Shown: piece after piece, positions 1-64,000 of the stretch
Layout: every line of letters starts with the position of its first letter
Position numbering within the stretch: position 1 is the stretch's first letter
IMG/VR virus record: IMGVR_UViG_3300027759_000003
Coordinates: 45,758-109,757 of that record
Length of the DNA: 64,000 nt
Strand: one strand, 5' to 3'
From: a virus
Program-made: the position numbers and the translations under genes
The notes under the pieces: model-generated
The model's input: only the letters and a program-made list of their open reading frames with translations
The model's database searches: none
Told to the model about the DNA's origin: nothing

Positions 1-1
1 C

Positions 2-1504
2 GTTGTCACCATTGATGCCGTAGCAGATACAATTAATCCTGGTGAGACTGCAACAGCAGTAGTATCAGTATCATTTTTGGGAACAAGTATTGGAGATACC
101 GTTTCGGTAATATCTGCAGTACTATCTGCCCCATCTACTGCTAGCGTTCCACAGTTTGCCGTTACAGAAACATCTAGCGCAACAGTGGCACTATCAGCAG
201 ACACAAAAACAGCAGCAGTATCTCCAGCAACTAATACTTCTGGTTATGTTACTGCAAAGTTGACATCATCATTTTATGTGCCTACCGTCGCTGGATCATA
301 TGTAGTTAGATTTATTCCTACATTGACTAGCGCATCTGGTTCAGTTACATCTGCTGCCATTACATGGACAGTTACTGTTACCGCTCCAGACCTTAAGGCA
401 TCAACTGCTTATACAACATCTTTTATTAATACTGGAGAAACAATTTCAGCAACAACAGATGCTACTGTATATGCTTCAAAGACAGTCTCATCTGATGCAG
501 CAGCAGTTATTGTTTTAACTCAAAAGAATGCTGTTAATGCTTCTGCTTCAGAATCTGTTACAGCAACAATTTCAGGAGCGGGTATGTTGGGGTATGGTAC
601 AAACCATACAACAATTAACGGTCTTGGTAGATCATTAGTTGTACCTGCAGGAAACTACATTGGAGTATTCTCTGATGGAACATCTGGAGTAGGAACAATT
701 ACACTTACTTCACAGTCTGGAGCATTATTAGCAACAGAGAAAGTAACATTTTATGGTGACATTGCCAAAGTTGTTACAACTGTAAAGAAGCCAGCAATTG
801 CTGTAGGTTCTAACGCAGACGCAATTTCTGCCGTAGCATATGATGCTGCTGGCGTAGTTGTAGGAGCAGGAACACTAACAGTTACTTCAAATGATCTTAC
901 AGTAATCAGCAACTCAGCAACAACTGCTTCTATCTCTAATGGTGCAGCGTTGTTTTCTTTGGCTGGTGTTAAGACTGGTTCAGTAGGTGTAGTAGTAAAG
1001 AGTGGAACAATCTCTGCAGACACAGTTACTGTGCGTGTAGAGGCTGCCGTTGCTTCTATTAAGTTGGCTTTTGATAAAGCAAACTATGTAGCAGGAGAGC
1101 AAGCCACAATTACTCTTTCACCAGTTGATGCAACAGGTGCCGTATTGTCTGGAAAGACATATGCTAGCCTACTTGCTTCTACAGGAATTACTACAAGTTA
1201 TTCCTTTGGTGGATCAAGCGATACCATTACTGCAACATCTATTACAACTGACGCAAATGGTGTAAAAACTTACAAAGTTTATATGCCATTATCTGCAGGA
1301 GCAGTTACTATCAGCGCAACTGGTGGAACTGATTTACCAGCAGCAGGTCAAGTAAAGGTGTCAGCATCTGCAACAGTAACTGATTCAGCATCACAAGCAC
1401 TTGCTGCTGTGGCTGCATTAACTGTAACCGTTGCACAACTTAAGACATTAATCACAACCTTGACTAATCTTGTATTAAAGATTCAGAAAAAGGTTAAGGC
1501 TTAA
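2..1504 (+). CDS. Ig-like repeat surface/structural protein, 5' end outside window
   Basis: The frame is open from the left edge to the stop at 1502-1504, so the gene is truncated on the left. A TTG at 77 lies in the middle of a continuous domain (VVTIDAVADTINPGE precedes it) and is not a credible start. The visible part is Ala/Thr/Ser/Val-rich beta protein with successive Ig-like or S-layer-like modules. It ends in a short amphipathic helix (about the last 35 residues, LTNLVLKIQKKVKA at the end) that could trimerise or coil. There are no catalytic motifs. A clear terminator follows. It could be a virion adhesin or a surface protein made in the infected cell. The existence of the gene is certain and the function is inferred only from composition. 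Confidence 0.8.
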   Translation, partial: VVTIDAVADTINPGETATAVVSVSFLGTSIGDTVSVISAVLSAPSTASVPQFAVTETSSATVALSADTKTAAVSPATNTSGYVTAKLTSSFYVPTVAGSYVVRFIPTLTSASGSVTSAAITWTVTVTAPDLKASTAYTTSFINTGETISATTDATVYASKTVSSDAAAVIVLTQKNAVNASASESVTATISGAGMLGYGTNHTTINGLGRSLVVPAGNYIGVFSDGTSGVGTITLTSQSGALLATEKVTFYGDIAKVVTTVKKPAIAVGSNADAISAVAYDAAGVVVGAGTLTVTSNDLTVISNSATTASISNGAALFSLAGVKTGSVGVVVKSGTISADTVTVRVEAAVASIKLAFDKANYVAGEQATITLSPVDATGAVLSGKTYASLLASTGITTSYSFGGSSDTITATSITTDANGVKTYKVYMPLSAGAVTISATGGTDLPAAGQVKVSASATVTDSASQALAAVAALTVTVAQLKTLITTLTNLVLKIQKKVKA

Positions 1505-1522
1505 CAACTCCTTATAAAAATT

Positions 1523-1553
1523 GAGGGTAGATTAATTTCTACCCTCTTTTTTA
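1523..1553 (+). terminator. Intrinsic terminator
   Basis: A perfect 9-bp stem GAGGGTAGA (1523-1531) pairs with TCTACCCTC (1538-1546) and is followed at once by TTTTTTATT. It closes the transcript of the surface protein that enters from the left. Confidence 0.95.
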
Positions 1554-1565
1554 TTGCATAAAAAT

Positions 1566-1598
1566 GGTATAATTACTAATATAATTACACATTGGAGA
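1566..1598 (+). promoter_or_regulatory. Extended -10 promoter and RBS for the 1608 gene
   Basis: TGGTATAAT (TATAAT at 1568-1573) is an extended -10 with no good -35. GGAGAG at 1593-1598 lies 9 nt before a TTG codon at 1608 and decides that start. The same TGGTATAAT motif recurs before other rightward operons (21.7, 45.1, 46.3, 56.0 and 58.9 kb). Confidence 0.7.
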
Positions 1599-1607
1599 GC
1601 CTTATAA

Positions 1608-4214
1608 TTGACTAACCTTAAACGAAGACTAGTATTAGCCTTTGGGGTAGGGTTGTGTTTAACAATTTTTGGGATAATGGCTCCTGATCGTGCCCATGCT
1701 ACAGAAAATCAAGAACAAGTTGTTGTAAGTCCCGCTCAACAAGCAGTTAATACAGCCCTTGCAACAGCCACTACAGAGGTTCAACAGGCTATTACAGCCA
1801 CAGATACTGCCACTGCCACCATAGCCGTAGCAGTTTCTGAAAGAGTAGAGGCTCAGGCAGCGGTAGATACAGTAACAGCCACAATAGCAGTAGCACAATC
1901 AAATGTAGCCTTAGTAGACACAGCAACAGCCACAATTAGTTCTGTAGATTTATCTGTTACACCAATAGATCAAAGTTCTCAAATAGTTATAGATGCAAAA
2001 AATACAATTACAACAGCACAAACCTCCATAAATAATATTGACACATTAACTGCACAGGTACAAATATCTGAAGCCGTTGCAGCAAAAACAACAGCAACAA
2101 CAGCACAAGCCACCGCACAAACCGAACTAACTCAAGCCAACATTGCAATTGATAATGCTCAAACAGCAGTAAATAATTTACAAGCCACCATTGGAACTAG
2201 CACTAATGTTCTTGCTGGCGTAGACGATGCTGGCGTTAAAATGAATCTTCCATTCGGAATGCAAATGGGTGGAACTTTATATAACAATGTATTTGTTGGG
2301 TCTAATGCAACCATAACATTTGGTGTTAACGAAGGTCCTAATTATTATTCTACTCCAAGTGCACCATCCGTATCTATTGCTGGCTGGGACTGGACAACTT
2401 GGAGCACAGGAACTGGAATTACATATGCAACTACTGGAACAAGTTTAGATATTGCATGGGACCTTCGCCCTTATCCACAACAAGATGCTTCAACACAAAT
2501 GGTTCAAGTAAGATTTAATGCTGATGTGAATCCCAATGATGGTGCTTGGATGGCAACTGTTAGTGCTAATGGACCAATACCTAATGGAGCAAGATTTAAT
2601 TATAGAGAAACTACAAATGGAAATGTAAATAATATTGAGGATATAAATTCTGGGTCAGGATTCAACGGACAAATAAGTCAAGGTGCAGCATTTACTCCAT
2701 ATGTAGACCCAAATACTTCAACAATTCAAGCAGCAGTAGATTCTGCAAATGCTACAATTGCACAGTTAAACTCAAGTCTTACTCCAGTAGTTGCTCAAAA
2801 TACTACAAACACATCAGCAATAAATGCTATTAATACAACATCTTTAACTAATGCCGTAAACTCAGCGGTATCTAGTAAAACAAACTTACAAACACAATTA
2901 AATACAAATGCTCAAGAGTTAATTACAGCAATTAATACTCATATTCCTACTCCAGCCCCAGTGTTATCAGAACCAGTAATTGAAGGAACGACAGTTGTTA
3001 TTACGCCTGAATTGCCAGAAGGATACACAGCCAATACTTGGTTTTATCAAGTAATAACGAATGATCCAGATGCAGAAAACCCATATGAAGGTGGAACATA
3101 TAATACAACTGGTGCTCCAGAATCTATTGAATTAACTGGTTTGACAGAAGGCTCTACCTATACTGTTAGAGTTGCTAACTGGTCTGGACCTGTAAGTGAG
3201 TATACAGAGGTTGTTATTTCTATACCCGCACCAGAAGAAATTATTATAGCCCCAGCCCCAGAGCCAGTTTTTATTTATGCGCCTGAACAAACCTTACCAG
3301 ACGAGACCATTCCAACTGAAGAGGAGAATACAGAAACAGAAGAGATTCCTGTAGAGGAAATTCCTGTGGAAGAAATCCCTGTTGAAGAAGTGCCTTCTGA
3401 AGAAACTGAATCTCCCGAAACGGATACACCTGAATTTGATGAATCTTCATCCAACGATGAACTAGAAAATATTCTTGAAGAAAATCAGGATTTTTTTGAA
3501 GAAATAGCACAAGATAATGATACCTTATCTGTAGAACAAATACAAGACATAGTTAGTGATTTAGTTGCAGATAGTGGTTTAAATGCATCTGAAGTTGCAG
3601 AAGTATTAGAGGCAATTGCTCAGGGCGGAGAGGTATCTGAAGAAGTTGCTGCAGAAGTTTCATCTGTATTATCAGAGGGCGGACTAACAGAATCAGAAGC
3701 AGATTTTATTACAGAAATGCTTTCTGCAGATGGAGAAATAACAACTGCAGAAGTTGTTAATTTGTCAGAGGCATTAAACGAAGACGGTAAGTTTACTTTA
3801 GTAGAAAAAGATTTAGTTGCAGACGTATTAGTATCATCAGCAGAGGGAGCACCAGTAACTGCTGCAAACATAGAATCGGCGGGACTTGAATATCGTGATC
3901 TTCCTCCTACAATTCCAGTAGAAGTAAGAGAAGATGCTAGCGGTAACCCTGTGGTTATTACTGCAGAGGTGGCTTCAGCATTGCTTGTATTAGAAAGTCC
4001 AGCAGCATTATTAGATGCGGTTGCTACTTGTTTTAATCCAGATGAAGCAATTGAAGGTTTGACAGAAGAGCAAAAATGTGAGTTAGGTAAAGCCTTACTC
4101 AGCATGGGTGCTGACATGTCTATACCAGAACGTGAAAAAGCAGAAGATATTGTAGTTGTAACAATTATTGCTGGTCAATTAATTGTTGCTACTGCACCTA
4201 GAAGAAGGAGATAA
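1608..4214 (+). CDS. Large secreted, C-terminally anchored surface protein with coiled coil and FN3-like domain
   Basis: It starts at TTG 1608 after GGAGAG. Residues 1-31 form a signal peptide (KRR, hydrophobic core, cleavage after AHA). Next comes an Ala/Thr/Gln-rich coiled coil (about 32-195) and a globular beta domain rich in W and Y (about 200-380). A second coiled coil follows, then an FN3-like domain (about 450-545). An acidic linker with EEIPVEEIPVEE repeats precedes a long Glu/Ala-rich helical region. The C-terminus is a hydrophobic stretch (VVVTIIAGQLIVATA) followed by RRRR, which resembles a tail anchor with a positive stop. Its stop codon overlaps the RBS region of the next gene. 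It may be exported and displayed on the infected host, for example for adhesion or superinfection exclusion. No enzyme motif is seen. Confidence 0.7.
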   Translation: MTNLKRRLVLAFGVGLCLTIFGIMAPDRAHATENQEQVVVSPAQQAVNTALATATTEVQQAITATDTATATIAVAVSERVEAQAAVDTVTATIAVAQSNVALVDTATATISSVDLSVTPIDQSSQIVIDAKNTITTAQTSINNIDTLTAQVQISEAVAAKTTATTAQATAQTELTQANIAIDNAQTAVNNLQATIGTSTNVLAGVDDAGVKMNLPFGMQMGGTLYNNVFVGSNATITFGVNEGPNYYSTPSAPSVSIAGWDWTTWSTGTGITYATTGTSLDIAWDLRPYPQQDASTQMVQVRFNADVNPNDGAWMATVSANGPIPNGARFNYRETTNGNVNNIEDINSGSGFNGQISQGAAFTPYVDPNTSTIQAAVDSANATIAQLNSSLTPVVAQNTTNTSAINAINTTSLTNAVNSAVSSKTNLQTQLNTNAQELITAINTHIPTPAPVLSEPVIEGTTVVITPELPEGYTANTWFYQVITNDPDAENPYEGGTYNTTGAPESIELTGLTEGSTYTVRVANWSGPVSEYTEVVISIPAPEEIIIAPAPEPVFIYAPEQTLPDETIPTEEENTETEEIPVEEIPVEEIPVEEVPSEETESPETDTPEFDESSSNDELENILEENQDFFEEIAQDNDTLSVEQIQDIVSDLVADSGLNASEVAEVLEAIAQGGEVSEEVAAEVSSVLSEGGLTESEADFITEMLSADGEITTAEVVNLSEALNEDGKFTLVEKDLVADVLVSSAEGAPVTAANIESAGLEYRDLPPTIPVEVREDASGNPVVITAEVASALLVLESPAALLDAVATCFNPDEAIEGLTEEQKCELGKALLSMGADMSIPEREKAEDIVVVTIIAGQLIVATAPRRRR

Positions 4215-4215
4215 A

Positions 4216-4392
4216 ATGAAAAAGTTAAAACAATGGGGTATGGCAGCCCTAAATGAGAACTTTACATTCCTGGGCTTCTTTGTAGCATGGGTGGTTTTAG
4301 AGGGCAGCGCAAAGACGGTAGTAGGGTATGTAACCCTAGCATCGGTAGCCATATGGTTTGCAACCATAGGAATTCGTAAAGAAGACGAATAA
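4216..4392 (+). CDS. Small two-TM membrane protein, possible holin
   Basis: A 58-residue protein starting at ATG 4216, 5 nt after GAAGGAG, which lies inside the end of the previous gene. An in-frame ATG at 4183 lies inside the upstream gene and lacks a ribosome site. Two hydrophobic segments (FTFLGFFVAWVVLEG and VVGYVTLASVAIWFATIGI) are followed by a charged RKEDE tail. Its size, topology and place at the head of the lysis module fit a holin or holin partner, but there is no diagnostic motif. Confidence 0.6.
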   Translation: MKKLKQWGMAALNENFTFLGFFVAWVVLEGSAKTVVGYVTLASVAIWFATIGIRKEDE

Positions 4393-4398
4393 GTTTGA

Positions 4399-4404
4399 TA
4401 TAAT
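4399..4404 (+). promoter_or_regulatory. -10 box of a leaderless gene
   Basis: TGATATAAT (TATAAT 4399-4404) is followed by only 6 nt before the ATG at 4411, so transcription should start at or beside the start codon. Confidence 0.7.
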
Positions 4405-4410
4405 GGGAGT

Positions 4411-4617
4411 ATGTTAAAATTACGCATACTCCTACTATCAAGCATCCTAGCATTAGGATTGTCTGGTTGTGGATATGATGGTCACTATAGATACCCATGC
4501 CAAAACCCAACAAACTGGGAATCAGCAGAATGCAAACCACCAATTTGTACTGCTAACGGAGCATGTCCAGAAGACTTAACACAACTAGAAAAGGTGGAGG
4601 GAACACAGAATGGCTAA
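4411..4617 (+). CDS. Small lipoprotein in lysis module
   Basis: 68 residues. A short basic N-terminus (MLKLR) and a hydrophobic core end in a lipobox, LGLSGC, with the lipid-acceptor Cys at about residue 20. The mature part contains several Cys (CQNP, CKPP, CTANGAC) that may form disulfides, so it should sit on the outer face of the cytoplasmic membrane. It overlaps the following holin-like gene by 8 nt. It appears leaderless (TATAAT-N6-ATG). The role could be lysis control or superinfection exclusion; the sequence does not decide. Confidence 0.7.
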   Translation: MLKLRILLLSSILALGLSGCGYDGHYRYPCQNPTNWESAECKPPICTANGACPEDLTQLEKVEGTQNG

Positions 4618-5017
4618 AGAAAGATTAACTCCTCAAGAGTTAGATGCAAGATTAAAGTTTATCCTAGGAATTACTTTAGGATCAATTTTATTTATAACTG
4701 CAACAGGAATTATGTATGCTCTTATATTTGTTACACAACCGATTACAGGACAATCAGAAAACGATAAAATGTTTTTTAACGTTCTTGGTAGCGTAGCAAC
4801 ATTTATTACAGGAACACTTGCTGGTCTTCTTATAGGATCATCTGGCGCTAAAGATGTTATGGCAGCACAGATTGCAAACAAAGAGGTTGATGCCAAAAAT
4901 ACAATGGCAGATAAAAAACTTGAATCAGAAATTGATGATGCTAAAGCACGTAGACTAAACAAGCCTGATGGAGCAATGCCAGAGGAACAACCTGTTGACG
5001 CAAATTGGGATAAATAA
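4610..5017 (+). CDS. Holin-like membrane protein
   Basis: 135 residues starting at ATG 4610 with GGAGGG just upstream (4596-4601). Two transmembrane segments (about 16-42, LGITLGSILFITATGIMYALIFV, and about 55-78, NVLGSVATFITGTLAGLLIGSS) are followed by a long charged C-terminal tail rich in D, K and E. It lies directly before the CHAP endolysin, the classical holin position. The holin role is inferred from topology and neighbourhood. Confidence 0.65.
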   Translation: MAKERLTPQELDARLKFILGITLGSILFITATGIMYALIFVTQPITGQSENDKMFFNVLGSVATFITGTLAGLLIGSSGAKDVMAAQIANKEVDAKNTMADKKLESEIDDAKARRLNKPDGAMPEEQPVDANWDK

Positions 5018-5019
5018 TA

Positions 5020-5595
5020 ATGGCGGAGCAAGGTACAGCAGCCCGTCTTATTGAAGTTGCTACTGCAGAAGTAGGAACTGTTGAAGGTCCTAAAGATAAT
5101 GAAACCAAGTATGGTAAGTTTACTAAAGCAGACTTCCAACCATGGTGCGGATCATTTGTTAATTGGTGTGGCAATGAGGCTGGAGTAAAAATTCCAAATA
5201 CCGTCTATACTCCTGGTGGCGCACAAGCATTTAAAAAAGCAAACTCATGGATTGACGGAGACTTAGCAGATCCAGAGCCAGGAGACATTGCATACTTTGA
5301 TTTTCCATCTGACGGGGTAGATAGAATTAGTCACGTAGCAATAGTAGTAGCAGACAATGGGGATGGAACAGTTTGGTGTGTTGAAGGTAACACTTCTGGA
5401 GATCCTAAAGGTAGCCAACGTAATGGTGGAGAGGTTTGTAAAAAACTTCGTGCTTTTAAGAAAAATAAAAAAGGAATTATGGTTTCTATTGTAGGGTTTG
5501 GCAGACCTAAGTTTGGCTCTGCGCCTGCAGGTACTGCTAAAAAGGCTGCGGCTAAGCCTAAAACATGCTCAGCATGTGGTCAAATCATTAAATAA
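5020..5595 (+). CDS. CHAP-domain endolysin with C-terminal CxxC tail
   Basis: 191 residues. A CHAP amidase/peptidase domain covers about residues 5-160, with catalytic Cys43 (PWCGSFVNWC), His105 (RISHVAIVV) and Glu122/Asn124 (VEGN). It would cut host peptidoglycan at the end of infection after holin release. A Lys/Ala-rich linker (APAGTAKKAAAKPK) leads to a short tail with CSACGQIIK, half of a zinc-ribbon knuckle or a dimerising motif, in place of a normal cell-wall-binding domain. It has no signal peptide. The gene follows the holin-like gene by 2 nt. Confidence 0.85.
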   Translation: MAEQGTAARLIEVATAEVGTVEGPKDNETKYGKFTKADFQPWCGSFVNWCGNEAGVKIPNTVYTPGGAQAFKKANSWIDGDLADPEPGDIAYFDFPSDGVDRISHVAIVVADNGDGTVWCVEGNTSGDPKGSQRNGGEVCKKLRAFKKNKKGIMVSIVGFGRPKFGSAPAGTAKKAAAKPKTCSACGQIIK

Positions 5596-5601
5596 AGGTG
5601 T

Positions 5602-5630
5602 TTGACTAAGCAATAATCATTTGCTATACT
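5602..5630 (+). promoter_or_regulatory. Strong sigma70-type promoter
   Basis: TTGACT (5602-5607), a 17-nt spacer and TATACT (5625-5630) with TG upstream. It drives the proteasome-like gene; a second TATACT lies at 5638-5643 and the RBS is GAGGGG. Confidence 0.85.
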
Positions 5631-5660
5631 TAAAGGGTATACTCTGAGGGGATTTTCTAT

Positions 5661-6185
5661 ATGACAGTCTTGGCTGTAGTTCGTCATGAAAATAAAATCT
5701 ACATGGCTGGTGATCGTGGTGCCTCAGACGATAACACCATCCTTTCATTAACCTCTCCAAAAGTTTGGAAACTTGGTCCATATTTAATTGGATATGCTGG
5801 AGCGCTAGATGGTGAACGTATTCGTTATAATTTTAATCCATATGTTCCAGATATAAAAGATTTAGATAAGTTTATGCAAACTAAGTTTATTAAACAACTT
5901 AGAGATTTTTATAATAACTGGTGGGTAGATACTACTAAAGAAGGTGATTTAGGTCTTATTATTTGTGTTAAAGGTCAAATATATGAACACAATGCTATTG
6001 ATATGTCTTTATCTAAATATAATTTAGATTATTTAGCAATGGGTTCAGGTGCAGAATACGCTTACGGATATTTAAATGCTACAGAAAAATCTAAGGATCC
6101 TCGCAAAAGAGTTGTTGGAGCGGTAAATGCAGCAATAAAATTTAGTCCATCTTGCATGGGTCCAGTTGACGTGGTAAACATTTAA
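5661..6185 (+). CDS. Proteasome beta-subunit-like Ntn hydrolase
   Basis: 174 residues. Removing Met1 would expose Thr2 (MTVLAVV). Counted from that Thr, the catalytic Asp (AGDRGAS) falls at 17 and the Lys (SPKV) at 33, the same spacing as in 20S proteasome beta and HslV subunits. The later signatures AMGSGAEYA and the C-terminal GPVDVVNI also match the fold. It is thus predicted to be an active N-terminal-nucleophile threonine protease that assembles into rings. There is no propeptide, unlike most bacterial beta subunits. It has its own promoter just after the lysis module. Targets are unknown; processing of virion proteins or hijack of the host proteasome/Pup system is possible. Confidence 0.8.
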   Translation: MTVLAVVRHENKIYMAGDRGASDDNTILSLTSPKVWKLGPYLIGYAGALDGERIRYNFNPYVPDIKDLDKFMQTKFIKQLRDFYNNWWVDTTKEGDLGLIICVKGQIYEHNAIDMSLSKYNLDYLAMGSGAEYAYGYLNATEKSKDPRKRVVGAVNAAIKFSPSCMGPVDVVNI

Positions 6186-6194
6186 GGGTATAAT
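6166..6194 (+). promoter_or_regulatory. Promoter of leaderless gene 6201
   Basis: TTGACG (6166-6171), a 17-nt spacer and TATAAT (6189-6194), then 6 nt to ATG 6201. The -35 lies inside the end of the proteasome-like gene. This is the clearest full-consensus leaderless promoter in the window. Confidence 0.8.
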
Positions 6195-6200
6195 TTATAT

Positions 6201-6419
6201 ATGGCAAACTTTGACGATATATTAAAAGATTTACAAGATGAGTCATCAAGTCTTGATGAGTTTGAGATTTGGTTAACTAACGGAATTGAGCGGGGCTGGG
6301 TAACAGAACCGTTTTGCAACACTCATGAAGGAGATCCTTATATGAGTGATGAAGAAGCACAAGAATGGGAAGAGGGCGGAGACCCTTGTCAAGTAGTAAT
6401 TAAAATAAATAACAACTAA
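6201..6419 (+). CDS. Acidic hypothetical protein
   Basis: 72 residues, strongly acidic (about a quarter Asp/Glu), with one Cys near residue 40 and one near 63. No domain is recognised. It starts at the predicted +1 of its own promoter and has no ribosome-binding site, so it should be translated leaderless. Confidence 0.75.
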   Translation: MANFDDILKDLQDESSSLDEFEIWLTNGIERGWVTEPFCNTHEGDPYMSDEEAQEWEEGGDPCQVVIKINNN

Positions 6420-6432
6420 TAAAAGGGGTAAA

Positions 6433-7434
6433 ATGAAAAAAATAGTGGTGGGAATTATAACTGTATTAGGTTTAACATTAATTCAATCACCTGCACATGC
6501 AGAGGTTTGTTCTACTGGAACTATTACCGTTTCTGGTATTAATACTTTTGGTCAACTTCCATGTACAGATCCTGGAACTGAGATTAATGTAACCGTTCGT
6601 GGTTTACATGATTATGGAGTTTCTGGTGGATTAACTGCCTATTGCTCATTTAATTACGTAAGGAGAAATTTAGGTACAGTTGAAAAACCTAATTGGTCAG
6701 CATCTACAAATACTGTTTGTGATCCAAAACCAACTCCTCCTGCACCAACTCCTACGCCAGTGCCTACGCCAACTCCTACGCCAGTGCCTACGCCAACTCC
6801 TACGCCAGTGCCTACGCCAGTGCCAAGTGTTGAAACTAGGACGGTATCAACAGGTACATCGTCAACTTCATCAACAACTACAACTAATAACAATACAACA
6901 ACCAATCAATTAAATGGTTATGCAGTAGTACATCCTACTGGATATGTATGTGGAGTTATTGTTGGTGGCTCATACTTTGCAGGAAATGATAAAACTATGA
7001 CATCAGAGTATATGGGTTGTCCAGTAGGTAGTAAAATAATTTCACAAACAAACGCATCTCCAGAAGGAAATGTTGCTGGATGGCATGGTCAAAATGTAAC
7101 ATATAATCAAAATCAATTTGCAATCAAAAATGATTCTGGAACTGTTACAACTACTATTCAAAATGGAGTAGCAACAGATTTGAACGGTAGAACTTGGGAT
7201 ACTGGTTCAGGTGCTTGTATTAGTCAATGTACTACAACAAGTATTTCTGATACAACTACTGCAACTACTGATACTTCAACTGCTCAGTTAAGATCTTTTA
7301 ATGCGGGTGAAGTTATTACTACAGAAAGTAAAGTTTTAGCACTTATTAAAAGTTATTTAGCAAATAATTCTTATAGTTCTGTATTAAATAGGCTTGGTAG
7401 AATTACAAGACAAATAGGTAATTTGTTCTTGTAA
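6433..7434 (+). CDS. Secreted protein with Pro/Thr hinge
   Basis: 333 residues. A signal peptide (MKKIVVGIITVLGLTLIQSPAHA) precedes a Cys-containing domain (to about residue 98). A hinge of repeated PTPTPVPTP units (DNA repeats at 6750-6823) and a Ser/Thr/Asn-rich spacer follow, then a second Cys-containing domain and a C-terminal basic helix. RBS AAAAGGGG. Pro/Thr hinges are common in glycosylated wall or adhesin proteins. The function is unknown; export from the infected cell is likely. Confidence 0.7.
   Translation: MKKIVVGIITVLGLTLIQSPAHAEVCSTGTITVSGINTFGQLPCTDPGTEINVTVRGLHDYGVSGGLTAYCSFNYVRRNLGTVEKPNWSASTNTVCDPKPTPPAPTPTPVPTPTPTPVPTPTPTPVPTPVPSVETRTVSTGTSSTSSTTTTNNNTTTNQLNGYAVVHPTGYVCGVIVGGSYFAGNDKTMTSEYMGCPVGSKIISQTNASPEGNVAGWHGQNVTYNQNQFAIKNDSGTVTTTIQNGVATDLNGRTWDTGSGACISQCTTTSISDTTTATTDTSTAQLRSFNAGEVITTESKVLALIKSYLANNSYSSVLNRLGRITRQIGNLFL
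6750..6823 (+). repeat. 24-bp tandem repeat coding a Pro/Thr hinge
   Basis: Repeats built from CCTACGCCA and CCAGTG encode PTPTPVPTP. Slippage here would change hinge length without shifting frame. Confidence 0.85.
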
Positions 7435-7441
7435 TAGGCTT

Positions 7442-7517
7442 TGGGTTGTAACTCAGTTGGCAGAGTGAGGAACTGTTAATTCCTAAGTCGTAGGTTCGAA
7501 TCCTACCAACCCAGCCA
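7442..7517 (+). tRNA. tRNA-Asn(GTT)
   Basis: Acceptor TGGGTTG pairs with CAACCCA, the T-arm contains GGTTCGAATCC and the anticodon loop is CTGTTAA (GTT). A CCA follows discriminator G7514, so the 3' CCA is encoded. Confidence 0.93.
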
Positions 7518-7518
7518 A

Positions 7519-7589
7519 GCGAATATTGCATAGTGGTAGTGCGTAACCTTGCCAAGGTTAATGTGCGAGTTCGATTCTCGCTATTCGCT
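7519..7589 (+). tRNA. tRNA-Gly(GCC)
   Basis: Acceptor GCGAATA/TATTCGC, T-loop GTTCGATTC, anticodon loop TTGCCAA (GCC). CCA is not encoded. It lies 1 nt after the tRNA-Asn CCA. Confidence 0.93.
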
Positions 7590-7593
7590 CTCT

Positions 7594-7665
7594 GTCCCTA
7601 TCGTCTAGTGGTTAGGACAACACCCTTTCACGGTGTAAACGAGAGTTCAATTCTCTCTAGGGATA
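7594..7665 (+). tRNA. tRNA-Glu(TTC)
   Basis: Acceptor GTCCCTA/TAGGGAT with a G-U first pair, T-arm GAGAGTTCAATTCTCTC, anticodon loop CTTTCAC (TTC). Confidence 0.92.
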
Positions 7666-7666
7666 C

Positions 7667-7738
7667 GCCTCCTTAACTCAGGGGTAGAGTACCCGCCTTG
7701 TAAGCGGGTTGTCGTAGGTTCAAATCCTACAGGAGGCT
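7667..7738 (+). tRNA. tRNA-Thr(TGT)
   Basis: Acceptor GCCTCCT/AGGAGGC, T-loop GGTTCAAATCC, anticodon stem CCCGC/GCGGG with loop CTTGTAA (TGT). It is the last of four tRNAs in a row. Confidence 0.93.
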
Positions 7739-7745
7739 CAATAAA

Positions 7746-7755
7746 TGGTATAATA
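7746..7755 (+). promoter_or_regulatory. Extended -10 promoter before hsp20-like gene
   Basis: TGGTATAAT just after the tRNAs, with about 55 nt of leader and RBS AAGGAG before ATG 7811. The leader is unusually long for this genome. Confidence 0.6.
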
Positions 7756-7810
7756 GGATTGTATCTGCCTACGGGGGATACATAAACTAACTCGCTGAAA
7801 AGGAGAAAAA

Positions 7811-8230
7811 ATGGTAAGTTCGTTTGCATTGGATCTTTTTAAGGATCCATTTTTTATTGGTTTCAATCGTGAATTGGACCGTTTAAGTACAGTACACAAT
7901 CTAGCAACTCGTCAGGCATATCCGCCATACGATATCTTAAAATTAGACGAAGATACATACAGATTATCTTTGGCTGTTGCTGGATTTTCAAAAACAGATA
8001 TTAATGTTTCAGTAGATAATGGAACATTAATAATTAAAGGTGAAATAGTAGAAGTAACAGATGCTGAAGTTGTTCATAAGGGAATCGCTGCTCGTAAATT
8101 TACTCGCACATTTGCTCTTGGTGAATACATGGAAGTATCTAGTGCTGAACTTAAGGATGGCATGCTTACAGTTAATATTGTTCGTATTGTTCCTGAAGAC
8201 AAGAAACCTAAAGTAATTAAAATAAAATAA
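7811..8230 (+). CDS. Small heat-shock protein (Hsp20/IbpA type)
   Basis: 139 residues. An IbpA-like N-terminus with YPPYDI leads into an alpha-crystallin domain. The signatures are GTLIIKGE, the loop GIAARKFTRTFALGE and ELKDGMLTVNIVR, and the Lys-rich C-terminus ends in VIKIK (an IxI-like motif). It is an ATP-independent chaperone that holds unfolding proteins. Many T4-like cyanophages and pelagiphages carry one, where it is thought to help virion protein folding. RBS AAGGAG is 7 nt before ATG. Confidence 0.92.
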   Translation: MVSSFALDLFKDPFFIGFNRELDRLSTVHNLATRQAYPPYDILKLDEDTYRLSLAVAGFSKTDINVSVDNGTLIIKGEIVEVTDAEVVHKGIAARKFTRTFALGEYMEVSSAELKDGMLTVNIVRIVPEDKKPKVIKIK

Positions 8231-8240
8231 ATAAACAACC

Positions 8241-8277
8241 TAGGCATGTTGTAAAACTGCCTATTATTTGATATACT
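8241..8277 (+). promoter_or_regulatory. Promoter with -35 inside a hairpin
   Basis: TTGTAA (8249-8254), a 17-nt spacer, TATACT (8272-8277). The -35 lies in the loop of a 6-bp stem TAGGCA (8241-8246)/TGCCTA (8258-8263) followed by TTATTT, which may be the terminator of the Hsp20 gene. A similar arrangement occurs at 37.8 kb. Confidence 0.7.
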
Positions 8278-8300
8278 TAGATATAACTATAGGAGAATTA

Positions 8301-8474
8301 ATGCCAAGATATGATTACAAATGCTCTGTTTGTTCTTCACAAATTGAGTTTGAAAAAAAATTTGATGAAGAAAAATATCCAGTATGCTGTAATCAATCTA
8401 TGCAAAGACTTTGGAGTGCTCCTACTGCAATTTTTAACGGTAGTGGATTTTATTCAACAGACAATAGAAAGTAG
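8301..8474 (+). CDS. FmdB-type small zinc-ribbon protein
   Basis: 57 residues starting at ATG 8301 behind AGGAG. An in-frame start 33 nt upstream lies over the promoter and is rejected. MPRYDYKCSVC opens like the FmdB/CxxC family, with a second Cys pair CC at about 31-32 in place of CPxCG. The Phe/Gly-rich tail IFNGSGFYSTDNR is also typical of FmdB proteins. It probably binds one zinc. The role in FmdB families, sometimes transcriptional, is unsettled. Confidence 0.75.
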   Translation: MPRYDYKCSVCSSQIEFEKKFDEEKYPVCCNQSMQRLWSAPTAIFNGSGFYSTDNRK

Positions 8475-8477
8475 CGA

Positions 8478-8483
8478 TATAAT
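8478..8483 (+). promoter_or_regulatory. -10 box of a leaderless gene
   Basis: TATAAT lies 6 nt before ATG 8490, overlapping the end of the FmdB-like gene region. There is no Shine-Dalgarno for 8490. Confidence 0.65.
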
Positions 8484-8489
8484 AGTACT

Positions 8490-8747
8490 ATGACAAACAT
8501 ATTAAAAGATCATCCAAGCGTAAAGCCAAAACAATGGGTTTTAGATGCAAAAGATCGTTGTGATACATGCCAAGCACAAGCCTTAGTCAAAGTCAAAGGG
8601 GCTTCTGGAGAATTAATGTTTTGTAGTCATCACTACGATAAGATAATGAATAACTCTGAGTCATATGCAAAGATGATGTCTTTCATGTTAGAGGTTCTTG
8701 ATGAGCGTGAAAAGTTAGTTGAAAATAGAGCGATTGGGGCAGTGTAA
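8490..8747 (+). CDS. DUF7455-type zinc protein
   Basis: 85 residues. The core DRCDTCQAQALVKVKG followed by ELMFCSHHYDK matches a small actinobacterial family I know as DUF7455 (CxxC ... CxHH zinc site). The C-terminal part is helical and charged. It heads an operon in which starts and stops overlap (8747, 9151, 9401), and is probably leaderless. The presence of this family supports an actinobacterial host. Confidence 0.75.
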   Translation: MTNILKDHPSVKPKQWVLDAKDRCDTCQAQALVKVKGASGELMFCSHHYDKIMNNSESYAKMMSFMLEVLDEREKLVENRAIGAV

Positions 8748-9154
8748 TGTATGAGTATTTTGTTAGAGAAGTAAAAAGTGTTGTTGATGGAGATACCATT
8801 GACGTAATTATTGATTTAGGGTTTGATATTTTATTTTCATCCCGTGTTCGTTTGGCTGGCATCGATACGCCAGAGTCACGTACAACAGACAAGGCTGAAA
8901 AGGCTCTTGGTCTTGAGGCTAAAGAATATTTAAAGAAACAGTTAAAGGATGCTAAGTCAGTTGTTATTCGTACAGAAAAAATGAATTCTTCTGAAAAATA
9001 TGGACGTATTCTTGGTTGGATATATATTAATGGAGAATCAGAGTCTATTAATAATAAAATGATTAATGATGGATATGCTTGGGGATACCTTGGCGAAACC
9101 AAAATTAAAGATTTTGAAGTATTAAAAAAGGCTAGAGTAAAGTCTGGCAAATGA
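8747..9154 (+). CDS. Thermonuclease (SNase family)
   Basis: 135 residues. The core motifs of staphylococcal-nuclease-like enzymes are present: VDGDTIDV (calcium-binding Asp), RLAGIDTPE (catalytic Arg) and KYGRILGWIYI (second Arg). It cleaves DNA or RNA phosphodiester bonds with calcium. No signal peptide is visible, so it should act in the cytoplasm, perhaps on host DNA or during superinfection exclusion. TAATG overlap with the upstream gene, ATGA overlap with the downstream one. Confidence 0.9.
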   Translation: MYEYFVREVKSVVDGDTIDVIIDLGFDILFSSRVRLAGIDTPESRTTDKAEKALGLEAKEYLKKQLKDAKSVVIRTEKMNSSEKYGRILGWIYINGESESINNKMINDGYAWGYLGETKIKDFEVLKKARVKSGK

Positions 9155-9408
9155 AATCAATACTTTACTTTACGGCAGACTGGTGTCAGCCTTGTAAGAA
9201 AGTAAAGCCAATTGTTGAAGAATTAAATAGAGAATATTTTCCTGGTATTTTTCAAATAGTTGATGTAGATATAGAAAGTGAAATGGCTAAAACTTTTGAA
9301 ATTCGTTCTGTGCCAACATTTATTTTATTTAAAGACGGTAAAGAAATTAATAAAATAATTGGATCACAGACCAAACAATCATTATTGGAGTTTATTGGAA
9401 ATGAATAA
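9151..9408 (+). CDS. Thioredoxin
   Basis: 85 residues with the active site ADWCQPCKK (CxxC) and the cis-Pro loop SVPTFILF. It is slightly shorter than bacterial thioredoxins (about 105), lacking part of the N-terminal strand. It is a cytoplasmic dithiol reductant; phage versions can serve ribonucleotide reduction or polymerase processivity, but neither partner is in this window. It sits in the operon of the DUF7455-like gene. Confidence 0.92.
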   Translation: MKSILYFTADWCQPCKKVKPIVEELNREYFPGIFQIVDVDIESEMAKTFEIRSVPTFILFKDGKEINKIIGSQTKQSLLEFIGNE

Positions 9409-9736
9409 CGAAGAAGAAAAAATAATTGAAAAACTTATTCTTGATGGTGGATTAGAAACTGTAGGGGTTGACCAAGAAACTGGAGAACTTTTATACTCTT
9501 TTACTCCTAAGATTAAAAATCTTATGCCTAATTTATATAATGAGCACATAACAGATGTTAATTCTTGTGTTATGAAATTATGGGAAAAGGGGTTTTTAGA
9601 AATAGATTTCTTTGCTTCAGAACCCATTATTACCCTATCTGAAAAAGCCTTTGATCGTGATGCAGTAGAGGGTTTATCTAAAAAAGACAGGTGGAATCTT
9701 TTTGAAATCATACGGCTTTTGAATCCTAAAACCTGA
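9401..9736 (+). CDS. Hypothetical protein, possible winged helix
   Basis: 111 residues. The start is placed at ATG 9401, overlapping the thioredoxin stop by 8 nt; an ATG 42 nt upstream lies deep inside thioredoxin. The layout helix-turn-helix-like (NLYNEHITDVNSCVMKLWEKGFLEI) then strand (PIITLSEKAF) resembles a winged helix, as in small phage regulators. No close family is recognised. Confidence 0.65.
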   Translation: MNNEEEKIIEKLILDGGLETVGVDQETGELLYSFTPKIKNLMPNLYNEHITDVNSCVMKLWEKGFLEIDFFASEPIITLSEKAFDRDAVEGLSKKDRWNLFEIIRLLNPKT

Positions 9737-9765
9737 TATAATCTATATATAGCCTAGGAGGTTTT

Positions 9766-10569
9766 ATGTCAGTAAACGAAGATAAAAATGTGCCAATCTC
9801 AAAATCAATGGTAGCAGAGGGTGACTTTGTTATGTTTGTTCATGAGGATGATGGCATTATGGCTGGTCGTATTGAATATGTTATGACTAATCCTGGTTTA
9901 CTTGGTCTTCCTGGTTCTGAATACTCAATGGAATATGCTGAAGATGACAAACCAGTTATTGTTCGTGCTTATAAAGAAGAAGATGGCGCATGGGAAGAAC
10001 AGGCATATGTTTTTTATCATCGCATGTCAGAAGTTATAAAAATTGAATCACTATCTGTTTCAGTTGACATGGTTGTAGAAATGGGATCAAATGGAACTGG
10101 TATTCCAACAATCCCATCGCAATCTGATATGGAAAACATGTATGCTGTTCAGGTAAGCAAATCCTACAACTCAGATAATGAAGATGAAGACAAGTGGGAC
10201 AATATGACAAAAGCATGTTGGGTTGGATATGAACAACGTGGCATGAAAGAAAAAGGTGGACGCATGGTTCCTAATTGTGTTCCTGTTAACAAACTAAAAG
10301 AAATGGAAAATGAAATGGCAAAAGCAAAACCTAATTATGGAGATTTTATTAAACCACGTAGGGGTGGATCAACACCATCAGATCCTAAACTATATGCAAG
10401 AGTTGTGCAAGCAGCAAAAGATAAGTTTGACGTTTATCCGTCTGCAGTAGCAAATTCTTGGGTAGTACAAGAATATAAGCGTCGTGGCGGTACATACAAA
10501 TCAGAGTCACAATCTACAACAAAAAGTATTTGGGATGGATCTTTTAATCCTTTAAGGTTTGAAAAATAA
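9766..10569 (+). CDS. Conserved phage protein with GYEQRGMKxKGGRMVPNC motif
   Basis: 267 residues with its own extended -10 (TGATATAAT at about 9734-9742) and RBS AGGAGG. There are three parts: an N-terminal SH3-like beta domain (residues 15-110), a middle motif CWVGYEQRGMKEKGG...VPNCVP, and a C-terminal module GDFIKPRRGGSTPSDPKLYARVV...VYPSAVANSWVVQEYKRRGG. The last two resemble modules I have seen in large phage and giant-virus proteins. The biochemical function is unknown; a DNA-binding or scaffold role cannot be told apart. Confidence 0.65.
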   Translation: MSVNEDKNVPISKSMVAEGDFVMFVHEDDGIMAGRIEYVMTNPGLLGLPGSEYSMEYAEDDKPVIVRAYKEEDGAWEEQAYVFYHRMSEVIKIESLSVSVDMVVEMGSNGTGIPTIPSQSDMENMYAVQVSKSYNSDNEDEDKWDNMTKACWVGYEQRGMKEKGGRMVPNCVPVNKLKEMENEMAKAKPNYGDFIKPRRGGSTPSDPKLYARVVQAAKDKFDVYPSAVANSWVVQEYKRRGGTYKSESQSTTKSIWDGSFNPLRFEK

Positions 10570-10709
10570 TGACAAAGAAAAAAACAACAGCATTCAATCC
10601 TACACAAATAAAAAATGGTAGGATTGTTCGTTTAAGAAAAGACGGTACCATAAAAACAGATCTTGGTCCGTATCCAAAAACAAAGGCAGGGGTAACTAAT
10701 GGCAAATAA
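10569..10709 (+). CDS. Tiny basic protein
   Basis: 46 residues, Lys/Arg-rich (RIVRLRKDGTIKTDLGPYPKT). Coupled to the preceding gene by TAATG and overlapping the next one by 11 nt. No family recognised. Support comes from the continuous chain of overlapping starts. Confidence 0.6.
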   Translation: MTKKKTTAFNPTQIKNGRIVRLRKDGTIKTDLGPYPKTKAGVTNGK

Positions 10710-10809
10710 AGAACAAAAAGGTAATGCTAATACAAAAAAAGAGCCTAAGATGACTCTTAAAGAAAAACGTGTTGCTAAACAACAAAAACGGGATAAGAAA
10801 AATGGCTGA
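10699..10809 (+). CDS. Tiny highly basic protein
   Basis: 36 residues, over a third Lys/Arg and with no hydrophobic core, so probably disordered and nucleic-acid binding. It overlaps both neighbours (10699 and 10802). A GGGG RBS lies at 10689-10692. Confidence 0.5.
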   Translation: MANKEQKGNANTKKEPKMTLKEKRVAKQQKRDKKNG

Positions 10810-11173
10810 TACATACACTCCTACTTCTGGTATGAAGGCTGCTGCTCGTCGTGCATTGAAGTGGAAAGAAGATGGTAAGGCAACTGGCGCAGGAACTCCA
10901 GTAGGCTGGGGTCGTGCAACTGATATTGTAAATGGATCAGCAATGTCTCTTAGTACTGTTAAAAGAATGTTTTCTTTCTTTTCCCGTCACGAAGTAGATA
11001 AAAAAGGCAAAGGTTTTTATGATGGTCCAGAGTTCCCTTCTAACGGCAGAATTATGTGGGATGCTTGGGGTGGTGATGCAGGATTTTCATGGAGCCGTGC
11101 AATTGTGGAAAGAGAAAAAAAACAAGTAGAAAAGGTTTGGGCAGATAGCCCATTTAATTTAAGGAAGGGGTAA
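10802..11173 (+). CDS. Conserved phage protein of unknown function
   Basis: 123 residues starting at ATG 10802 (an earlier in-frame start at 10769 overlaps the previous gene). The sequence GMKAAARRALKWKEDG..., TVKRMFSFFSRHEVDKKGKGF and GRIMWDAWGGDAGFSWSRAIVE belongs to a phage family I recognise without a known activity. It is conserved near structural and auxiliary genes in large phages. The Trp/Gly-rich motif and basic N-terminal helix suggest a nucleic-acid or capsid contact. Confidence 0.7.
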   Translation: MADTYTPTSGMKAAARRALKWKEDGKATGAGTPVGWGRATDIVNGSAMSLSTVKRMFSFFSRHEVDKKGKGFYDGPEFPSNGRIMWDAWGGDAGFSWSRAIVEREKKQVEKVWADSPFNLRKG

Positions 11174-11176
11174 AAA

Positions 11177-11335
11177 GTGGAGGACTTAACCATTGAAGAA
11201 GTAAAACAATTAGTTGTATTTTATAAACAAAAATCTTCAGATCTTGAGTTTAATTTATTGCAAATGCAAATAAAGTTAAATAGGACTATGTCTGTTGAAA
11301 ATTCAGTAGAAGCAAAACCAGTAATTAAAAAGTAG
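11177..11335 (+). CDS. Small coiled-coil protein
   Basis: 52 residues from GTG 11177, behind GGAAGGGG. EVKQLVVFYKQKSSDLEFNLLQMQIKLNR is a continuous amphipathic helix, a probable coiled coil. Comparable short VFYKQKxSDLE proteins occur in large tailed phages. No function known. Confidence 0.65.
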   Translation: MEDLTIEEVKQLVVFYKQKSSDLEFNLLQMQIKLNRTMSVENSVEAKPVIKK

Positions 11336-11348
11336 ATTGGTCTGAATA

Positions 11349-11768
11349 ATGCAAGAGTTAATAGTCTTAGGCTTGACATTGGCTCTTGCTTGGTTTATAC
11401 TTAGAGTAGGTAAAAGAAATAAAGAAAAACCTTTTTCTAGAACTTTGCATAAACAAAGTGATACGCATAGGTTAATGAAATTATTTTTTTCCATGCCTAT
11501 ATCAAATAACCAGCAAAACCTTTCTCAATTGACAAAACATAAAGAAAAGGGTATGATTAAGGTTATTGTTTTAGGCAACGAAGCATATTGGATATCTAAT
11601 CATATTTTTTATGTTGCAGAGGCTGTAGACGGTGAGGTACAACGCCACACCGCTAAACCAATAGATACTAGTACTTTATCAAAAGGTGACTTAGATAAAA
11701 TGCTTTTTATATTAGATAGTTTAAGGGATGGAAAAAGAGATGATCGTGGCAGTTCAGGGCACAAGTGA
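11349..11768 (+). CDS. N-terminally anchored protein of unknown function
   Basis: 139 residues. A TM helix at about 3-19 (ELIVLGLTLALAWFILRVG), then a basic linker (RKRNKEK type), then a compact domain (about 66-125) with MIKVIVLGNEAYWISNHIFYVAEAVDGEV. The domain should face the cytoplasm. Its last 29 nt overlap the next gene. No family assigned. Confidence 0.65.
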   Translation: MQELIVLGLTLALAWFILRVGKRNKEKPFSRTLHKQSDTHRLMKLFFSMPISNNQQNLSQLTKHKEKGMIKVIVLGNEAYWISNHIFYVAEAVDGEVQRHTAKPIDTSTLSKGDLDKMLFILDSLRDGKRDDRGSSGHK

Positions 11769-12090
11769 GTTTAATGATTACAACGTATTCATTCGCTCTA
11801 TGGGTGTTGCCATGTCAAACATGCATAAAGACGATACAGAGTTTGTAATTTACTCTGCTGGTCCTGCTAAAATAAATTCTTTTGTTTCTGAGTTTTCTAA
11901 TTTATCTGAAAGAGGAATGAAAGCAAGAGGAAAAAAGATTAAATTTTATAAAGTTGCTCCAGTTTGGATGCAAGAAAATTTAGATCAAATTAACTACTTT
12001 GCTTTCTTAAGTAAGCCTAATGAAAAAACTTCAAAATTAGTTTCAGAGGCACAGTTAAAAAATGTAGAAGTTGGTATATTTAAATACTAG
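11740..12090 (+). CDS. Rossmann-like protein of unknown function
   Basis: 116 residues. IVAVQGTSEFNDYNVFIRSM then EFVIYSAGPAKINSFVSEFSNLSERG looks like the nucleotide-binding half of a SLOG/Rossmann fold (G-T-S loop; SAGPAK loop). An alternative start is ATG 11728, adding MEKE; 11740 has the better purine-rich leader. Function unknown. Confidence 0.65.
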   Translation: MIVAVQGTSEFNDYNVFIRSMGVAMSNMHKDDTEFVIYSAGPAKINSFVSEFSNLSERGMKARGKKIKFYKVAPVWMQENLDQINYFAFLSKPNEKTSKLVSEAQLKNVEVGIFKY

Positions 12091-12099
12091 GGGGTATTT

Positions 12100-12309
12100 A
12101 TGTTTATTAGAAGTTTGAATACTATGGAAAAAATTATTTCCAAAAATAATAATTTACTTTGGAATGGTTGGGATGTTATTGATTTAAAAGAATCTGACAT
12201 TGCAAAAACATCTCCAATGGGTATTAGAGTTAAAGATAAGTGGTACATCCACAAAGTTTATTCTCCTGGTCGTAATGGGTGGGATATACCAAACAAGTAT
12301 CGAGAGTAA
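12100..12309 (+). CDS. Small conserved phage protein
   Basis: 69 residues with RBS AGGGGG. MFIRSLNTMEKIISKNNNLLWNGWDVIDL followed by WYIHKVYSPGRNGWDIPNKY. It resembles short hypothetical proteins of large phages. Soluble, no motif of known function. It ends just before the WhiB gene. Confidence 0.65.
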   Translation: MFIRSLNTMEKIISKNNNLLWNGWDVIDLKESDIAKTSPMGIRVKDKWYIHKVYSPGRNGWDIPNKYRE

Positions 12310-12311
12310 TT

Positions 12312-12596
12312 ATGAAACAGCATTTATGGAAAGATGACGCAATTTGTTTAGGTCTTGATACAAATATTTATTTTGATAAATATGAAGACAACGAATCTGG
12401 TAGGGCAATTGTTGATTCAATGTGCCAGCAATGTCCAGTAGCAAAAACATGCTTTGCAGTAGGCATCTCTGGTAAAGAGTGGGGTGTTTGGGGTGGAGTA
12501 TATCTAGAAGGTGGAGAAGTATCTAGAGAGTTTAACAAGCATAAGACTAAAGAAGATTGGTCCAATACCTGGCAATCTTTAACAATGGAAAAATAA
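12312..12596 (+). CDS. WhiB-like Fe-S transcription regulator
   Basis: 94 residues. The start is set at ATG 12312; an upstream in-frame ATG at 12279 lies in the previous gene. The four cluster ligands are Cys12 (DDAIC), Cys38 and Cys41 (CQQC) and Cys47 (PVAKTC), followed by the G[VI]WGG turn (GVWGG, about 56-60) that contacts sigma factor region 4. WhiB proteins bind a 4Fe-4S cluster and sigma-A and are confined to Actinobacteria and their phages. A phage copy could redirect host sigma-A or mimic WhiB2/septation control. The C-terminal AT-hook-like tail is weak (NKHKTKEDW). Confidence 0.92.
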   Translation: MKQHLWKDDAICLGLDTNIYFDKYEDNESGRAIVDSMCQQCPVAKTCFAVGISGKEWGVWGGVYLEGGEVSREFNKHKTKEDWSNTWQSLTMEK

Positions 12597-12829
12597 TGTA
12601 TACAGATAAAATGAAAATGGCATTTCATTCTATTCCAGCCCCTAAAAATTTCAAGGTAGAAATTATTGATAACGAACATTTTATAACCATTAAGGCTAAT
12701 GAGGATATGTTTATGCGTCTATTTGACACAGAGAAGCGACATGCTGTAGAATATATGGTAAGAGTAAAAAAGGCTTTAGAGGATAATGGGGCAATTGTAA
12801 TGATTACTAGGGAGGCTATTAAAAAATGA
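12596..12829 (+). CDS. Hypothetical protein
   Basis: 77 residues starting at ATG 12596 in a TAATG overlap with WhiB. Mixed alpha/beta; no motif recognised. It ends in an ATGA overlap with the next gene, so it is one of a translationally coupled set. Confidence 0.6.
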   Translation: MYTDKMKMAFHSIPAPKNFKVEIIDNEHFITIKANEDMFMRLFDTEKRHAVEYMVRVKKALEDNGAIVMITREAIKK

Positions 12830-13248
12830 AAGATGCTATTTTAATATTTTCTATAGTGCTATCAGTGTCATTTGCTATATCCTATATGGCGGTTTTGCAT
12901 CAATTAAGAAACCTTAAACTATCATTTGCTAAATTATTCTTAGAGAATATAACGCTAATTGATAATGCTGAAAAGTTACAATCTTCAAGAGAGTTATCTG
13001 AAAATGATATACATAGAGAAAATTTTATAAAGTTTTTATCTGATTCTAGAGACTGGGCTTTTACTTATATAGAAGATGTTCAAAATGGTTTAACTAAGTT
13101 TGTTGAAGAAATTGATCCAAGCATTAACTATTTCTCAGATTTTAGTACAATGTCAGAAGGCAATCCATTACATAATGAGATGAAAATAATATCTAATGCC
13201 TATAAAGATTTAAAAAAGTTTTTACCAGAAAATGTAGAAGATAAATGA
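12826..13248 (+). CDS. Membrane-anchored coiled-coil protein
   Basis: 140 residues. An N-terminal TM helix (about 4-24, AILIFSIVLSVSFAISYMAV) is followed by long charged helices (LRNLKLSFAKLFLENITL...). The topology suggests a cytoplasmic helical domain tethered to the membrane. Family unknown. Confidence 0.65.
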   Translation: MKDAILIFSIVLSVSFAISYMAVLHQLRNLKLSFAKLFLENITLIDNAEKLQSSRELSENDIHRENFIKFLSDSRDWAFTYIEDVQNGLTKFVEEIDPSINYFSDFSTMSEGNPLHNEMKIISNAYKDLKKFLPENVEDK

Positions 13249-13403
13249 AAACTATACTTCTATCAACACTAACAGGTTTTGGGTGCGGTCTCGTGTTTGC
13301 TGCATTCAAATTGCCAGTACCAGCACCACCAGTTTTTGCGGGAGTCGCAGGAATTATTGGGATTTGGATTGGCTTTACAACAATGACACAAATTATATCC
13401 TAG
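13245..13403 (+). CDS. XapX-like two-TM peptide
   Basis: 52 residues starting in an ATGA overlap. LLSTLTGFGCGLVFAAFKLPVPAPPVFAGVAGIIGIWIGF carries the (K/R)LPVPAPP signature of XapX/DUF1427 proteins between two hydrophobic helices. The family function is unsettled. In a phage, next to another membrane protein, it may affect the envelope or lysis timing. Confidence 0.75.
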   Translation: MKTILLSTLTGFGCGLVFAAFKLPVPAPPVFAGVAGIIGIWIGFTTMTQIIS

Positions 13404-13411
13404 GAGGAATA

Positions 13412-13678
13412 ATGAATAACTTAATTAATGATAAGACAAAGGCAATGCTAGCGTCATATGGTCGCTCAGTTCTTGCATCAGGTCTTGCACTATACATGGC
13501 AGGCGTAACAGATCCAAAGGATCTATGGGCTGCACTAGTTGCTGCTATAGCACCCGTTGCATTGAGAGCGCTCAATCCAAATGATAAAGCGTTTGGTATT
13601 TTACCTGATGCTGCTGAGGTTGCAAAGGCTTTAAAGGCTGCAAAAGCACCTTTAAAAAAGGCTGCTAAAAAGAAGTAA
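13412..13678 (+). CDS. Phage membrane protein, holin-like
   Basis: 88 residues from ATG 13412 behind TAGGAGG. MLASYGRSVLASGLALYMAGVTDPKDLWAALVAAIAPVALRALNPND forms one or two hydrophobic helices around a TDP turn. An Ala/Lys-rich tail ends in KKAAKKK. Similar proteins in large phages are annotated as putative holins. It lies outside the lysis module. Confidence 0.65.
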   Translation: MNNLINDKTKAMLASYGRSVLASGLALYMAGVTDPKDLWAALVAAIAPVALRALNPNDKAFGILPDAAEVAKALKAAKAPLKKAAKKK

Positions 13679-13695
13679 ACAATCTTCTATAAGAT

Positions 13696-13728
13696 AGCCA
13701 GTCTAGAAATAGGCTGGCTTTTCTTTTA
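13696..13728. terminator. Terminator between convergent operons
   Basis: AGCCAGTCTA (13696-13705), loop GAAA, TAGGCTGGCT (13710-13719), then TTCTTTTATTT. It ends the rightward 7.8-13.7 kb run. The leftward GT gene ends just beyond, so it may serve both. Confidence 0.85.
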
Positions 13729-14763
13729 TTTGTTTATAATTTCTAAGTATTTTTGTTTTAATTTATCTATAGAAAAGTTTTCTAAACCAATTGATAATGC
13801 TTTTTCTTTAAATTCTTTTTTATTATTATTTTTAATATATCTATCAACTATGTTTGCAAATTTATCTGGAACAATATTATAAATATCAACCATTGACTTT
13901 GTTCTAAATGATCCTATCTTTGTTGATTCTACTAACCAATCTTCAGGCAATATTGTATTATTTGGAGATACATTAGTCATAAAAACTGGCAGGGCACTCA
14001 TAAGAGCCTCATTCATAGGTAAACAAAGACCAGCATACCTTCTAGGCAGAATCATTGCATCAAAGCCATCATACATGTCTTCCCTACTGGCTGGATTACC
14101 TATTTCAATCTTTACCCTAGAATCTTTACAGTTTGTATCAATTGGGGTTTGGGATTTAATTACTAATTCGTAATCTTCTTTAGAATGCTTGACCATCTCA
14201 AAAATACTTTCAGTTCCATTTCTATCTTTTGCAGCCTTTTTACCAGCAATATGAAGTATACGGTTGTGATCTTTTGAAAGATTATTGTCTTTTGCTTTAT
14301 TAAATAAAGACTCATTTGTTGGTGGTGGTAAATGAATTACATCACATGCAGAGCCAAACCTTTCTTTTACTATGTCTATATTCCAAAGACTAGGAGATAG
14401 CAATACATCTGGTAATGACCAGTTAGGGTTTGTTAAGTTACCAAAAAGTTCGTAGTTGTATTGAAGAATAGTCTTTGTTCCTTGTTGCCTAGCAAGATCT
14501 ACAAGGTCTAAATGATAAAAGGTTTCACAACTAATTACTACATCAACATCTTTTAAAAACCAAATAATTTCTTTTGTTGTTGGCATACCTCCCCTAGTTG
14601 AGTAAAAATTATAACCTTCATACCATTCAGGATGCTGTTTATTTTTATTAAACGGGGCAGAGTCAATTAAAAGAATCTTATCAGGATTAAGCATATTAAC
14701 TAACTCTCTAGTCTGATTGCCAAGACCAGTGTTGTCTGATCTTGCTATGATTCCTAGTCTCAT
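13726..14763 (-). CDS. GT-B glycosyltransferase (GT4-like)
   Basis: 345 residues. An N-terminal Rossmann half begins MRLGIIARSDNTGLGNQTRELVNML (donor loop GLGNQ). The C-terminal half has ILHIAGKKAAKDRNGTESIFE and the donor-sugar site MILPRRYAGLCLPMNEALMSALPVFMTNVSPN, which replaces the usual EGFGLPxxE. It should transfer a nucleotide sugar to a glycan. It is the last gene of a leftward glycan operon; ATGA overlap with 14760. Confidence 0.85.
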   Translation of the reverse strand: MRLGIIARSDNTGLGNQTRELVNMLNPDKILLIDSAPFNKNKQHPEWYEGYNFYSTRGGMPTTKEIIWFLKDVDVVISCETFYHLDLVDLARQQGTKTILQYNYELFGNLTNPNWSLPDVLLSPSLWNIDIVKERFGSACDVIHLPPPTNESLFNKAKDNNLSKDHNRILHIAGKKAAKDRNGTESIFEMVKHSKEDYELVIKSQTPIDTNCKDSRVKIEIGNPASREDMYDGFDAMILPRRYAGLCLPMNEALMSALPVFMTNVSPNNTILPEDWLVESTKIGSFRTKSMVDIYNIVPDKFANIVDRYIKNNNKKEFKEKALSIGLENFSIDKLKQKYLEIINK

Positions 14764-15521
14764 TCTTTATACCCCCAAGTTTCATCGTCTACCGTAAATT
14801 TGCGGGTACCTTGACGACCATCTAAATGATAAGAACGTTTAATGTTTTCTTCAGGATGATAAATCCAAAGTTTATGAGTCTCCCAACCTTCTTGATTAAA
14901 CTCCCCATATGGAGATATATCATCTTGAATTGCTCCATGAAATGTATCTTCTATAAAAAATTTATCTTTACATCTTGGAAGCACAATGTCTTTATAATAT
15001 TGTTTTCTACTTAGATGTGGTCGTTGACTCCATTGTATAGTTTTCATAAACCCATCTTCTAAACCAAACATAAGGTGTTCGTGATCTTTTGGTATAAATG
15101 CTTCAAAATGAAAACGAATAGTATTTGCTTTATTGTATTCAAACATGTCCAAACATTTATCCCAGTCTATAGGTGTGTCTGGAGTTAATGGAGCGTCTCC
15201 TTCAACATAAAGCAATAGTGGTGTTTTAATTTCATTAATTGTTTTACGCATCATGTTGGTTTGATGGCTATGCTCTTTAAATATAAAAGGTAATATGTTT
15301 TTATCTTCATGTAAACATTTCCACAAAATACGATTTTTGTATTCATCGTAATCTTTTTTACGATCTTGTTGTTCTTCCCTAAGACCATCTATTTGCATAA
15401 TAATTTCGTTGTCTGGAAAATGAGCACGAACATCACTAATAGTTTGATCTATCATTTTTGTGCTTGGATGATCTGTAATTACAGAAGTAGCCATGACAAT
15501 TGTTATATCTTTTTTATGCAT
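14760..15521 (-). CDS. GT-A-type glycosyltransferase
   Basis: 253 residues. DITIVMATSVITDHPSTKMIDQTI (nucleotide-binding strand) and LLLYVEGDAPLTPD, where EGDAP takes the place of the metal-binding DxD motif. Fold and size fit a single-domain GT-A enzyme acting on a phage- or host-encoded glycan. It overlaps the neighbouring gene by 8 nt. Confidence 0.75.
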   Translation of the reverse strand: MHKKDITIVMATSVITDHPSTKMIDQTISDVRAHFPDNEIIMQIDGLREEQQDRKKDYDEYKNRILWKCLHEDKNILPFIFKEHSHQTNMMRKTINEIKTPLLLYVEGDAPLTPDTPIDWDKCLDMFEYNKANTIRFHFEAFIPKDHEHLMFGLEDGFMKTIQWSQRPHLSRKQYYKDIVLPRCKDKFFIEDTFHGAIQDDISPYGEFNQEGWETHKLWIYHPEENIKRSYHLDGRQGTRKFTVDDETWGYKE

Positions 15522-16368
15522 TTACTTGCCTCATTAATTTAATAAAAAGATCTCTTTTATATTTAATCCACCAACAAACAATCTGATGCATTTCAGATGT
15601 ATAATTATTTAATAGTTCAGGTAACAAGTCAACCAAGTGATTCCAATTATCAACAGTTTTTACTGAATGATTATCTTCAAATACAAAATTAAAAAAATCT
15701 GTATTTTGCATTTTTGAGTCTAACTTATCTCCTATAGGCAAGCAAAGCATTTCAATTGCTTCATAAAATCTAAATGAATCAATAACCATCGCCCCGCTAG
15801 GGCAAGGAACAATCTTTGATAAAGACATTTTGTCATAGTATTGTTTTGGTTTTAGTCCTTCTGCAAAACCAGTAGTTGGATTATAAAAAGAATTAGGTAT
15901 GTTAGGCATAACAGTTGCAAGTTCTTGTCTTCGTTGATGAGTTATTTGTCCTGAAAAAAATACATCATATGATTTATCTTGATATTTTGGTAAATGTTTA
16001 TGCAAATCTCTTGGCACACCCAACGCTAATTTATTATATTGCGAATGTTTTCTGTGCGGGTATTGAACCCAAATCTCAATATTTTTATGTTTTATTTTAT
16101 CAACTTTAAATGTAGCACTTTCATCTCCAGTAATAAACAAAATAACTCTATCTATCTTGTTTAACTCTTCAGATATTTGATCTTCATAGTCTACATTTTG
16201 TGGTCCAGGAATAACAACAAAGGCTCTATCTGTGTTAGGTAAGGTTGTTACCTTATCTGGTTTAATATTATTTTTATTAAAAAATTGTTTTAATAAACCG
16301 TAATCCCATTTATCAGCAGCACAGTCTTCTTGTTTAACTGAATAAAGATATGCTTTAAGATCGCTCAT
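15514..16368 (-). CDS. Exostosin/GT47-like glycosyltransferase
   Basis: 284 residues counted from the Met at 16368, which overlaps the upstream gene by 14 nt; an alternative start 51 nt earlier lies deeper in that gene. Signs are DVFFSGQITHQRRQELA in mid-protein and a C-terminal CPSGAMVIDSFRFYEAIEMLCLPIGDKL. The latter resembles the P-x-G-x...RFxEAxxxGCxPV acceptor/donor site of exostosin-like enzymes. It probably adds a sugar in the same pathway as its neighbours. Confidence 0.7.
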   Translation of the reverse strand: MSDLKAYLYSVKQEDCAADKWDYGLLKQFFNKNNIKPDKVTTLPNTDRAFVVIPGPQNVDYEDQISEELNKIDRVILFITGDESATFKVDKIKHKNIEIWVQYPHRKHSQYNKLALGVPRDLHKHLPKYQDKSYDVFFSGQITHQRRQELATVMPNIPNSFYNPTTGFAEGLKPKQYYDKMSLSKIVPCPSGAMVIDSFRFYEAIEMLCLPIGDKLDSKMQNTDFFNFVFEDNHSVKTVDNWNHLVDLLPELLNNYTSEMHQIVCWWIKYKRDLFIKLMRQVNA

Positions 16369-17068
16369 AATATAAGTGTACTTCATGTTGATAGTCAAGC
16401 AATGTTTCTTTGTAGCCAATACCCTTAATAAACTGTCTTAAATCATGCAAATATTCTTTCCAATACATCATCATAAATTCTGGGTGTCCAGATAGCCAAA
16501 TCTTAGGTTTGTGCTCTCTAAGGACCCTTTCAGCCCCTCCTAGGACCCTCCATTCACTACCCTCAACATCAAGAGAAATTGCAGTAGGCGGCTTCATTCC
16601 TTTTTCATATACAAGCGTATCAATTTTTGTTTGACCATATTTATCTGCTTCATACTGCAGTTCTTTAAATCCATGAGCAGCCTCAATAGGAGCATCTGCT
16701 TCTGGTGGAAACTCGCCATAATAAATACGTGCAAGTTTATTATCTTTATCTGATGCAAACCCAGGAATACATGCAATTGGTTTTTCTAAATTATTAGCAC
16801 TCCAAAGCAAAGGAAAGTGTGACCAAACCTTTGGATTAGGTTCAAATAAAACAACTTCTGCTCCCCACATTTGACATAGGGCAGGCATTTCTCCTTCTTC
16901 TGCTCCAACATAGTAAACAACATCGCCTTTACCAATATTTTCATGCATTGATTTTAATCTAATTTTTTCCCAACCATGTGGTTGATACCATTCTGGTCTA
17001 TCTGCACGATGCTTTGGTAACATTATTTCAAATTCCCCGTTAACAGTAGCCTTAATCATTTCAGTCAT
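16355..17068 (-). CDS. FkbM-family methyltransferase
   Basis: 237 residues. SAM-binding VVYYVGAEEGEMPAL and VVLFEPNP, then the FkbM hallmark AISLDVEGSEWRVLGGAERVL. Enzymes of this family O-methylate sugars or polyketides. In this operon it most likely caps or modifies the glycan. It overlaps both neighbours. Confidence 0.88.
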   Translation of the reverse strand: MTEMIKATVNGEFEIMLPKHRADRPEWYQPHGWEKIRLKSMHENIGKGDVVYYVGAEEGEMPALCQMWGAEVVLFEPNPKVWSHFPLLWSANNLEKPIACIPGFASDKDNKLARIYYGEFPPEADAPIEAAHGFKELQYEADKYGQTKIDTLVYEKGMKPPTAISLDVEGSEWRVLGGAERVLREHKPKIWLSGHPEFMMMYWKEYLHDLRQFIKGIGYKETLLDYQHEVHLYYERS

Positions 17069-17948
17069 TTTGTATCCACTCTACTAATGATACCTTTGGT
17101 ATCCATCCAGTTAGATCTTTAAACTTGGCGTTAGAGGCAAGAGTTTCTTGCACTTCACCAATTCTTGGCGGTATAAATTTAATATCATTTGAAATCATAT
17201 TAGCAATATCAAGTATAGCGTAGTTACTTCCATACCCAATGTTATATACTTCACCAAACCCACTTTTAACTTCAGATGCAAGTATGTTTGCTTGTACTAC
17301 GTCTGATATATGGGTAAAATCTCTACGCTGAGAACCATCTCCAACTACTGTTAGTGGCTTTGACTCATGATGTTGTTTAAAAAATAGTCCTATTACTGGT
17401 GCATACTGCCCCTTTAATGGTTGTCTATCTCCGTAAACATTAAAATATCTAAGCGATATAGTCTTTAATCCGTAAAGGTTGTGATAAACTCTTGCAAGGT
17501 TTTCACCAAAGACTTTAGCAGCAGAATATGGGGTTAATGGATCAGGTGATTGTGTTTCTTGGTTTGGAAGCAAAGCCTTTTTGCCATAAGAAGAGGATGT
17601 GCTTGAATAGATTAGTCTATCTACCTTGTTAACCCTGCAAAGTTCAAGAACATTGGCTGTTCCTACTGCGTTTGATTGAATAGATTTTTTTGGATTTAAT
17701 ATTGCTGGCTGTATTCTTGCATCAGATGCTACGTGAAATACGCAGTCAACATCTTTAAAGAGTGGTGCAATTAGGTCATAATCACAAATGTCATGCTTAT
17801 AATTTTGTGCTTTATCATTCCAATAGAACTGCTCATGACATTCTGCAGACTCATCATCAATGCAAATAACATCGTGACCAAGACTAATTAACTTATCAAC
17901 AAGGTTTGATCCAATAAAACCAGCACCACCAGTAACTAAATATTTCAT
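17061..17948 (-). CDS. NAD-dependent sugar epimerase/dehydratase (extended SDR)
   Basis: 295 residues from Met 17948 (MKYLVTGGAGFIGSNL); an upstream in-frame start is inside the previous gene. GGAGFIG binds NAD, SSTSSSYGK supplies the catalytic Ser/Thr, and PYSAAKVFGENL supplies Tyr-x3-Lys. RYFNVYGDRQ matches UDP-glucose/GlcNAc 4-epimerase-like enzymes. It would make an activated sugar (for example UDP-Gal or a dTDP-sugar) for the neighbouring transferases. Confidence 0.9.
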   Translation of the reverse strand: MKYLVTGGAGFIGSNLVDKLISLGHDVICIDDESAECHEQFYWNDKAQNYKHDICDYDLIAPLFKDVDCVFHVASDARIQPAILNPKKSIQSNAVGTANVLELCRVNKVDRLIYSSTSSSYGKKALLPNQETQSPDPLTPYSAAKVFGENLARVYHNLYGLKTISLRYFNVYGDRQPLKGQYAPVIGLFFKQHHESKPLTVVGDGSQRRDFTHISDVVQANILASEVKSGFGEVYNIGYGSNYAILDIANMISNDIKFIPPRIGEVQETLASNAKFKDLTGWIPKVSLVEWIQND

Positions 17949-18904
17949 TTTATGTTTAGAGTTTCTAATATGCTTGCCCATCTATGAACATATGTATGTT
18001 CTTTTTTAGTCCGCTCATGACCAGCAATCCTTATTTCTTCTCTGGTTAATCCATCTAAGATGTAGTAATCTATTTTTTGTTTAAGGTCTTCAAGATTACC
18101 ATGCTCATAAAATATAATTTCTTTACCATCTTCAAAATATTTATCAAGTCCTTTGATGCGGGGATAGATAGTAAAACCACCACGACCAGTGCTTTCAAAT
18201 AGTCTATCGCTTGTATAGTATGGATAGTTAAAGTTTATGTTTAAACTATCACCTATGGCTACTTTGCTTCTTGCATAGATGCGATTAAGCGCTTCTCCAC
18301 GCACAGTTCCAGTATCTCCATCGCCACCAACATGTAGGAATCTTTTACCGTATGTTTTTCGTAAGAAATCTATTAGTTGTGGACGGTATTTATGCTCATG
18401 GTGATACCCTTTGCTACCAACAAAAATTATGTCATGCTCAAAGTTGTGTGGATCGTAATCTTGATGAACGTAGCATTCTTTATCATATACACCAGCAGGT
18501 AAGAAATGTCCTTTAACTTCTGTATTTTCATTAAACCAATCACACATTAACTTATCTGTAGCAAAAAAGTGACCTATATTTGTGTAGAAATCATCATTCT
18601 TTAAATCTTTTTCACGCTCAATTCCAAACCACAAATCCAAGTGATAAGTCATAGTTGGTATGCCAGCAGCCTTTAATTCTTTTAGTACATCAGTCATAGA
18701 TCTAGATCCTGGAGTCTGCCATCTATGTGTGTGTACCCAGATAAATAGATTAGAGTTTAATGCTGCGTTTAATATTTCTGTGCTACCTGCTTTTTTTTCT
18801 TGCAGTTTTTTCACGGTATGCCCAAGAGATTCCAAAGACTTAGCATGATGATTCTCACTACTATAAGGCACTTCAAAGTTGCCTAGAAATACTATATTAG
18901 CCAA
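17945..18904 (-). CDS. CgeB/GT1_2-like glycosyltransferase
   Basis: 319 residues starting at TTG 18904, with GGGCGGG about 5 nt upstream. The N-terminal half is Rossmann-like (IVFLGNFEVPYSSENHHAKSLE). The C-terminal half carries RLFESTGRGGFTIYPRIKGLDKYFEDGKEIIFYEHGNLEDL, the CgeB-type donor site. It is the first gene of the leftward glycan operon. Confidence 0.82.
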   Translation of the reverse strand: MANIVFLGNFEVPYSSENHHAKSLESLGHTVKKLQEKKAGSTEILNAALNSNLFIWVHTHRWQTPGSRSMTDVLKELKAAGIPTMTYHLDLWFGIEREKDLKNDDFYTNIGHFFATDKLMCDWFNENTEVKGHFLPAGVYDKECYVHQDYDPHNFEHDIIFVGSKGYHHEHKYRPQLIDFLRKTYGKRFLHVGGDGDTGTVRGEALNRIYARSKVAIGDSLNINFNYPYYTSDRLFESTGRGGFTIYPRIKGLDKYFEDGKEIIFYEHGNLEDLKQKIDYYILDGLTREEIRIAGHERTKKEHTYVHRWASILETLNIK

Positions 18905-18931
18905 GGATCCCGCCCATTCTGTGTTTATAAC

Positions 18932-18954
18932 AGTATACCAGATTCTGATATACT
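18932..18954. promoter_or_regulatory. Divergent promoters formed by an inverted repeat
   Basis: AGTATA (18932-18937) and TATACT (18949-18954) are mirror copies, giving face-to-face -10 boxes: leftward for the glycan operon and rightward for the Stealth-like gene. With the boxes 11 nt apart, both promoters cannot be occupied at once. Confidence 0.7.
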
Positions 18955-18975
18955 TATAAGAAAGCGGGGTATTTG

Positions 18976-19665
18976 ATGGATTTTGTTTATATTTGTCGTG
19001 ATGGAGAAAATGAAGAGTTAAGATACTCCATTAGGTCTGTCTTGCTTAGTTTTCCAGAGGCAAAGGTTTGGGTCGTAGGTGGAAAGCCAAAATGGTATTC
19101 TGGCAATCATGTTTTTTTAGAACAAAATGATAACAAATATGCTAATGCTGTAAATAATTTAAAGGCTGTTTGCGATACTTCAGATATATCTGATAATTTT
19201 ATATTAATGAATGATGATTTTTTTATTATTAAAAAAATAGAAACAATAGAACAATTTTACAATGGGCTGTTGTCTGAAAAAATAGATAAATTTACAAAGA
19301 TTACTGGATCATCAATGTATATTAGAAAACTTATAACAACAAACAATAAATTAAACAAGTTGGGGTTTACAAAGCCATTAGACTATGAGTTACACGTACC
19401 AATGCCAATGCATAAAGCGGGATTACTTTATATATTAAATGAATATCCAGAATGTTTATGGAGATCAATGTATGGTAATTTATTTAATGTTGGGGGTAGT
19501 CAAATGGAAGATGTTAAAGTATATAAAAACAAAAGGCATGCTGCAAGATCAGCACAAATAACTAAAAATTCTATTTATTTATCAACAGAAGATACAGGTT
19601 TAACCATAATGGTTGATAATATATTTAAAGAATTACTAACAAACCCTAGTCCTTACGAGCAGTAA
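18976..19665 (+). CDS. Stealth-like sugar-phosphate transferase
   Basis: 229 residues from ATG 18976; a TTG just before it is possible. MDFVYICRDGENEELRYSIRSVLL resembles Stealth CR1, FILMNDDFFII resembles the CR2 Asp-Asp motif, and YELHVPMPMHKAGLL resembles the later His-containing region. Stealth enzymes move hexose-1-phosphate onto surface polysaccharides. It is shorter than typical members. It is transcribed away from the glycan operon from a shared promoter region. Confidence 0.65.
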   Translation: MDFVYICRDGENEELRYSIRSVLLSFPEAKVWVVGGKPKWYSGNHVFLEQNDNKYANAVNNLKAVCDTSDISDNFILMNDDFFIIKKIETIEQFYNGLLSEKIDKFTKITGSSMYIRKLITTNNKLNKLGFTKPLDYELHVPMPMHKAGLLYILNEYPECLWRSMYGNLFNVGGSQMEDVKVYKNKRHAARSAQITKNSIYLSTEDTGLTIMVDNIFKELLTNPSPYEQ

Positions 19666-19667
19666 TC

Positions 19668-20450
19668 CTACTCCCAATCGGCTATTTGATTATAGGTAAC
19701 AGAGTATTCTCCAGAGTATATTTCTGCATAGGAGATCATATCTTTGTTATATCGTGTTACAGTATTCTTATCTACTAAACCTGTTTTATATTTTTTACCA
19801 TGCATAATTGGCAAATGTTTTATATTTTCTGATGCCAATGAATTATTTAGTGCTTGTATATATCTAGTCTTGCCAAATTGTTTTGAAAGAAATGATTGTT
19901 TTGGATATTCTTTTTCTATCCACAGCCTTTCATTATGATCAGAAGGCTTTGGGTTTAACACTCTTTCTACTTCATTGTGATATATTCTTGTAGACCAACT
20001 CTTCATATTTCTTTCATAATTTATTAAATTTTTGTATGTAGAATCTGCGTAAGCCATAAAATTCTTATCAAGATCAGACGTAGGTACACCAGTTGCAAAT
20101 GTTATTAAAAAACAAGTAGCGTAAGGAAATTTATCCGTATATTTTATTACCTCAAAATGTAGGTTTGGATTAAAAGAATTAACAGAAATGTTGTCAGAAG
20201 TCAACCGCATATGGTTACCAATAGAGACAAACTCTGGCGTATTCATATCACAATCTACAAAAAGACAATCCTCTGGATTAATTCCATCAGCAATAGTTAA
20301 AATGTTTTTATCGTATGCCCCAACAACAACTGATCCATTGTATCGATTAATTAACTTAGCAGTCATAAATCCATCAATATCGGGAGAAACAATTAATTTT
20401 TTAGAGTATTCTAATGTATCTAATATGCTGGTTTTTAAATTAAATTCCAT
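19668..20450 (-). CDS. Hypothetical protein, distant DHH-phosphoesterase resemblance
   Basis: 260 residues. LIVSPDIDGFMTAKLINR resembles the D-x-D-G motif I of DHH/RecJ-type phosphoesterases, and CLFVDCDM could be the next Asp motif. The DHH triplet itself is not seen, so activity is doubtful. Convergent with the Stealth-like gene (2 nt apart) and 11 nt overlap with the upstream gene. Confidence 0.5.
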   Translation of the reverse strand: MEFNLKTSILDTLEYSKKLIVSPDIDGFMTAKLINRYNGSVVVGAYDKNILTIADGINPEDCLFVDCDMNTPEFVSIGNHMRLTSDNISVNSFNPNLHFEVIKYTDKFPYATCFLITFATGVPTSDLDKNFMAYADSTYKNLINYERNMKSWSTRIYHNEVERVLNPKPSDHNERLWIEKEYPKQSFLSKQFGKTRYIQALNNSLASENIKHLPIMHGKKYKTGLVDKNTVTRYNKDMISYAEIYSGEYSVTYNQIADWE

Positions 20451-20712
20451 TATCTTCCATATACTTCAGCCGTTCCATTAGGGCCTGGTGCTCTGGATCA
20501 TTTAGCATCTCTTCAATAGACTCTTTTATGTTTGGTCTTAACTTACTTAATGGTTCCACATACCTTGGATCTTTTGTGACGGTATAAAGAAGTGATCGTA
20601 ATGCCTCACATTCATCATGCTTCCACCATGTATAGCAAACATCATCTTCTATGTTGGGGCAAAGGTAGTACTGGTCTTTAATGGTTTGAATTATTTCTTC
20701 TGCATTCATCAT
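20440..20712 (-). CDS. Hypothetical protein
   Basis: 90 residues, acidic and helical, with CPNIEDDVCYTWWKHDEC. The Cys/Trp/His cluster could bind a metal. It belongs to a leftward chain of overlapping genes from 21000 to 19668. Confidence 0.6.
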   Translation of the reverse strand: MMNAEEIIQTIKDQYYLCPNIEDDVCYTWWKHDECEALRSLLYTVTKDPRYVEPLSKLRPNIKESIEEMLNDPEHQALMERLKYMEDNGI

Positions 20713-20798
20713 TAGTCCTTAGTCATAAAGAATATTGCTGCAATAAAAATTATAAGAGCAGAAATTAAAGTGTTCTTAATAAAACTATTAAATTTCAT
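20712..20798 (-). CDS. Single-TM peptide
   Basis: 28 residues: basic start MKFNSFIKN, a hydrophobic helix LISALIIFIAAIFFM and a TKD end. It overlaps the previous gene's stop region and the next gene's start. Probably a membrane micropeptide; function unknown. Confidence 0.5.
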   Translation of the reverse strand: MKFNSFIKNTLISALIIFIAAIFFMTKD

Positions 20799-21000
20799 TT
20801 TGTCCCCTTGCTATGGCTGCAGATATTTCAAATGCTTTTGTTGTACGACGAGACTTATTAAGACCCTTAGCCTTCCAAAGATCGCTGGTGCCTTGAATAT
20901 CTTGAGCAATCTGTTCACGAATTTCTTTAACAGTTTCCACAATAAAATGCCAAATTTGTTCTTTGTGTTCATCTGATAGTTCTTCGGTCCAGTTACTCAT
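20788..21000 (-). CDS. Hypothetical helical protein
   Basis: 70 residues from ATG 21000. Charged helices (EELSDEHKEQIWHFIVETVKEIREQ) and a basic patch SRRTTKAFEISAAIARG. No family known. Confidence 0.55.
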   Translation of the reverse strand: MSNWTEELSDEHKEQIWHFIVETVKEIREQIAQDIQGTSDLWKAKGLNKSRRTTKAFEISAAIARGQNEI

Positions 21001-21100
21001 TTTCTTCTTCAAACTCCCTTAATGCGTTAGAATTGTTTAAACAAAATCCACAATCACCATTAACTAATCTATTATTACAACTGTTACAATAATCATTCAT
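20993..21100 (-). CDS. Zinc-ribbon micropeptide
   Basis: 35 residues with YCNSCNNRLVNGDCGFC, two CxxC knuckles spaced for one zinc. Overlaps the genes on both sides by 8 nt, in the manner of coupled translation. Confidence 0.6.
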   Translation of the reverse strand: MNDYCNSCNNRLVNGDCGFCLNNSNALREFEEENE

Positions 21101-21185
21101 AAAAAGAATCAACTACCTTTGTCCATAGTTTCCAAAGACCAAGAGAAATTAAAAATGCAATAAATATACCAAGTAGTTTCCCCAT
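21093..21185 (-). CDS. Single-TM peptide, leaderless
   Basis: 30 residues, MGKLLGIFIAFLISLGLWKL then a polar tail. TATACT (complement of 21192-21197) lies exactly 6 nt before the ATG, with no ribosome site. Confidence 0.6.
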   Translation of the reverse strand: MGKLLGIFIAFLISLGLWKLWTKVVDSFYE

Positions 21186-21191
21186 ATATCT

Positions 21192-21197
21192 AGTATA
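21192..21197 (-). promoter_or_regulatory. -10 box of leaderless gene 21185
   Basis: Reads TTTGATATACT on the minus strand; N6 to ATG. Confidence 0.65.
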
Positions 21198-21207
21198 TCA
21201 AACTATC

Positions 21208-21411
21208 TTAGATATAGTAAGTAGCCCATTTATTTTGTCCTTTTTCAAAAAGACTAGATATCTTAGCAAACATTCTTGCTCGTAATGCATGTTTTTTATC
21301 GTCAGCCCTAATCTCTTTAAGAAGAAAAAAGGTAAATACTGATCCACAGATATTTCCTATGAACCTTAAGAATATATTGTTAGTCTTTTCTTTTCTAATA
21401 AATTTTTTCAT
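21208..21411 (-). CDS. Small basic membrane-associated protein, leaderless
   Basis: 67 residues starting at ATG 21411, placed by the promoter TATAAT (complement of 21418-21423) at N6; a start 15 nt further upstream would overlap that box. A basic N-terminus (KKFIRKEKTNN), a hydrophobic stretch (FLRFIGNICGSVFTFFLL) and a charged C-terminus. Confidence 0.6.
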   Translation of the reverse strand: MKKFIRKEKTNNIFLRFIGNICGSVFTFFLLKEIRADDKKHALRARMFAKISSLFEKGQNKWATYYI

Positions 21412-21417
21412 ATTTTT

Positions 21418-21423
21418 ATTATA
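21418..21423 (-). promoter_or_regulatory. -10 box of leaderless gene 21411
   Basis: TATAAT on the minus strand followed by AAAAAT and ATG. Confidence 0.7.
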
Positions 21424-21553
21424 CACCTAATTCCTTTTCTACCTTGCCCAAAATTCTATTTACCATAGCCTGTCTTTCGGCGGGATCTAAAGAAACCCCA
21501 TTATCCATCTCAGTCATAGTAACAGCCATCTGGACTATATCTTCATACTTCAT
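21419..21553 (-). CDS. Small hypothetical protein
   Basis: 44 residues, helical (EDIVQMAVTMTEMD...RQAMVNRILGKVEKELGV), with RBS GGAG 7 nt upstream inside the zinc-finger peptide gene. Its last codons contain the promoter of the 21411 gene. Confidence 0.55.
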   Translation of the reverse strand: MKYEDIVQMAVTMTEMDNGVSLDPAERQAMVNRILGKVEKELGV

Positions 21554-21651
21554 TTATGCTCCTTCATATGATTAGTTAAGGTTTGCGAAGCCATGCTAGA
21601 CCTAGACTCTATCTCTTTTTTACACACTGAACAAATTATTATACGAGCCAT
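21550..21651 (-). CDS. C2H2-like zinc-finger peptide, leaderless
   Basis: 33 residues: ICSVCKKEIESRSSMASQ then LTNHMKEHK, a CxxC-x20-HxxxH-like single finger, probably DNA or RNA binding. TATACT (complement of 21658-21663) sits N6 from ATG. ATGA overlap with the next gene. Confidence 0.6.
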   Translation of the reverse strand: MARIIICSVCKKEIESRSSMASQTLTNHMKEHK

Positions 21652-21657
21652 ATATTC

Positions 21658-21663
21658 AGTATA
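21658..21663 (-). promoter_or_regulatory. -10 box of leaderless gene 21651
   Basis: TTTGATATACT on the minus strand, followed by GAATAT and ATG. Confidence 0.7.
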
Positions 21664-21689
21664 TCAAAGTTTGAGAGGTTTGTAAAGTC

Positions 21690-21727
21690 AAAATAATGGT
21701 ATAATTTAGACATATACCACGGAGGTA
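21690..21727 (+). promoter_or_regulatory. Promoter and RBS of first FN3-polyglycine operon
   Basis: TGGTATAAT at about 21697-21705, then CGGAGGT at about 21720-21726. It drives the rightward fibre block 21.7-29.0 kb. Confidence 0.65.
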
Positions 21728-21737
21728 ATACCTTTTA

Positions 21738-22898
21738 ATGACTACCAAGAGTTTTAAAACAGGCTTATCCTTAGCGGTTGGTAACGCAAGTGCTGCTATT
21801 CCCAATTCTCCTACTATTGGCACTGCTACTACAACAGGAGCAACAACAGCAACTGTTACATATACCGCCGCAACTTTAGGTGCTCTTGGTTCTACATTTA
21901 CCGCTACATCAAGTCCAGGATCTGTTACTGGAACTGGTTCTTCACCTATTACGGTTAGTGGTTTGACTGGTGAAACAAATTATACTTTTACAGTCACCGC
22001 TACAAATTCTAATGGAACATCAGCAGCCTCTGCTGCAAGTAATCAAATTACTACTGATGCAAATACAGTAGTTGCCGATATGCTAATAATTGCAGGTGGA
22101 GGAAGTGGTGGAGCATATATCTATGGTGGAGGTGGAGGTGCTGGTGGATATGTAGAATCAAATTCTTATACATTAAGTTTATCTACAAATTACTCAATAA
22201 CTATTGGGGCAGGTGGTGCTGGTAATAAAAATAATAATGGCTCAAATGGAAGTAATACAACATTTGGTTCTATTTATACTGCTACTGGTGGTGGCGCTGG
22301 CGGAAGTTGGAACGCTGACAGAAACGGTCAAAATGGTGGTTCAGGTGGTGGCGGTGGTGAAAATAGTGGTTCTGGCAATGCAGGTTCTGCAACACAAGCA
22401 AGTTATGGTGGATTAGGTTTTGGTAATAATGGTGGAGTTTGGTCAGGCGGTTCTGCTGGTGGCGGTGGAGGTGCAGGTGGAATAGGCGGTGTTGGTGGAA
22501 CAGGTTATGCAAACTCTGCAGGTGGTGTTGGTAAATCATCTTCTATAACTGGAACTGCTACATATCGTGCTGCTGGTGGTGGTGGTTCTTCTAATGGGGG
22601 TACACCCTATGCTCTTGGCGGCAATGGCGGAGGTGGAAACGGTAGTAAATGGTTTAATGCCTCGCCTTTTCTTAATGCAACTAGTGGAGATGCTAACACT
22701 GGTAGTGGTGGTGGCGGTGATAATACACAAACTGTTGGTGCAGGTGGTGGCAATGGAGGCTCAGGTATTGTTATTTTAAGATATTTAAATTCAAAAACAA
22801 TTACAATAGGTGCAGGTCTAACAGGTAGCACAGCAATAGATGGTTCACATAAAGTAACCACAATAACTGCGGGTACTGGAAATGTGAGTTGGTCATAA
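21738..22898 (+). CDS. FN3 plus polyglycine fibre/adhesin protein 1
   Basis: 386 residues. A short N-terminal attachment segment ends in SAAIPNSPTIGTAT. One FN3-type domain (about 25-110) ends with TATNSNGTSAASAAS. A Gly-rich domain (about 115-355) has many runs of GGGG separated by short SITIGAGG- and GSNG-like strands. The end is IVILRY then TITIGAGLTGS...GTGNVSWS. Interrupted polyglycine runs can pack as polyglycine-II sandwiches, as in phage S16 gp38-type tail-fibre adhesins. It is predicted to be a receptor-binding tip. One of seven paralogues here; ATG overlap with the next. Confidence 0.75.
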   Translation: MTTKSFKTGLSLAVGNASAAIPNSPTIGTATTTGATTATVTYTAATLGALGSTFTATSSPGSVTGTGSSPITVSGLTGETNYTFTVTATNSNGTSAASAASNQITTDANTVVADMLIIAGGGSGGAYIYGGGGGAGGYVESNSYTLSLSTNYSITIGAGGAGNKNNNGSNGSNTTFGSIYTATGGGAGGSWNADRNGQNGGSGGGGGENSGSGNAGSATQASYGGLGFGNNGGVWSGGSAGGGGGAGGIGGVGGTGYANSAGGVGKSSSITGTATYRAAGGGGSSNGGTPYALGGNGGGGNGSKWFNASPFLNATSGDANTGSGGGGDNTQTVGAGGGNGGSGIVILRYLNSKTITIGAGLTGSTAIDGSHKVTTITAGTGNVSWS

Positions 22899-24883
22899 TG
22901 GCAATTAAAAGATTAGTTAATGACTCAAGTTTAGTAAATAGTTTTAGAGCCAGTAGAGGTCAATCTAGTGCAGCAATTCCTAATGCGCCTACTATTGGTA
23001 CAGCAACTGCTGTTACTGGTACTACAGCAACTGTTACTTATACCGCCGCAGTTTTAGGTGCTACAGCATCATCCTTTACAGCAACTTCTAATCCAGGATC
23101 ATTAACAGGTACTGGTTCTTCACCTATAACGGTTAGTGGTTTAGATGGTGAAACAAATTATACTTTTACAGTTTATGCAACTAATGCAAATGGTAACTCA
23201 ACGCAATCTGGTGCAAGTAATCAAATTACTACACCTGTTGCTACTTTATCTGTTGATTACTTAGTTGTCGCTGGCGGCGGCGGTGGTGGTGTTGGTGGCG
23301 GTGGCGCTGGTGGATATAGAACTTCTGTTGGCTCTGGTCAAGGTTCTCCTTTAACTATATCATTAAATGCTGATTACACTGTTATAGTAGGTGCTGGTGG
23401 CGCTACTTCAACATCAGGTATTAATTCAGTATTTTCTACAATTACATCTACTGGTGGTGGTAGAGGTGCAAGTGGAGTCTCTGTATTTGACGGTGGTTCA
23501 GGTGGTGGTGGTAGTAATGATGCTACTAATTATGGTTTAGGAAACACTCCAGCAACTTCACCTTCACAAGGTAATAATGGTGGCTCAAGATTTAATGGAC
23601 AAACTTCAGGCGGCGGCGGCGGTGCAGGTGCAGTAGGTGGTAATGCAAGCAATTCTACTACTGGTGGCCATGGTGGTGATGGTGCTGCTAACTCTATTAC
23701 TGGTTCTTCTGTAACTTATGCAGCAGGTGGTGGAGGTGGTGGTTGGGGTGGTGGTAGTTTTAACGTTTCTGGTGGTGGTAATGGTGGTAGTAGCGGTCTC
23801 GGCGGAAATGCTGAAAGAAACGGAGTCGTTGGGCAACCAGGAACAGTAAATACTGGTAGTGGCGGTGGCGGCGGATATTGGGTAAATGGTTTAGGTACAG
23901 GCGGCTCAGGAATTGTTGTAGCCCGATACTCAGGCACTGTACAAAAAGCAAGTGGTGGAGTGGTTACTACATCAGGTGGAAATACAATTCACACATTTAC
24001 CACATCTGGAAACTTTTTAACTTTATCATCTCCACTAGCAAAAGCAAGCGGTGGAGTTATATCTACTGATGGTACTTATTGGTATCACGCATTTTTATCT
24101 TCAGCAACATTTACTCCTACTCAATCATTAACTGCTGATGTATTAGTAGTTGCTGGTGGTGGCGGAGGAGGTACTTCTGATTCTGATACTGGCGGCTCTG
24201 GCGGTGGTGGTGCAGGTGCGCTTCGTTATTTTGCTTCACAATCATTAACCGCAACTGGATATTCTGTAACAGTTGGTGCTGGTGGTACTGCGGGTACAAC
24301 AAGTAATGTTGGTACTAATGGTATAAATTCACAGTTTGGTTCTTTATCTGCTTCATCAGGTGGCGGTTGCGGTGGTGGTGGTAATTCCCCTGGATATGGT
24401 GGAAGTAATGGTGGTTCAGGTGGTGGTGGTAAATCTAATACAGGTAATAATGGGGCTGGAACTGGAACTACAGGTGGCAATAATGGCGGTGGTGGCAATA
24501 ATGGCGGACAACGTGGTGGAGGTGGAGGTGGAGGAGCAGGTGCTGCTGGTACTGCTGGTGGATTTAGTGCGTCAGGTGCAGGTGGAATTGGGTTAAATAC
24601 ATATTCATCTTGGGCAAGTGCAACTGGAACTGGAGTAAGTGGTTATTATGCAGGCGGAGGCGGTGGCGGAGAAGGTGGTGCATCAGGTAATGGCGCTGGA
24701 CTTGGTGGAACGGGTGGAGGAGGTCGAGGCAATTCACATACTTCTGGAATTGCTGGTGCAGCGGGAACTGCAAATACTGGCGGCGGTGGAGGTGGCGGCG
24801 GAGGCAGTGCAAGCGTTGGTGGTTTATACCCAACAGGAAATGCTGGCGGTAGCGGTATAGTAATTATAAGATATGCAGTCTAA
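22898..24883 (+). CDS. FN3 plus double polyglycine fibre/adhesin protein 2
   Basis: 661 residues from ATG 22898 (TAATGG overlap). Begins MAIKRLVNDSSLVNSFRAS, then one FN3 domain (about 27-118), then two polyglycine modules (about 125-350 and 420-655). A linker with repeated KASGGV...TDGTYWYHAF strands separates them. The first module ends IVVARYSGT and the second IVIIRYAV. The double tip is shared only with the 25456 protein, so the two seem to descend from one duplicated gene. The FN3-coding DNA is nearly identical to that of 25456. Confidence 0.75.
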   Translation: MAIKRLVNDSSLVNSFRASRGQSSAAIPNAPTIGTATAVTGTTATVTYTAAVLGATASSFTATSNPGSLTGTGSSPITVSGLDGETNYTFTVYATNANGNSTQSGASNQITTPVATLSVDYLVVAGGGGGGVGGGGAGGYRTSVGSGQGSPLTISLNADYTVIVGAGGATSTSGINSVFSTITSTGGGRGASGVSVFDGGSGGGGSNDATNYGLGNTPATSPSQGNNGGSRFNGQTSGGGGGAGAVGGNASNSTTGGHGGDGAANSITGSSVTYAAGGGGGGWGGGSFNVSGGGNGGSSGLGGNAERNGVVGQPGTVNTGSGGGGGYWVNGLGTGGSGIVVARYSGTVQKASGGVVTTSGGNTIHTFTTSGNFLTLSSPLAKASGGVISTDGTYWYHAFLSSATFTPTQSLTADVLVVAGGGGGGTSDSDTGGSGGGGAGALRYFASQSLTATGYSVTVGAGGTAGTTSNVGTNGINSQFGSLSASSGGGCGGGGNSPGYGGSNGGSGGGGKSNTGNNGAGTGTTGGNNGGGGNNGGQRGGGGGGGAGAAGTAGGFSASGAGGIGLNTYSSWASATGTGVSGYYAGGGGGGEGGASGNGAGLGGTGGGGRGNSHTSGIAGAAGTANTGGGGGGGGGSASVGGLYPTGNAGGSGIVIIRYAV

Positions 24884-24895
24884 CAAAGGAGAAAT

Positions 24896-25096
24896 ATGAA
24901 AAAAGATAACGCAACTAAAATAAAAGAAACAAAGACAACACAATGTTTTAGTTATGAAATAACAATGTTAGTACACGTTATTTCTGATACCGAAACAAAC
25001 GCTAAAGCACAATTAGACGAAAAAGGCGGTATTGTTACAAAACGTAATGTACAATTAGTTAATAAATCAACTCTCTACGGAGAAGAAACGGAATAA
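24896..25096 (+). CDS. Small fibre-associated protein, paralogue of 29553 gene
   Basis: 66 residues. RBS AAAGGAG. SYEITMLVHVISDTETNAKAQLDEKGGIVTKRNVQLVNKS is a compact beta-alpha-beta unit. It matches the 53-residue leftward gene at 29553-29714 (TYKVEMIIHLLSDSEPKAA). Function unknown. Confidence 0.65.
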   Translation: MKKDNATKIKETKTTQCFSYEITMLVHVISDTETNAKAQLDEKGGIVTKRNVQLVNKSTLYGEETE

Positions 25097-25098
25097 TC

Positions 25099-25440
25099 AT
25101 GGGTCACTATGCAAAAATAGAAGACGGAATTGTTACACAGGTAATCGTTGCCGATGGACCAGACTGGTGTGAAAAAAACTTAGGTGGTGAATGGGTTCAA
25201 ACCTCATACAACACACACGGTGGAGTTCATTCAGGCGGTAAATTTGCTATCCACAAAAATTATGCAGGTATTGGATACACATTTGACGGTATTGGCTTTG
25301 CCGCACCTCAACCTTATCCATCTTGGACAAAAAATTTAAACACATACTTGTGGGAAGCACCAACCCCAATGCCAGTTGATGACAAAATCTATCGTTGGGA
25401 TGAAGACACAACCTCTTGGGTTGAAGTAACACAAGAATAA
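25099..25440 (+). CDS. Virion-associated conserved protein (YAGIGYTYD family)
   Basis: 113 residues. NYAGIGYTFDGIGFAAPQPYPSW...LWEAPTPMP...IYRWDEDTTSWVEV. The same family is encoded at 55590-55940, also right after or before FN3-polyglycine genes. I recognise this family from cyanophage fibre regions. A chaperone or structural part of the fibre tip is likely, by position. Confidence 0.7.
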   Translation: MGHYAKIEDGIVTQVIVADGPDWCEKNLGGEWVQTSYNTHGGVHSGGKFAIHKNYAGIGYTFDGIGFAAPQPYPSWTKNLNTYLWEAPTPMPVDDKIYRWDEDTTSWVEVTQE

Positions 25441-25455
25441 AAAAAAGGTATCTAA

Positions 25456-27417
25456 ATGGCAGCCAAAAGAGTAGTTACCAGTAGTAGTATAGCCAACAGT
25501 TTTAAGATGAGTGTTGGACAATCTTCTGCTGCCATTCCAAATTCCCCGACAATCGGCACTGCTACTGCTGTAACAGGAACTACTGCTACTGTTGCTTATA
25601 CTGCTGCCGTATTAGGGGCTACAGCATCATCCTTTACTGCTACATCTAATCCAGGATCACTTACTGGTACTGGTTCTTCACCTATAACGGTTAGTGGTTT
25701 GACTGGTGAAACAAATTATACTTTTACAGTTTATGCAACTAATGCAAATGGTAACTCAGCGCAATCTGGTGCAAGTAATCAAATTACTACTCCTACTGCA
25801 AACTTAATTATTGATGCTCTTGTTATTGCTGGCGGTGGTGGAGGTGGAAGTTATGGAACTAGTGGTGGCGGCGGCGCAGGCGGATTATTATATTTTAGTT
25901 CACAAACTCTATCTCCTGCATCTTATGTAATAACTGTTGGAGCAGGAGGTGCAGCAGCCACTAATGGATATGATTCACAATTTGGTGCGTTAACTTCGGC
26001 TATAGGTGGTGGAACAACTGGAACTAATGGTGGTTCTGGTGGTGGTGCTGGTGACACTGGTAACGCTGGCTCTGGTGTAGTTGGACAAGGAAACAACGGA
26101 GGATCTAGGGGTGGAAGCATTGGTTTAGGAGGAGGAGGTGGTGCAGGAGGTGCTGGCGGAAATGGTTCAGGTAATGGTGGTGTAGGTGGTGCTGGTGTAA
26201 ACACATATTCATCTTGGGCATCTGCAACTTCTACAGGTGTATCTGGATATTACGCTGGCGGCGGCGGTGGCGCTGGCCATTATAGTCAACAGGTTGGAGG
26301 TGCAGGTGGTTCAGGTGGAGGTGGAAATGGTGGTTCTGCTGACACAGTTGCTGCTACTTCTGGAGTTGCAAATACAGGTTCAGGTGGTGGTGGTGGTGCA
26401 TTTGCTGGTTATAGTCCTAGTCCACTTGGTGGTTCAGGTGGTTCAGGAATTGTTATAGTTCGTTATCAATCTGGTACACAAAAAGCATTAGGTGGAACAA
26501 TTACAACATCTGGAGGATATTATTATCATACATTTACTGCATCAGGTATTTTTCAAACAGAGTATTCAGTAGCAAAAGCAACTGGCGGATCAATAAATAC
26601 TGATGGTACTTATTGGTATCACACATTTACTGGTTCAGGTACATTTACTCCTACTCAATCATTAACTGCTGATTATTTGGTAGTAGCAGGCGGCGGCGGT
26701 GGAGGAAACATGGGCGGTGGCGGCGGAGCAGGTGGACTTCGTTCTACTGTTACTGCAACAGGCGGTGGCGGTTCATTAGAATCATCAGTATCTTTAATTA
26801 ACAATACAGCATACGCAATTTCTATTGGTGCAGGAGGAACTAGTTCAGTTCAACATAATATTTCTGGCGGTCAAGGTGTAAATTCATCAATTATTGGTGG
26901 AGCAATCTCTATTACATCTACAGGTGGCGGTGGTGGAGCAAGTTATGCTTCAAGCCCAAGTAGTGGTGGTTCAGGTGGCGGCGGCCAGCGTTCTAATGGT
27001 GCAGGAGCATCTGGAACACAATATCAGGGTTATGCAGGTGGTTCAGGTGGTGGATATAGCGGTGGTGATGATAGTCTTTCATCTGGCGGTGGCGGAGGCG
27101 GAGCAGGTACTATTGGTGGTTCATATAATTCTGGAATTACTAAAGCAGGTAATGGTGGTAACGGTGTTCAAATTACTGCATTATCAACACCAACTGGAAC
27201 TGGTAAAGACAGTGGCTATTACGCAGGTGGTGGTGGAGGTGGTGGATATAACTCAACCGCTGGGTCTGCAGGTCTTGGTGGAGTAGCAGGTGTAACTGGT
27301 GGCAATAATGGTATATCTGGAACTCCAAATACTGGTAGTGGCGGTGGAGGTGGCGGTACTGGAAGAAATGGCGGACCAGGCGGTAGCGGTATAGTAATAA
27401 TTAGGTATGCAGTCTAA
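25456..27417 (+). CDS. FN3 plus double polyglycine fibre/adhesin protein 3
   Basis: 653 residues. Same plan as the 22898 protein: N-terminal segment with SAAIPNSPTIG, FN3 (about 26-117), polyglycine module 1 (about 122-335, ends IVIVRYQSGT), YYYHTF...TDGTYWYHTF linker, polyglycine module 2 (about 405-650, ends IVIIRYAV). The FN3 half is almost identical in DNA to 22898, while the Gly-rich loops differ strongly. That pattern is expected when tips diversify under receptor selection. Confidence 0.75.
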   Translation: MAAKRVVTSSSIANSFKMSVGQSSAAIPNSPTIGTATAVTGTTATVAYTAAVLGATASSFTATSNPGSLTGTGSSPITVSGLTGETNYTFTVYATNANGNSAQSGASNQITTPTANLIIDALVIAGGGGGGSYGTSGGGGAGGLLYFSSQTLSPASYVITVGAGGAAATNGYDSQFGALTSAIGGGTTGTNGGSGGGAGDTGNAGSGVVGQGNNGGSRGGSIGLGGGGGAGGAGGNGSGNGGVGGAGVNTYSSWASATSTGVSGYYAGGGGGAGHYSQQVGGAGGSGGGGNGGSADTVAATSGVANTGSGGGGGAFAGYSPSPLGGSGGSGIVIVRYQSGTQKALGGTITTSGGYYYHTFTASGIFQTEYSVAKATGGSINTDGTYWYHTFTGSGTFTPTQSLTADYLVVAGGGGGGNMGGGGGAGGLRSTVTATGGGGSLESSVSLINNTAYAISIGAGGTSSVQHNISGGQGVNSSIIGGAISITSTGGGGGASYASSPSSGGSGGGGQRSNGAGASGTQYQGYAGGSGGGYSGGDDSLSSGGGGGGAGTIGGSYNSGITKAGNGGNGVQITALSTPTGTGKDSGYYAGGGGGGGYNSTAGSAGLGGVAGVTGGNNGISGTPNTGSGGGGGGTGRNGGPGGSGIVIIRYAV

Positions 27418-27476
27418 TAAATAATAAAATAATGATACAATGTTTTTATAACTTTGATTTTTTTGAAGGGATTTAA

Positions 27477-29003
27477 ATGGCAGTCAACAACCTAAATAAG
27501 GTAAAAATTCCAGGTACTGGAACTACTGCTGCCCGTCCATCTAATCCTGCTGTAGGAGATACTTTTTATAACGGTACCCTCGGAAGATTAGAAATTTATA
27601 CATCACAAGGATGGATGGCTTTAAATGCCCCAGCAGCAACCCCTACAGGTGTAACAGCAACAGACGCAGGTTCTGGCAGGGCATACAATAATGGCTCTGC
27701 ATCAATAGCATTTACTCCAGCAACAGCAGGTGGTCTACCAACATCATATGTAGTTACATCATCTCCTGGCTCCTATACTGCGACGGGATCAGTAAGTCCA
27801 ATCATAGTATCAGGTCAACAATCTTCAACTCAATATACATATACAGTAGTAGCAAGCAATGACTTTGGAACAGCAACATCTTCTGCATCTAGTGCAGTTA
27901 CTGCAACTACCGTGCCACAGGCTCCTACAATTGGTGCTGTAACTGGTGGAAATGCTTTAGCAACAGTTGCCTATACAGCAGGTGCAACTGGTGGTTTATC
28001 TAATACTTATACTGCTACATCATCTCCAGGTGGACTTACTGGTACTGGTTCAAGTCCTATTACAGTTTCAGGATTAACTAATGGAACTTCATATACATTT
28101 ACAGTAACAGCAACAAATGCTAACGGAACATCAGCAGCAAGTGCTGCAAGTAGTTCAGTAACTCCTGTTGCAGAAATTTTAGTTGATTACCTTGTACTTG
28201 CAGGAGGCGGTGGCGGAGGCGGAGGCGGTGGTGGTGCAGGTGGATTGCGTTCTACTGTAACTGCAAGTGGTCGTGGTACCGCACCCGAATCCAATTTAAC
28301 TTTATTACCTTCAACTAATTATGCGGTTACAGTTGGTGCTGGCGGTGCTGGTGTTCTGGGTTACGAAGGAACTGGTGCTGGTGGTGGCATCGGAGCAAAC
28401 TCTGTATTTAGCACTATAACTTCTCTTGGTGGAGGCGGTGGCGGAAGCAACGCTAATTTTGGTACTAACGGTGGTTGTGGTGGTGGAGCGTGTTATTCAT
28501 CAGGTCAGTCAGGTCCAGGAGCAGGAACTGCTGGTCAAGGATTTGATGGTGGTCAAGATACAGTTGATATTGCCCCATATCCTGGTGCTGGTGGTGGAGG
28601 AACTGGTCAAGCAGGACAAGTGCCCCTTACTGCATCTGTCCCTGGTCCTGGAGGTAATGGTACGGCTGTATCAATTACTGGTACATCAGTTACGTATGGC
28701 GGCGGAGGCGGAGGTGGAATATATCCTTACTCTTCTACTGGTGCTCCTGGTGGTACTGGCGGAGGCGGAAGTTCAAGTGGTGGAGTAGGTGGCGACGGTA
28801 CTGTCAATCTTGGTGGTGGCGGTGGTGGAAATTCAAGAACTCAAACAGGTGGCAATGGCGGAGCAGGTGTAGTTATTCTTAGATACCCAGACACTTTTAC
28901 AATTTCAATTGGAGCAGGTTTAACAGGAACTACAAGTTCACCAAGTGGCGGATACAAAAGAACAACATTAACTGCAGGTACTGGAAATGTGAGTTGGGCA
29001 TAA
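27477..29003 (+). CDS. Tail-fibre protein with two FN3 domains and polyglycine tip
   Basis: 508 residues. A different N-terminus carries RPSNPAVGDTFYNGTLGRLEIYTSQGWMALN, a virion-attachment motif seen in other phage fibres. Two FN3 domains follow (about 55-145 and 147-235), then one polyglycine module (about 240-470), and the tail TISIGAGLTGT...GTGNVSWA. It is the longest arm of the set and may be the base fibre. A TGATACAAT -10 lies about 50 nt upstream. Confidence 0.75.
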   Translation: MAVNNLNKVKIPGTGTTAARPSNPAVGDTFYNGTLGRLEIYTSQGWMALNAPAATPTGVTATDAGSGRAYNNGSASIAFTPATAGGLPTSYVVTSSPGSYTATGSVSPIIVSGQQSSTQYTYTVVASNDFGTATSSASSAVTATTVPQAPTIGAVTGGNALATVAYTAGATGGLSNTYTATSSPGGLTGTGSSPITVSGLTNGTSYTFTVTATNANGTSAASAASSSVTPVAEILVDYLVLAGGGGGGGGGGGAGGLRSTVTASGRGTAPESNLTLLPSTNYAVTVGAGGAGVLGYEGTGAGGGIGANSVFSTITSLGGGGGGSNANFGTNGGCGGGACYSSGQSGPGAGTAGQGFDGGQDTVDIAPYPGAGGGGTGQAGQVPLTASVPGPGGNGTAVSITGTSVTYGGGGGGGIYPYSSTGAPGGTGGGGSSSGGVGGDGTVNLGGGGGGNSRTQTGGNGGAGVVILRYPDTFTISIGAGLTGTTSSPSGGYKRTTLTAGTGNVSWA

Positions 29004-29015
29004 AGATTAATTAAA

Positions 29016-29044
29016 TTGCCTTGTACCCTAAGATAGGGTATAAT
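29016..29044 (+). promoter_or_regulatory. Promoter with its -10 in a hairpin, leaderless
   Basis: TTGCCT (29016-29021), 17 nt, TATAAT (29039-29044), 8 nt to ATG 29053. TACCCTA (29024-29030) and TAGGGTA (29034-29040) form a 7-bp stem overlapping the -10, so it may also end the upstream fibre mRNA. Confidence 0.65.
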
Positions 29045-29052
29045 ATAGTAAT

Positions 29053-29391
29053 ATGAGTTTTAAACTTAAAAGCATAATCTGGGTACAATCTGCATTAATC
29101 GTAATACTTTCTGTGTTCATGCTTTTTATGGGAGGGGATTTAAAACAATCTCGTAAAATGACCTTAGATCAATCCAACTACTGTATAAGATATACCAGTG
29201 ATATTATTGCAAGTAGCCGTCTTGATTTAATAAGAGAACAAGATGCCCATAGTCGGACGGTAGATAAAGCAAACTCTGTAATAGATGACATTGTTAATAG
29301 ATATAACTCACTTGTGGCACGGTATAACAAAAGCACTGGCGGAACTAATTACGATCCCCTTAACACATACTCATATAGGATAAGACCTTGA
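29053..29391 (+). CDS. N-terminally anchored small protein
   Basis: 112 residues: TM helix at about 8-27 (IIWVQSALIVILSVFMLFMGG), then a helical, polar domain and a Tyr-rich end (NTYSYRIRP). No family known. Confidence 0.6.
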   Translation: MSFKLKSIIWVQSALIVILSVFMLFMGGDLKQSRKMTLDQSNYCIRYTSDIIASSRLDLIREQDAHSRTVDKANSVIDDIVNRYNSLVARYNKSTGGTNYDPLNTYSYRIRP

Positions 29392-29392
29392 T

Positions 29393-29563
29393 ATGTGCCC
29401 TAACTGTAATTCTACACTAATCCCAATAATCTATGGCTATGTTAATCCCAAGTATGTGGATATGCATAAGCAAGGTTTGATATTGTTAGTATCTAAAACT
29501 TATCATACCAAACAAGATCCCAACTGGCACTGTGGGGTTTGTATGGAGTCTTTTAACCTTTAA
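29393..29563 (+). CDS. Zinc-ribbon small protein
   Basis: 56 residues beginning MCPNCNSTLIP and ending HCGVCMESFNL, two CxxC knuckles about 43 residues apart. It follows the previous stop by 1 nt. Its end overlaps the convergent gene 29553 by 11 nt. Confidence 0.6.
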   Translation: MCPNCNSTLIPIIYGYVNPKYVDMHKQGLILLVSKTYHTKQDPNWHCGVCMESFNL

Positions 29564-29714
29564 TCAGCGGTACTGAGTCAATAAGAGTTACCTTACGACT
29601 ACTTACATACCCACCATTCTTTTCTAATGTTTCTGCTGCTTTTGGCTCGGAATCTGAAAGTAAATGAATAATCATCTCTACTTTATAGGTATAACAAACT
29701 GTATCTTCTTCCAT
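29553..29714 (-). CDS. Small protein, paralogue of the 24896 gene
   Basis: 53 residues, VCYTYKVEMIIHLLSDSEPKAAETLEKNGGYVSSRKVTLID. The pattern and length of strands and helix match the fibre-block gene at 24896. Its start lies 2 nt from the stop of the gene upstream, with a GGAGGGAG ribosome site inside that gene. Confidence 0.6.
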   Translation of the reverse strand: MEEDTVCYTYKVEMIIHLLSDSEPKAAETLEKNGGYVSSRKVTLIDSVPLIKG

Positions 29715-29715
29715 A

Positions 29716-29886
29716 TTATCTCCCTCCTGCATTTGCCAAGGCTTGGGCTATGATACGCTGCCTAACATCTTCTTGGCTTCTTTCAAATTTAGACATACTG
29801 TGATATGGTTTGTTAGCCATACGCTTTTTGTTCTTGGCATACCGTCTTAGTTTTCGCTGGGAAATAATCGCATTGTTTTTTTTCAT
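29716..29886 (-). CDS. Small basic protein, leaderless
   Basis: 56 residues, Arg/Lys-rich (SQRKLRRYAKNKKRMANK), probably nucleic-acid binding. TTGCCG-17-TACACT precedes the ATG by 6 nt. Confidence 0.6.
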   Translation of the reverse strand: MKKNNAIISQRKLRRYAKNKKRMANKPYHSMSKFERSQEDVRQRIIAQALANAGGR

Positions 29887-29892
29887 ATTATA

Positions 29893-29921
29893 AGTGTATC
29901 ACGCTTTGAGTTCGGCGGCAA
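29893..29921 (-). promoter_or_regulatory. Leaderless promoter with GCCGCC element
   Basis: Minus strand: TTGCCG (-35), 17 nt, TACACT (complement of 29893-29898), N6, ATG 29886. Confidence 0.65.
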
Positions 29922-29972
29922 ATAGGAGGTAACAAACCTTCCCCTGCCCGACACGGGCAATAGCGGTTAATA

Positions 29973-30140
29973 TTACAGGTATGCCTGATTTAAGAAATCA
30001 TCTGCCCAAAAGGAAGCAAGGGATTCATCCCCAATATCATTAAAGTAATAACGATTTTTTTCAATGCTGTATGTCCACCCTTTCCAAAGATTAACATCTT
30101 CTTCTGCCCAAGTAAGGTTTGTATCCATTAATTCATGCAT
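29973..30140 (-). CDS. Small hypothetical protein
   Basis: 55 residues, Trp/Tyr-rich and acidic (TWAEEDVNLWKGWTYSIEKNRYYFND). It overlaps the gene upstream by 8 nt. The family is unknown. Confidence 0.55.
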   Translation of the reverse strand: MHELMDTNLTWAEEDVNLWKGWTYSIEKNRYYFNDIGDESLASFWADDFLNQAYL

Positions 30141-30342
30141 TTCGATACCTCCAGTTTAGCAGAGTATAAACAAACTCTCCGTACCACTTATTAGAACAAC
30201 GTCTAATACCCTTTTCCCCATAATGATCGTACATGAATAAGGTTAATCTAACCTTATCCTTTGTCCTAATAAACCTTCCGCAATTAATACAGGATTGAAA
30301 GATATACTGGTTAATTGGTTTGTCATAATCTACATTACCCAT
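30133..30342 (-). CDS. Small zinc-binding-like protein
   Basis: 69 residues from ATG 30342 (ATGGGTAA overlap); a start 42 nt earlier lies inside the upstream gene. SCINCGRFI gives one CxxC, with further His and Cys (YDHYGEKGIRRC). Probably a zinc knuckle. Confidence 0.6.
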   Translation of the reverse strand: MGNVDYDKPINQYIFQSCINCGRFIRTKDKVRLTLFMYDHYGEKGIRRCSNKWYGEFVYTLLNWRYRNA

Positions 30343-30703
30343 TGTGCCACTTCCAATTTGATATAAAACCTTTATCTTGTTCATTTAATTCAACCCAAAG
30401 ATTAACATTTTTATTGACCACTGGTAAACCACCACTTTCATCTGATTTTCTAGCCTTTGCCTTTTGTTTGGGTACAAAGGTTTTATTATATTTTTTACGT
30501 TGTTTTTTATTTAATTTATGAGTTTTGACATGAGTGTCAGGAGCGCTAGGATCTGGAGCAATTAAAGGTTTGTTATAAACAGGTCTAGACCAGTTAGCAG
30601 GTGTCCCAAAGGCAGTAGCCTCAATAGCGGATTTACTTCTATTAAGGCTAGCCCTTGCTCGTTCTTCTGCTTCAGACCAATCTATTTCTTTTTTAGATTT
30701 CAT
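30335..30703 (-). CDS. Basic hypothetical protein
   Basis: 122 residues with a Lys-rich centre (KTHKLNKKQRKKYNKTFVPKQK) and polar ends, likely disordered in part. It may bind nucleic acid. TAATAATG-type junction with the upstream gene. Confidence 0.6.
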   Translation of the reverse strand: MKSKKEIDWSEAEERARASLNRSKSAIEATAFGTPANWSRPVYNKPLIAPDPSAPDTHVKTHKLNKKQRKKYNKTFVPKQKAKARKSDESGGLPVVNKNVNLWVELNEQDKGFISNWKWHNG

Positions 30704-30705
30704 TA

Positions 30706-30855
30706 TTAATAAGCAGGTTCAAATGATTCAAAAGCCTTTGGAAAGTAACTTTGAATTATTTTATGAACTTTGTCGTTTTCAATATAGAAAAGTCCACCTG
30801 ATTTTTCATTGCTAAACATTTCTTGCATTATTTCATGTATCATTTCTGTTGTCAT
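30706..30855 (-). CDS. Small hypothetical protein
   Basis: 49 residues, helical (TTEMIHEIMQEMFSNEKSG). RBS GGGGAAAA. Its promoter reads TTGCTA-17-TATGCT on the minus strand with CCCGCCGA in the spacer. Confidence 0.55.
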   Translation of the reverse strand: MTTEMIHEIMQEMFSNEKSGGLFYIENDKVHKIIQSYFPKAFESFEPAY

Positions 30856-30938
30856 AGTTTTCCCCTTTGTTTACATTAAGCATACCACAAATCGGCGGGA
30901 ATAGCAAGAAGGATCGTAATATCACAGGTAGTAAACAG

Positions 30939-31559
30939 TTATATCTTTTTAATCCAATATTGATGGTTCATAGCCATTGTTTCTATTTGATTTTTGTATT
31001 TTTCAACAAATGACAAAATAGCAGTTCTAGGTCTTAGATGAGCAGGTTTTTCATCACCCCAAGAGTAGTCATCAAATGACATGATTCCACCAGCCTTTAG
31101 TAATGGCCAAGACAGTTCGGCATCACTTAATACGCTGCTGGCAACATGATCTGCATCAATATAAATAAAATCATAGGTGTTATTTTTGGTGTTTTCAGCA
31201 TTTAAAAAATCAAAGGTCGTGGATCTTTTACTATGAACACGAGGAGAAAATTGTTCCATCCTACTTAAATATAATTGATAGACATCTTCAAAGTCATAAT
31301 TATCATGAACATCGCTTTCAGCAGATGATCCTAGCCAAGTATCAACATCTGTTAAATGTGAGGTTTCATGGGTTAATACATTTTTCATTAACCATTTGCT
31401 TGTGTCTCCAGTAAAAACACCTAATTGAAGATAATTTAAGTTAGGCTTATCTTTATACTCAGACAAGAATTCTTCAAAGTTATATTTGCCTGTATATGAA
31501 AACCAATTAGGATAGTGACCTTTACCAAACCTTGATCCCAGCCAACCAGTATTAGACAT
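30939..31559 (-). CDS. SAM-dependent methyltransferase (Methyltransf_24-like), leaderless
   Basis: 206 residues. LNYLQLGVFTGDTSKWLM is the SAM loop; YDFIYIDADHVASSVLSDAELSWPLLKAGGIMSFDDY is the class I acidic strand and following motif, as in the sugar or small-molecule O-methyltransferase family 24. It may methylate a glycan like the FkbM enzyme. Minus-strand TACAAT lies N6 from the ATG. Confidence 0.8.
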   Translation of the reverse strand: MSNTGWLGSRFGKGHYPNWFSYTGKYNFEEFLSEYKDKPNLNYLQLGVFTGDTSKWLMKNVLTHETSHLTDVDTWLGSSAESDVHDNYDFEDVYQLYLSRMEQFSPRVHSKRSTTFDFLNAENTKNNTYDFIYIDADHVASSVLSDAELSWPLLKAGGIMSFDDYSWGDEKPAHLRPRTAILSFVEKYKNQIETMAMNHQYWIKKI

Positions 31560-31565
31560 AAACTT

Positions 31566-31571
31566 ATTGTA
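31566..31571 (-). promoter_or_regulatory. -10 box of leaderless methyltransferase gene
   Basis: GGATACAAT on the minus strand, AAGTTT, ATG 31559. CCCGCC lies in the spacer, as at 30.9 kb. Confidence 0.65.
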
Positions 31572-32309
31572 TCCTATTTTTGGCGGGTACAGAAGGAGTA
31601 TCGTAATCCCCAGTGTAATAACAAACCTTATATCCCCATAGCCCCATATCCCAGATAGCCAGATATGTCTGGTTTGGGAACCAACGAGATGGTTAAATAC
31701 CGTCGCAAATAGGGCTTGGAAGGCTTTTAAATAGGTGGTTTGGAGGTTTGGTATGAAAGATAATCCTTACTGACATTTTTTAGATTGGGTTAGAATGGAG
31801 GAAAGTGGAGCATAGTGGGGGATTGGGCGATTTTATAGATGGCGTCGTAATCCTCTGGCGGCCAAACCTCCCTATCCCAAACCTTCCTATCTCCATATGC
31901 GGCATGCATTATATACCCAAAAGCAAGGTTTGTCAAGTAAAAAACCCCTATAAAAACATAACAAAAAAGTTATAAAAGTATTAAAAAACCAGGGAAAAAG
32001 TATAGAAAGGTTTGGTAATTATGGGAATAGTTTGTATAAATCTGGGATTTTTTTTGCCCCTTCGTAATGTGTTATTATACTATCAATCAGCGCCGCCACG
32101 GGCGGCAGAAATGGGCGGGGATAAAAAGATATACCCATACCCCTAGTATAAGAGAGATGAATCTGGAAAATATTTCAAACCTTCGTAATGTCTTTTTAGA
32201 AAATAAGGTTTGGAAGGTTTGGCTATCAATGGGGAAAATATTTTGATGGATCGTAATGTCTTTTTCGTAAATAAGGTTTGGAGGTTTGGTAATTGATACC
32301 GGGTTTTTC
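31572..32309. other. Non-coding repeat region, about 740 bp
   Basis: No credible ORF on either strand. It holds many GGTTTGG/CCAAACC copies, repeated TCGTAAT (31598, 31844, 32062, 32184 and 32250 regions) and two direct repeats of about 45 bp (32183-32233 and 32250-32300). A GC hairpin GCCGCC-ACG-GGCGGC lies at about 32092-32106. On the minus strand ACATTACGA is followed by T-rich TTTTCC segments, like the promoter units found before leftward genes. Confidence 0.7.
32183..32300. repeat. Two-copy direct repeat
   Basis: CGTAATGTCTTTTT, an AAATAAGGTTTGGA segment and AGGTTTGG recur with the same order at 32183-32233 and 32250-32300, a period of about 66 bp. Confidence 0.8.
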
Positions 32310-32444
32310 CTATGCTGGTAGGCGATCTTTAATTAAGTTAGCAATGATGTTGTGTGCCTGGTCCACTTCATGTAGAGAGCCAGACCATAGCAACTGTTGG
32401 GCTTTAAGTAACTGTTCATCTAAATAGTTATTACTCAGTTCCAT
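32310..32444 (-). CDS. Small hypothetical protein
   Basis: 44 residues, helical (LSNNYLDEQLLKAQQLLWSG). Overlaps the upstream gene by 14 nt, with a purine-rich GGAGAAGAA leader inside it. Last gene of a three-gene leftward operon. Confidence 0.55.
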   Translation of the reverse strand: MELSNNYLDEQLLKAQQLLWSGSLHEVDQAHNIIANLIKDRLPA

Positions 32445-32715
32445 TGTTCTTCTCCTCTGCACTCTCAAAGACCTCATCTAAATCAGAGAAGCCAGTATCC
32501 TCTAGGTTTAACCCTGCTAAGAATAGTGCCCATGTTTCTGTTATATACCGTGCCCCGTCATCTGCTACCTCACAAAGGTTCTCAGAAACAAAGTAAGCAA
32601 GCGGTAGCCCTAAGTCATTAAACTCTATGAAGTCTTTAAACTCTTCATCATCTTTATATACGGAATAAAGTTTTCCTAAAATCTCACATACATTACGGAA
32701 GTCGGTCACTATCAT
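32431..32715 (-). CDS. Acidic hypothetical protein
   Basis: 94 residues, strongly acidic, helical. Overlaps the upstream gene by 23 nt. No family is recognised. Confidence 0.65.
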   Translation of the reverse strand: MIVTDFRNVCEILGKLYSVYKDDEEFKDFIEFNDLGLPLAYFVSENLCEVADDGARYITETWALFLAGLNLEDTGFSDLDEVFESAEEKNNGTE

Positions 32716-32926
32716 ACCCCAATCTGTTTTGCTCTATCTTGTCCTCTTGGAACTTAGCACTTTCTAATACTTCTAATGACCTGCGATAAATTAAATAAGG
32801 AGTTGCCCTAGCCAAATAATAGCCAACCTTTTCTAAGTCAAGGTAAAAGTCAGATAGCAATTTGCCAATTCCAACCGCAACCTTTTCCTCATTGGTCTGT
32901 CGCTTTACTCTGTTAATACGATACAT
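32693..32926 (-). CDS. Hypothetical protein
   Basis: 77 residues: basic N-terminus MYRINRVKRQTNEEK and an amphipathic helix VGIGKLLSDFYLDLEKVGYYLARA. First gene of its operon. Confidence 0.65.
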   Translation of the reverse strand: MYRINRVKRQTNEEKVAVGIGKLLSDFYLDLEKVGYYLARATPYLIYRRSLEVLESAKFQEDKIEQNRLGYDSDRLP

Positions 32927-32941
32927 GAAACCCCTATCTAA

Positions 32942-32970
32942 ATTATACCAAAGGAAAAGGGAGAGCGCAA
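32942..32970 (-). promoter_or_regulatory. Leftward promoter
   Basis: TTGCGC (complement of 32965-32970), 17 nt, TATAAT (complement of 32942-32947), AGGGG leader, ATG 32926. Confidence 0.8.
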
Positions 32971-33000
32971 CCCACCACAGTTAACGCCCTCCCCATATTG

Positions 33001-33399
33001 CTAGCGAGAGGTGACCCCAACCTCCGCTGATGAAGCCCCCACAGTGGAGAGAGCACTGCTGGGCAAATTATAAGTAATAAAACTATCAATGTCTTTGTGG
33101 TCTACACCATCATGACTAATAGTATTATCTGTGAGATCGATTAATATTGGATGGTCCGCAAACCCTAAGTCATTAGGATTGCAGGCATAGATACCAAACC
33201 CTGTTTCCTCCAAGATGGAGTCTTGCATCAAATAACTAATAGCCATGCGGGTATAGTATTCTGTATCACCTTTACGTACCGCTGCATGCTGCAGGGCCTG
33301 AGCAAGATCTTGATACATGCTGTCTTCACCCCAATGGCTATACAGCGCTACTGCTAGATCCTCTGATTGTTTAAATATGAATGTACAACGTGCTCCCAT
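33001..33399 (-). CDS. Hypothetical actinophage protein
   Basis: 132 residues: MGARCTFIFKQSEDLAVALYSHWGED then GFGIYACNPNDLGFADHPILIDL. The GARCTF...YSHWGE opening resembles proteins seen in actinophages. Activity unknown. TAATG overlap with the gene upstream. Confidence 0.65.
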   Translation of the reverse strand: MGARCTFIFKQSEDLAVALYSHWGEDSMYQDLAQALQHAAVRKGDTEYYTRMAISYLMQDSILEETGFGIYACNPNDLGFADHPILIDLTDNTISHDGVDHKDIDSFITYNLPSSALSTVGASSAEVGVTSR

Positions 33400-33545
33400 T
33401 ATGCATCCGTCCTTTCAGGTATGATTGATATTTGGTTTGTTATCTCATTAAAGATATCGTTCTCGTCTTCGGTGTCAGTCTCATATTCAAAATTCATATA
33501 AGTACCTGTTGGCTCAAAGATTATTTCAACATCCCATGTAGCCAT
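33399..33545 (-). CDS. Small acidic hypothetical protein
   Basis: 48 residues, beta then acidic helix (TWDVEIIFEPTGTYMNFEYETDTEDEN). Joined by TAATG to both neighbours. Confidence 0.6.
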   Translation of the reverse strand: MATWDVEIIFEPTGTYMNFEYETDTEDENDIFNEITNQISIIPERTDA

Positions 33546-33862
33546 TATAGGTCCCCTTCAAAATCGATTACAACTTTAGAAACTCTGCCGTCATCGTTCA
33601 TCTGAACATATACTGGATATAGCCCATCGCCATAACCTGTATTAAATACTACTGCCGTGCCATTACCTAACTCGCCATATGAATTAGCAAGGGTAGTAGC
33701 ACTAGCACCATGATAAGAGTATTGACCTTCTTTGCCGTCAATATTCCAATCATCATTTTTGTTGGTATCCCAATTATCAATATAGCATGGGTCGCCTACC
33801 ATGGCCTGACCGCTATCAACTGCAAAATGTCCTGCTAAGATTAAATCTTTTGTTTTTATCAT
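33545..33862 (-). CDS. Conserved phage protein (DUF4241-like)
   Basis: 105 residues. FAVDSGQAMVGDPCYIDNW opens like the DUF4241 family (DSGxxxxxDP), then a beta core YSYHGASATTL...AVVFNTGYGDGLYPVYV. Unknown activity. Confidence 0.65.
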   Translation of the reverse strand: MIKTKDLILAGHFAVDSGQAMVGDPCYIDNWDTNKNDDWNIDGKEGQYSYHGASATTLANSYGELGNGTAVVFNTGYGDGLYPVYVQMNDDGRVSKVVIDFEGDL

Positions 33863-33871
33863 TAGGTCTCC

Positions 33872-34435
33872 TTAGAAGTGGAAGTCAACTGGTACTAGAT
33901 ATTGTCTCACGGCTCGATCAGGTTTGTCAAGTCGCTCATCTAAATACTCGAATTCAGAGACATGTTCTTGAAGGTCGTAAAACCCACTGTCGGATGTCCA
34001 AGAGCCCATGAGCATTTCTGCTGCTTGTTTAATAGAATAAACATTCATTAGGGTATCTCCGTTCCAGGGACCCCTGCCACCCTCTGAAGCATAGTCGACC
34101 ATTTGACTAATAAACTTATCAGTCTTAATCTCTACTATGTTCCTGTTCATGGTTTGAGAGCGGAACCTTAAGATATCCTTAACTACTTCTTGGAACTTTT
34201 CTTTATTTTCAGCATAGCCAATAACATCAGTAGGGTCATCGTTATAACCCCCCATAAGGTTGTTTTCGCTTTTTTTGTTGGCATTAGTACTCCACCTTCC
34301 TCCACCTACGACGTGCCAATCTGACCAGTCTGCTAGGCGATATCCGTCTTCGTTTGATTGCAGGCTTACAACAACTTTGTCAAAAGCCTCTTGCTTGCTA
34401 TCTGCTTCAACTGCTATATAGTGTAGGGTATGCAC
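33872..34435 (-). CDS. Conserved phage protein of unknown function
   Basis: 187 residues. The N-terminal half has AEADSKQEAFDKV-like strand/helix and DWSDWHVVGGGRW; the C-terminal half is helical and ends in YLVPVDFHF. The WHVVGGGRW motif is familiar from large-phage hypothetical proteins. Confidence 0.65.
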   Translation of the reverse strand: MHTLHYIAVEADSKQEAFDKVVVSLQSNEDGYRLADWSDWHVVGGGRWSTNANKKSENNLMGGYNDDPTDVIGYAENKEKFQEVVKDILRFRSQTMNRNIVEIKTDKFISQMVDYASEGGRGPWNGDTLMNVYSIKQAAEMLMGSWTSDSGFYDLQEHVSEFEYLDERLDKPDRAVRQYLVPVDFHF

Positions 34436-34758
34436 TATTCGTCCCTTCCCTCAATTAGTTGTATCTGATAGTACTGTTTGTCATCGTAGGGCACGGTAGT
34501 TACAAAGTAACCAATCCTATTAACCATATGCATACCGTCACAGATATAAGTTCCACCGTCATCTCCGTCACAGTAAGTCCAAACAGTATTAGGATGTAGA
34601 AACACATGGTCTCTAACAAACTCTACCTCGTCACCATATGTCTCAAACATATAGCCGTGCTCACCGTCATTGAATGAGGCATTCTCGTCTAAATGGTTTG
34701 GTATAGGCTTGAACTGTTTAAACCATTCATCCTCTGTAAGTTTTACTAACTTGGGCAT
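34435..34758 (-). CDS. Hypothetical protein
   Basis: 107 residues: MPKLVKLTEDEWFKQFKPI, then beta strands with YGDEVEFVRDHVFLHPNTVWTYCDGDDGG. A YFVTTVPYDDKQYYQIQL end. No catalytic motif. First gene of its operon; leader has GAGAAAGAAG. Confidence 0.65.
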   Translation of the reverse strand: MPKLVKLTEDEWFKQFKPIPNHLDENASFNDGEHGYMFETYGDEVEFVRDHVFLHPNTVWTYCDGDDGGTYICDGMHMVNRIGYFVTTVPYDDKQYYQIQLIEGRDE

Positions 34759-34788
34759 TGGGCTTCTTTCTCTAGGGTTCTTAATACA

Positions 34789-34817
34789 ATTTTACTACGA
34801 ACTGGGAAAAATTACAA
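34789..34817 (-). promoter_or_regulatory. Leftward promoter
   Basis: TTGTAA (complement of 34812-34817), 17 nt containing TTTTTCCCAG, TAAAAT (complement of 34789-34794). Confidence 0.8.
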
Positions 34818-34827
34818 GGTATCGTAA

Positions 34828-34843
34828 GGTGATCTACATCACA
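34828..34843. promoter_or_regulatory. CRP/GlxR-like palindrome
   Basis: GGTGA-TCTACA-TCACA, central TA, one base from TGTGA-N6-TCACA. It lies about 52 nt upstream of the expected start of the 34758 operon. Confidence 0.65.
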
Positions 34844-34986
34844 CTGCTTTGGCTTGCTCCCCAATAGGTTTGAGGGTTCTCTTCAAGAAGTCCCCTAATA
34901 CTATTAATAACCTCTTCGTCAGACATGATCTCTCCGTCTGTGTTTATAAGTTCCATAATCTTATCTATGATCTCACCGTGGTCCAT
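34834..34986 (-). CDS. Small acidic helical protein
   Basis: 50 residues (DHGEIIDKIMELINTDGEIMS). Its stop lies inside the CRP-like palindrome. TAATG overlap with the upstream gene. Confidence 0.6.
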   Translation of the reverse strand: MDHGEIIDKIMELINTDGEIMSDEEVINSIRGLLEENPQTYWGASQSSVM

Positions 34987-35153
34987 TAGTCTTCATCCTC
35001 ATCTTCATCAATTACATATGCAACATTAGACTGACCCTCGTGAAATGAAGGTGGGTCTTGCCATATACCCCAAGATAAAGAACTATCAGATAGGCCCTCT
35101 GACACTAAGTCTCCACCAAATTGCGATGAATATGTTTTAGTCACATTACCCAT
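34986..35153 (-). CDS. Small acidic protein
   Basis: 55 residues from ATG 35153 (ATGGGTAA overlap). Ser-rich core with an acidic DEDEDED end. A start 15 nt earlier is possible. Confidence 0.55.
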   Translation of the reverse strand: MGNVTKTYSSQFGGDLVSEGLSDSSLSWGIWQDPPSFHEGQSNVAYVIDEDEDED

Positions 35154-35313
35154 AGTATGTGTTCTCATCTATGTAACCTTCTGCTAACAAACCTTCAAAG
35201 AAGTCCCATATGGTTAATAGGCCTTGCTTTACTTTTGGGTCGGTAGCGGAATCAATAGCAACAGTTAAACTATTACCAAATTCTTGTATATCCTTGTATG
35301 TATAACCTAACAT
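35146..35313 (-). CDS. Small hypothetical protein
   Basis: 55 residues (MLGYTYKDIQEFGNSLTVAIDS). TAATG overlap with the upstream gene and 8-nt overlap with the downstream gene. Confidence 0.6.
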   Translation of the reverse strand: MLGYTYKDIQEFGNSLTVAIDSATDPKVKQGLLTIWDFFEGLLAEGYIDENTYYG

Positions 35314-35471
35314 TATCTATCATACTCCTTAATCAAATTCATCGCAAAGTGAAGACAACAATCGCAGTCTCCATTATTCATGCTATATATAAAGTCAAAA
35401 TGTTCAGAGTTGTCCTCATATATATTCATTATTAGGCCGTCTATGGTTAGTGGTTTGTTAATTGTGGTCAT
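35313..35471 (-). CDS. Small Cys-containing protein, leaderless
   Basis: 52 residues with GDCDCCLHF, a possible metal site. TTGACT-17-TAAAAT-N6-ATG makes it the leaderless first gene of a four-gene leftward operon. Confidence 0.6.
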   Translation of the reverse strand: MTTINKPLTIDGLIMNIYEDNSEHFDFIYSMNNGDCDCCLHFAMNLIKEYDR

Positions 35472-35477
35472 GTTAAT

Positions 35478-35506
35478 ATTTTACAGGAAACTGGGGAAAA
35501 AGTCAA
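35478..35506 (-). promoter_or_regulatory. Leaderless leftward promoter
   Basis: TTGACT (complement of 35501-35506), spacer TTTTCCCCAGTTTCCTG, TAAAAT (complement of 35478-35483), then ATTAAC and ATG. Confidence 0.85.
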
Positions 35507-35559
35507 TCTTTCTTAATGAAACAATCATGTGTTATTATTTAAAGAAAGAAAACCCGGAG

Positions 35560-35633
35560 CGGCTCTGATGGGACTTGAACCCACGATCTCTACCGTGACA
35601 GGGTAGCGCATTAACCAACTATGCTACAGAACC
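35560..35633 (-). tRNA. tRNA-Asp(GTC)
   Basis: Acceptor GGTTCTG/CAGAGCC with one G-U pair, anticodon stem CTACC/GGTAG with loop CTGTCAC (GTC), T-loop GGTTCAAGTCC. It lies downstream of the DUF932-like gene and was probably cut from its transcript. CCA is not encoded. Confidence 0.93.
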
Positions 35634-35638
35634 AATGG

Positions 35639-35664
35639 TGAGCAGTTTTAAATCATGCTCAGGA
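35639..35664 (-). repeat. CCTGAGCA hairpin element, copy 1
   Basis: Minus strand TCCTGAGCATGATTTAAAAC then TGCTCA: a 6-bp stem with conserved loop ends, between the DUF932-like stop and tRNA-Asp. Confidence 0.8.
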
Positions 35665-35671
35665 TTTTTTA

Positions 35672-36688
35672 CTAAACTAGTTGCAAAGTTTTTTGCACAA
35701 CAGTTAGCAAACGATTTTTTTCTGCATTAGTTGCAGGGTCAAATCCAGAAGCAGCAGCAAACATGCTTTCGCCATTTGCACTACGAGATGAACGATACCA
35801 GTCTAAACGCTCAGTAAGTGCATTAAATGCGCCCCAAGCATTACCAGCAATCATGCCATTAAAATCACCAGTATAAATATCGTTAATCATATTTACCTTG
35901 TTTTCCCATTTCTTGATTGCACCCTTAGTATCTAATTCAGGTTTTGGATAAGCAGCAAGAATAATATCATTGAAATCTTTCGCTGATATTTCTTTTTGTA
36001 TCATAGCATGAGCCATCTTGTCGAATTCGTCCATGTATGAGTTAGCCATACCTAGTGCTTGACGAGCAACAGCAACCTTGCCATTGGCAGTTTGTGTATG
36101 ACGGATTTTGAAAGATTGCTTGACGCCATCTTTTTTCTTAGTACGATTGAGTGCAACATTAAGAGTGTTAGCGCACACAACACGAACGGGAGTGATAGAA
36201 GCCTGAATTGCAATAGAGCCATCATGGCTAGTGTTAATAAGCAAATAAGTTTTAACCTTATCCGCAACACCATTTGGGTCTAATACAGTTTCACGCTCTA
36301 AAGCAAGAGAGCCAAATACTACACGACCACCCTTAAGAGAGCCAGCAGTTTCCCAACGACCTCCACCATCAAGAATGTTATCGCCAAATGCAAATAACTC
36401 TTCATTTTGTAGTGGTGTGTATCGCTCACCAACAATTCCCAAAACATCAGTTTGAGATTTATCAGTTGGGTTTGTACGAACAACATATTGATATTGTTTG
36501 TCAGATACTAAACTAGATGGGATTTCTAAATCCTCTAGTCTAACATTCCAATTATTTAAGTTAGCAGCAACAAGCATTTCACTTGTATTTTTTTCAGTAT
36601 CAAATACTGTGCCAAGATTGTGCCATGCAGGCTCTCTAAATGAAGCAAAACTTGCTACGCCATTTTGAGTTTCTAAATCATGAGCCAT
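35672..36688 (-). CDS. DUF932/TIGR03299-family protein
   Basis: 338 residues. Family marks are FREPAWHNLGTVF near the N-terminus, VLGIVGERYTPLQNEELFAFGDNIL and TPVRVVCANTLNVAL. The family is common on actinophages and plasmids; its role is unknown, and an association with DNA metabolism or anti-restriction has been suggested. It is the first gene of a transcript that continues into tRNA-Asp. RBS GAAAGG. Confidence 0.88.
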   Translation of the reverse strand: MAHDLETQNGVASFASFREPAWHNLGTVFDTEKNTSEMLVAANLNNWNVRLEDLEIPSSLVSDKQYQYVVRTNPTDKSQTDVLGIVGERYTPLQNEELFAFGDNILDGGGRWETAGSLKGGRVVFGSLALERETVLDPNGVADKVKTYLLINTSHDGSIAIQASITPVRVVCANTLNVALNRTKKKDGVKQSFKIRHTQTANGKVAVARQALGMANSYMDEFDKMAHAMIQKEISAKDFNDIILAAYPKPELDTKGAIKKWENKVNMINDIYTGDFNGMIAGNAWGAFNALTERLDWYRSSRSANGESMFAAASGFDPATNAEKNRLLTVVQKTLQLV

Positions 36689-36714
36689 TTTTATCCTTTC
36701 GGTTGTTTTAACTA

Positions 36715-36743
36715 AGTTTAGCAGTCATGACAGCCAATGTCAA
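36715..36743 (-). promoter_or_regulatory. Leftward promoter of DUF932-like gene
   Basis: TTGACA (complement of 36738-36743), 17 nt, TAAACT (complement of 36715-36720) with CTGC before it. Confidence 0.85.
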
Positions 36744-36819
36744 ATAGGATTGGGGAAAATGGTTTAATCTTCTTAATTGGTATAAATCGGACATTTCGGG
36801 CGGGGCCGGGTTTTTGTTA

Positions 36820-36897
36820 GGGCCAGTTTTACGTCTTGGCCCACGACGTTGATAGCCCCCTATCAAATTTAAGCGGTCCCTGCAGCGGATGCTACAG
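36820..36897. ncRNA. Three-hairpin structured intergenic element
   Basis: Three successive inverted repeats: GGGCCA/TGGCCC (36820-36825, 36837-36842), TTGATAG/CTATCAA (36849-36855, 36860-36866) with a CCCC loop, and CTGCAGC/GCTACAG (36880-36886, 36891-36897). They fill the gap between the 36906 stop and the next promoter, with no ORF. It could be a small RNA or a 3' UTR fold; the strand is undecided. Confidence 0.5.
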
Positions 36898-36905
36898 ATC
36901 TCTTA

Positions 36906-37370
36906 TTAGTTCTCCTCAAGTGACACATCGTCTACAGTTAAGTCAGCGTCATAGTCATATGAACTTAATTCTGCATCAATGGTTACACTGCTTAGATCAA
37001 AGTCTTCAATCTCATCCAATGGGATGTTAATAGTTCCACTGAATGTAACGGTGCCGTATACACTCATTTGCTTTACAGGATTAAGATTAAAGTGTTGTGT
37101 TAGCGCTTTTAAAACTTCTTCTTTAGAATAGTTTGGGTCATACCATTCAGGAATTTGATCTTCAAGCCATGAGATGTCTAAACGACGCTCTGCTGCTAGA
37201 TTGGCATTAGTTCTGCCTTGATGTAGTTCCCATTCAAGATCAGTAACTTTATCAGTCATGAATGTAGGGCTTTCAGGTGCTGCATAGGTGTCAGGTATAG
37301 CCTTGTAGGTTACAAGTAGGTTAGGATTGTATGGAACAGATAACTGCTCCTGTGTCATTACTTCGCTCAT
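36906..37370 (-). CDS. Hypothetical acidic protein
   Basis: 154 residues from ATG 37370 behind AAAAGGA; an ATG 54 nt further upstream falls on the promoter. Middle part helical, C-terminal part beta (MSVYGTVTFSGTINIPL) ending in an acidic tail. Possibly a small beta-sandwich binding protein. Confidence 0.65.
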   Translation of the reverse strand: MSEVMTQEQLSVPYNPNLLVTYKAIPDTYAAPESPTFMTDKVTDLEWELHQGRTNANLAAERRLDISWLEDQIPEWYDPNYSKEEVLKALTQHFNLNPVKQMSVYGTVTFSGTINIPLDEIEDFDLSSVTIDAELSSYDYDADLTVDDVSLEEN

Positions 37371-37395
37371 TAGGGGTTCCTTTTCTGTTAATACA

Positions 37396-37424
37396 ATAAT
37401 ATCATCAAGATTGTGGGAATGCAA
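37396..37424 (-). promoter_or_regulatory. Leftward promoter
   Basis: TTGCAT (complement of 37419-37424), 17 nt, TATTAT (complement of 37396-37401). Confidence 0.75.
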
Positions 37425-37441
37425 GTTCAGTTCTTAATTAG

Positions 37442-37472
37442 TCTCACATAATGAGATGTGATTTAGATCACG
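37442..37472. promoter_or_regulatory. Composite operator: TCTCA-TGAGA plus CRP-like palindrome
   Basis: TCTCA-CATAA-TGAGA (37442-37456) runs straight into TGTGA-TTTAGA-TCACG (37457-37472). The same 31-bp order occurs at 38606-38636. Confidence 0.75.
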
Positions 37473-37497
37473 CTGCCCCGGATTTTTGCGGGGGGCA
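37473..37497. other. GC hairpin
   Basis: TGCCCC and GGGGCA flank a loop with ATTTTTG. It belongs to the spacer between a CRP-like site and hairpin copy 2. Confidence 0.55.
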
Positions 37498-37505
37498 ATT
37501 AAAGA

Positions 37506-37533
37506 TGAGCAGTTTAGAACTCATGCTCAGGAG
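37506..37533 (-). repeat. CCTGAGCA hairpin element, copy 2
   Basis: Minus strand CTCCTGAGCATGAG...AAACTGCTCA, downstream of the 37586 gene stop. Confidence 0.8.
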
Positions 37534-37585
37534 TCTTATCTCAGGAATAACTTAGCAATTAAGCCAAGTGCTTATCAGAGATAAA

Positions 37586-37756
37586 TTATTTAGTTGTGCT
37601 TACCATAGCAAGGCGTCTTGCGCCATTTGCTAATTGTAAGGATACTCTAGTGGTCTTAGAGTTGATAGGTGAGAACTTTACAATTCTACCTGTGATACCT
37701 GTTTTGCTTGTGGTGAATAAATCACCTAGTTGGTATGTGTATCCGCCTAGTGTCAT
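37586..37756 (-). CDS. SH3-like small protein
   Basis: 56 residues: YQLGDLFTTSKTGITGRIVKFSPINSKTTRVSLQLANGARRLA, a five-strand barrel pattern. It is similar to the 38355 protein. Likely a small nucleic-acid or protein-binding module. Confidence 0.65.
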   Translation of the reverse strand: MTLGGYTYQLGDLFTTSKTGITGRIVKFSPINSKTTRVSLQLANGARRLAMVSTTK

Positions 37757-37792
37757 GATTTTCCTTTTCTGTTGTGGTGGTTTGTTATATTA

Positions 37793-37831
37793 AGTATAAC
37801 ATTTTTGGGGGGGCAAGTCAAGAACCCCCCC
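37793..37831 (-). promoter_or_regulatory. Promoter whose -35 sits in a G7/C7 hairpin
   Basis: TTGACT (complement of 37816-37821), 17 nt, TATACT (complement of 37793-37798). GGGGGGG (37807-37813) and CCCCCCC (37825-37831) flank the -35, so the same DNA may terminate the upstream gene. Confidence 0.8.
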
Positions 37832-37838
37832 AATACTA

Positions 37839-38261
37839 TTAGAGATAACGAGCAATAGCGTTATATGTGCTAGTGCTAACTGTTTCCTCGTCCGTCATTT
37901 TAAGGATACGGATAGCGTTCTCAAGTTCCTCTTTCATTTCACGATAAGTATGAGCATGGATTTGCTCAAAATTACGCTCAGGCTCTTTGGGAAAGTCTGC
38001 CTCATCTGTGATTAAATCAAAATCAACATTAAGGGTTTTGTTCCAAGAACGATAGTTAGTGCGTAGGTTTTCAGCCTTTGAGATGTTAGCAGTAGCAAAC
38101 TTAGCAACTTCTTTGCGCCATTTATCTACTTGCTTTTGGAACTTTGCTTCCAGTTCATCTTGATTTGTGTAGTCAGCATTTACTTGTGCTAACTTTGTTT
38201 CTAAGGCTTTGATAACCTTAGCAGTAGCGATTTTTACGCTGATGGGTTTGCTTCTTGCCAT
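37839..38261 (-). CDS. Hypothetical coiled-coil protein
   Basis: 140 residues. Long helices (KVIKALETKLAQVNADYTNQDELEAKFQKQVDKW in pieces) with a beta insert NVDFDLITDEADFP. It looks like a helical hairpin protein; actinophages carry similar ORFs. Cotranscribed with 38355 past hairpin copy 3. Confidence 0.65.
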   Translation of the reverse strand: MARSKPISVKIATAKVIKALETKLAQVNADYTNQDELEAKFQKQVDKWRKEVAKFATANISKAENLRTNYRSWNKTLNVDFDLITDEADFPKEPERNFEQIHAHTYREMKEELENAIRILKMTDEETVSTSTYNAIARYL

Positions 38262-38308
38262 TTGGTTTGTTTCCGTTTCTGTTGGTGAGTTTGATGGGGG
38301 TATTAAGT

Positions 38309-38334
38309 TGAGCAGTTTCTCGTCATGCTCAGGA
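38309..38334 (-). repeat. CCTGAGCA hairpin element, copy 3
   Basis: Minus strand GTCCTGAGCATGACGAGAAAC then TGCTCA, between the 38355 stop and the 38261 start. Confidence 0.8.
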
Positions 38335-38354
38335 CTTTAGCCACTAGGCTAAGA

Positions 38355-38525
38355 TTAAGCGTTCTTTGCTGTCCAAGTTGTCCAGCGAGTTGAGCCATTA
38401 ACATCTAACTTAACTCTAACTGTGTTCTTGTTAGTTGGCACAATTTCGGTAATAGTTCCTACTACCTTTGATTTTTGTGATGTGTAGGTGTCGCCTACCT
38501 TGTATGTTGCGTTTGCTACGGACAT
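38355..38525 (-). CDS. SH3-like small protein, paralogue of 37586
   Basis: 56 residues from ATG 38525 with GAAGGAG; the longer frame upstream overlaps the promoter. YKVGDTYTSQKSKVVGTITEIVPTNKNTVRVKLDVNGSTRW has the same strand pattern as 37586. Confidence 0.7.
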   Translation of the reverse strand: MSVANATYKVGDTYTSQKSKVVGTITEIVPTNKNTVRVKLDVNGSTRWTTWTAKNA

Positions 38526-38552
38526 GGTTCTCCTTCTTGTTGGTTTTTGCTT

Positions 38553-38581
38553 ACTGTATAAGTCTAACATTTTTTGGTCAA
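38553..38581 (-). promoter_or_regulatory. Leftward promoter
   Basis: TTGACC (complement of 38576-38581), 17 nt, TACAGT (complement of 38553-38558). Confidence 0.7.
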
Positions 38582-38605
38582 AAATACAAATTATCTCATG
38601 GATAA

Positions 38606-38636
38606 TCTCATATATTGAGATGTGAGATATATCACA
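38606..38636. promoter_or_regulatory. Composite operator, second copy
   Basis: TCTCA-TATAT-TGAGA followed directly by TGTGA-GATATA-TCACA (38621-38636), a perfect CRP/GlxR consensus with central TA. Confidence 0.8.
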
Positions 38637-38710
38637 CTTAATGCCCCATGCCTGAGAATAGGATATATAAGAATATAAGTGATAATACTATTAGTATCTC
38701 CATATGCCCC

Positions 38711-39439
38711 TTATTTCTTAGATGATGAAAAGACTATGTCGCTCTTAGAGTATACACACAAACCGCAAGATACGCAAGCCGAGCCAGCGCTTGAGATAAG
38801 TGGAATGGCTTTTAGGTTTTCAGGGCACTTAGCACCAGGTCGATTAAATAACTCCTTCATATCTGCCTGACCTATTGCAAAATTCTGTGCAAGGTATGCA
38901 AGGCGTATCCCATGATCTTTCTTTAAATTAACGCCTATCTGCTTATTCTCGCTGTCTGTTGAATAGTATAAGGATAGATTAGGAATATCCTTTAGCATTA
39001 CCGCTGCAGGCTGTACCCTTGTATATACCCAGAATTTTATATCTGTATTGTTAAGGATGATTTGTTTCCATGCTTTGGTGTACGTGTCATTAAAGAAATC
39101 ACCGTCCCAATGAATACGAAATAACAATGACGCATTTTTCTTTTCACAATCTTTTTTAAAATCATTAATCATATTCTGCAATAGATCAATCATAGTCGAT
39201 TCGTCAGCGTCTTTTAATAATTCCCAATTATGTATTAGGTTTGCCTTTACGGCTTTGTAAAGTTTTTCAAGTTTTCCTGCGTAGCAAACACTTTCACAAA
39301 CACTAGTGGCACCAGGGCATGAATAATTCTTTCCAGCGGGAAGACCGAACGTGTTTGCAATTGCGGCTTGCTTTCCATTTTTTGTAACAAGATTAGCAAC
39401 CTTTCTGTCAAATGATCTTTTTAATTGTGGTGTTGTCAT
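38711..39439 (-). CDS. gp88-family protein, leaderless
   Basis: 242 residues. YSCPGATSVCESVCYAGKLEKLYK near the N-terminus and GSACVSCGLCVYSKSDIVF at the C-terminus are the Cys clusters of the mycobacteriophage gene-product-88 family. The middle has LLFRIHWDGDFFNDTYTKAWKQII and WVYTRVQPA. The Cys spacing suggests metal or Fe-S binding, and the fold may be radical-SAM-like; activity unproven. Promoter TTGATA-17-TAAAAT-N6-ATG. Confidence 0.85.
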   Translation of the reverse strand: MTTPQLKRSFDRKVANLVTKNGKQAAIANTFGLPAGKNYSCPGATSVCESVCYAGKLEKLYKAVKANLIHNWELLKDADESTMIDLLQNMINDFKKDCEKKNASLLFRIHWDGDFFNDTYTKAWKQIILNNTDIKFWVYTRVQPAAVMLKDIPNLSLYYSTDSENKQIGVNLKKDHGIRLAYLAQNFAIGQADMKELFNRPGAKCPENLKAIPLISSAGSACVSCGLCVYSKSDIVFSSSKK

Positions 39440-39445
39440 ATAAAT

Positions 39446-39474
39446 ATTTTAGCAGAATGTGGAGAAAATATCAA
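39446..39474 (-). promoter_or_regulatory. Leaderless promoter of gp88-like gene
   Basis: TTGATA (complement of 39469-39474), 17 nt, TAAAAT (complement of 39446-39451), N6, ATG 39439. Confidence 0.82.
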
Positions 39475-39516
39475 GTGTACGTAAGGTACAAAACGGACAA
39501 ATCGGGCAGGGCCGGG

Positions 39517-39541
39517 TTTTTCTGCGGGGAAGTGCAGAAAA
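39517..39541. repeat. TTTTTCTGC/GCAGAAAAA inverted repeat
   Basis: A 9-bp stem downstream of the 39543 stop, preceded by GGGCCGGG. The T-run is 5' and the A-run 3' on both strands, so it is not a normal terminator. Confidence 0.7.
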
Positions 39542-39542
39542 A

Positions 39543-39776
39543 TTATTCTAAGTGAACATACCAATCATAGTATTCATTATCAACTAACTGAGCGGTATCT
39601 TTTTCACCAAACTCATTTTGATACTCTGCATACCAAAAGTATTGGTCAGGATCAGATTCAATAGAAAGTATTTCAACTACCTCATCATTGTATCCAATAA
39701 AATCTCCAACCATCATCATAGAAGGTTTGAGAATATCTATTTTCTTTAATTCCATGTTCATCATTGTAGCAGCCAT
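39543..39776 (-). CDS. Hypothetical protein
   Basis: 77 residues: KPSMMMVGDFIGYNDEVVEILSIESD then aromatic-rich FWYAEYQNEFGE, probably a small beta barrel. It starts directly after the upstream TAA. Confidence 0.6.
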   Translation of the reverse strand: MAATMMNMELKKIDILKPSMMMVGDFIGYNDEVVEILSIESDPDQYFWYAEYQNEFGEKDTAQLVDNEYYDWYVHLE

Positions 39777-39869
39777 TTATTCAGCCTCAATTTCTGCTAG
39801 GGTTTCCCATAGAATAGGTTCTAGAATTTTTGCAACCTGATCTAATTTATCTTGCAAGTCTTTACTCAT
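39777..39869 (-). CDS. Micropeptide
   Basis: 30 residues, acidic helix (DLQDKLDQVAKILEPILWE). Overlaps the upstream gene by 8 nt. Confidence 0.5.
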   Translation of the reverse strand: MSKDLQDKLDQVAKILEPILWETLAEIEAE

Positions 39870-40158
39870 ATAAGTCCTCATCTGCTGGCTCAATGAACCA
39901 CTCTAGGTGTGCGTGTGATACCAATGCGCTGGCGGTAGTCCAAGTGTTGCCCTTCCAACTAATTTGAAAGCCATCAACAACTGGTAATTCTATTCTACGA
40001 GAATAATCCTCCTCATAGTATGCGTCAATAGCCTCAATACATGGCTGAACCATTACTGTTGGTATTGGTGGATAATGATTACCTTGTAAGTGATACTTTA
40101 ATTGTGTTTCTAGGTCTAGCGTTGTATCTGCTAAACCTATTGCTGTTATGCTTCCCAT
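39862..40158 (-). CDS. Conserved phage protein (LETQLKYHLQGNHYPP)
   Basis: 98 residues. LETQLKYHLQGNHYPPIPTVMVQPCIEAIDAY followed by a beta half. The HLQxNHYPP motif is common in hypothetical proteins of actinophages and other large phages. No activity known. Confidence 0.72.
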   Translation of the reverse strand: MGSITAIGLADTTLDLETQLKYHLQGNHYPPIPTVMVQPCIEAIDAYYEEDYSRRIELPVVDGFQISWKGNTWTTASALVSHAHLEWFIEPADEDLYE

Positions 40159-40367
40159 TATTTAATTACGACCTCTCCGTTAGTGTAGAAGGTTTTAGTA
40201 TACATCTTACCTGTTGGGTCAGACAAATTATAGGTTGCGTATTCTTTAGCAAAGCCATAGTCCACGCATTTATCCCAAGCCCTAACTGCTTCTAGCATAT
40301 CGCTAACTCGCAGGGTATGAATTAACTCTCCATCATATGAAGTAGTAAGTGAATAAGTATATTCCAT
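40158..40367 (-). CDS. Small hypothetical protein
   Basis: 69 residues from ATG 40367 (TAATG overlap): EYTYSLTTSYDGELIHTLRVSDMLEAVRAWDKC, alpha/beta. No motif seen. Confidence 0.6.
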   Translation of the reverse strand: MEYTYSLTTSYDGELIHTLRVSDMLEAVRAWDKCVDYGFAKEYATYNLSDPTGKMYTKTFYTNGEVVIK

Positions 40368-40531
40368 TAGTTTAGTTTCCAATCCATTAGTTCGTCAGCA
40401 GATATAGCGTAAGGATTACACTCGCAAGGCTCACTATCAAAGTCTACATTATTTCCTTGATATATCCAACCATAGCCGTAGCAGTATTCGTGCTCTAGTA
40501 TATCCATTAGTGCTTCTTTTACTTTACCCAT
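40367..40531 (-). CDS. Small Cys-containing protein
   Basis: 54 residues (EHEYCYGYGWIYQGNNVDFDSEPCECNPY). RBS AAGAAGGA. Possible metal site CxC. First gene after the promoter at 40.57 kb. Confidence 0.6.
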   Translation of the reverse strand: MGKVKEALMDILEHEYCYGYGWIYQGNNVDFDSEPCECNPYAISADELMDWKLN

Positions 40532-40556
40532 TTGTTCCTTCTTTCTTTATATCTTT

Positions 40557-40586
40557 ATCCTATCAGATACAACTGACAAAATCCAA
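40557..40586 (-). promoter_or_regulatory. Leftward promoter, TGTCAG type
   Basis: TTGGAT (complement of 40581-40586), 18 nt with TGTCAG, TAGGAT (complement of 40557-40562). Confidence 0.72.
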
Positions 40587-40615
40587 TTAGACGCCTTAAT
40601 CTGGGGAATTTAGGG

Positions 40616-40631
40616 TGTGATCTTAACCACA
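40616..40631. promoter_or_regulatory. CRP-like palindrome
   Basis: TGTGA-TCTTAA-CCACA, one mismatch, about 73 nt upstream of the expected start. Confidence 0.6.
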
Positions 40632-40691
40632 CGTAAAGGTCATGTATAGATTGCGACACGCCGCCTGCGCCGGGTTTTTCGAACAAATGTT

Positions 40692-40717
40692 TGAGCAGTT
40701 TTTATTCTTGCTCAGGA
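40692..40717 (-). repeat. CCTGAGCA hairpin element, copy 4
   Basis: Minus strand TTCCTGAGCAAGAATAAAAAC then TGCTCA, just downstream of the 40726 stop. Confidence 0.78.
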
Positions 40718-40725
40718 ATTTTTAT

Positions 40726-40872
40726 TTATACTTTAAATGCTTTACGCAATTCATTTCGCAATCTGCGAATTTCTTTTTGTTGTGCAATATTTTGTTTCCA
40801 AAATAAACCCATAACAGTTAAGCAACCAAGTAGCGCAATTATTATTGCAATCACATCTAAATTAGTTATCAT
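40726..40872 (-). CDS. Single-TM small protein
   Basis: 48 residues: TM helix NLDVIAIIIALLGCLTVMGLF, then a basic helix QQKEIRRLRNELRKAFKV. A tail on the inner face of the membrane. RBS GGGG region in the upstream gene's end. Confidence 0.6.
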   Translation of the reverse strand: MITNLDVIAIIIALLGCLTVMGLFWKQNIAQQKEIRRLRNELRKAFKV

Positions 40873-40877
40873 TTGTT

Positions 40878-41087
40878 TTACCCCTTCCACATTTCAGAGC
40901 CAACAGGAATTAAACCAATTTCATCAATTCCGCAAGCCTTTTCAAATCTTGCAAAATCAAAGTTTTCATTATCTGATTGAAACCAATCCGCAAATTCTTG
41001 AATTAAATCTTCATAAGTATTTTGTGGAATTTCATCTACAAAACTTTTTAGAATGTTTGCGGTTTTGATGTAGTCTTTTCTAGTCAT
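40878..41087 (-). CDS. Conserved small phage protein
   Basis: 69 residues, MTRKDYIKTANILKSF...ADWFQSDNENFDFARFEKACG. This MTRKDYIxxAxIL pattern is widespread in phages; function unknown. TAATG overlap with the upstream gene. Confidence 0.72.
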   Translation of the reverse strand: MTRKDYIKTANILKSFVDEIPQNTYEDLIQEFADWFQSDNENFDFARFEKACGIDEIGLIPVGSEMWKG

Positions 41088-41221
41088 TAGTCAGCCTCTT
41101 TCGTAGTAAATAAAGTGCCTAGTGCAAAGTTTTTACATTCGCACTTTTCTACATCATAGGCAAGATTATCTCCCCAAAAAATATAACCTGCGCCATTACA
41201 TTCATCACACTTAAAAGTCAT
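41087..41221 (-). CDS. Zinc-binding micropeptide
   Basis: 44 residues: FKCDECNGAGYIFW then KCECKNF. CxxCxGxG resembles one DnaJ zinc knuckle. TAATG overlap. Confidence 0.6.
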   Translation of the reverse strand: MTFKCDECNGAGYIFWGDNLAYDVEKCECKNFALGTLFTTKEAD

Positions 41222-41235
41222 TACGCTACTAATCA

Positions 41236-41421
41236 TTATGCTAACGCCTTTCCTCTAAGTGTGCCACGAACACCCAACACATCACAAGCAATTTTTACAG
41301 ATACGCCAACAGGTAATTGGTTTGGGTAAGTGTTTATGAATTGAGCAACCGCACCCTGAGAAGGTAGGTTGATATTTTTTACAGCACCATTAAAGGTTTC
41401 TAGTTTTACAGTATAAGTCAT
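41236..41421 (-). CDS. Small protein, paralogue of 43416 gene
   Basis: 61 residues: VKLETFNGAVKNINLPSQGAVAQFI then QLPVGVSVKIACDVLGVRG. It matches the protein encoded at 43416 on the other side and other strand of the control region. RBS GAAAGGTGG. Confidence 0.65.
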   Translation of the reverse strand: MTYTVKLETFNGAVKNINLPSQGAVAQFINTYPNQLPVGVSVKIACDVLGVRGTLRGKALA

Positions 41422-41454
41422 TTCTGACCACCTTTCGTTTTTGTTTGAGTTATT

Positions 41455-41484
41455 ATTCTATCAATTATCGCTGACATTTTCCAA
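41455..41484 (-). promoter_or_regulatory. Leftward promoter, TGTCAG type
   Basis: TTGGAA (complement of 41479-41484), 18 nt with TGTCAG, TAGAAT (complement of 41455-41460). Confidence 0.72.
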
Positions 41485-41504
41485 TTATAGGGGGTGTGTT
41501 GGAG

Positions 41505-41520
41505 TGTGAGTTGCCTCACA
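41505..41520. promoter_or_regulatory. CRP-like palindrome
   Basis: TGTGA-GTTGCC-TCACA, perfect half-sites, overlapping the stop of gene 41516. Confidence 0.7.
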
Positions 41521-41623
41521 TCTCCTTTATATTAGCCTGATGATAAGCAAGGGTTATCTCCTCGCCATACTCGGCTACTAGGTCGGCATAGACCTCATCT
41601 AGATAGTTAAGGTAATCAGACAT
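41516..41623 (-). CDS. Acidic micropeptide
   Basis: 35 residues, SDYLNYLDEVYADLVAEYGEEITLAYHQ. It begins 2 nt after the previous stop. Confidence 0.5.
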   Translation of the reverse strand: MSDYLNYLDEVYADLVAEYGEEITLAYHQANIKEM

Positions 41624-41625
41624 TA

Positions 41626-41826
41626 TTAACCTACCTGAACCGCTACGGTGCGGAAAGTATTGTTAATGCGACCTTCATCTATTTCTACAAAATAGGCTTC
41701 AGTATTATCACCATACCAAAGAGCACCCTTAGATTTTTCTGCGGAAATAATTGTTCCGTCAGTTAAGGATTTAGATGAATAAGATTTACCAATTAGCAAA
41801 TCTTCTATTGTGTATAAGTTAGCCAT
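41626..41826 (-). CDS. Small SH3-like protein
   Basis: 66 residues: YTIEDLLIGKSYSSKSLTDGTIISAEKSKGALWYG...AYFVEIDEG, an all-beta pattern with some likeness to 37586 and 38355. RBS AAAGGAAG. Confidence 0.62.
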   Translation of the reverse strand: MANLYTIEDLLIGKSYSSKSLTDGTIISAEKSKGALWYGDNTEAYFVEIDEGRINNTFRTVAVQVG

Positions 41827-41863
41827 TGTTAGCCACTTCCTTTCGTTATTTTCTTACTCCGTA

Positions 41864-41892
41864 AGTCTATCAGAATTAACAGACATTTACAA
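41864..41892 (-). promoter_or_regulatory. Le​ftward promoter, TGTCTG type
   Basis: TTGTAA (complement of 41887-41892), 17 nt with TGTCTG, TAGACT (complement of 41864-41869). Confidence 0.75.
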
Positions 41893-41933
41893 CCTACTAG
41901 CCAGTAATCTCAAATAATAAGACGCTCAAACTG

Positions 41934-41949
41934 TGTGAGAAAAATCACA
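41934..41949. promoter_or_regulatory. CRP-like palindrome
   Basis: TGTGA-GAAAAA-TCACA, perfect half-sites. Confidence 0.7.
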
Positions 41950-41960
41950 TCGTACGTAAG

Positions 41961-41969
41961 TTATCCACA
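41961..41969 (+). promoter_or_regulatory. DnaA box (perfect)
   Basis: TTATCCACA, the bacterial DnaA consensus, followed by GGCTGTGGA, a partial inverted copy. Confidence 0.7.
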
Positions 41970-42004
41970 GGCTGTGGACGACACGCCATGCGTGCCGGGT
42001 TTTT

Positions 42005-42029
42005 TGCAGAGTTTTTATTTCTGCAAAAA
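42005..42029. repeat. TTTTGCAGA/TCTGCAAAA inverted repeat
   Basis: Downstream of the 42037 stop and adjoining GCCGGGTTTT, in the same arrangement as at 39.52 kb. Confidence 0.7.
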
Positions 42030-42036
42030 TTTTTTA

Positions 42037-42153
42037 TTAGTTAAATTTATCTAATAAAATTTGTTTAACAATTTCTAATTGCGCTTCGGTTAAATTAGTT
42101 AATTCAACTGCGTTTTCAAATTGCTTAGTTATGCTTTCTGTATTATTTTGCAT
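42037..42153 (-). CDS. Micropeptide
   Basis: 38 residues, helical (NAVELTNLTEAQLEIVKQILLDKFN). Overlaps the upstream gene by 11 nt, last of five tiny leftward genes. Confidence 0.55.
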   Translation of the reverse strand: MQNNTESITKQFENAVELTNLTEAQLEIVKQILLDKFN

Positions 42154-42265
42154 TTTTATGTTTTACCTTTCTACTATATTTTTTTTTATTTGGAATTGGT
42201 GTTGCCGCATTACTACGGCGCAATTCTTGAATACGAATAATTTTGTTTTTTATTTCTTTTAACAT
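42143..42265 (-). CDS. Basic micropeptide
   Basis: 40 residues, more than a third Lys/Arg (KNKIIRIQELRRS...KKKYSRKVKHK). Likely nucleic-acid binding. Confidence 0.55.
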   Translation of the reverse strand: MLKEIKNKIIRIQELRRSNAATPIPNKKKYSRKVKHKNAK

Positions 42266-42269
42266 TTTA

Positions 42270-42365
42270 TTATTCCCAACAATTAGAGCAAGTAATTATA
42301 TCTTGCTCATCAAAAAATTCGCTAGAAACTTTTTCATTACATAGACGACAATTAAGAGTTATCAT
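42270..42365 (-). CDS. Zinc-ribbon micropeptide
   Basis: 31 residues, NCRLCNEKVSSEFF then TCSNCWE, two CxxC knuckles. RBS GGAG inside the upstream gene. Confidence 0.6.
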   Translation of the reverse strand: MITLNCRLCNEKVSSEFFDEQDIITCSNCWE

Positions 42366-42472
42366 TTATATTCTCCTTTTAAGATAAGTTCATCTAGCAT
42401 TTTTGCTAGAGGGTCTATCTGCTCGTCAGCAAGATAGTTAGTTAATTCTAAATCTTTTACAAAGTTTATCAT
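42362..42472 (-). CDS. Acidic micropeptide
   Basis: 36 residues (NFVKDLELTNYLADEQIDPLAK). ATGA-type overlap with the next gene. Confidence 0.55.
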   Translation of the reverse strand: MINFVKDLELTNYLADEQIDPLAKMLDELILKGEYK

Positions 42473-42646
42473 TTACTTACCTACCTTCCATGAAGACCAA
42501 TAAGATAGCAATTCGCTATCCTCAATATAGTGAGAATAAATATTCTGCTCACAATTTTCGCAGAAACTATATTTCATATCATTTACGATAGATGTCGCTA
42601 ATAGATTAGCGGTGTGCTTACACACTTTGTTTAGTAGTGAATTCAT
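42473..42646 (-). CDS. Small Cys-containing protein
   Basis: 57 residues with VCKHTANLL and FCENCEQNIYSHY, a possible zinc site. RBS AAAGGAA. First leftward gene beside the control region. Confidence 0.6.
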   Translation of the reverse strand: MNSLLNKVCKHTANLLATSIVNDMKYSFCENCEQNIYSHYIEDSELLSYWSSWKVGK

Positions 42647-42698
42647 TTTGAATTCCTTTCTTTAAGAGATTTACTTATTGTTCAATCTTTATACTAGA

Positions 42699-42727
42699 AG
42701 TATAACAGCGACCACTGACATTTACTG
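42699..42727 (-). promoter_or_regulatory. Leftward promoter, TGTCAG type
   Basis: Extended -10 TGTTATACT (TATACT is the complement of 42699-42704), with TGTCAG ten nt upstream of it and a poor -35. Confidence 0.65.
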
Positions 42728-42760
42728 ACCAGTAGGTAGGACAAAACGGACATTGTGTCT

Positions 42761-42784
42761 TGTGATGTAGGTCATGTGGATAAC
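42761..42784. promoter_or_regulatory. CRP-like site fused to DnaA box, copy 1
   Basis: TGTGA-TGTAGG-TCATG (42761-42776) continues into TGTGGATAA (42775-42783), a perfect DnaA box in reverse. Confidence 0.65.
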
Positions 42785-42802
42785 TTGAGCGTGAAATGGG
42801 TA

Positions 42803-42826
42803 TGTGATCTACGTCATGTGGATAAC
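42803..42826. promoter_or_regulatory. CRP-like site fused to DnaA box, copy 2
   Basis: TGTGA-TCTACG-TCATG (42803-42818) and TGTGGATAA (42817-42825). A 24-bp direct repeat of copy 1, 42 bp away. Confidence 0.65.
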
Positions 42827-42858
42827 CCTCTCAGACACACCCGACCGAGCCGGGTTGC

Positions 42859-42881
42859 ATGTCCGATATGTCCGATATGTC
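42859..42881. repeat. TGTCCGATA tandem repeats
   Basis: ATGTCCGAT, ATGTCCGAT and ATGTCGTG in a row. CGGACAT/ATGTCCG also occurs at about 36788, 39497 and 42748. Confidence 0.7.
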
Positions 42882-42930
42882 GTGTGGTATATATCACTAA
42901 TTACATGCGTGTTATTTACGGCGTGTCGTG

Positions 42931-42959
42931 TTGACTTTTGGGGTTATCCCTGCTATAAT
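42931..42959 (+). promoter_or_regulatory. Rightward promoter 1
   Basis: TTGACT (42931-42936), 17 nt, CTGCTATAAT (TATAAT 42954-42959). Near consensus. Confidence 0.88.
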
Positions 42960-42987
42960 TCCATTATAGAAAATTAAATATAGAATT

Positions 42988-43060
42988 ATTTAGGGGCGTG
43001 AGCCTAGCAAGTAAATGTGAGACAAATCACAGTGAGCCTAGCAAATAACCCCCCCTAAAT
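42988..43060. promoter_or_regulatory. CRP-like site inside nested repeats
   Basis: ATTTAGGGG (42988-42996) and CCCCTAAAT (43052-43060) are a 9-bp inverted repeat. Inside are two GTGAGCCTAGCAA direct repeats flanking TGTGA-GACAAA-TCACA (43016-43031). The palindrome centre is about 65 nt upstream of the start expected from promoter 2. Confidence 0.75.
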
Positions 43061-43063
43061 TGT

Positions 43064-43082
43064 CAGCCCCCCCTGCTAGAAT
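43064..43082 (+). promoter_or_regulatory. Rightward promoter 2, TGTCAG type
   Basis: TTGTCAG, ten nt, TAGAAT (43077-43082) with TGC before it. No normal -35. Same layout as the leftward TGTCAG promoters. Confidence 0.65.
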
Positions 43083-43123
43083 TGCAGGTATAGAAAGAAA
43101 GTCTCTTGAAAGGAGAACTACAA

Positions 43124-43279
43124 ATGATAAACAATAACCCTAACAATCCCCTTATTTCGGATATTAGAAAAGCCCAACAGGCTCGCTATGACCGAGAGGA
43201 TCAGAGTATCCTTGAAGCGTTAAATCAGGCTAACGCCTATCTATCTGCTCAATACAATTTAGATGAGGAGGTTAAGTAG
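43124..43279 (+). CDS. Small hypothetical protein
   Basis: 51 residues with RBS AAAGGAGA: Asn/Pro-rich start (INNNPNNPLIS) and a helical body (AQQARYDREDQSILEALNQANAYLSAQY). First rightward gene of the control region. Confidence 0.65.
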   Translation: MINNNPNNPLISDIRKAQQARYDREDQSILEALNQANAYLSAQYNLDEEVK

Positions 43280-43281
43280 TT

Positions 43282-43419
43282 ATGGAACTATTTTTAGACT
43301 TAGATGGTTTTGGTTTATATGCCGAGAGCATTGCCTTAGCAGTAGAGATACCAACATGGTTGTTGGTTGGCACTATTGCGTTCATTTATTCAATTAAATT
43401 GATTAGGAGAGACAAGTGA
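43282..43419 (+). CDS. Single-TM small protein
   Basis: 45 residues: acidic start, TM helix WLLVGTIAFIYSIKLI, end RRDK. GTGA overlap with the next gene; RBS GAGGAGG inside the previous one. Confidence 0.6.
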   Translation: MELFLDLDGFGLYAESIALAVEIPTWLLVGTIAFIYSIKLIRRDK

Positions 43420-43610
43420 TACCAGTAAAACTAACAACAGTTAACGGCTCGGTGGCAGACATGCCATTTACAAGCAAAGAAAAAATACTAGAGTTTATTG
43501 ATCAATACTCTAACGCATTACCAATTGGCACAGCAGTAAACATTGACGCACCGCTAGTTGGTATTCACTCAGGTTGGATACAAGGACGCAAGGCTACTGC
43601 TAACGCATAG
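43416..43610 (+). CDS. Small protein, paralogue of 41236 gene
   Basis: 64 residues from GTG 43416 behind GGAGAG: VKLTTVNGSVADMPFTSKEKILEFI then ALPIGTAVNIDAPLVGIHSG. The same fold and length as the 41236 protein. Confidence 0.7.
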   Translation: MIPVKLTTVNGSVADMPFTSKEKILEFIDQYSNALPIGTAVNIDAPLVGIHSGWIQGRKATANA

Positions 43611-43617
43611 ACTATAT

Positions 43618-43655
43618 GGTGAGCATGCCTGCAGTGTGCTCACTATTTTTTTTTA
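43618..43655 (+). terminator. Intrinsic terminator
   Basis: GGTGAGCA / TGCTCACT stem (43618-43644) then TATTTTTTTTTATT. The stem shares TGAGCA-TGCTCA with the leftward hairpin family but carries a true T-run. Confidence 0.92.
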
Positions 43656-43746
43656 TTATATTATTTTTAAACATGTATCGTACATCTAAGAAAAATATTC
43701 AGATTTTGTCAAAATGAAAATTTTTTCAGATTTCCAGGGTATAGGG

Positions 43747-43752
43747 TATAAT
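43747..43752 (+). promoter_or_regulatory. -10 box of leaderless gene 43759
   Basis: GGGTATAAT, N6 (CAATAT), ATG 43759. Confidence 0.72.
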
Positions 43753-43758
43753 CAATAT

Positions 43759-43917
43759 ATGTGCCAACACGTATATAGATACACAGGTTCTGGGCTATGC
43801 GGATATTGTGGTTTGGAAACTCATGATCCTGATTGGGTCAAGATAAATAAAATATACGCAGAGTACAAAGAAAAAGTCGGGTACTTCTACAATTCGACAA
43901 CCTGGTGGTCTATATGA
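43759..43917 (+). CDS. Small zinc-finger-like protein, leaderless
   Basis: 52 residues: MCQHVYRYTGSGLCGYCGLETHD gives C-x-H and CxxC ligands, then YAEYKEKVGYFYNSTTWWS. A longer frame starting at 43714 would cross the promoter and is rejected. Confidence 0.68.
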   Translation: MCQHVYRYTGSGLCGYCGLETHDPDWVKINKIYAEYKEKVGYFYNSTTWWSI

Positions 43918-43923
43918 TAGAAT
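43918..43923 (+). promoter_or_regulatory. -10 box of leaderless gene 43930
   Basis: TGATAGAAT, N6 (ATATGG), ATG 43930. It overlaps the stop of the gene before. Confidence 0.6.
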
Positions 43924-43929
43924 ATATGG

Positions 43930-44070
43930 ATGCATTTACTAGGACTAGAAATTCGACGGGATCGTAGAGAAAAACAATACTCTATGAAGACCTGTTTTGG
44001 CTGTGGCAAAATACTCTGGGTAGCCAAAGCAAACATCAGAGCATATAACTATTGCGGTAGTTGTAAGTAA
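43930..44070 (+). CDS. Zinc-ribbon micropeptide, leaderless
   Basis: 46 residues: basic RRDRREK, then TCFGCGKILWVAKANIRAYNYCGSCK, two CxxC knuckles. TAATG overlap with the next gene. Confidence 0.65.
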   Translation: MHLLGLEIRRDRREKQYSMKTCFGCGKILWVAKANIRAYNYCGSCK

Positions 44071-44252
44071 TGCCATTCTTAGAAAACCTCGAAACCTCCA
44101 TAGCCGATGATGATGGTATGCCCAATAACGAAAAAGTTATAAACAATGGTTTGGCATTAAAAGTTTTTGAAGAAGAGGTTTGTGATCATTGTTCTTGCAA
44201 AACCACGGTAACTAATGAAATGATTGAATCCCAAACCTCATTTGAGGAATAA
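44070..44252 (+). CDS. Small Cys/His protein
   Basis: 60 residues, acidic, with VCDHCSCKTTV near the end, a compact metal-site candidate. TAATG overlap with both neighbours. Confidence 0.6.
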   Translation: MPFLENLETSIADDDGMPNNEKVINNGLALKVFEEEVCDHCSCKTTVTNEMIESQTSFEE

Positions 44253-44359
44253 TGAATTACTTAGTTCACACAGATCCATACAATCACTTAGATAGAGGTT
44301 TGTTAATTCTTGCAATTTTGGCAGGTATAACAATTATCGCCTGGTATTTTAAAAGATAA
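44252..44359 (+). CDS. Single-TM micropeptide
   Basis: 35 residues: LDRGLLILAILAGITIIAWYFKR. Membrane helix with a basic end. TAATG overlap. Confidence 0.55.
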   Translation: MNYLVHTDPYNHLDRGLLILAILAGITIIAWYFKR

Positions 44360-44593
44360 CCACCTGGTTATTTATTATATTTATTAAACAACCTTATTAC
44401 ACCATACCCCATACACACACATATACCAAACCACAGTATTCCCATATATCAATTATATCACTATAGCCGCATAGAAGGTTTGACAGTTACTACACCATAG
44501 TGACTATGTATTAGTCATATTAGGTGGGAGAAGGTTTGTTATCTCTATTTTTCGGCTTCGTTAATTCCCGCCGAAATTTAAAATAAATAATGT
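44360..44593. other. AT-rich spacer with GGTTTG/CAAACC motifs
   Basis: No gene seen. It has GGTTTG at about 44474 and 44530, CCAAACC at about 44430, and CCCGCCGAA at 44567-44575 upstream of the 44607 promoter. Confidence 0.5.
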
Positions 44594-44599
44594 TATAAT
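44594..44599 (+). promoter_or_regulatory. -10 box of leaderless gene 44607
   Basis: TGTTATAAT, then 7 nt to ATG 44607. Confidence 0.68.
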
Positions 44600-44606
44600 T
44601 GGATTC

Positions 44607-44831
44607 ATGACAACTCAAGACTGGGCAGGAATGATTTTAACTTTATTGTCCATAATTGCAATTGTTGGAGTGGGCGTAAGATGGATTGTTAAAAAATACG
44701 TAGAAGATATTGTTTACGAAATGAAGCCCAATAATGGATCCTCGATGAAGGACCAAATTACAAGATTAGAAGAGAAGACTGAAAAAATTTTTGACTTAAT
44801 GATCGAACATTTAAAAAATCATTCTAAATAA
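44607..44831 (+). CDS. TM plus coiled-coil phage protein, holin-like
   Basis: 74 residues: one TM helix (MILTLLSIIAIVGVGVRWIV), a Pro/Asn/Gly turn (MKPNNGSSMKDQI) and a coiled coil (ITRLEEKTEKIFDLMIEHL). This layout, including the KPNxGSSxxD turn, is familiar in actinophage membrane proteins often listed as putative holins. Just upstream of the fibre region. Confidence 0.68.
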   Translation: MTTQDWAGMILTLLSIIAIVGVGVRWIVKKYVEDIVYEMKPNNGSSMKDQITRLEEKTEKIFDLMIEHLKNHSK

Positions 44832-45087
44832 CTATATATAAAGATATCTTAAAAACCTATTTACAGTATATTCTTTTCTTTATATATTTTAAGTATACAC
44901 CATAACTTCTGGATTTTTCGAACTTTATGCCAAACCTTTATAACGGTTCAATAACAATTTTTATATATCTGGATTATAACGATTTGTTATAAATATAATG
45001 TGTGTTAATATATAATGTTATAATTTGAGTGCTGCCCCTAGGTTGCCCCCACCCCCCACTGCGCCTAGGGGTTAGCATATTTTATGG
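44832..45087. other. Spacer with an orphan promoter and a CCCCTAGG hairpin
   Basis: No gene seen. AT-rich to 45024; TGTTATAAT at about 45018-45026 precedes a CCCCTAGG (45035-45042)/CCTAGGGG (45064-45071) inverted repeat with a C-rich loop. The latter ends just before the promoter of 45102. Confidence 0.6.
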
Positions 45088-45093
45088 TATAAT
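45088..45093 (+). promoter_or_regulatory. -10 box of leaderless gene 45102
   Basis: TGGTATAAT, 8 nt, ATG 45102. It starts the right-hand fibre region. Confidence 0.68.
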
Positions 45094-45101
45094 CAAATAT
45101 T

Positions 45102-45503
45102 ATGTGCGTATCTACAATTGAAAAATATGGCGCAACACCAGCCAACATACAGTGGACAGTAGTCCGTGGAGATAGTGCAACCCTAAAGGTAGAGTTTTTT
45201 GAAGATGACGAAACCACACCATACGACACCTCAGACTGGACATATAGCGCTACATCCTATGATTCCAATGGAGATGTTTTAGATGAACTTATTACTACCC
45301 CCGAAGATGGGTATGTTGAAATTTTTGCTCCAGCAAGTATTACTGAAAATTGGGGTGGTACTAAATACCGCTCAATTGTTGCCGAACTACAGTTTGATTT
45401 ACAAATAGTAATTGAGGGCGGTAGTGGTCAAAATGCAGACACCGTATGGACTCCAGTAATTGGAACCATATGTGTACTAGGTGATATAACTCCAGGTCTA
45501 TAA
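45102..45503 (+). CDS. BppU-like small beta protein 1
   Basis: 133 residues: WTVVRGDSATLKVEFFEDDETTPYDTSDWTYSATSYD...VWTPVIGTICVLGDITPGL. It shares its V-x-GD-x-A start and DI(T) end with 46353 and 59442, as in baseplate-upper-protein N-terminal domains that link fibres to the baseplate. Confidence 0.68.
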   Translation: MCVSTIEKYGATPANIQWTVVRGDSATLKVEFFEDDETTPYDTSDWTYSATSYDSNGDVLDELITTPEDGYVEIFAPASITENWGGTKYRSIVAELQFDLQIVIEGGSGQNADTVWTPVIGTICVLGDITPGL

Positions 45504-45589
45504 TGCCAATAGTAAAAATATCAGCAAAAAAAGATAACCTTCCACCAATTGTTAAAATTGGTAAAAAAGTATTTAAAGTAAAGAAATAA
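45503..45589 (+). CDS. Basic micropeptide
   Basis: 28 residues (PIVKISAKKDNLPPIVKIGKKV). TAATG overlap with the previous gene. Weakly supported. Confidence 0.45.
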   Translation: MPIVKISAKKDNLPPIVKIGKKVFKVKK

Positions 45590-45596
45590 CTCTGCC

Positions 45597-46328
45597 ATGG
45601 CTAAAAGCATGGACTTCCCAGACGTTTCAAAAAAGAAAAAATACTCCGAAGCAGTACAAGGCACCCAAGAATTAAATACACAGTATATTGCTGTTCCTGG
45701 AATCCAAGGTGAAAAAGGTGAAACTGGACCAAAGGGTGAAAAAGGTGATCAAGGTATACAAGGTTTAAAAGGAGAAAAAGGGGATAGAGGTCCCGAAGGT
45801 CCACAAGGACAGCGAGGAGAGCCAGGTAAGGGTGCAGAAGGCTATGACAGCGTATCTGGTCAATATCCAGGATGGGCATATTATAGGAATAAAAATTTAA
45901 GTGAAGTTAGGCTTGGTCCAGAAAGAGGGGATGACGGATGGGTATCTATAAATTTTATGAAAGACGAAGAAACATCTAATGAGATCTATATGCCAATCGG
46001 TGCAAATACTTTATGGAATAATGAATCAAAAAATTTTAACTTTAAAGCCTTAAAAATTGGAGCAAAGGTAGATGTAAGATATGACTTTACTATAACTACT
46101 TATATGAATAATACAGAGGTTTGGGCTAGGTTATTTGTTCCAGATTATAGCAACTCTCCAATAGGATATGTTTCAACTCTAAAATATCAATACTCATACG
46201 ATATGTCATATAACCAAACCATATATCTAGATGCTCAAAGAATTAGAACACTAGGTGGAGCAATTCAATTCAGGGCAGATAATGAAAGTAATATAGTTCT
46301 AAATGGTATCTATATTGCTGTTTGTTAA
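45597..46328 (+). CDS. Collagen-like tail-fibre protein
   Basis: 243 residues. A short head (1-34), then 15 unbroken Gly-X-Y triplets (35-79; GEKGETGPKGEKGDQ type) that should form a triple-helical stalk. A link with GWAYYRNKNLSEVRLGPERGDDGW follows, then a beta-rich C-terminal domain (about 125-243) that probably trimerises and may bind receptor. Pro occurs in X and Y positions, so Y-position Pro could be a prolyl-hydroxylase substrate. The hydroxylase gene lies about 4 kb downstream. Confidence 0.82.
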   Translation: MAKSMDFPDVSKKKKYSEAVQGTQELNTQYIAVPGIQGEKGETGPKGEKGDQGIQGLKGEKGDRGPEGPQGQRGEPGKGAEGYDSVSGQYPGWAYYRNKNLSEVRLGPERGDDGWVSINFMKDEETSNEIYMPIGANTLWNNESKNFNFKALKIGAKVDVRYDFTITTYMNNTEVWARLFVPDYSNSPIGYVSTLKYQYSYDMSYNQTIYLDAQRIRTLGGAIQFRADNESNIVLNGIYIAVC

Positions 46329-46331
46329 TGG

Positions 46332-46350
46332 TATAATGGATCAGGAGGAC
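46332..46350 (+). promoter_or_regulatory. Promoter and RBS of BppU-like gene 2
   Basis: TGGTATAAT (TATAAT about 46332-46337) and AGGAGG before ATG 46353. Confidence 0.65.
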
Positions 46351-46352
46351 TA

Positions 46353-46694
46353 ATGGCATTTCCAGGCAGTTATAGTTTTAGTTATTACCGTGGCGACACA
46401 TCTCAATTTGTGGTTCGACCTAAAACAACGGATGGTTCAGCCTTTGATTTAACAGGTTATACTGCCGCTTTTACAATTGCAAATCAATCAGGACCAAGCG
46501 GTACTCAAACTGCTGCTGTTACAGTTGTTAATACAACAACAGACATTGTAACATGCACAATTACTCCAGCAATTGGAAGAACACTTTCAGCAGGAACTTA
46601 TGTCTATGACGTTCAAATTACAAACGGAACACAAATTTATACACTACTTGCTGGATCAATTACAGTAACCAATGATATTACTGGTGCAGTATAA
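46353..46694 (+). CDS. BppU-like small beta protein 2
   Basis: 113 residues: YYRGDTSQFVVRPKTTDGSAFDLTGYTAAFTI...YVYDVQITNGTQIYTLLAGSITVTNDITGAV. It is a clear relative of 45102 and 59442 and resembles the N-terminal domain of BppU-type fibres. Overlaps the next gene by 1 nt. Confidence 0.72.
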   Translation: MAFPGSYSFSYYRGDTSQFVVRPKTTDGSAFDLTGYTAAFTIANQSGPSGTQTAAVTVVNTTTDIVTCTITPAIGRTLSAGTYVYDVQITNGTQIYTLLAGSITVTNDITGAV

Positions 46695-47281
46695 TGCCTG
46701 ATGTTTTATTAAACAATGACGACATTACAGTTCTTGGTCCCCCAGAAGTTGTAGAACTTCTTGTAGATATTGGACCAACAGGAACTCGTGGAAGTCAAAC
46801 ATTTGTTGGAATAGGAGATCCCAACACTATTGAAATTGGACAAACCCCACTACTAAATGATTTATACATTAATACCTCTCCAGGTGCAGATTATGGATAT
46901 TTATATCAATACGTATCTCAACCTGGAGGAAATACCTGGATTGAAGTTTTAGAATTAAATCCAACAATCTATTCAGTTAATCACACAACAACTTATGTCA
47001 ATGGAGTTGCACAGATTGTGATTCCTATTTCAAATATTACCTCTGAAACATCACTAACTGCTAGTAACTTCAGTGTTCAATTTAGTATTGTTAATGATAA
47101 TCCAGTTGCAGCCTCTATGAGCATACCCGCACTTGCTGGAAACAATCAAAATTTAGTTATAAACTTTAAAGCAGTTGAGCATAGAACAGATGTAGATTCT
47201 GGCCCATATGGAGATTGGGCGGTTTTAGAGGGAGAAGTAACAACACATTTATTTATAACAATTTTAGATGAGGAGTCTTAG
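46694..47281 (+). CDS. Fibre component
   Basis: 195 residues. GPTGTRGSQTFVG is a collagen remnant; PNTIEIGQTPLLNDLYINTSPGADYGYLYQYV is a fibre-surface strand motif; the C-terminal half is a beta-sandwich (FSVQFSIVNDNPVAASMSIPAL). No enzyme motif. Part of the 46.3-48.6 kb operon. Confidence 0.68.
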   Translation: MPDVLLNNDDITVLGPPEVVELLVDIGPTGTRGSQTFVGIGDPNTIEIGQTPLLNDLYINTSPGADYGYLYQYVSQPGGNTWIEVLELNPTIYSVNHTTTYVNGVAQIVIPISNITSETSLTASNFSVQFSIVNDNPVAASMSIPALAGNNQNLVINFKAVEHRTDVDSGPYGDWAVLEGEVTTHLFITILDEES

Positions 47282-47318
47282 TCTATATCTTTATGATATA
47301 ATTCTAATGAGGTGATAT

Positions 47319-48047
47319 ATGGCAGCAGAATCAATAGGTACGTTAGTACCAACTAAAATTCCAGGATTATCAGATCCTGCCGACATACAAGCAGCACTGC
47401 GTTTATATCACTATGGAGATTATACATATACTACATCAAACTCTAATACAGCAAACCTTGTAAATCCATCTATTGCTTATACAATTAATAGTTTACAAAG
47501 TCAGATAACTGCAATTGATCTTTCAACTGCACTACTAAAAACAGACTTTGCTGCTAAAGGTGATCTACTTTCTGCTTCAGCAAATGACACATTATCTATT
47601 TTATCTGTTGGAAGTAATGGAACAGTTTTAACAGCCAACTCAGCAACAGCATCAGGTTTAGCCTGGACAACACCAGATGTTACACTTACTAATAGTGCAA
47701 CACTAACTAATAAAACTTTAACTGCTCCAGTTATAAATCTTTCAATTAATCCACAAACAGTTGCCTATGAACTTGTTCTTGCCGATAATGGAAAAATGGT
47801 TGAGGTGTCAAGTGCTTCTGCAGTTACCTTGTCAATTCCAACAAACGCCAACCAAGCATTTGCAACAGGTGCACAAATTACAATTTTACAAACAAGCACG
47901 GGACAGGTAACTATTGCAGCAACTACTCCAGGAACTACAACTGTAAACGGAACTCCAGGATTAAAATTAAGAGCACAATGGTCATCTGCCGTATGTATTA
48001 AACGTGCTACTGACTCTTGGGTTGTTCTTGGAGACTTAGTTGCATAA
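47319..48047 (+). CDS. Fibre protein sharing repeat modules with 60553
   Basis: 242 residues. A helical N-terminus, then AAKGDLLSASANDTLSILSVGSNGTVLTANSATASGLAW and TLTNKTLTAPVI. The same two modules occur in the 60553 and 63252 proteins. The C-terminal beta part has VTLSIPTNANQAFATGAQITILQ. Promoter TGATATAAT at about 47292; RBS GAGGTGA. Confidence 0.72.
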   Translation: MAAESIGTLVPTKIPGLSDPADIQAALRLYHYGDYTYTTSNSNTANLVNPSIAYTINSLQSQITAIDLSTALLKTDFAAKGDLLSASANDTLSILSVGSNGTVLTANSATASGLAWTTPDVTLTNSATLTNKTLTAPVINLSINPQTVAYELVLADNGKMVEVSSASAVTLSIPTNANQAFATGAQITILQTSTGQVTIAATTPGTTTVNGTPGLKLRAQWSSAVCIKRATDSWVVLGDLVA

Positions 48048-48622
48048 TGTCAAGACTAGGACCCGTATCATCTTCTGCTGGTCGTAAACCAGGAACACCA
48101 ACAATTGGGTCTGCAACTGCTGGCGATGGTCAAGCAAGTGTAACATTTACAGCACCAACATATTTAGGTAAACCAAATTCTTCTTTAACTTATACAGTAG
48201 TTTCATCTCCTAGTTCAATTTCTAATACTGGATCTGGATCACCAATTACAGTTACTGGATTATCAAATGGAACATCTTATAGTTTTACAGTAAAGTTAAG
48301 TAATACTGTTTTAGATTCTGAGTTTTCATCAGCAAGCAATAACGTTTCTCCAGCAGGAGCAGCACCACCACCCCCACCTCCTCCTCCCCCACCACCCGTA
48401 ACGCCACCACCTGTAACGCCGCCACCTGCGACGCCACCACCTGCGACGCCACCACCTGCGACGCCACCACCTGCGACGCCACCACCTGCGACGCCACCAC
48501 CTGTTCAAAACAAATCTTGTACTACACAAGATGTTATTAATGGTCTATGCTATCCAAGCGGATGTTGTGGTGGTGTTCGTGGAGGACAGTGTGGATATAC
48601 AACAACTTGTAATTATGGATAA
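48047..48622 (+). CDS. FN3 plus polyproline (ATPPP)n protein
   Basis: 191 residues from ATG 48047 (TAATG overlap). One FN3 domain (about 12-98), a run of 11 Pro, then VTPPP/ATPPP repeated about seven times. The C-terminal domain is Cys-rich (SCTTQDVINGLCYPSGCCGG), probably disulfide-linked. A rigid Pro stalk of this kind is the ideal substrate of prolyl hydroxylase and hydroxyproline-linked glycosylation, whose candidate enzymes follow within about 1.5 kb. Confidence 0.78.
   Translation: MSRLGPVSSSAGRKPGTPTIGSATAGDGQASVTFTAPTYLGKPNSSLTYTVVSSPSSISNTGSGSPITVTGLSNGTSYSFTVKLSNTVLDSEFSSASNNVSPAGAAPPPPPPPPPPPVTPPPVTPPPATPPPATPPPATPPPATPPPATPPPVQNKSCTTQDVINGLCYPSGCCGGVRGGQCGYTTTCNYG
48403..48505 (+). 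repeat. 15-bp tandem repeats coding ATPPP/VTPPP
   Basis: GCCACCACCTGCGAC-type units, nearly identical for five copies. Copy number could vary by slippage in frame. Confidence 0.9.
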
Positions 48623-48655
48623 GATAAGATATACTTTTAATAAGGAGAAAAATAT

Positions 48656-49021
48656 ATGGTAACAGATGCTTCAATTGATTATATTTATAGCCCAGAAATT
48701 CCAGGCATAGGGGTTGCCTTTGTTATTGATAGAGAGGTTTTGTATACTGCTCCAGTCTGGGCTACATTTGGACAAAAATTATTAGACGCTACAGAATTTA
48801 GAGATGTCTCATCTGAATATATAGAACATAATGGTATGACAATAGAAATATTAATAGATGATCAAGTAGTAGAAACATGGCAAACCACAGAGTATGTAGG
48901 TTCAATTTTACTTTCAAATCCATTAATATTAGATTTATCAAAATATGAAAATGGCGGATATGTAGAAGATTTAAAGGCTAGTTTTGACGGTGTAAAATTT
49001 ATTATTAAAACAGGGGAATAA
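48656..49021 (+). CDS. Hypothetical protein
   Basis: 121 residues, beta-rich: SIDYIYSPEIPGIGVAFVIDREVLYTAPVWATFGQKLLDA. RBS AAGGAG, with TATACT about 30 nt upstream. Position suggests a fibre-related role. Confidence 0.62.
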   Translation: MVTDASIDYIYSPEIPGIGVAFVIDREVLYTAPVWATFGQKLLDATEFRDVSSEYIEHNGMTIEILIDDQVVETWQTTEYVGSILLSNPLILDLSKYENGGYVEDLKASFDGVKFIIKTGE

Positions 49022-49022
49022 T

Positions 49023-49247
49023 ATGAGTAAGTGGTCAGAGTATAAAGAAAAAAATGGATCAACTCCACTGGATTTTTTAAATCCAAGAACTAACCGTGTT
49101 AGTGATGAAGTTGCAAAATCAAGACTTGATATATGCATATCTTGCCCAGAATTAATACAAATTACAAAACAATGTAAAAAATGTAGATGTTTTATGACAG
49201 CAAAAACAAAAATTGAAGCATCCAGATGCCCAATAGGAAAATGGTAA
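49023..49247 (+). CDS. Zinc-binding conserved phage protein
   Basis: 74 residues: RLDICISCPELIQITKQCKKCRCFMTAKTKIEASRCPIGKW gives CxxC, CxxCxC and a final Cys. It resembles a small Cys-rich family common in cyanophages. A TAATG junction couples it to the GT60-like gene. Confidence 0.72.
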   Translation: MSKWSEYKEKNGSTPLDFLNPRTNRVSDEVAKSRLDICISCPELIQITKQCKKCRCFMTAKTKIEASRCPIGKW

Positions 49248-50203
49248 TGAATAAGATTTATGTTTCAATAGCATCTTATCGAGATCCATATTTACAAAGT
49301 ACAATAGATTCACTTTTTCTTGAAGCAGATAATCCAGAAAATATAACAGTTGGATGTTTTATACATGCTTTAAAAAATGAAATTAAAGATTTAAGCCTAA
49401 AAAAAACATATAACAATAAAGTTAAATATGAAATTGAGCAGGCTGGTACAGTTTTTAGCGTTACCGCTTGTAGAAATCGTTGTTTAAAATGGCTTGACAG
49501 TACTTATAAATACACCTTACAAGTAGACTCTCATTCAAGATTTGATAAAGGATGGGATACAAAATTAATTAATATTATAGAGTCTACAGGTGATAATAAA
49601 GCAATACTTAGCGGTGCGTTACCAGTTTTTGATATTTTAGAAGATGGCACAGAAGAAAAAAAACAACAAGATTATCCAGTTTCATTTACTGTGCATACTG
49701 ACACAACCAAAGAGAATATTTTGCATTCCTACGACCTATCTCCAAGGGGAATAGTTTTACAAACACTTGAAAACAAGGAATACGCTATTGATTGGTATTT
49801 AACTGGACATTTTATTTTTTCTTTAAGTGATTATTTTAAAAAAATTCCACAACCAGACTGGGTTTTATTTTGGGGAGAAGAAGTTTTAAACGGTGTTAGA
49901 GCCTTTACTGCTGGATATAACGTTTATATTCCAAAAAATGTACCAATTTATCATTTGTATTCTGATAGAATAAAAAGACCAAGATTAGTTCAAGATTTTC
50001 CAGAAAAATATTTTTTATTAAGAGACTATACAACAGACAGAATTATTGATATACTAATAGGTAAAGATATTAAAGAAAATGATATTTTTTATGAAAGAAG
50101 TATAGAAAGTTTTTATAACTACGTTGGTTATAATTTAGGAGAATTATTTGATTCTTGGAGAAATTGGAGAAAAGAGTTAATTGATAAGGGGAGAAATGAA
50201 TAA
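49247..50203 (+). CDS. GT60-like (GlcNAc/hydroxyproline) glycosyltransferase
   Basis: 318 residues from ATG 49247; a start 21 nt earlier lies in the previous gene. IYVSIASYRDPYLQSTIDSLFLEADNPENITVGCFIH opens as in PF11397, the Skp1-type hydroxyproline GlcNAc-transferase family (GT60). It continues with VTACRNRCLKWL and the metal motif LQVDSHSRF (DxH in place of DxD), then WGEEVLNGVRAFTAGYNVYIP near the donor site. In Dictyostelium, GT60 adds GlcNAc to hydroxyproline. Here the next gene is a prolyl hydroxylase, overlapping by 8 nt. Confidence 0.8.
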   Translation: MNKIYVSIASYRDPYLQSTIDSLFLEADNPENITVGCFIHALKNEIKDLSLKKTYNNKVKYEIEQAGTVFSVTACRNRCLKWLDSTYKYTLQVDSHSRFDKGWDTKLINIIESTGDNKAILSGALPVFDILEDGTEEKKQQDYPVSFTVHTDTTKENILHSYDLSPRGIVLQTLENKEYAIDWYLTGHFIFSLSDYFKKIPQPDWVLFWGEEVLNGVRAFTAGYNVYIPKNVPIYHLYSDRIKRPRLVQDFPEKYFLLRDYTTDRIIDILIGKDIKENDIFYERSIESFYNYVGYNLGELFDSWRNWRKELIDKGRNE

Positions 50204-50750
50204 AGCAAAAACGTTTAAAAATTTTATTTTAAAAAAAGATTGTGAATATTTAATAAATAAAATTAAAGATTCGTCTTTATGGGAAAGTGGAGGTTCTGGA
50301 TTTTGGGACAACCGTGTAATTAATTATAGTAAGTTATTAACTTATGATAAAGTTGCAGCAGAAATTATGAAAGATGCAAATTTAAGGTGTGCTGCAAAAA
50401 TTAAAGAAGAATATAATATAGATAAACCAGTGTACTCTGATACCTTGCAGGCAATTCGTTGGTTTCCAGAAATGGAACAAACTCCACATGCAGACGATAT
50501 GACAAATACAGACATAAAGGGTTTTGAGCATAGGGTTTTTGGATCTATTATATATCTTAATGATGACTATGAGGGCGGACATACTTATTATCCAAACTAT
50601 AATTTTGAAATAACTCCAGAGGCTGGTAAATTAGCAATACATCCAGGAGATCCAGAGCATTTGCATGGAGTTACTAAAATTAAAAATAACATTAGATATA
50701 CTATTGCCTCATTTTGGACATTTGAAAAAAATCTAAGTTATGTCTGGTAA
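50196..50750 (+). CDS. Prolyl 4-hydroxylase-like 2OG-Fe(II) dioxygenase
   Basis: 184 residues from ATG 50196 with GGGGAG just before it. The iron ligands His98-x-Asp100 (TPHADD) and His157 (LHGV), the 2-oxoglutarate Arg/Lys region (Arg167, NNIRYTIASFW) and YEGGHTYYP match P4H-type double-stranded beta-helix enzymes. It would hydroxylate prolyl (or similar) residues with O2 and 2OG. Coupled upstream to the GT60-like gene and overlapping the DUF6065-like gene by 11 nt. Confidence 0.88.
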   Translation: MNKAKTFKNFILKKDCEYLINKIKDSSLWESGGSGFWDNRVINYSKLLTYDKVAAEIMKDANLRCAAKIKEEYNIDKPVYSDTLQAIRWFPEMEQTPHADDMTNTDIKGFEHRVFGSIIYLNDDYEGGHTYYPNYNFEITPEAGKLAIHPGDPEHLHGVTKIKNNIRYTIASFWTFEKNLSYVW

Positions 50751-51492
50751 TTATTTAAATAATTCTGGATTTGAAATTCCAGAAAATAAAATTGCTATAG
50801 TTCCACATTCACTAGATAATGATGGTTGGTATAAAGAAGTTATCAAACCATTAAAGGGTGAAACCAAAAGAGATTGGTTTAATTCTCATTTTTATTATTG
50901 TTTACCACTTACTATTGGAAATCAATACGGATTTGTAATTAATTCACTTAGAGACTTTGAGGTGTCTTGGGACGGTACAGATTCAGACGCTATGATTAAT
51001 TTTTTAAATAATGATAATCAAGAAAAACAAATAATTAAAAATGGTTTTGGCAAAGGCATTGTAACAATACAAAATCTATTTGCATTAAAGACTCCAATTG
51101 GTATTAATATAATGACTATACAACCACCAAACCTTTTTATACCTGGATGTTCTGCCATGACTGGGGTAATAGAAACAGACCAAATAAGAAGAGACTTTAC
51201 GTTTAACTTTAAAATCACAATTCCAAACCAAAAAATAACAATAAAAAAGGGTGATGCAATAGGAGCATTTATTCCTATTCCAAGATACTTTGTAGATAAC
51301 TTTGAAGTAGAACTGGTTAGTAATTTATTTGATAAACAATTACATATTAATGAAATTGAAGAAATGAATAATCTTTCAAAAGAAAGAGGTGGGGTAGACA
51401 GGCTTAAACCACACCAGTCTGGAAGAAGGTATTTTAATGGTATTCATACCGATAGTAACAAATATCCAGACCACCAAAAGCGGGTACATTAA
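50740..51492 (+). CDS. DUF6065-like protein
   Basis: 250 residues. The GFGKGIVTIQNLFALKTPIGINIMTIQPPNLFIPGCSAMTGVIETD and FTFNFKITIP...KKGDAIGAFIPIPRYF pattern matches what I recall of DUF6065, a family without proven function. It is found together with 2OG dioxygenases in some genomes. It may be a partner in the proposed proline modification. Confidence 0.65.
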   Translation: MSGNYLNNSGFEIPENKIAIVPHSLDNDGWYKEVIKPLKGETKRDWFNSHFYYCLPLTIGNQYGFVINSLRDFEVSWDGTDSDAMINFLNNDNQEKQIIKNGFGKGIVTIQNLFALKTPIGINIMTIQPPNLFIPGCSAMTGVIETDQIRRDFTFNFKITIPNQKITIKKGDAIGAFIPIPRYFVDNFEVELVSNLFDKQLHINEIEEMNNLSKERGGVDRLKPHQSGRRYFNGIHTDSNKYPDHQKRVH

Positions 51493-51541
51493 ATAAAATA
51501 ATGCTATAATAGGTCTAAGTCTATTTATAGGAGGCAATACC

Positions 51542-51871
51542 ATGGCTACTACTTACAAGGTTTTGGCACAGTCCAACCCTTCAGCAACTACAGCAACTAC
51601 GCTTTATACAGTACCGTCCTCTACCTCAACGGTAGTATCGACAATCACTGTAGCAAACCTTGCTGGATCTGCTGCAACTTATCGAATTTCTGTTCGTCCT
51701 GCTGGAGAAGGTCAGGCTAACAAGCACTACATTGCATACGATGTAACTGTAGGTGCAAACGATACAACTACTCTAACACTTGGATTAACATTAGCAACAA
51801 CAGATGTTATTACAATTTACGCTTCAACCTCAACACTAGCATTTAACGTATACGGCAGCGAAATAGCCTAG
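51542..51871 (+). CDS. Small virion/fibre beta protein
   Basis: 109 residues: YKVLAQSNPSATTATTLYTVPSSTSTVVSTITVANLAGSAATYRISV, an all-beta fold common in fibre regions of cyanophages. The sequence TLYTVPSxTxTVVSTI is a recognised structural pattern. Promoter TGCTATAAT at about 51501; RBS AGGAGG. Confidence 0.7.
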   Translation: MATTYKVLAQSNPSATTATTLYTVPSSTSTVVSTITVANLAGSAATYRISVRPAGEGQANKHYIAYDVTVGANDTTTLTLGLTLATTDVITIYASTSTLAFNVYGSEIA

Positions 51872-51890
51872 TTTTAGGAGGGTAGTCGAA

Positions 51891-53105
51891 GTGTCAACCA
51901 AAAGACTATCGGATAAAACTAGTCTAGTTAATAGTTTTAGAATGGGTATGGGGGCGTCTAGTGCTGCCATACCTGATACCCCGACAATTGGCACCGCTAC
52001 AAAAACTGGTGGAACAGGCGCTACTGTTACTTATACCGCTGCAACTTTAGGAGCAAATGCTTCTTCCTTTACAGCAACTTCAAATCCAGGATCTTTAACA
52101 GGAACTGGATCTTCACCAATTACTATTAATGGATTAACTCCAGCAACAAATTATACTTTTACCGTTACTGCTACAAATTCAAATGGAACATCTGCAGCAA
52201 GTTCTGCAAGTAATGAAATTACTACAGATGCACTAGTATCAGTTTCTTACTTAGTTCTTGCTGGTGGTGGCGGCGGTGGACAAGGTGGCGGCGCTGGCGG
52301 CGGAGGTGGAGGAGCAGGTGGATATCGTACAAATTTTGAAGGAACATCTTTATCATTACTTTTATCAACTAACTATTCTGTAACTATTGGCGGAGGTGGT
52401 GTTGGAACTGCATATCCAAATCCTCAAAATTCTGGAACTAATTCTTCATTTTCTACTATTTCTGCAACGGGTGGCGGAGGAGGCGGAGGAGAAAGTTTAT
52501 CTGGTAATGGTGGAGGTGCTGCATTTAGAATTGGATCAACTGGTGGCTCTGGAGGTGGATCTAAGGGAGAGCAAGGAGTTGCAGATGGTGGTATTGCTAG
52601 TCGTGTAGGTGGAACTGGTAATGCTGGTGGATACTCTCCAGTAGAAGGTTATAATGGTGGTGTAATGATTGGAACTCCCCAGCCCAATGGTTCAGGTGGT
52701 GGAGGTGCTGGAGGGACAGGCGGTTCAAATAATAACTCAATTGGTGGCGCAGGCGGAGGCGGGGCTTCTAATTCAATTACTGGTTCGTCAGTAACCTATG
52801 GCGGAGGCGGAGGTGGTGCTGGATACTTTACTACAGGAGGTGCTGGAGGTAGTGGAGGTGGAGGTAGAGGTCAACAAAGAGATGGTCTTGCTGGAACTGC
52901 TGGTGAATCAAATAAAGGTGCTGGCGGTGGAGGTGCTACCAATATTACATCTTATAATGGTGGATCAGGAGTTGTAATTCTTAGATATCCAAATACATAT
53001 ACAATTTCAAATCCTGGTGGAGGATTATCAATGTCAACAAACACAGTTTCTACAGACAAAGTAACCACAATTACTGCGGGTACTGGAAACGTAAGTTTTG
53101 CATAA
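51891..53105 (+). CDS. FN3 plus polyglycine fibre/adhesin protein 5
   Basis: 404 residues from GTG 51891 behind AGGAGGG. STKRLSDKTSLVNSFRMG then SAAIPDTPTIG, one FN3 (about 26-115), one polyglycine module (about 120-370), then YTISNPGGGLSM...GTGNVSFA. Overlaps the next gene by 1 nt, the first of three in tandem. Confidence 0.75.
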   Translation: MSTKRLSDKTSLVNSFRMGMGASSAAIPDTPTIGTATKTGGTGATVTYTAATLGANASSFTATSNPGSLTGTGSSPITINGLTPATNYTFTVTATNSNGTSAASSASNEITTDALVSVSYLVLAGGGGGGQGGGAGGGGGGAGGYRTNFEGTSLSLLLSTNYSVTIGGGGVGTAYPNPQNSGTNSSFSTISATGGGGGGGESLSGNGGGAAFRIGSTGGSGGGSKGEQGVADGGIASRVGGTGNAGGYSPVEGYNGGVMIGTPQPNGSGGGGAGGTGGSNNNSIGGAGGGGASNSITGSSVTYGGGGGGAGYFTTGGAGGSGGGGRGQQRDGLAGTAGESNKGAGGGGATNITSYNGGSGVVILRYPNTYTISNPGGGLSMSTNTVSTDKVTTITAGTGNVSFA

Positions 53106-54343
53106 TGGCAAATAAAAGTATAAAAACAGGATCATCAATAATTGTTAGTAAATCTATTGCAGTAGGTAATACATCTGCCGCTATTCCAAATGCTCCAACT
53201 ATTGGCACTGCTACTAAGACAGGAATAACAACTGCAACTGTTACTTATACCGCTGCAGTTTTAGGTGCAACTGGCACAACTTTTACTGCTACATCAAATC
53301 CAAGTTCTATTACAGGAACTGGCTCTTCACCAATTACTATTAATGGATTAACTCCAGCAACAAATTATACTTTTACCGTTACTGCCACAAACTCTAATGG
53401 AACATCAACAGCCTCTGCTGCAAGTAATTCAATTACTACTGATGCTCAACCAATACTTTCAAGTGTTGATTATCTTGTTGTTGCAGGTGGCGGTGGCGGT
53501 GGTGGAGTAGGACAAACCGCAGGTGGAGGCGGAGGCGGAGGTGGAGGATTTAAAACTTCTACTAATTTTTCCATTAGTGGCTCTTTCACAGTAACAGTTG
53601 GTGCTGGCGGTGCAGGTGGTGCCGCAGGTAATAGTCATCCAGGTTCAAATGGTGGTAATAGTGTTTTCTCTACCATTACATCAACTGGTGGTGGTGGTGG
53701 TGGTTCGTATTCTAGTCAAAGTGCTGGTTTATCTGGTGGTTCAGGTGGTGGAGGAACTATTGGCGAAAGTGGTGGTGCTGCTTCTCCTGCTGGTCAAGGT
53801 AATGCTGGTGGAAACGCAAATGCAGGTAATGAAGGACAATTTCAACAAGGTGCTGGCGGCGGCGGTGCTGGTAGCGCAGGTGAAAATGTTGGAACAAATG
53901 GCGATACAACTGCTGGTGGAACAGGCGGATCTGGCTTAAGTAATTCATACTCAGGAAGTGCTGTTACCTATGCTGGCGGCGGCGGCGGCGGTGGTGGATA
54001 CTATAACGTATTTACTGCAGGACTTGGACAAGATGGTGGCGCTAATGGAACTGCTGGTTCAAGTTCAGGCTCAACAGATACCCCAACCAATGCGGTAGTA
54101 AATCGAGGCGGCGGAGGTGGTGGTGCTGGTGGTGATACTAATGGTGGTGGTGGTTACCCAAATACACCAGGAGGCAATGGCGGCTCAGGTGTTGTTATAT
54201 TGCGTTATGCAGATAATTATGCTGATTTAACTTCTATTAGTGGAAGTTTAGTTAAAACAGGTGGTGGAACAACGCCAACAACAACAACAGGTGGTTACAA
54301 AATTTATGTATTTACAGCAGGAACAGGAACGGTGACTATCTAA
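53105..54343 (+). CDS. FN3 plus polyglycine fibre/adhesin protein 6
   Basis: 412 residues. SAAIPNAPTIG, one FN3 (about 29-118; TINGLTPATNYTFTVTATNSNGTS shared with 51891), a polyglycine module (about 122-370) ending VVILRYADNY, then a short cap. The FN3 DNA is nearly identical to 51891, while the Gly-rich part differs. Confidence 0.75.
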   Translation: MANKSIKTGSSIIVSKSIAVGNTSAAIPNAPTIGTATKTGITTATVTYTAAVLGATGTTFTATSNPSSITGTGSSPITINGLTPATNYTFTVTATNSNGTSTASAASNSITTDAQPILSSVDYLVVAGGGGGGGVGQTAGGGGGGGGGFKTSTNFSISGSFTVTVGAGGAGGAAGNSHPGSNGGNSVFSTITSTGGGGGGSYSSQSAGLSGGSGGGGTIGESGGAASPAGQGNAGGNANAGNEGQFQQGAGGGGAGSAGENVGTNGDTTAGGTGGSGLSNSYSGSAVTYAGGGGGGGGYYNVFTAGLGQDGGANGTAGSSSGSTDTPTNAVVNRGGGGGGAGGDTNGGGGYPNTPGGNGGSGVVILRYADNYADLTSISGSLVKTGGGTTPTTTTGGYKIYVFTAGTGTVTI

Positions 54344-55539
54344 TGTCAGTTAAAAGATTCTCAGACGACTCAAGTATAAAGAATACTTATAAATTAGGTA
54401 GAGGTGCAACTAGTGCCGCTATTCCAAATACCCCGACTATTGGTGCTGCTACTGCAGTTAACGATGTTTCTGCTACCGTTGCCTATACCGCTGCAGTCTT
54501 AGGTGCTAATGGTGTTACCTTTACAGCAACATCTACTCCTGGTTCTATTACTGGTTCTAGTTCTACTTCACCAATTACAGTGTCAGGATTAACAGCATCA
54601 ACAAATTATACATTTACAGTAAAGGCAAATAATGCTAATGGTAATTCTCCTAACTCAGAAGCAAGTAATCAAATTACTACTGCGCCACCAATAGTTTATT
54701 TTGATGTTGATTATTTAGTTATTGCAGGCGGCGGTGGCGGCGGATTTAATGCAGGAGGTGGTGGTGGTGCAGGTGGATTTAGAACAAGCGCTGGAACGCA
54801 AGGTGGTGGAGGCGGTGGTGCTTCAGCATTAAATCTTGATACAGCAACAAATTACACAGTTACTGTTGGTGGTGGTGGTGCTGGTGCAACCAGCAATGCG
54901 TTAGGTAGTAGTGGTGTTAATTCTGTATTCTCAACTATTACATCAACAGGTGGCGGAGGCGGTGGTAGTCGCAGTTCTAATAAAACTGGTGGTACTGGTG
55001 GTTCTGGTGGTGGTGGTGCAAATGATTTAGGTAGTGGTGGTTCTAGAACTAGTAGCCCAGTACAAGGAAACAATGGTGGTGCTAATGTTGGCGATTCAAC
55101 TGGCGCAGGCGGAGGCGGCGCTGGTGGCGCTGGAGGTACTGGCGGTGCTGGTAACCCAGGAACAGGCGGCGCAGGTCTTGCTTCAAGCATTACTGGCAGT
55201 TCTGTTACTCGTGCTGGCGGCGGCGGCGGTGGTTATAGAGTTGGCGCTGCAAATGGTGGTACTGGCGGTGGTGGTGCAGGTTCACTTGGTGGCAGTAATA
55301 CCCAACCAGCGGTTGCGGGTAATGCAAACACAGGCTCTGGCGGCGGTGGTGGTAACAATGCTACAGATAATGCTGCTGGAAATGGTGCTAGCGGTGGGTC
55401 AGGTGTCGTAATTTTAAGATACCCAGATTCACGCACAATTACATTTGGCGCAGGAGTTACAGGAACTGAAAGTGGAGCAAGCGGTGGATACAAAAGAGCC
55501 ACAATAACAGAGGGTACTGGAAACGTAAGTTGGACATAA
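54343..55539 (+). CDS. FN3 plus polyglycine fibre/adhesin protein 7
   Basis: 398 residues. SVKRFSDDSSIKNTYKLG, SAAIPNTPTIG, FN3 (about 27-118), polyglycine module (about 123-360), cap TITFGAGVTGT...GTGNVSWT. Overlaps 53105 by 1 nt. Related in its cap to the 21738 and 27477 proteins. Confidence 0.75.
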   Translation: MSVKRFSDDSSIKNTYKLGRGATSAAIPNTPTIGAATAVNDVSATVAYTAAVLGANGVTFTATSTPGSITGSSSTSPITVSGLTASTNYTFTVKANNANGNSPNSEASNQITTAPPIVYFDVDYLVIAGGGGGGFNAGGGGGAGGFRTSAGTQGGGGGGASALNLDTATNYTVTVGGGGAGATSNALGSSGVNSVFSTITSTGGGGGGSRSSNKTGGTGGSGGGGANDLGSGGSRTSSPVQGNNGGANVGDSTGAGGGGAGGAGGTGGAGNPGTGGAGLASSITGSSVTRAGGGGGGYRVGAANGGTGGGGAGSLGGSNTQPAVAGNANTGSGGGGGNNATDNAAGNGASGGSGVVILRYPDSRTITFGAGVTGTESGASGGYKRATITEGTGNVSWT

Positions 55540-55589
55540 ACCATTAAACAAATAATGGTAGAATATACTATAGCGAAAGGAAATACAAC

Positions 55590-55940
55590 ATGGCACATTA
55601 TGCATTTTTAGATGACAACAACATTGTTACCGAAGTTATCACGGGTATCGATGAAACAGAATTAATTGAAGGATTAGATCCTGAAACATGGTACGGTAAC
55701 TTTAGAGGTCAAACCTGTAAACGTACTAGTTATAACAACAACATAAGAAAACAATACGCAGGTATTGGTTATACTTATAATGCAGAGGAAGATGTTTTTA
55801 TCTCCCCGCAACCTTTTGCATCTTGGTCATTAGATGCTAACTTTGATTGGCAAGCACCAACTCCAATGCCTGTAGAAGAAGGTAAGTTTTATCGTTGGTC
55901 AGAAGATGATTTAAGTTGGGTTGAGATACCAGTAGAGTAA
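55590..55940 (+). CDS. Virion-associated conserved protein, paralogue of 25099
   Basis: 116 residues: YAGIGYTYNAEEDVFISPQPFASW...WQAPTPMPVEEGKFYRWSEDDLSW. Same family and same neighbourhood (next to FN3-polyglycine genes) as 25099. RBS GAAAGGA. Confidence 0.7.
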   Translation: MAHYAFLDDNNIVTEVITGIDETELIEGLDPETWYGNFRGQTCKRTSYNNNIRKQYAGIGYTYNAEEDVFISPQPFASWSLDANFDWQAPTPMPVEEGKFYRWSEDDLSWVEIPVE

Positions 55941-55957
55941 GGTTTTGCATTAAAAAA

Positions 55958-55991
55958 ATGGTATAATTCATAATATACCTATTGAAAGGCA
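55958..55991 (+). promoter_or_regulatory. Promoter and RBS deciding a TTG start
   Basis: TGGTATAAT and GAAAGG 9 nt before TTG 55998. Confidence 0.65.
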
Positions 55992-55997
55992 ATACAA

Positions 55998-56861
55998 TTG
56001 GCAATTAAAAGAACGTCAAGTAATAGCCTTGTCAATGCTACAAAAATGAGTACTGGTTTTTCATCTGCCGCTATTCCAAATGCCCCTACTATTGGTGTTG
56101 CAACTGCTACATCAGACGTAGCAGCAACTGTTGCTTATACCGTTGCAGTCTTAGGTGCTAATGGCGTTACCTTTACAGCAACATCTAGTCCTAGTTCAAT
56201 CACGGGTACTGGATCATCCCCAATCACGGTAACAGGTTTAACTGCTAGTACATCATACACATTTTCAGTAACGGCGAGTAATGCAAATGGAACCTCAGCA
56301 GCCTCATCAGCCAGCAATTCTATTACTACTAGTGCTCCACTTTCTTCTTACGAATCTATTGCAACAGTAACAGTAGGTGGTGGCGGGGCTTCGTCTATTT
56401 CATTTACCTCAATACCTCAAACTTTTACTCATTTGCAATTAAGAGGTTTGTTTAGATCAGATTATGGTACAGGTGCTGGTGCCTATCTTAGAATAAATAA
56501 TGATACTACTTCAAATATTTATTCCGCCCATGGCTTAAGTGGTAATGGTAGTAGCCCAAGTGCTTTTGGAGACATAAATATTAGTGCTGGTACATACTGG
56601 GGAATAGACACAGGACCTTCTAGCATTGCTAATTCTTTTGGTGCTAATATTGCAGATATTCTTGATTATAAAAATACTAATAAGTTTAAAACTGTAAAAA
56701 TTTTTTCAGGAGCAGACAATAGTGGTAGTGGAACTATTGCTTTAAGGTCAGGTTTATATCGTTCTACAACTGCCATTTCTAGATTAGATATAGTATTTGG
56801 TGGAGCAGCAAACTGGGTTTCAGGAACTACAGTTGCCCTCTACGGAATCAAAGGAGCATAA
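55998..56861 (+). CDS. FN3 protein with swapped C-terminal beta domain
   Basis: 287 residues from TTG 55998. The N-terminal attachment segment and FN3 domain (1-113) are those of the polyglycine family (SAAIPNAPTIG, TVTGLTASTSYTFSVTASNANGTS). The polyglycine tip is replaced by a domain beginning YESIATVTVGGGGASSISFTSIPQTFTHLQLRG and ending VALYGIKGA. The next two genes encode that domain alone. Confidence 0.78.
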   Translation: MAIKRTSSNSLVNATKMSTGFSSAAIPNAPTIGVATATSDVAATVAYTVAVLGANGVTFTATSSPSSITGTGSSPITVTGLTASTSYTFSVTASNANGTSAASSASNSITTSAPLSSYESIATVTVGGGGASSISFTSIPQTFTHLQLRGLFRSDYGTGAGAYLRINNDTTSNIYSAHGLSGNGSSPSAFGDINISAGTYWGIDTGPSSIANSFGANIADILDYKNTNKFKTVKIFSGADNSGSGTIALRSGLYRSTTAISRLDIVFGGAANWVSGTTVALYGIKGA

Positions 56862-56864
56862 AAA

Positions 56865-57380
56865 ATGCCAGCAGGAGCAACATACGAACCTATCGCTACT
56901 ACCACACTTGCTAGCAACGGGACAATTACCTTTAGTTCTATTCCTAATACTTATACGGATTTAAGACTAATAATTAATGGTGGAATTGCGAATAATGGGT
57001 GGAATATACGGTGGAGATATAATAACAATTCTTCTGCTATTTACTCTTATACATATCTTTATGGAGAAACATCAACCGCCGTATCTGGTCGTGTTACTGG
57101 TGATACTAAATTCGCAACTACTCCTGGTGTAGGCAGTGGTAATAATAGTTTGAGTATAATAAGTATGATAGATATATTTAACTATTCAAATACTAATATT
57201 TATAAAAATACTCTATCTCGTAGTGGTGAGGCTCCTTATATGACCCACGGAGTAGTTGGTTTATGGTCTTCAACTGCTGCAATTAATGAAATATTTATTT
57301 TTTGCGGAGCAAGTGATGATGGCGTAGCCCTCTTATACGCTGGAACAACAGCAACTCTTTACGGAATTAAGGCCGCATAA
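56865..57380 (+). CDS. Fibre tip beta domain (YESI...LYGIKAA family) 2
   Basis: 171 residues: YEPIATTTLASNGTITFSSIPNTYTDLRLIING ... ATLYGIKAA. Equals the C-terminal domain of 55998 without FN3. The fold is probably a jelly roll. Overlaps 57380 by 1 nt. Confidence 0.72.
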   Translation: MPAGATYEPIATTTLASNGTITFSSIPNTYTDLRLIINGGIANNGWNIRWRYNNNSSAIYSYTYLYGETSTAVSGRVTGDTKFATTPGVGSGNNSLSIISMIDIFNYSNTNIYKNTLSRSGEAPYMTHGVVGLWSSTAAINEIFIFCGASDDGVALLYAGTTATLYGIKAA

Positions 57381-57904
57381 TGGCAAATACATATACTTTA
57401 ATTGAGGGTAAAACCCTTACTACAACTGCTGCTAGTGTCACATTTACTTCAATACCGCAGACTTATACAGATTTGCTTATCAAATTCTCGGCTCGTTCAA
57501 CCTCTACTGCTGGAGCAGATATTTATGCAAATCTAAGGGTTCAATTTAATTCTGACACAGGCAATAATTACAATGGAATTTTACTTTTTGCTAATCTTGG
57601 AAGTGCTGGAAGTGGTAGTTATACTAGTCAATCAGGCAACTTATTTAGTTATGCTAATGGTAATGTTACCACCGCAAGCACTTTTTCTAATATGGAAATA
57701 TACATTCCAAATTATACTGGCAGTAATAAAAAAACATCCTTTGTTGACGGTGTTGTTGAAAACAATGCTAGTAATGGTTTTGTAGAAATGGCCACAGAAA
57801 TATGGACAGGCACAAGTGCTATTACTACTATTAATCTTGTGTCTATTTACGGTTCACACACTGCTGATTCAACCTTTTACCTATACGGAATCAAAAACTC
57901 ATAA
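57380..57904 (+). CDS. Fibre tip beta domain (YTLI...LYGIKNS family) 3
   Basis: 174 residues: YTLIEGKTLTTTAASVTFTSIPQTYTDLLIKFSAR ... FYLYGIKNS. Third copy of the domain; diverged in the exposed loops. Confidence 0.72.
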   Translation: MANTYTLIEGKTLTTTAASVTFTSIPQTYTDLLIKFSARSTSTAGADIYANLRVQFNSDTGNNYNGILLFANLGSAGSGSYTSQSGNLFSYANGNVTTASTFSNMEIYIPNYTGSNKKTSFVDGVVENNASNGFVEMATEIWTGTSAITTINLVSIYGSHTADSTFYLYGIKNS

Positions 57905-57922
57905 CAACTAAGGAGAAATAAA

Positions 57923-58180
57923 ATGACAGAAAACCTAACCGCCCTCGAAGTATGTTGCTGTGGCAACTGTGCTGCTGAGGGTCATGAAAAAGAAGTAATC
58001 CGACCTCTAACTGCGGAAGAGATTACTCAACGTGAGACAGATGCAGAAGCATATGCAATTCGCAAGGCAGAAGAAGATGCAGCGGCAGAAGCCAAAGCAG
58101 CACTTAAAGCATCAGCAAAAGCAAAACTTATTGCTGGTCAACCTTTAACTGCTGAAGAAGCAGACGTTCTAGTCTTATAA
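57923..58180 (+). CDS. Tail-fibre assembly-like small protein
   Basis: 85 residues: VCCCGNCAAEGHEKEVIRPLTAEEITQ (a Cys cluster), a coiled coil, and KASAKAKLIAGQPLTAEEADVLVL. The last part resembles the C-terminal module of fibre-assembly or tail proteins in many phages. RBS AAGGAG. Confidence 0.68.
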   Translation: MTENLTALEVCCCGNCAAEGHEKEVIRPLTAEEITQRETDAEAYAIRKAEEDAAAEAKAALKASAKAKLIAGQPLTAEEADVLVL

Positions 58181-58186
58181 ATAAAA

Positions 58187-58219
58187 ATACCCCCAAGGAT
58201 TACCAAGGGGGTATTGTTT
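58187..58219. terminator. Terminator between convergent genes
   Basis: ATACCCCC (58187-58194) pairs with GGGGGTAT (58207-58214), followed by TGTTTAT; A-rich before and T-rich after, so it may work on both strands. Confidence 0.85.
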
Positions 58220-58226
58220 ATAATTT

Positions 58227-58778
58227 TTAGGACTTACAAGGATACTTGCTGTACCATTCTAGGTACCGTGGTCCGTTCACAGAACTCCATGCTGACCAAT
58301 CTTTACCACCCTTAGTCATGTGAAATGTAATTTTTGAATTAGTAACTGGATTAAACAATTCAACGTTTGAATCTAGATCAAATTTTTCTCTTCGATCAGG
58401 ACCCAGTTCTCCCATCATATTTATTTGAAATACTCCATAAGAACTATCGCCAGTTTCTGCATTACCATTAAAAGCAAAAGGTCGTCCATTAGATTCAGCC
58501 TTAGCAATTGCACATGCTGATCTTAATGAATTACCTTTAAAGCCTATAGCCTTTAATAGTTCAACCAATTGCCCATCAGTTAATTTATGAGCATTTTCAT
58601 ATTTTTTTAATATTTTATCCTTAGAAACCAGAAAAGCCCCTTGAGGGGCTGGAACGACTTCTAAAGACTGTTTAGTCAATAAATTATTATCTAAAGCATT
58701 GGCAGAATTGCTAAAAGGCGCAACTAAGCCAACGATAGATAGTAACCCCAACCAAACCTTCTTTTCAATGTTTCTCAT
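58227..58778 (-). CDS. Secreted lytic transglycosylase-like muralytic enzyme
   Basis: 183 residues. Signal peptide (RNIEKKVWLGLLSIVGLVAPFSNSANA). The domain at about 70-180 has SACAIAKAESNGRPFAFNGNAETGDSSYGVFQINM, with catalytic Glu in KAESNG and the SYGVFQIN motif of goose-type/SLT lysozyme folds. It would cut glycan strands outside the membrane, either at exit or as a virion-borne enzyme. Alone on the minus strand within the fibre region. Confidence 0.85.
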   Translation of the reverse strand: MRNIEKKVWLGLLSIVGLVAPFSNSANALDNNLLTKQSLEVVPAPQGAFLVSKDKILKKYENAHKLTDGQLVELLKAIGFKGNSLRSACAIAKAESNGRPFAFNGNAETGDSSYGVFQINMMGELGPDRREKFDLDSNVELFNPVTNSKITFHMTKGGKDWSAWSSVNGPRYLEWYSKYPCKS

Positions 58779-58794
58779 TAGTGTTACCTCCTTA

Positions 58795-58819
58795 GAAACA
58801 AAAACTACCTTTCGGTAGT
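58795..58819 (-). terminator. Leader hairpin with T-run (possible attenuator)
   Basis: On the minus strand ACTACC-GAAA-GGTAGT is followed by TTTTTGTTTC, between the promoter and the AAGGAGG of the muralytic enzyme. It looks like a small intrinsic terminator in the 5' UTR. Confidence 0.7.
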
Positions 58820-58825
58820 GTATTA

Positions 58826-58855
58826 ATTATAACATGATTTAGGGATTAAAGTCAA
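58826..58855 (-). promoter_or_regulatory. Strong leftward promoter
   Basis: TTGACT (complement of 58850-58855), 18 nt, TATAAT (complement of 58826-58831) with TGT before it. Confidence 0.88.
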
Positions 58856-58905
58856 CTTTATCAATATACCCGCACATTTATTAAAAATATTGCTTTAGGA
58901 AGTGG

Positions 58906-58911
58906 TATAAT
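58906..58911 (+). promoter_or_regulatory. -10 box of leaderless gene 58921
   Basis: TGGTATAAT, 9 nt, ATG 58921, without ribosome site. Confidence 0.6.
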
Positions 58912-58920
58912 AATAAGATT

Positions 58921-59442
58921 ATGGCTACTGGTGCAACCGCAAATTATGATATTCCTTTTCCGCTTTCTAGCGATCCAGTAAACATTCATGAAGATTTGCA
59001 AGACTTAGCGGAACAAATTGAATTAATCCTTCCTGATCTTGTAAATCATACAATAGAGGTTAGAAATGTAAGTGGTGCAAGTATTGCAAAAGCAACACCA
59101 GTTTTTGTTACTGGATTTAATACAAAAACAACAATAGGAAAATGTGACTCTGACAACATTGCTACATTTCCAGTATTAGGATTAACAAGTTCTGCAATTG
59201 GAAATAACACAGATGGCGTTGTTACTGTTTCTGGTGTAATCCTTGATGCAAATACAAATTCATTTACTGCTGGCAATGTTCTTTATGTAGCAGATGGTGG
59301 AGGATTAACAGCAACACAACCAGCAACTGGTTCTGGAGCAGTGGCAATAGTCGGAAAGGCTAATGCAACTACTGGAATATTAATTGTTGGTCAGCCAAAA
59401 GGCAACGGTAGTTGGGGATCATTGAAAGCAGGATTATCATAA
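58921..59442 (+). CDS. Fibre protein
   Basis: 173 residues. YDIPFPLSSDPVNIHEDLQDLAEQIE (attachment helix), then a beta domain with NHTIEVRNVSGASIAKATPVFVTGFN...NVLYVADGGGLTATQPATGSGAVAIVGKANATTGILIV. The pattern is of a capsid/fibre repeat domain. TAATG overlap with the next gene. Confidence 0.7.
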   Translation: MATGATANYDIPFPLSSDPVNIHEDLQDLAEQIELILPDLVNHTIEVRNVSGASIAKATPVFVTGFNTKTTIGKCDSDNIATFPVLGLTSSAIGNNTDGVVTVSGVILDANTNSFTAGNVLYVADGGGLTATQPATGSGAVAIVGKANATTGILIVGQPKGNGSWGSLKAGLS

Positions 59443-59855
59443 TGGCAACACTTAGATCTTCACAACAAGATTCTTATTCAATTGGCTCTGCACCACCTAC
59501 AGTTAATTGGACAATTGTAAAAGGAGACAGTGCAGGATTTAGAGTATACGTAACAGATGATAACAAAGATCCACTTGATATTTCCGAATGGACAATTGAA
59601 ATGGAAATTAAAAGACCAGCAGTTGCAGGAAATTTAAATGATGCAGATCCAGCAGGAGTGTTAAACCTTACCCCTGTTGCCCTAGCAGCAGATGATGATG
59701 GAGAATTCACAGTATCCTTAACATCTACTCAATCAAAAAGTTTAAATACTGGAGATATTTTTGATATTGAATTAAGAGATGCTAGCAGGGTATGGACAGT
59801 TGCTCGTGGCGTATTAACAGTTATTGAAGATATTACAAACAGCGATGAGTCGTAA
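59442..59855 (+). CDS. BppU-like small beta protein 3
   Basis: 137 residues from ATG 59442. NWTIVKGDSAGFRVYVTDDNKDPLDISEWTIEMEI ... DIFDIELRDASRVWTVARGVLTVIEDITN. Relative of 45102 and 46353. TAATG overlap with both neighbours. Confidence 0.7.
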   Translation: MATLRSSQQDSYSIGSAPPTVNWTIVKGDSAGFRVYVTDDNKDPLDISEWTIEMEIKRPAVAGNLNDADPAGVLNLTPVALAADDDGEFTVSLTSTQSKSLNTGDIFDIELRDASRVWTVARGVLTVIEDITNSDES

Positions 59856-60070
59856 TGGCTTATGCAACAATTATAGATTTATCTAAAAATAAATCAGAAA
59901 AAATTTCTAGGATAAATTATCCTAAAACTAAAATAAATGGTTTTGTAAGGTTTACAAAGATACAAGAGGTTTTGCCCTTTAGGGTAAGGTTTACAAACAT
60001 TGGAATATCACCAACAGCCGTACCTGGAATTGGGCTTCAAATAATCGGAATTAATAACTATATTCTTTAA
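59855..60070 (+). CDS. Small hypothetical protein
   Basis: 71 residues, basic, beta-rich (IIDLSKNKSEKISRINYPKTKINGFVRFTKIQ). Position suggests a fibre role. Confidence 0.6.
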   Translation: MAYATIIDLSKNKSEKISRINYPKTKINGFVRFTKIQEVLPFRVRFTNIGISPTAVPGIGLQIIGINNYIL

Positions 60071-60078
60071 TAATGTGA

Positions 60079-60084
60079 TATAAT
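60079..60084 (+). promoter_or_regulatory. -10 box of leaderless gene 60091
   Basis: GTGATATAAT, N6 (TTCCAT), ATG 60091. Confidence 0.7.
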
Positions 60085-60090
60085 TTCCAT

Positions 60091-60537
60091 ATGGCTAGAA
60101 CATCACTTTCAGCAGTTAAAGCACTATTTCAAACTGGAGATCGACCAACCCAGGAAAACTATGTTGATTTAATTGATACCCTGTCAGCCCAAGCAACAGA
60201 TTTAGGCAGTAATGGAAATAACGAATCAACAATAACTGGTATTGAAAATTCAACAGTATTTGACAACTTTTTAGCAAGCGAATTTAGATCAATGAGATAT
60301 GTAATCTCAATTAAAAAGACTTCTGGTGGCGCAAATAAATTTTACGCCACAGAGATGAATATTCTTGTAGATGGAACAGACGTTTCAGTTACAGAATATG
60401 CAACGATAGACAACGATGGGAATATTGGCACCATCTCTGTTTCAAGGGCTGGGGATACAGTTTCACTAACTGTGGTTCCAGTGGGCGGACAAACCCCTAT
60501 AACTCTACGCTACATGCGTATGGGATTAAAGGCTTAA
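60091..60537 (+). CDS. Fibre protein with C-terminal knob shared with 60553
   Basis: 148 residues. The N-terminal helix has ALFQTGDRPTQENYVDLIDTLSAQ. The C-terminal knob RYVISIKKTSGGANKFYATEMNILVDGTDVSVTEYATI ... LRYMRMGLKA is the same domain as the end of 60553 (KYIVQMKKGNDIEVIELLV). Confidence 0.7.
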   Translation: MARTSLSAVKALFQTGDRPTQENYVDLIDTLSAQATDLGSNGNNESTITGIENSTVFDNFLASEFRSMRYVISIKKTSGGANKFYATEMNILVDGTDVSVTEYATIDNDGNIGTISVSRAGDTVSLTVVPVGGQTPITLRYMRMGLKA

Positions 60538-60552
60538 CCAAGGAGATAAAAG

Positions 60553-62733
60553 ATGGCAACCGTAACAAAAGATTTTAGAGTAAAAGCGGGACTGGTAGTT
60601 GAAGGATCAACTGCGACCGTTAATGGAAAGAACATAATCACAGCAGGCACAGTAGATGCTAAGGGTGATTTAATTGTTGGTAGCGCAGACGATGCAGTTG
60701 CTCGTTTAGGAATTGGCACAAATGGTCAAGTACTTACAGCAAACTCATCTGCTACATATGGTGTTGAATGGTCAGCCCCAGCAGCAGTTGGAGTATTTGA
60801 TACACAGATTACATTTGAAGGTGCAACAGCAGACGCTTATGAGACAACACTTACAGTAGTTGACCCAACAGCAGACCGTACAATTACACTTCCAAACGTA
60901 GATGGAACAGTTATTACTACTGGAGATACTGGAACAGTTACAGCAACAATGCTTGCTTCAGATTCAGTAACTACCGCAAAAATTACAAATGCAAACGTAA
61001 CAGCAGCAAAACTTGCTTCAGACTCTGTAGAGACAGCAAAGATTGTTGATGCTAACGTAACAGCAGCAAAACTTGCTGCAGACTCAGTTACAACTGCAAA
61101 AATTGTTGACTCAAATGTTACAGCAGCAAAATTGGCTGCAGACTCAGTTACAACAGCAAAAATTCTTGATGCTAACGTAACAGATGCAAAACTTGCATCA
61201 AACTCAGTTACAAATGCTAAGATTGCAGATTCAGCAGTTGATACAGCAGAGATTGCAAACAATGCAGTAACTACAGCAAAAATTACAGACTTAAACGTAA
61301 CTACTGGTAAACTTGCAGCAGGCGCAGTAACAACAGCAAAGATTACAGATGCTAACGTAACCGCTGCTAAACTTGCTGCAGACTCTGTAGAAACAGCAAA
61401 GATTGTAGATGGCGCAGTAACTTCTGCAAAGATTGCTAACGATACAATCGTAGATGCTGACATTAACTCAGCAGCAGCAATTGCTCAGTCAAAAATTTCA
61501 GGATTGACAACAGACCTTGGCAACAAACTAGCACTTGCTGGTGGAACAATGTCTGGCGCAATCGCAATGGGCACAAACAAGATTACAGGTCTTGGAGATC
61601 CAACATCTGCACAAGATGCAGCAACAAAGAATTATGTAGACGGTGTTGCTCAAGGTTTAGATATTAAAGCCTCTGTTCTTTCAGCAACAACAGCACAATT
61701 AACTGGTGTAACTTATAATGATGGAACCTTTACAGCAAATGCCACTGGTCTATATTATATAGATAATCAAATGGGTGGGCCAGGAACAAGATTTCTTGTA
61801 AAAAATCAAACCGATACAGCACAAAATGGTATTTATGAAACAACTGTTCTTGGCTCTGATGGATCAAGAGGCGCAGCAGCAGCATCAGTGTTTACTAGAA
61901 CAACTGATGCCAACAGCATAGGTAATGATTTAACTAGAGGTTCATTTGTATACGTAGAAGCAGGAGATACAAATGCTGGCAAAGGATTTGTTGCTACTGA
62001 AGCAATTGCTGAAAATGGTCAGAATACCTGGGCTCAGTTCTCAGGTGCTGGAACATTTGTTGCAGGTAATGGTTTAACACTAACTGGTAATTCATTTAGC
62101 ATTAATACAACTATTACAGCAGATCTTTCTACCGCTCAAACACTAACAAACAAGACACTTACATCACCAACATTAACAACTCCAAACCTTGGAACACCAA
62201 GTGCATTAACACTTACAAATGCAACTGGTCTTCCAGTATCAACTGGTATCTCAGGTCTTGGAACTGGAGTAGCAACATTCCTTGCAACTCCATCTTCTGC
62301 AAACCTTGCATCAGCATTAACTGATGAATCAGGATCTTCAACAGTAGCATTTACTAATAGTCCAACTTTTGTTACACCAACTCTTGGTGCAGCAGCAGCG
62401 ACAAGTATTGCTCTTCCAGATGTTCTTCTTGGTTCTGCTCTTGCTACCGCTTCAACTTCAGCAACAACAATTGATACATGGTCAGCAACAACATACTCAA
62501 GTGCTAAATATATCGTACAAATGAAAAAAGGTAATGATATTGAAGTAATTGAATTACTTGTTACAGTTGATGGATCAAATAACGTTTACTTAACAGAATA
62601 TGCAGATGTAATTAGCAATGCCGAACTAGGAACAACTAACGCTGTTTACAGCGGTGGAAACGTTCTTCTTCAAGTAACTGGTGCATCAGCAGATACTGCT
62701 GTTAAAGTAAGCAAAACTTATATCGAAGCATAA
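60553..62733 (+). CDS. Long repeat tail-fibre protein
   Basis: 726 residues. The start MATVTKDFRVKAGLVVEG is shared with 62753, followed by AKGDLIVGSADDAVARLGIGTNGQVLTAN. About 20 short repeats of the type VTTAKITDANVTAAKLAADS (about 130-310) should form a beta-stacked shaft. Then come KNYVDGVAQGLDIKASV, a T4/cyanophage-type fibre module with RFLVKNQTDTAQNGIYETTV, TLTNKTLTSPTLTTPNLG repeats and a knob shared with 60091. RBS AAGGAG. A main receptor-binding or whisker-like fibre. Confidence 0.82.
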   Translation: MATVTKDFRVKAGLVVEGSTATVNGKNIITAGTVDAKGDLIVGSADDAVARLGIGTNGQVLTANSSATYGVEWSAPAAVGVFDTQITFEGATADAYETTLTVVDPTADRTITLPNVDGTVITTGDTGTVTATMLASDSVTTAKITNANVTAAKLASDSVETAKIVDANVTAAKLAADSVTTAKIVDSNVTAAKLAADSVTTAKILDANVTDAKLASNSVTNAKIADSAVDTAEIANNAVTTAKITDLNVTTGKLAAGAVTTAKITDANVTAAKLAADSVETAKIVDGAVTSAKIANDTIVDADINSAAAIAQSKISGLTTDLGNKLALAGGTMSGAIAMGTNKITGLGDPTSAQDAATKNYVDGVAQGLDIKASVLSATTAQLTGVTYNDGTFTANATGLYYIDNQMGGPGTRFLVKNQTDTAQNGIYETTVLGSDGSRGAAAASVFTRTTDANSIGNDLTRGSFVYVEAGDTNAGKGFVATEAIAENGQNTWAQFSGAGTFVAGNGLTLTGNSFSINTTITADLSTAQTLTNKTLTSPTLTTPNLGTPSALTLTNATGLPVSTGISGLGTGVATFLATPSSANLASALTDESGSSTVAFTNSPTFVTPTLGAAAATSIALPDVLLGSALATASTSATTIDTWSATTYSSAKYIVQMKKGNDIEVIELLVTVDGSNNVYLTEYADVISNAELGTTNAVYSGGNVLLQVTGASADTAVKVSKTYIEA
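60950..61460 (+). repeat. Tandem fibre repeats
   Basis: Repeats of about 60 bp such as GCAACAGCAAAGATT / AACGTAACAGCAGCAAAACT code the VTTAKIxDANVTAAKLA unit. Several copies are nearly identical in DNA. Confidence 0.85.
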
Positions 62734-62752
62734 AAAGAAATAGAGGTCGGAA

Positions 62753-63211
62753 GTGGCAACAGTAAACAAAGACTTTAAAGTAAAGCACGGGATAAACGTA
62801 GCCCTTGGCGGTACTTTTGGATCAACAGTCACAGTTGCCACTCCTACTGAAAATTCACATGCAGCAACAAAACTATATGTAGATACAGCGGTTGGAACCC
62901 CAACGATTCCTGCAGGATTAACAGCACCAGTATCACCAAGTAATGGTGGGTTATGGTTTGATACGTTAACTGAAAGACTTCACGTTTACTACAGTGGAGA
63001 ATGGTATCCAATGGCTACTCTTGAAGATGCAGAAGTTCTTCAAGACCACATTCATGATACAGCAATTGACGGTAGTGGATTAATTGTCAGCACTTTTATT
63101 AGTGGTGGAGCATATAACGAACCTGGAGTTCTTGTTAGTGCGGGGTTATACAATACAGCATCATTTGAAGCAACATATGATGGTGGAACGGCTATAGATA
63201 ATTTTAATTAA
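62753..63211 (+). CDS. Fibre protein
   Basis: 152 residues from GTG 62753 after AGAGGTCGGAA. MATVNKDFKVKHGINVALGG start as in 60553; TENSHAATKLYVDTAVGTPTIP is a fibre link; SPSNGGLWFDTLTERLHVYYSGEWYPMA resembles the attachment motif of 27477. C-terminal short beta domain. Confidence 0.72.
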   Translation: MATVNKDFKVKHGINVALGGTFGSTVTVATPTENSHAATKLYVDTAVGTPTIPAGLTAPVSPSNGGLWFDTLTERLHVYYSGEWYPMATLEDAEVLQDHIHDTAIDGSGLIVSTFISGGAYNEPGVLVSAGLYNTASFEATYDGGTAIDNFN

Positions 63212-63251
63212 TTATCTGTTATAATATACATATACACCAAAGGAGTTATAA

Positions 63252-64000
63252 ATGGCAACTAGAATGCAACAGCGCAGAGGTACTGCAGCACAATGGACAT
63301 CTGCTAACCCAGTATTAAATGCTGGCGAAATGGGTTGGGAATCAGATACAAATAAATTTAAAATTGGTGATGGTACAAATCACTGGGCTGACATAGACTA
63401 CTTTGCCGATATTAACTCAACAGTTGATCCTTCTTTTGGTACAAGTATTACTTTTGAGGGCGCTACTGCTGACTCTTATGAAACTACCCTTGTAGTAACA
63501 GATCCAACTGCTGACCGTACAATTACACTTCCAAATGCAACTGGAACAGTTGTTCTTAAAGATTCAACTGATACATTTACTAATAAATCAATTTCTCTTG
63601 GTACAAACACTGTTACATCAACTCTTGCACAATTAAATACTGCAGTTTCTGATGCTGATGTAGCCTCTCTTGCTGGCACAGAAACTTTAACAAACAAGAC
63701 AATCTCACTTGCTTCAAACACTGTTACATCAACTCTTGCTCAATTAAATACAGCAATATCTGATGCAGATGTAGTTTCACTTGCAGGTTCAGAAACACTT
63801 ACAAATAAAACATTAACAAGCCCAGTAATTGCTGGAGCCAGTGTTACTGGACATATTATTCCAGCCACAAACAATACATATGACTTAGGCTCTGCTTCTT
63901 ATATGTTTAGAGATATATATGTTGGTCCAGGATCTTTATATGTTAACGGACAAAAAGTTCTTCAAACTGTCTCAGGTGACGTTATTATTACTGCCGATGC
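63252..64000 (+). CDS. Repeat tail-fibre protein, 3' end outside window
   Basis: The frame from ATG 63252 (RBS AAGGAG) is open to the window end, at least 249 residues, so the gene is truncated on the right. MATRMQQRRGTAAQWTSANPVLNAGEMGWESDTNKFKIGDGTNHW is a widespread phage-fibre N-terminal domain. Next are GATADSYETTLVVTDPTADRTITLPNATGTVV (also in 60553) and TLTNKTISL...VTSTLAQLNTAVSDADVASLAGTE repeats. Confidence 0.85.
   Translation, partial: MATRMQQRRGTAAQWTSANPVLNAGEMGWESDTNKFKIGDGTNHWADIDYFADINSTVDPSFGTSITFEGATADSYETTLVVTDPTADRTITLPNATGTVVLKDSTDTFTNKSISLGTNTVTSTLAQLNTAVSDADVASLAGTETLTNKTISLASNTVTSTLAQLNTAISDADVVSLAGSETLTNKTLTSPVIAGASVTGHIIPATNNTYDLGSASYMFRDIYVGPGSLYVNGQKVLQTVSGDVIITAD

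Follow-up and report, generated by a model that had tools for sequence, protein, structure and literature searches.

Prolyl hydroxylases belong to the abundant auxiliary genes of viruses in aquatic habitats; a survey of the Baltic Sea, which stated that their viral use 'remains cryptic', points to collagen (PMC9301287). The virus DNA studied here (the window, a stretch of 64,000 nucleotides) raises the same question: on what do a prolyl-hydroxylase-type oxygenase and a glycosyltransferase act when they are encoded next to phage fibre genes? A first-pass annotation had proposed that the phage modifies its own fibres, with both a collagen-like and a polyproline protein as substrates. Our comparison of related loci upholds the tie to the polyproline stalk and argues against the collagen half of this claim. 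We read nt 48047-51492 as an exchangeable fibre cassette with enzymes that hydroxylate its own proline stalk and in many cases also glycosylate it, and we assign this reading a probability of roughly 0.6.

All genes discussed here lie on the + strand. The tail-fibre-like gene at 47319-48047 (phrog_8780 minor tail protein, 4e-14; alignment A5) was used as the fixed anchor gene for scanning related loci. It is followed at 48047-48622 by the proposed substrate, whose product would be composed of an FN3 base, a polyproline stalk and a Cys-rich tip that is swapped in relatives. The fn3 match is sub-threshold in Pfam (7.5e-4, 20.1 bits versus a cut-off of 25), and the VTPPP/ATPPP repeats reported earlier are indeed present: the translation reads P11(VTPPP)2(ATPPP)5 at nt 48365-48502, the proposed modification site, encoded by a 15-bp tandem repeat of 7.7 copies with 95% match. 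The cassette continues with a small protein (48656-49021), for which Pfam and PHROG searches gave no match and whose homologues recur in the same position in several islands, and with a zinc-ribbon-like protein (49023-49247; DUF6171/phrog_13558 by Pfam and PHROG) that is found ahead of most islands. These two genes were absent from the first-pass annotation; the positions of the five genes that it did name were all confirmed. The zinc-ribbon, GT60, hydroxylase and DUF6065 genes overlap consecutively, which fits a single operon.

The oxygenase (50196-50750) matches PF13640 (2OG-FeII_Oxy_3, 2.8e-7), and its ligands H98, D100 and H157 as well as the 2OG-binding R167 are invariant in an alignment of 40 homologues, bearing out the complete set of ligands noted before. 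Its nearest characterised relatives in a PDB profile search are prolyl hydroxylases. Prolyl 3-hydroxylase 1 (P3H1, 1.2e-15) is the best match, ahead of the Bacillus P4H (3.8e-12) and the P4H of PBCV-1 (3e-7), an order compatible with 3- as well as 4-hydroxylation. Relatives in cultured phages were found only in cyanophages, at ~30% identity. Hydroxylase matches of 770 bp at six loci (L009, L010, L013-L015 and L036) were considered as interrupted genes and proved to be a second, paralogous hydroxylase directly upstream. Another oxygenase-like family (alignment A6) has HxD...H and gave no match in Pfam and PDB searches, so it is treated as a putative 2OG oxygenase.

The overlapping gene at 49247-50203 (alternative start 49226) encodes a GT60-family glycosyltransferase. 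The resemblance to PF11397 that had been suggested is strong in a profile search (E 9.9e-38, 131 bits versus a cut-off of 21). The DxH metal motif is D101-S-H103 (numbered from 49226), with H103 invariant and D101 kept in at least 90% of 21 sequences. The predicted structure (pLDDT 89) has a GT-A fold containing this motif, and its nearest folds are GT-A polypeptide GalNAc-transferases (E 3e-10). The GT60 subfamily of the window was found only behind (A/V/T)TPPP arrays. GT60 at large is not tied to proline arrays, with few at distant GT60 loci (7/78 tiles). GT60 and hydroxylase also occur together in L011, L012, L055, L073 and L145/L345, and cultured phages yielded a single distant GT60, in Xanthomonas phage XacN1.

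The last gene (50740-51492) had been called DUF6065-like, and PF19541 matches it at E 2.5e-35 (122.5 bits versus a cut-off of 26.6). Its model (pLDDT 93) predicts a dUTPase-like fold (Foldseek to dUTPases E 5e-6, TM by target ~0.7). The dUTPase motif III GxIDxxYxG reads GVIETDQIRRD here, with GxI kept and the Asp and Tyr lost. We found no DUF6065 in cultured phages. Pairing or fusion of the hydroxylase with DUF6065 occurs in bacteria too, and the protein is a proposed partner of the 2OG oxygenase.

Which protein the enzymes accompany is best seen from the comparison of loci. At hydroxylase-seeded loci, picked without regard to proline, 17/17 upstream sides have a proline array, as opposed to 0/20 downstream sides and 7/78 control tiles. 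At the fixed anchor gene, oxygenases accompany 24/37 tips with a proline array and 0/10 tips that are Gly-rich or other (p=2e-4). The co-occurrence of the three genes in relatives and their link with a polyproline fibre, both expected from the first-pass annotation, were thus observed. The repeat units themselves are dissimilar across loci ((A/V/T)TPPP, IIAVTPP, VTPP, VAPPP, PPFF and polyP). Enzyme clusters have a mean Jaccard similarity of 0.42 within and 0.11 between repeat units, a difference reached in 0/2000 label permutations, where the unit classes were set after viewing the arrays and the permutations ignore the kinship of loci that share ancestry. Loci with the same unit and unrelated N-terminal domains score 0.28, whereas those with different units and homologous N-terminal domains score 0.085. 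In one pair (L033 and L353) the FN3 parts are 100% identical, the repeats differ and the overlap of the enzyme clusters is 0.12. In this co-exchange the enzyme set tracks the repeat unit, not the flanking N- or C-terminal domains.

A reverse search for (xTPPP)3-coding DNA in viral contigs yielded 116 new loci, most of them without any 2OG gene; proline arrays alone therefore do not predict an island. In many phages such enzymes are missing although TPPP or PPFF arrays are present, as for 12/23 PPFF tips at the anchor, so modification is not required by the arrays. The enzyme family can also have other substrates, since bacterial chromosomes (L247, L251 and L253) carry the hydroxylase-DUF6065 pair with no proline-array protein nearby and cyanophage relatives near tail genes lack a proline array (L006).

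In the proposed mechanism, the enzymes encoded next to the fibre gene would modify its stalk. We infer that prolines of the P11(VTPPP)2(ATPPP)5 stalk are the most likely target of hydroxylation by the 2OG oxygenase. GT60 would next attach a sugar, GlcNAc if family precedent holds, either to the hydroxyproline so formed or to an adjacent Thr. DUF6065 may assist the oxygenase as a partner that is not itself a glycosyltransferase, e.g. in substrate presentation. Possible benefits are a stiffer polyproline-II rod, protease resistance or altered adsorption.

Whether the GT60 step depends on hydroxylation is the point on which the nearest alternative differs: the transferase could glycosylate the Thr of VTPPP/ATPPP in a mucin-type reaction, independent of a hydroxylase that only hydroxylates proline. 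GT60 holds the T. cruzi UDP-GlcNAc:polypeptide alpha-GlcNAc-transferase as well as the Skp1 hydroxyproline enzyme (PMC6939170), and the nearest folds of our model are of the mucin type. Furthermore, the close relatives L003/L004 retain (TTPPP)n and GT60, and the adjacent hydroxylase is absent. Thr makes up at least 8% of the array in 10/12 GT60 islands (p=0.01; p=0.058, not significant, at a threshold of at least 5%), but this test is post hoc, is confounded by the shared cassette and was run with antisense proline arrays in Gly-rich genes filtered out. Against this alternative, VAPPP (L048) and VVPP (L036/L013) arrays have almost no Thr or Ser, yet glycosyltransferases of other families stand beside hydroxylases there; hydroxyproline would be the main hydroxyl available in these arrays. 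We regard Thr glycosylation as possible but rather doubtful. Collagen is a far less probable target. The collagen-like gene (45597-46328; PF01391, 1.1e-8) lies 3 kb upstream and does have the 15 Gly-X-Y triplets first described (exactly 15, nt 45699-45833), and modification of a collagen-like fibre, as in animals or giant viruses, has precedents in PBCV-1 and Mimivirus (for PBCV-1 see also PMC9301287). However, only one of the 15 triplets has a Y-position Pro. The gene is present in 11/13 loci with oxygenases versus 19/20 without, and Y-position Pro per triplet is alike (0.107 versus 0.109). Because the gene occurs with or without oxygenases, the enzymes of this island probably do not act on the collagen-like protein, and the earlier suggestion that they do is very unlikely to hold.

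The enzymes might instead decorate a host capsule, O-antigen or secondary metabolite (e.g. against superinfection) and merely be exchanged together with the receptor-binding tip. A jumbo-phage survey read cyanophage clusters of 2OG oxygenase, cupin, carbamoyltransferase and glycosyltransferase genes in this way (PMC7824862). Carbamoyltransferase, UDP-sugar dehydrogenase, radical SAM-SPASM and sulfotransferase-like genes occur in some islands, and the XacN1 GT60 adjoins a carbamoyltransferase. We consider this unlikely in view of the tracking of the repeat unit rather than the terminal domains, the complete lack of oxygenases with Gly-rich tips, and the resemblance of both oxygenase and GT60 to protein-modifying enzymes. 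DNA hypermodification by hydroxylase, glycosyltransferase and a nucleotide enzyme would accommodate the dUTPase-like fold of DUF6065 and a weak Tet_JBP match in the window (E 0.06, below the Pfam cut-off). The oxygenase profile nevertheless retrieves prolyl and lysyl hydroxylases from the PDB, not TET/JBP, and the genes sit within a fibre module and are exchanged together with the stalk, leaving this option hardly credible.

Modification of the proline stalk, which we favour, has partial counterparts elsewhere. In plants, P4H and hydroxyproline glycosyltransferases act on the SPPPP-type repeats of extensins and other hydroxyproline-rich glycoproteins. Extensins share with the phage stalk the repetitive polyproline rod, and differ in their unrelated glycosyltransferase families, the eukaryotic secretory pathway and a proven chemistry, which for the phage we infer. 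The Skp1 system of Dictyostelium and Toxoplasma (PhyA and Gnt1/GT60) likewise combines a prolyl hydroxylase with a GT60, encoded together here and supported by PF11397. It modifies one Pro of a soluble ubiquitin-ligase subunit in oxygen sensing, whereas the predicted phage activity would concern fibre repeat arrays, and its genes adjoin DUF6065 and form sets that can be exchanged. The P4H of PBCV-1 is virus-encoded and belongs to the same superfamily, but PBCV-1 and Mimivirus are eukaryotic giant viruses with collagen, and here tailed phages carry proline arrays with an enzyme set tied to the repeat. Mycobacteriophages also encode glycosyltransferases predicted to decorate a virion protein; the substrate proteins differ, and we know of no hydroxylase step there. 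Cyanophage clusters share 2OG oxygenase, cupin/JmjC, carbamoyltransferase and glycosyltransferase genes, have been read as serving capsule or secondary metabolites or nitrogen signalling (PMC7824862, PMC3037559) and, unlike the present cassette, have no link to proline-array fibres.

More broadly, and only as a tentative proposal that we hold at somewhat below even odds, each proline-repeat unit may have its own hydroxylases, JmjC/cupin oxygenases and glycosyltransferases of multiple families, with hydroxyproline-glycosylated stalks traded between tailed phages like serotypes, as counterparts of extensins. That the hydroxylase accompanies polyproline fibre stalks rather than the collagen-like gene provides a specific, testable substrate, and suggests a possible answer to what viral prolyl hydroxylases do: decorate the phages' own proline stalks. 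If confirmed, this would be, within the reach of our searches, the first hydroxyproline or hydroxyproline-linked sugar in a tailed phage. It would also place DUF6065, along with some of the GT60 family, in a context, offer a source of small soluble enzymes for hydroxylated, glycosylated proline rods, and mean that phages exchange the chemistry of the fibre along with the fibre itself.

All genes named in the first-pass annotation were found at their assigned places on the plus strand of the window, which comes from an IMG/VR virus record of 109,757 bp. They are a collagen-like gene (45597-46328, Pfam collagen), a fiber gene (48047-48622) encoding a weak fn3 domain, a 46-residue Pro array and a Cys-rich end, a GT60 gene (49247-50203; PF11397, Pfam E 9.9e-38), a 2OG-Fe(II) oxygenase gene (50196-50750; PF13640, E 2.8e-7) and a DUF6065 gene (50740-51492; E 2.5e-35), the last four overlapping or almost so. 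The proposed likeness of 49247 to PF11397/GT60 and of 50740 to DUF6065 is thus borne out by Pfam. The array, P11(VTPPP)2(ATPPP)5, is encoded at nt 48365-48502 (+), also a 15-bp tandem repeat in the DNA. Between the fiber and GT60 genes lie a small gene of unknown function (48656, +) and a DUF6171 zinc-ribbon gene (49023, +). FN3/Gly-rich fiber paralogues stand in tandem at 21738-29003 and 51891-55539; three of the former group match phrog_2295 (function unknown).

The oxygenase 50196 had been described as P4H-like with complete ligands. H98, D100, H157 and R167 are indeed kept across 40 homologues, while the P4H label may be too narrow: in the PDB, the homologue profile matches prolyl 3-hydroxylase 1 (1.2e-15) better than Bacillus P4H (3.8e-12) and PBCV-1 P4H (3e-7), with weaker matches to lysyl hydroxylases. 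The product is therefore predicted to be a peptidyl-hydroxylase-type enzyme. PHROG 2297/274 and some cyanophage records (e.g. NC_027130 gp021/gp025, locus L006) label this family ‘DNA endonuclease (V)’, which looks like a misannotation passed on between records. The window GT60 retains the DxH motif, and the nearest folds to its model (pLDDT 89) are polypeptide GalNAc-transferases (E 3e-10, TM by query 0.5-0.6). Acceptors of GT60 members include hydroxyproline, as in Skp1, and mucin-type polypeptides, as in T. cruzi (PMC6939170). The DUF6065 model (pLDDT 93) has a dUTPase-like fold (E 5e-6) in which the Asp and Tyr typical of motif III are missing. DUF6065, on which the literature search found nothing, probably acts as a partner of oxygenases of this kind in general, since it is paired with one in bacterial chromosomes (L247, L251, L253) and apparently fused to one in a single 531-aa ORF (L268 1392-2987; ORF length and profile match). 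In these bacterial contigs no Pro-array protein lies near the pair, which is thus not confined to the phage fiber setting.

Loci retrieved by searches with hydroxylase, DUF6065 and GT60 queries show a recurrent order: Pro-array fiber protein, zinc-ribbon gene, variable enzymes, hydroxylase, DUF6065. Where at least 4.5 kb of upstream sequence was available, 17/17 hydroxylase-seeded loci have a Pro array upstream; a downstream array occurs in 0/20, and 7/78 control tiles from GT60-only viral loci contain one. The three genes do recur with a polyproline gene in relatives, the co-occurrence proposed for survey. The converse fails: the majority of TPPP-array loci have no enzyme island. In other islands the place of GT60 is taken by GT61 (L008, L016) or, next to a UDP-sugar dehydrogenase, by an O-FucT-like protein (L010); L016 has a GT4-type gene after DUF6065. 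Islands may also contain JmjC/cupin proteins, radical SAM-SPASM, carbamoyltransferase and more 2OG oxygenases. Islands with PPFF/PPGFFS arrays carry up to ~8 consecutive 2OG-oxygenase genes and two DUF6065 genes, mostly without GT60 (L331, L335, L336, L340, L346, L349, L120, L127). One recurrent island family (alignment A6; e.g. L017 2759-3304, L327 9167-9721, L003 4040-4732 (-)) has invariant HxD...H and R with no Pfam or PDB match, and is possibly an undescribed 2OG oxygenase family. DUF6171 genes also stand divergently beside distant GT60 genes without a Pro array (L083, L087, L088, L089, L122).

Homologues of gene 47319, an anchor picked independently of both proline and oxygenases, are followed by a variable fiber protein (tip), and tip and enzymes change together behind this same anchor. 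After removal of duplicates, an oxygenase was present with 24 Pro tips and absent with 13, against 0 and 10 for Gly-rich/other tips (Fisher p 2e-4). The ratio with to without oxygenase was 13:1 for non-Phe Pro arrays and 11:12 for Phe-rich PPFF arrays. Where the tip is non-Pro or of PPFF type, sulfotransferase-like genes, recognized by eye, occupy the same slot of the cassette (L364-L369, L354, L358), accompanied in L354 by an IMP-dehydrogenase-like gene. Also by eye, several Pro-array fiber proteins seem to end in a Hint/intein-like domain rather than a Cys-rich tip (e.g. CIHENTLIKTPNGLIPAKLLEV...; some terminate in HN; L028, L058, L062, L069, L314, L320, L352, L354, L359, L361).

Enzymes of the Pro-array islands were grouped into clusters at 45% identity, and the arrays were classified by repeat unit; each of 66 loci contributed one record. 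Islands of the same unit type had an enzyme overlap of 0.42 and those of different types 0.11, a difference reached by 0/2000 label permutations, with shared ancestry uncorrected and unit types set after inspection. The overlap was 0.28 for the same unit on unrelated N-domains (95 pairs) and 0.085 for different units on homologous N-domains (399 pairs). Even where FN3 parts are 97-100% identical, different units gave 0.12 (L033/L353), 0.17 (L032/L348) and 0 (L322/L327). Among these islands, the GT60 subfamily of the window occurs only with (A/V/T)TPPP arrays and the window-type hydroxylase cluster with TPP-type, polyP and a few other arrays; PPFF arrays are accompanied by other hydroxylase clusters. 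That the enzyme set follows the repeat unit is strongly suggested by these comparisons, which are not final because of the uncorrected ancestry and post hoc typing.

The collagen-like fiber, also put forward as a substrate, is an unlikely one, because its gene lies upstream of the anchor in 11/13 oxygenase loci and 19/20 other loci, and its Y-position Pro is equal with and without oxygenase.

On the simplest reading, the substrate of the enzymes is the stalk encoded by the neighboring gene: its prolines would be hydroxylated by the oxygenase and, where a GT is present, the stalk would also be glycosylated. Cyanophage clusters with similar enzymes have been read as capsule decoration or secondary metabolism (PMC7824862), a reading weakened here because the enzymes are tied to the repeat unit and not to the receptor-binding domain. 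DNA hypermodification is likewise disfavored, given the relationship of the oxygenase to prolyl hydroxylases and the fiber context of the enzyme genes. The enzyme families and the type of chemistry are known; the setting and organization are new. Viral use of P4H ‘remains cryptic’ (PMC9301287), and a limited literature search on hydroxyproline together with bacteriophage and tail fiber yielded no report of hydroxyproline in a tailed phage.

Under stalk modification, a Thr-linked sugar is possible, since GT60 islands tend toward Thr-rich arrays. Hydroxyproline is the favored candidate acceptor at least in islands with VAPPP or VVPP arrays, where GTs stand beside hydroxylases despite almost no Thr/Ser. 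We conjecture that the modification may serve stiffness, protease resistance, adsorption or masking.
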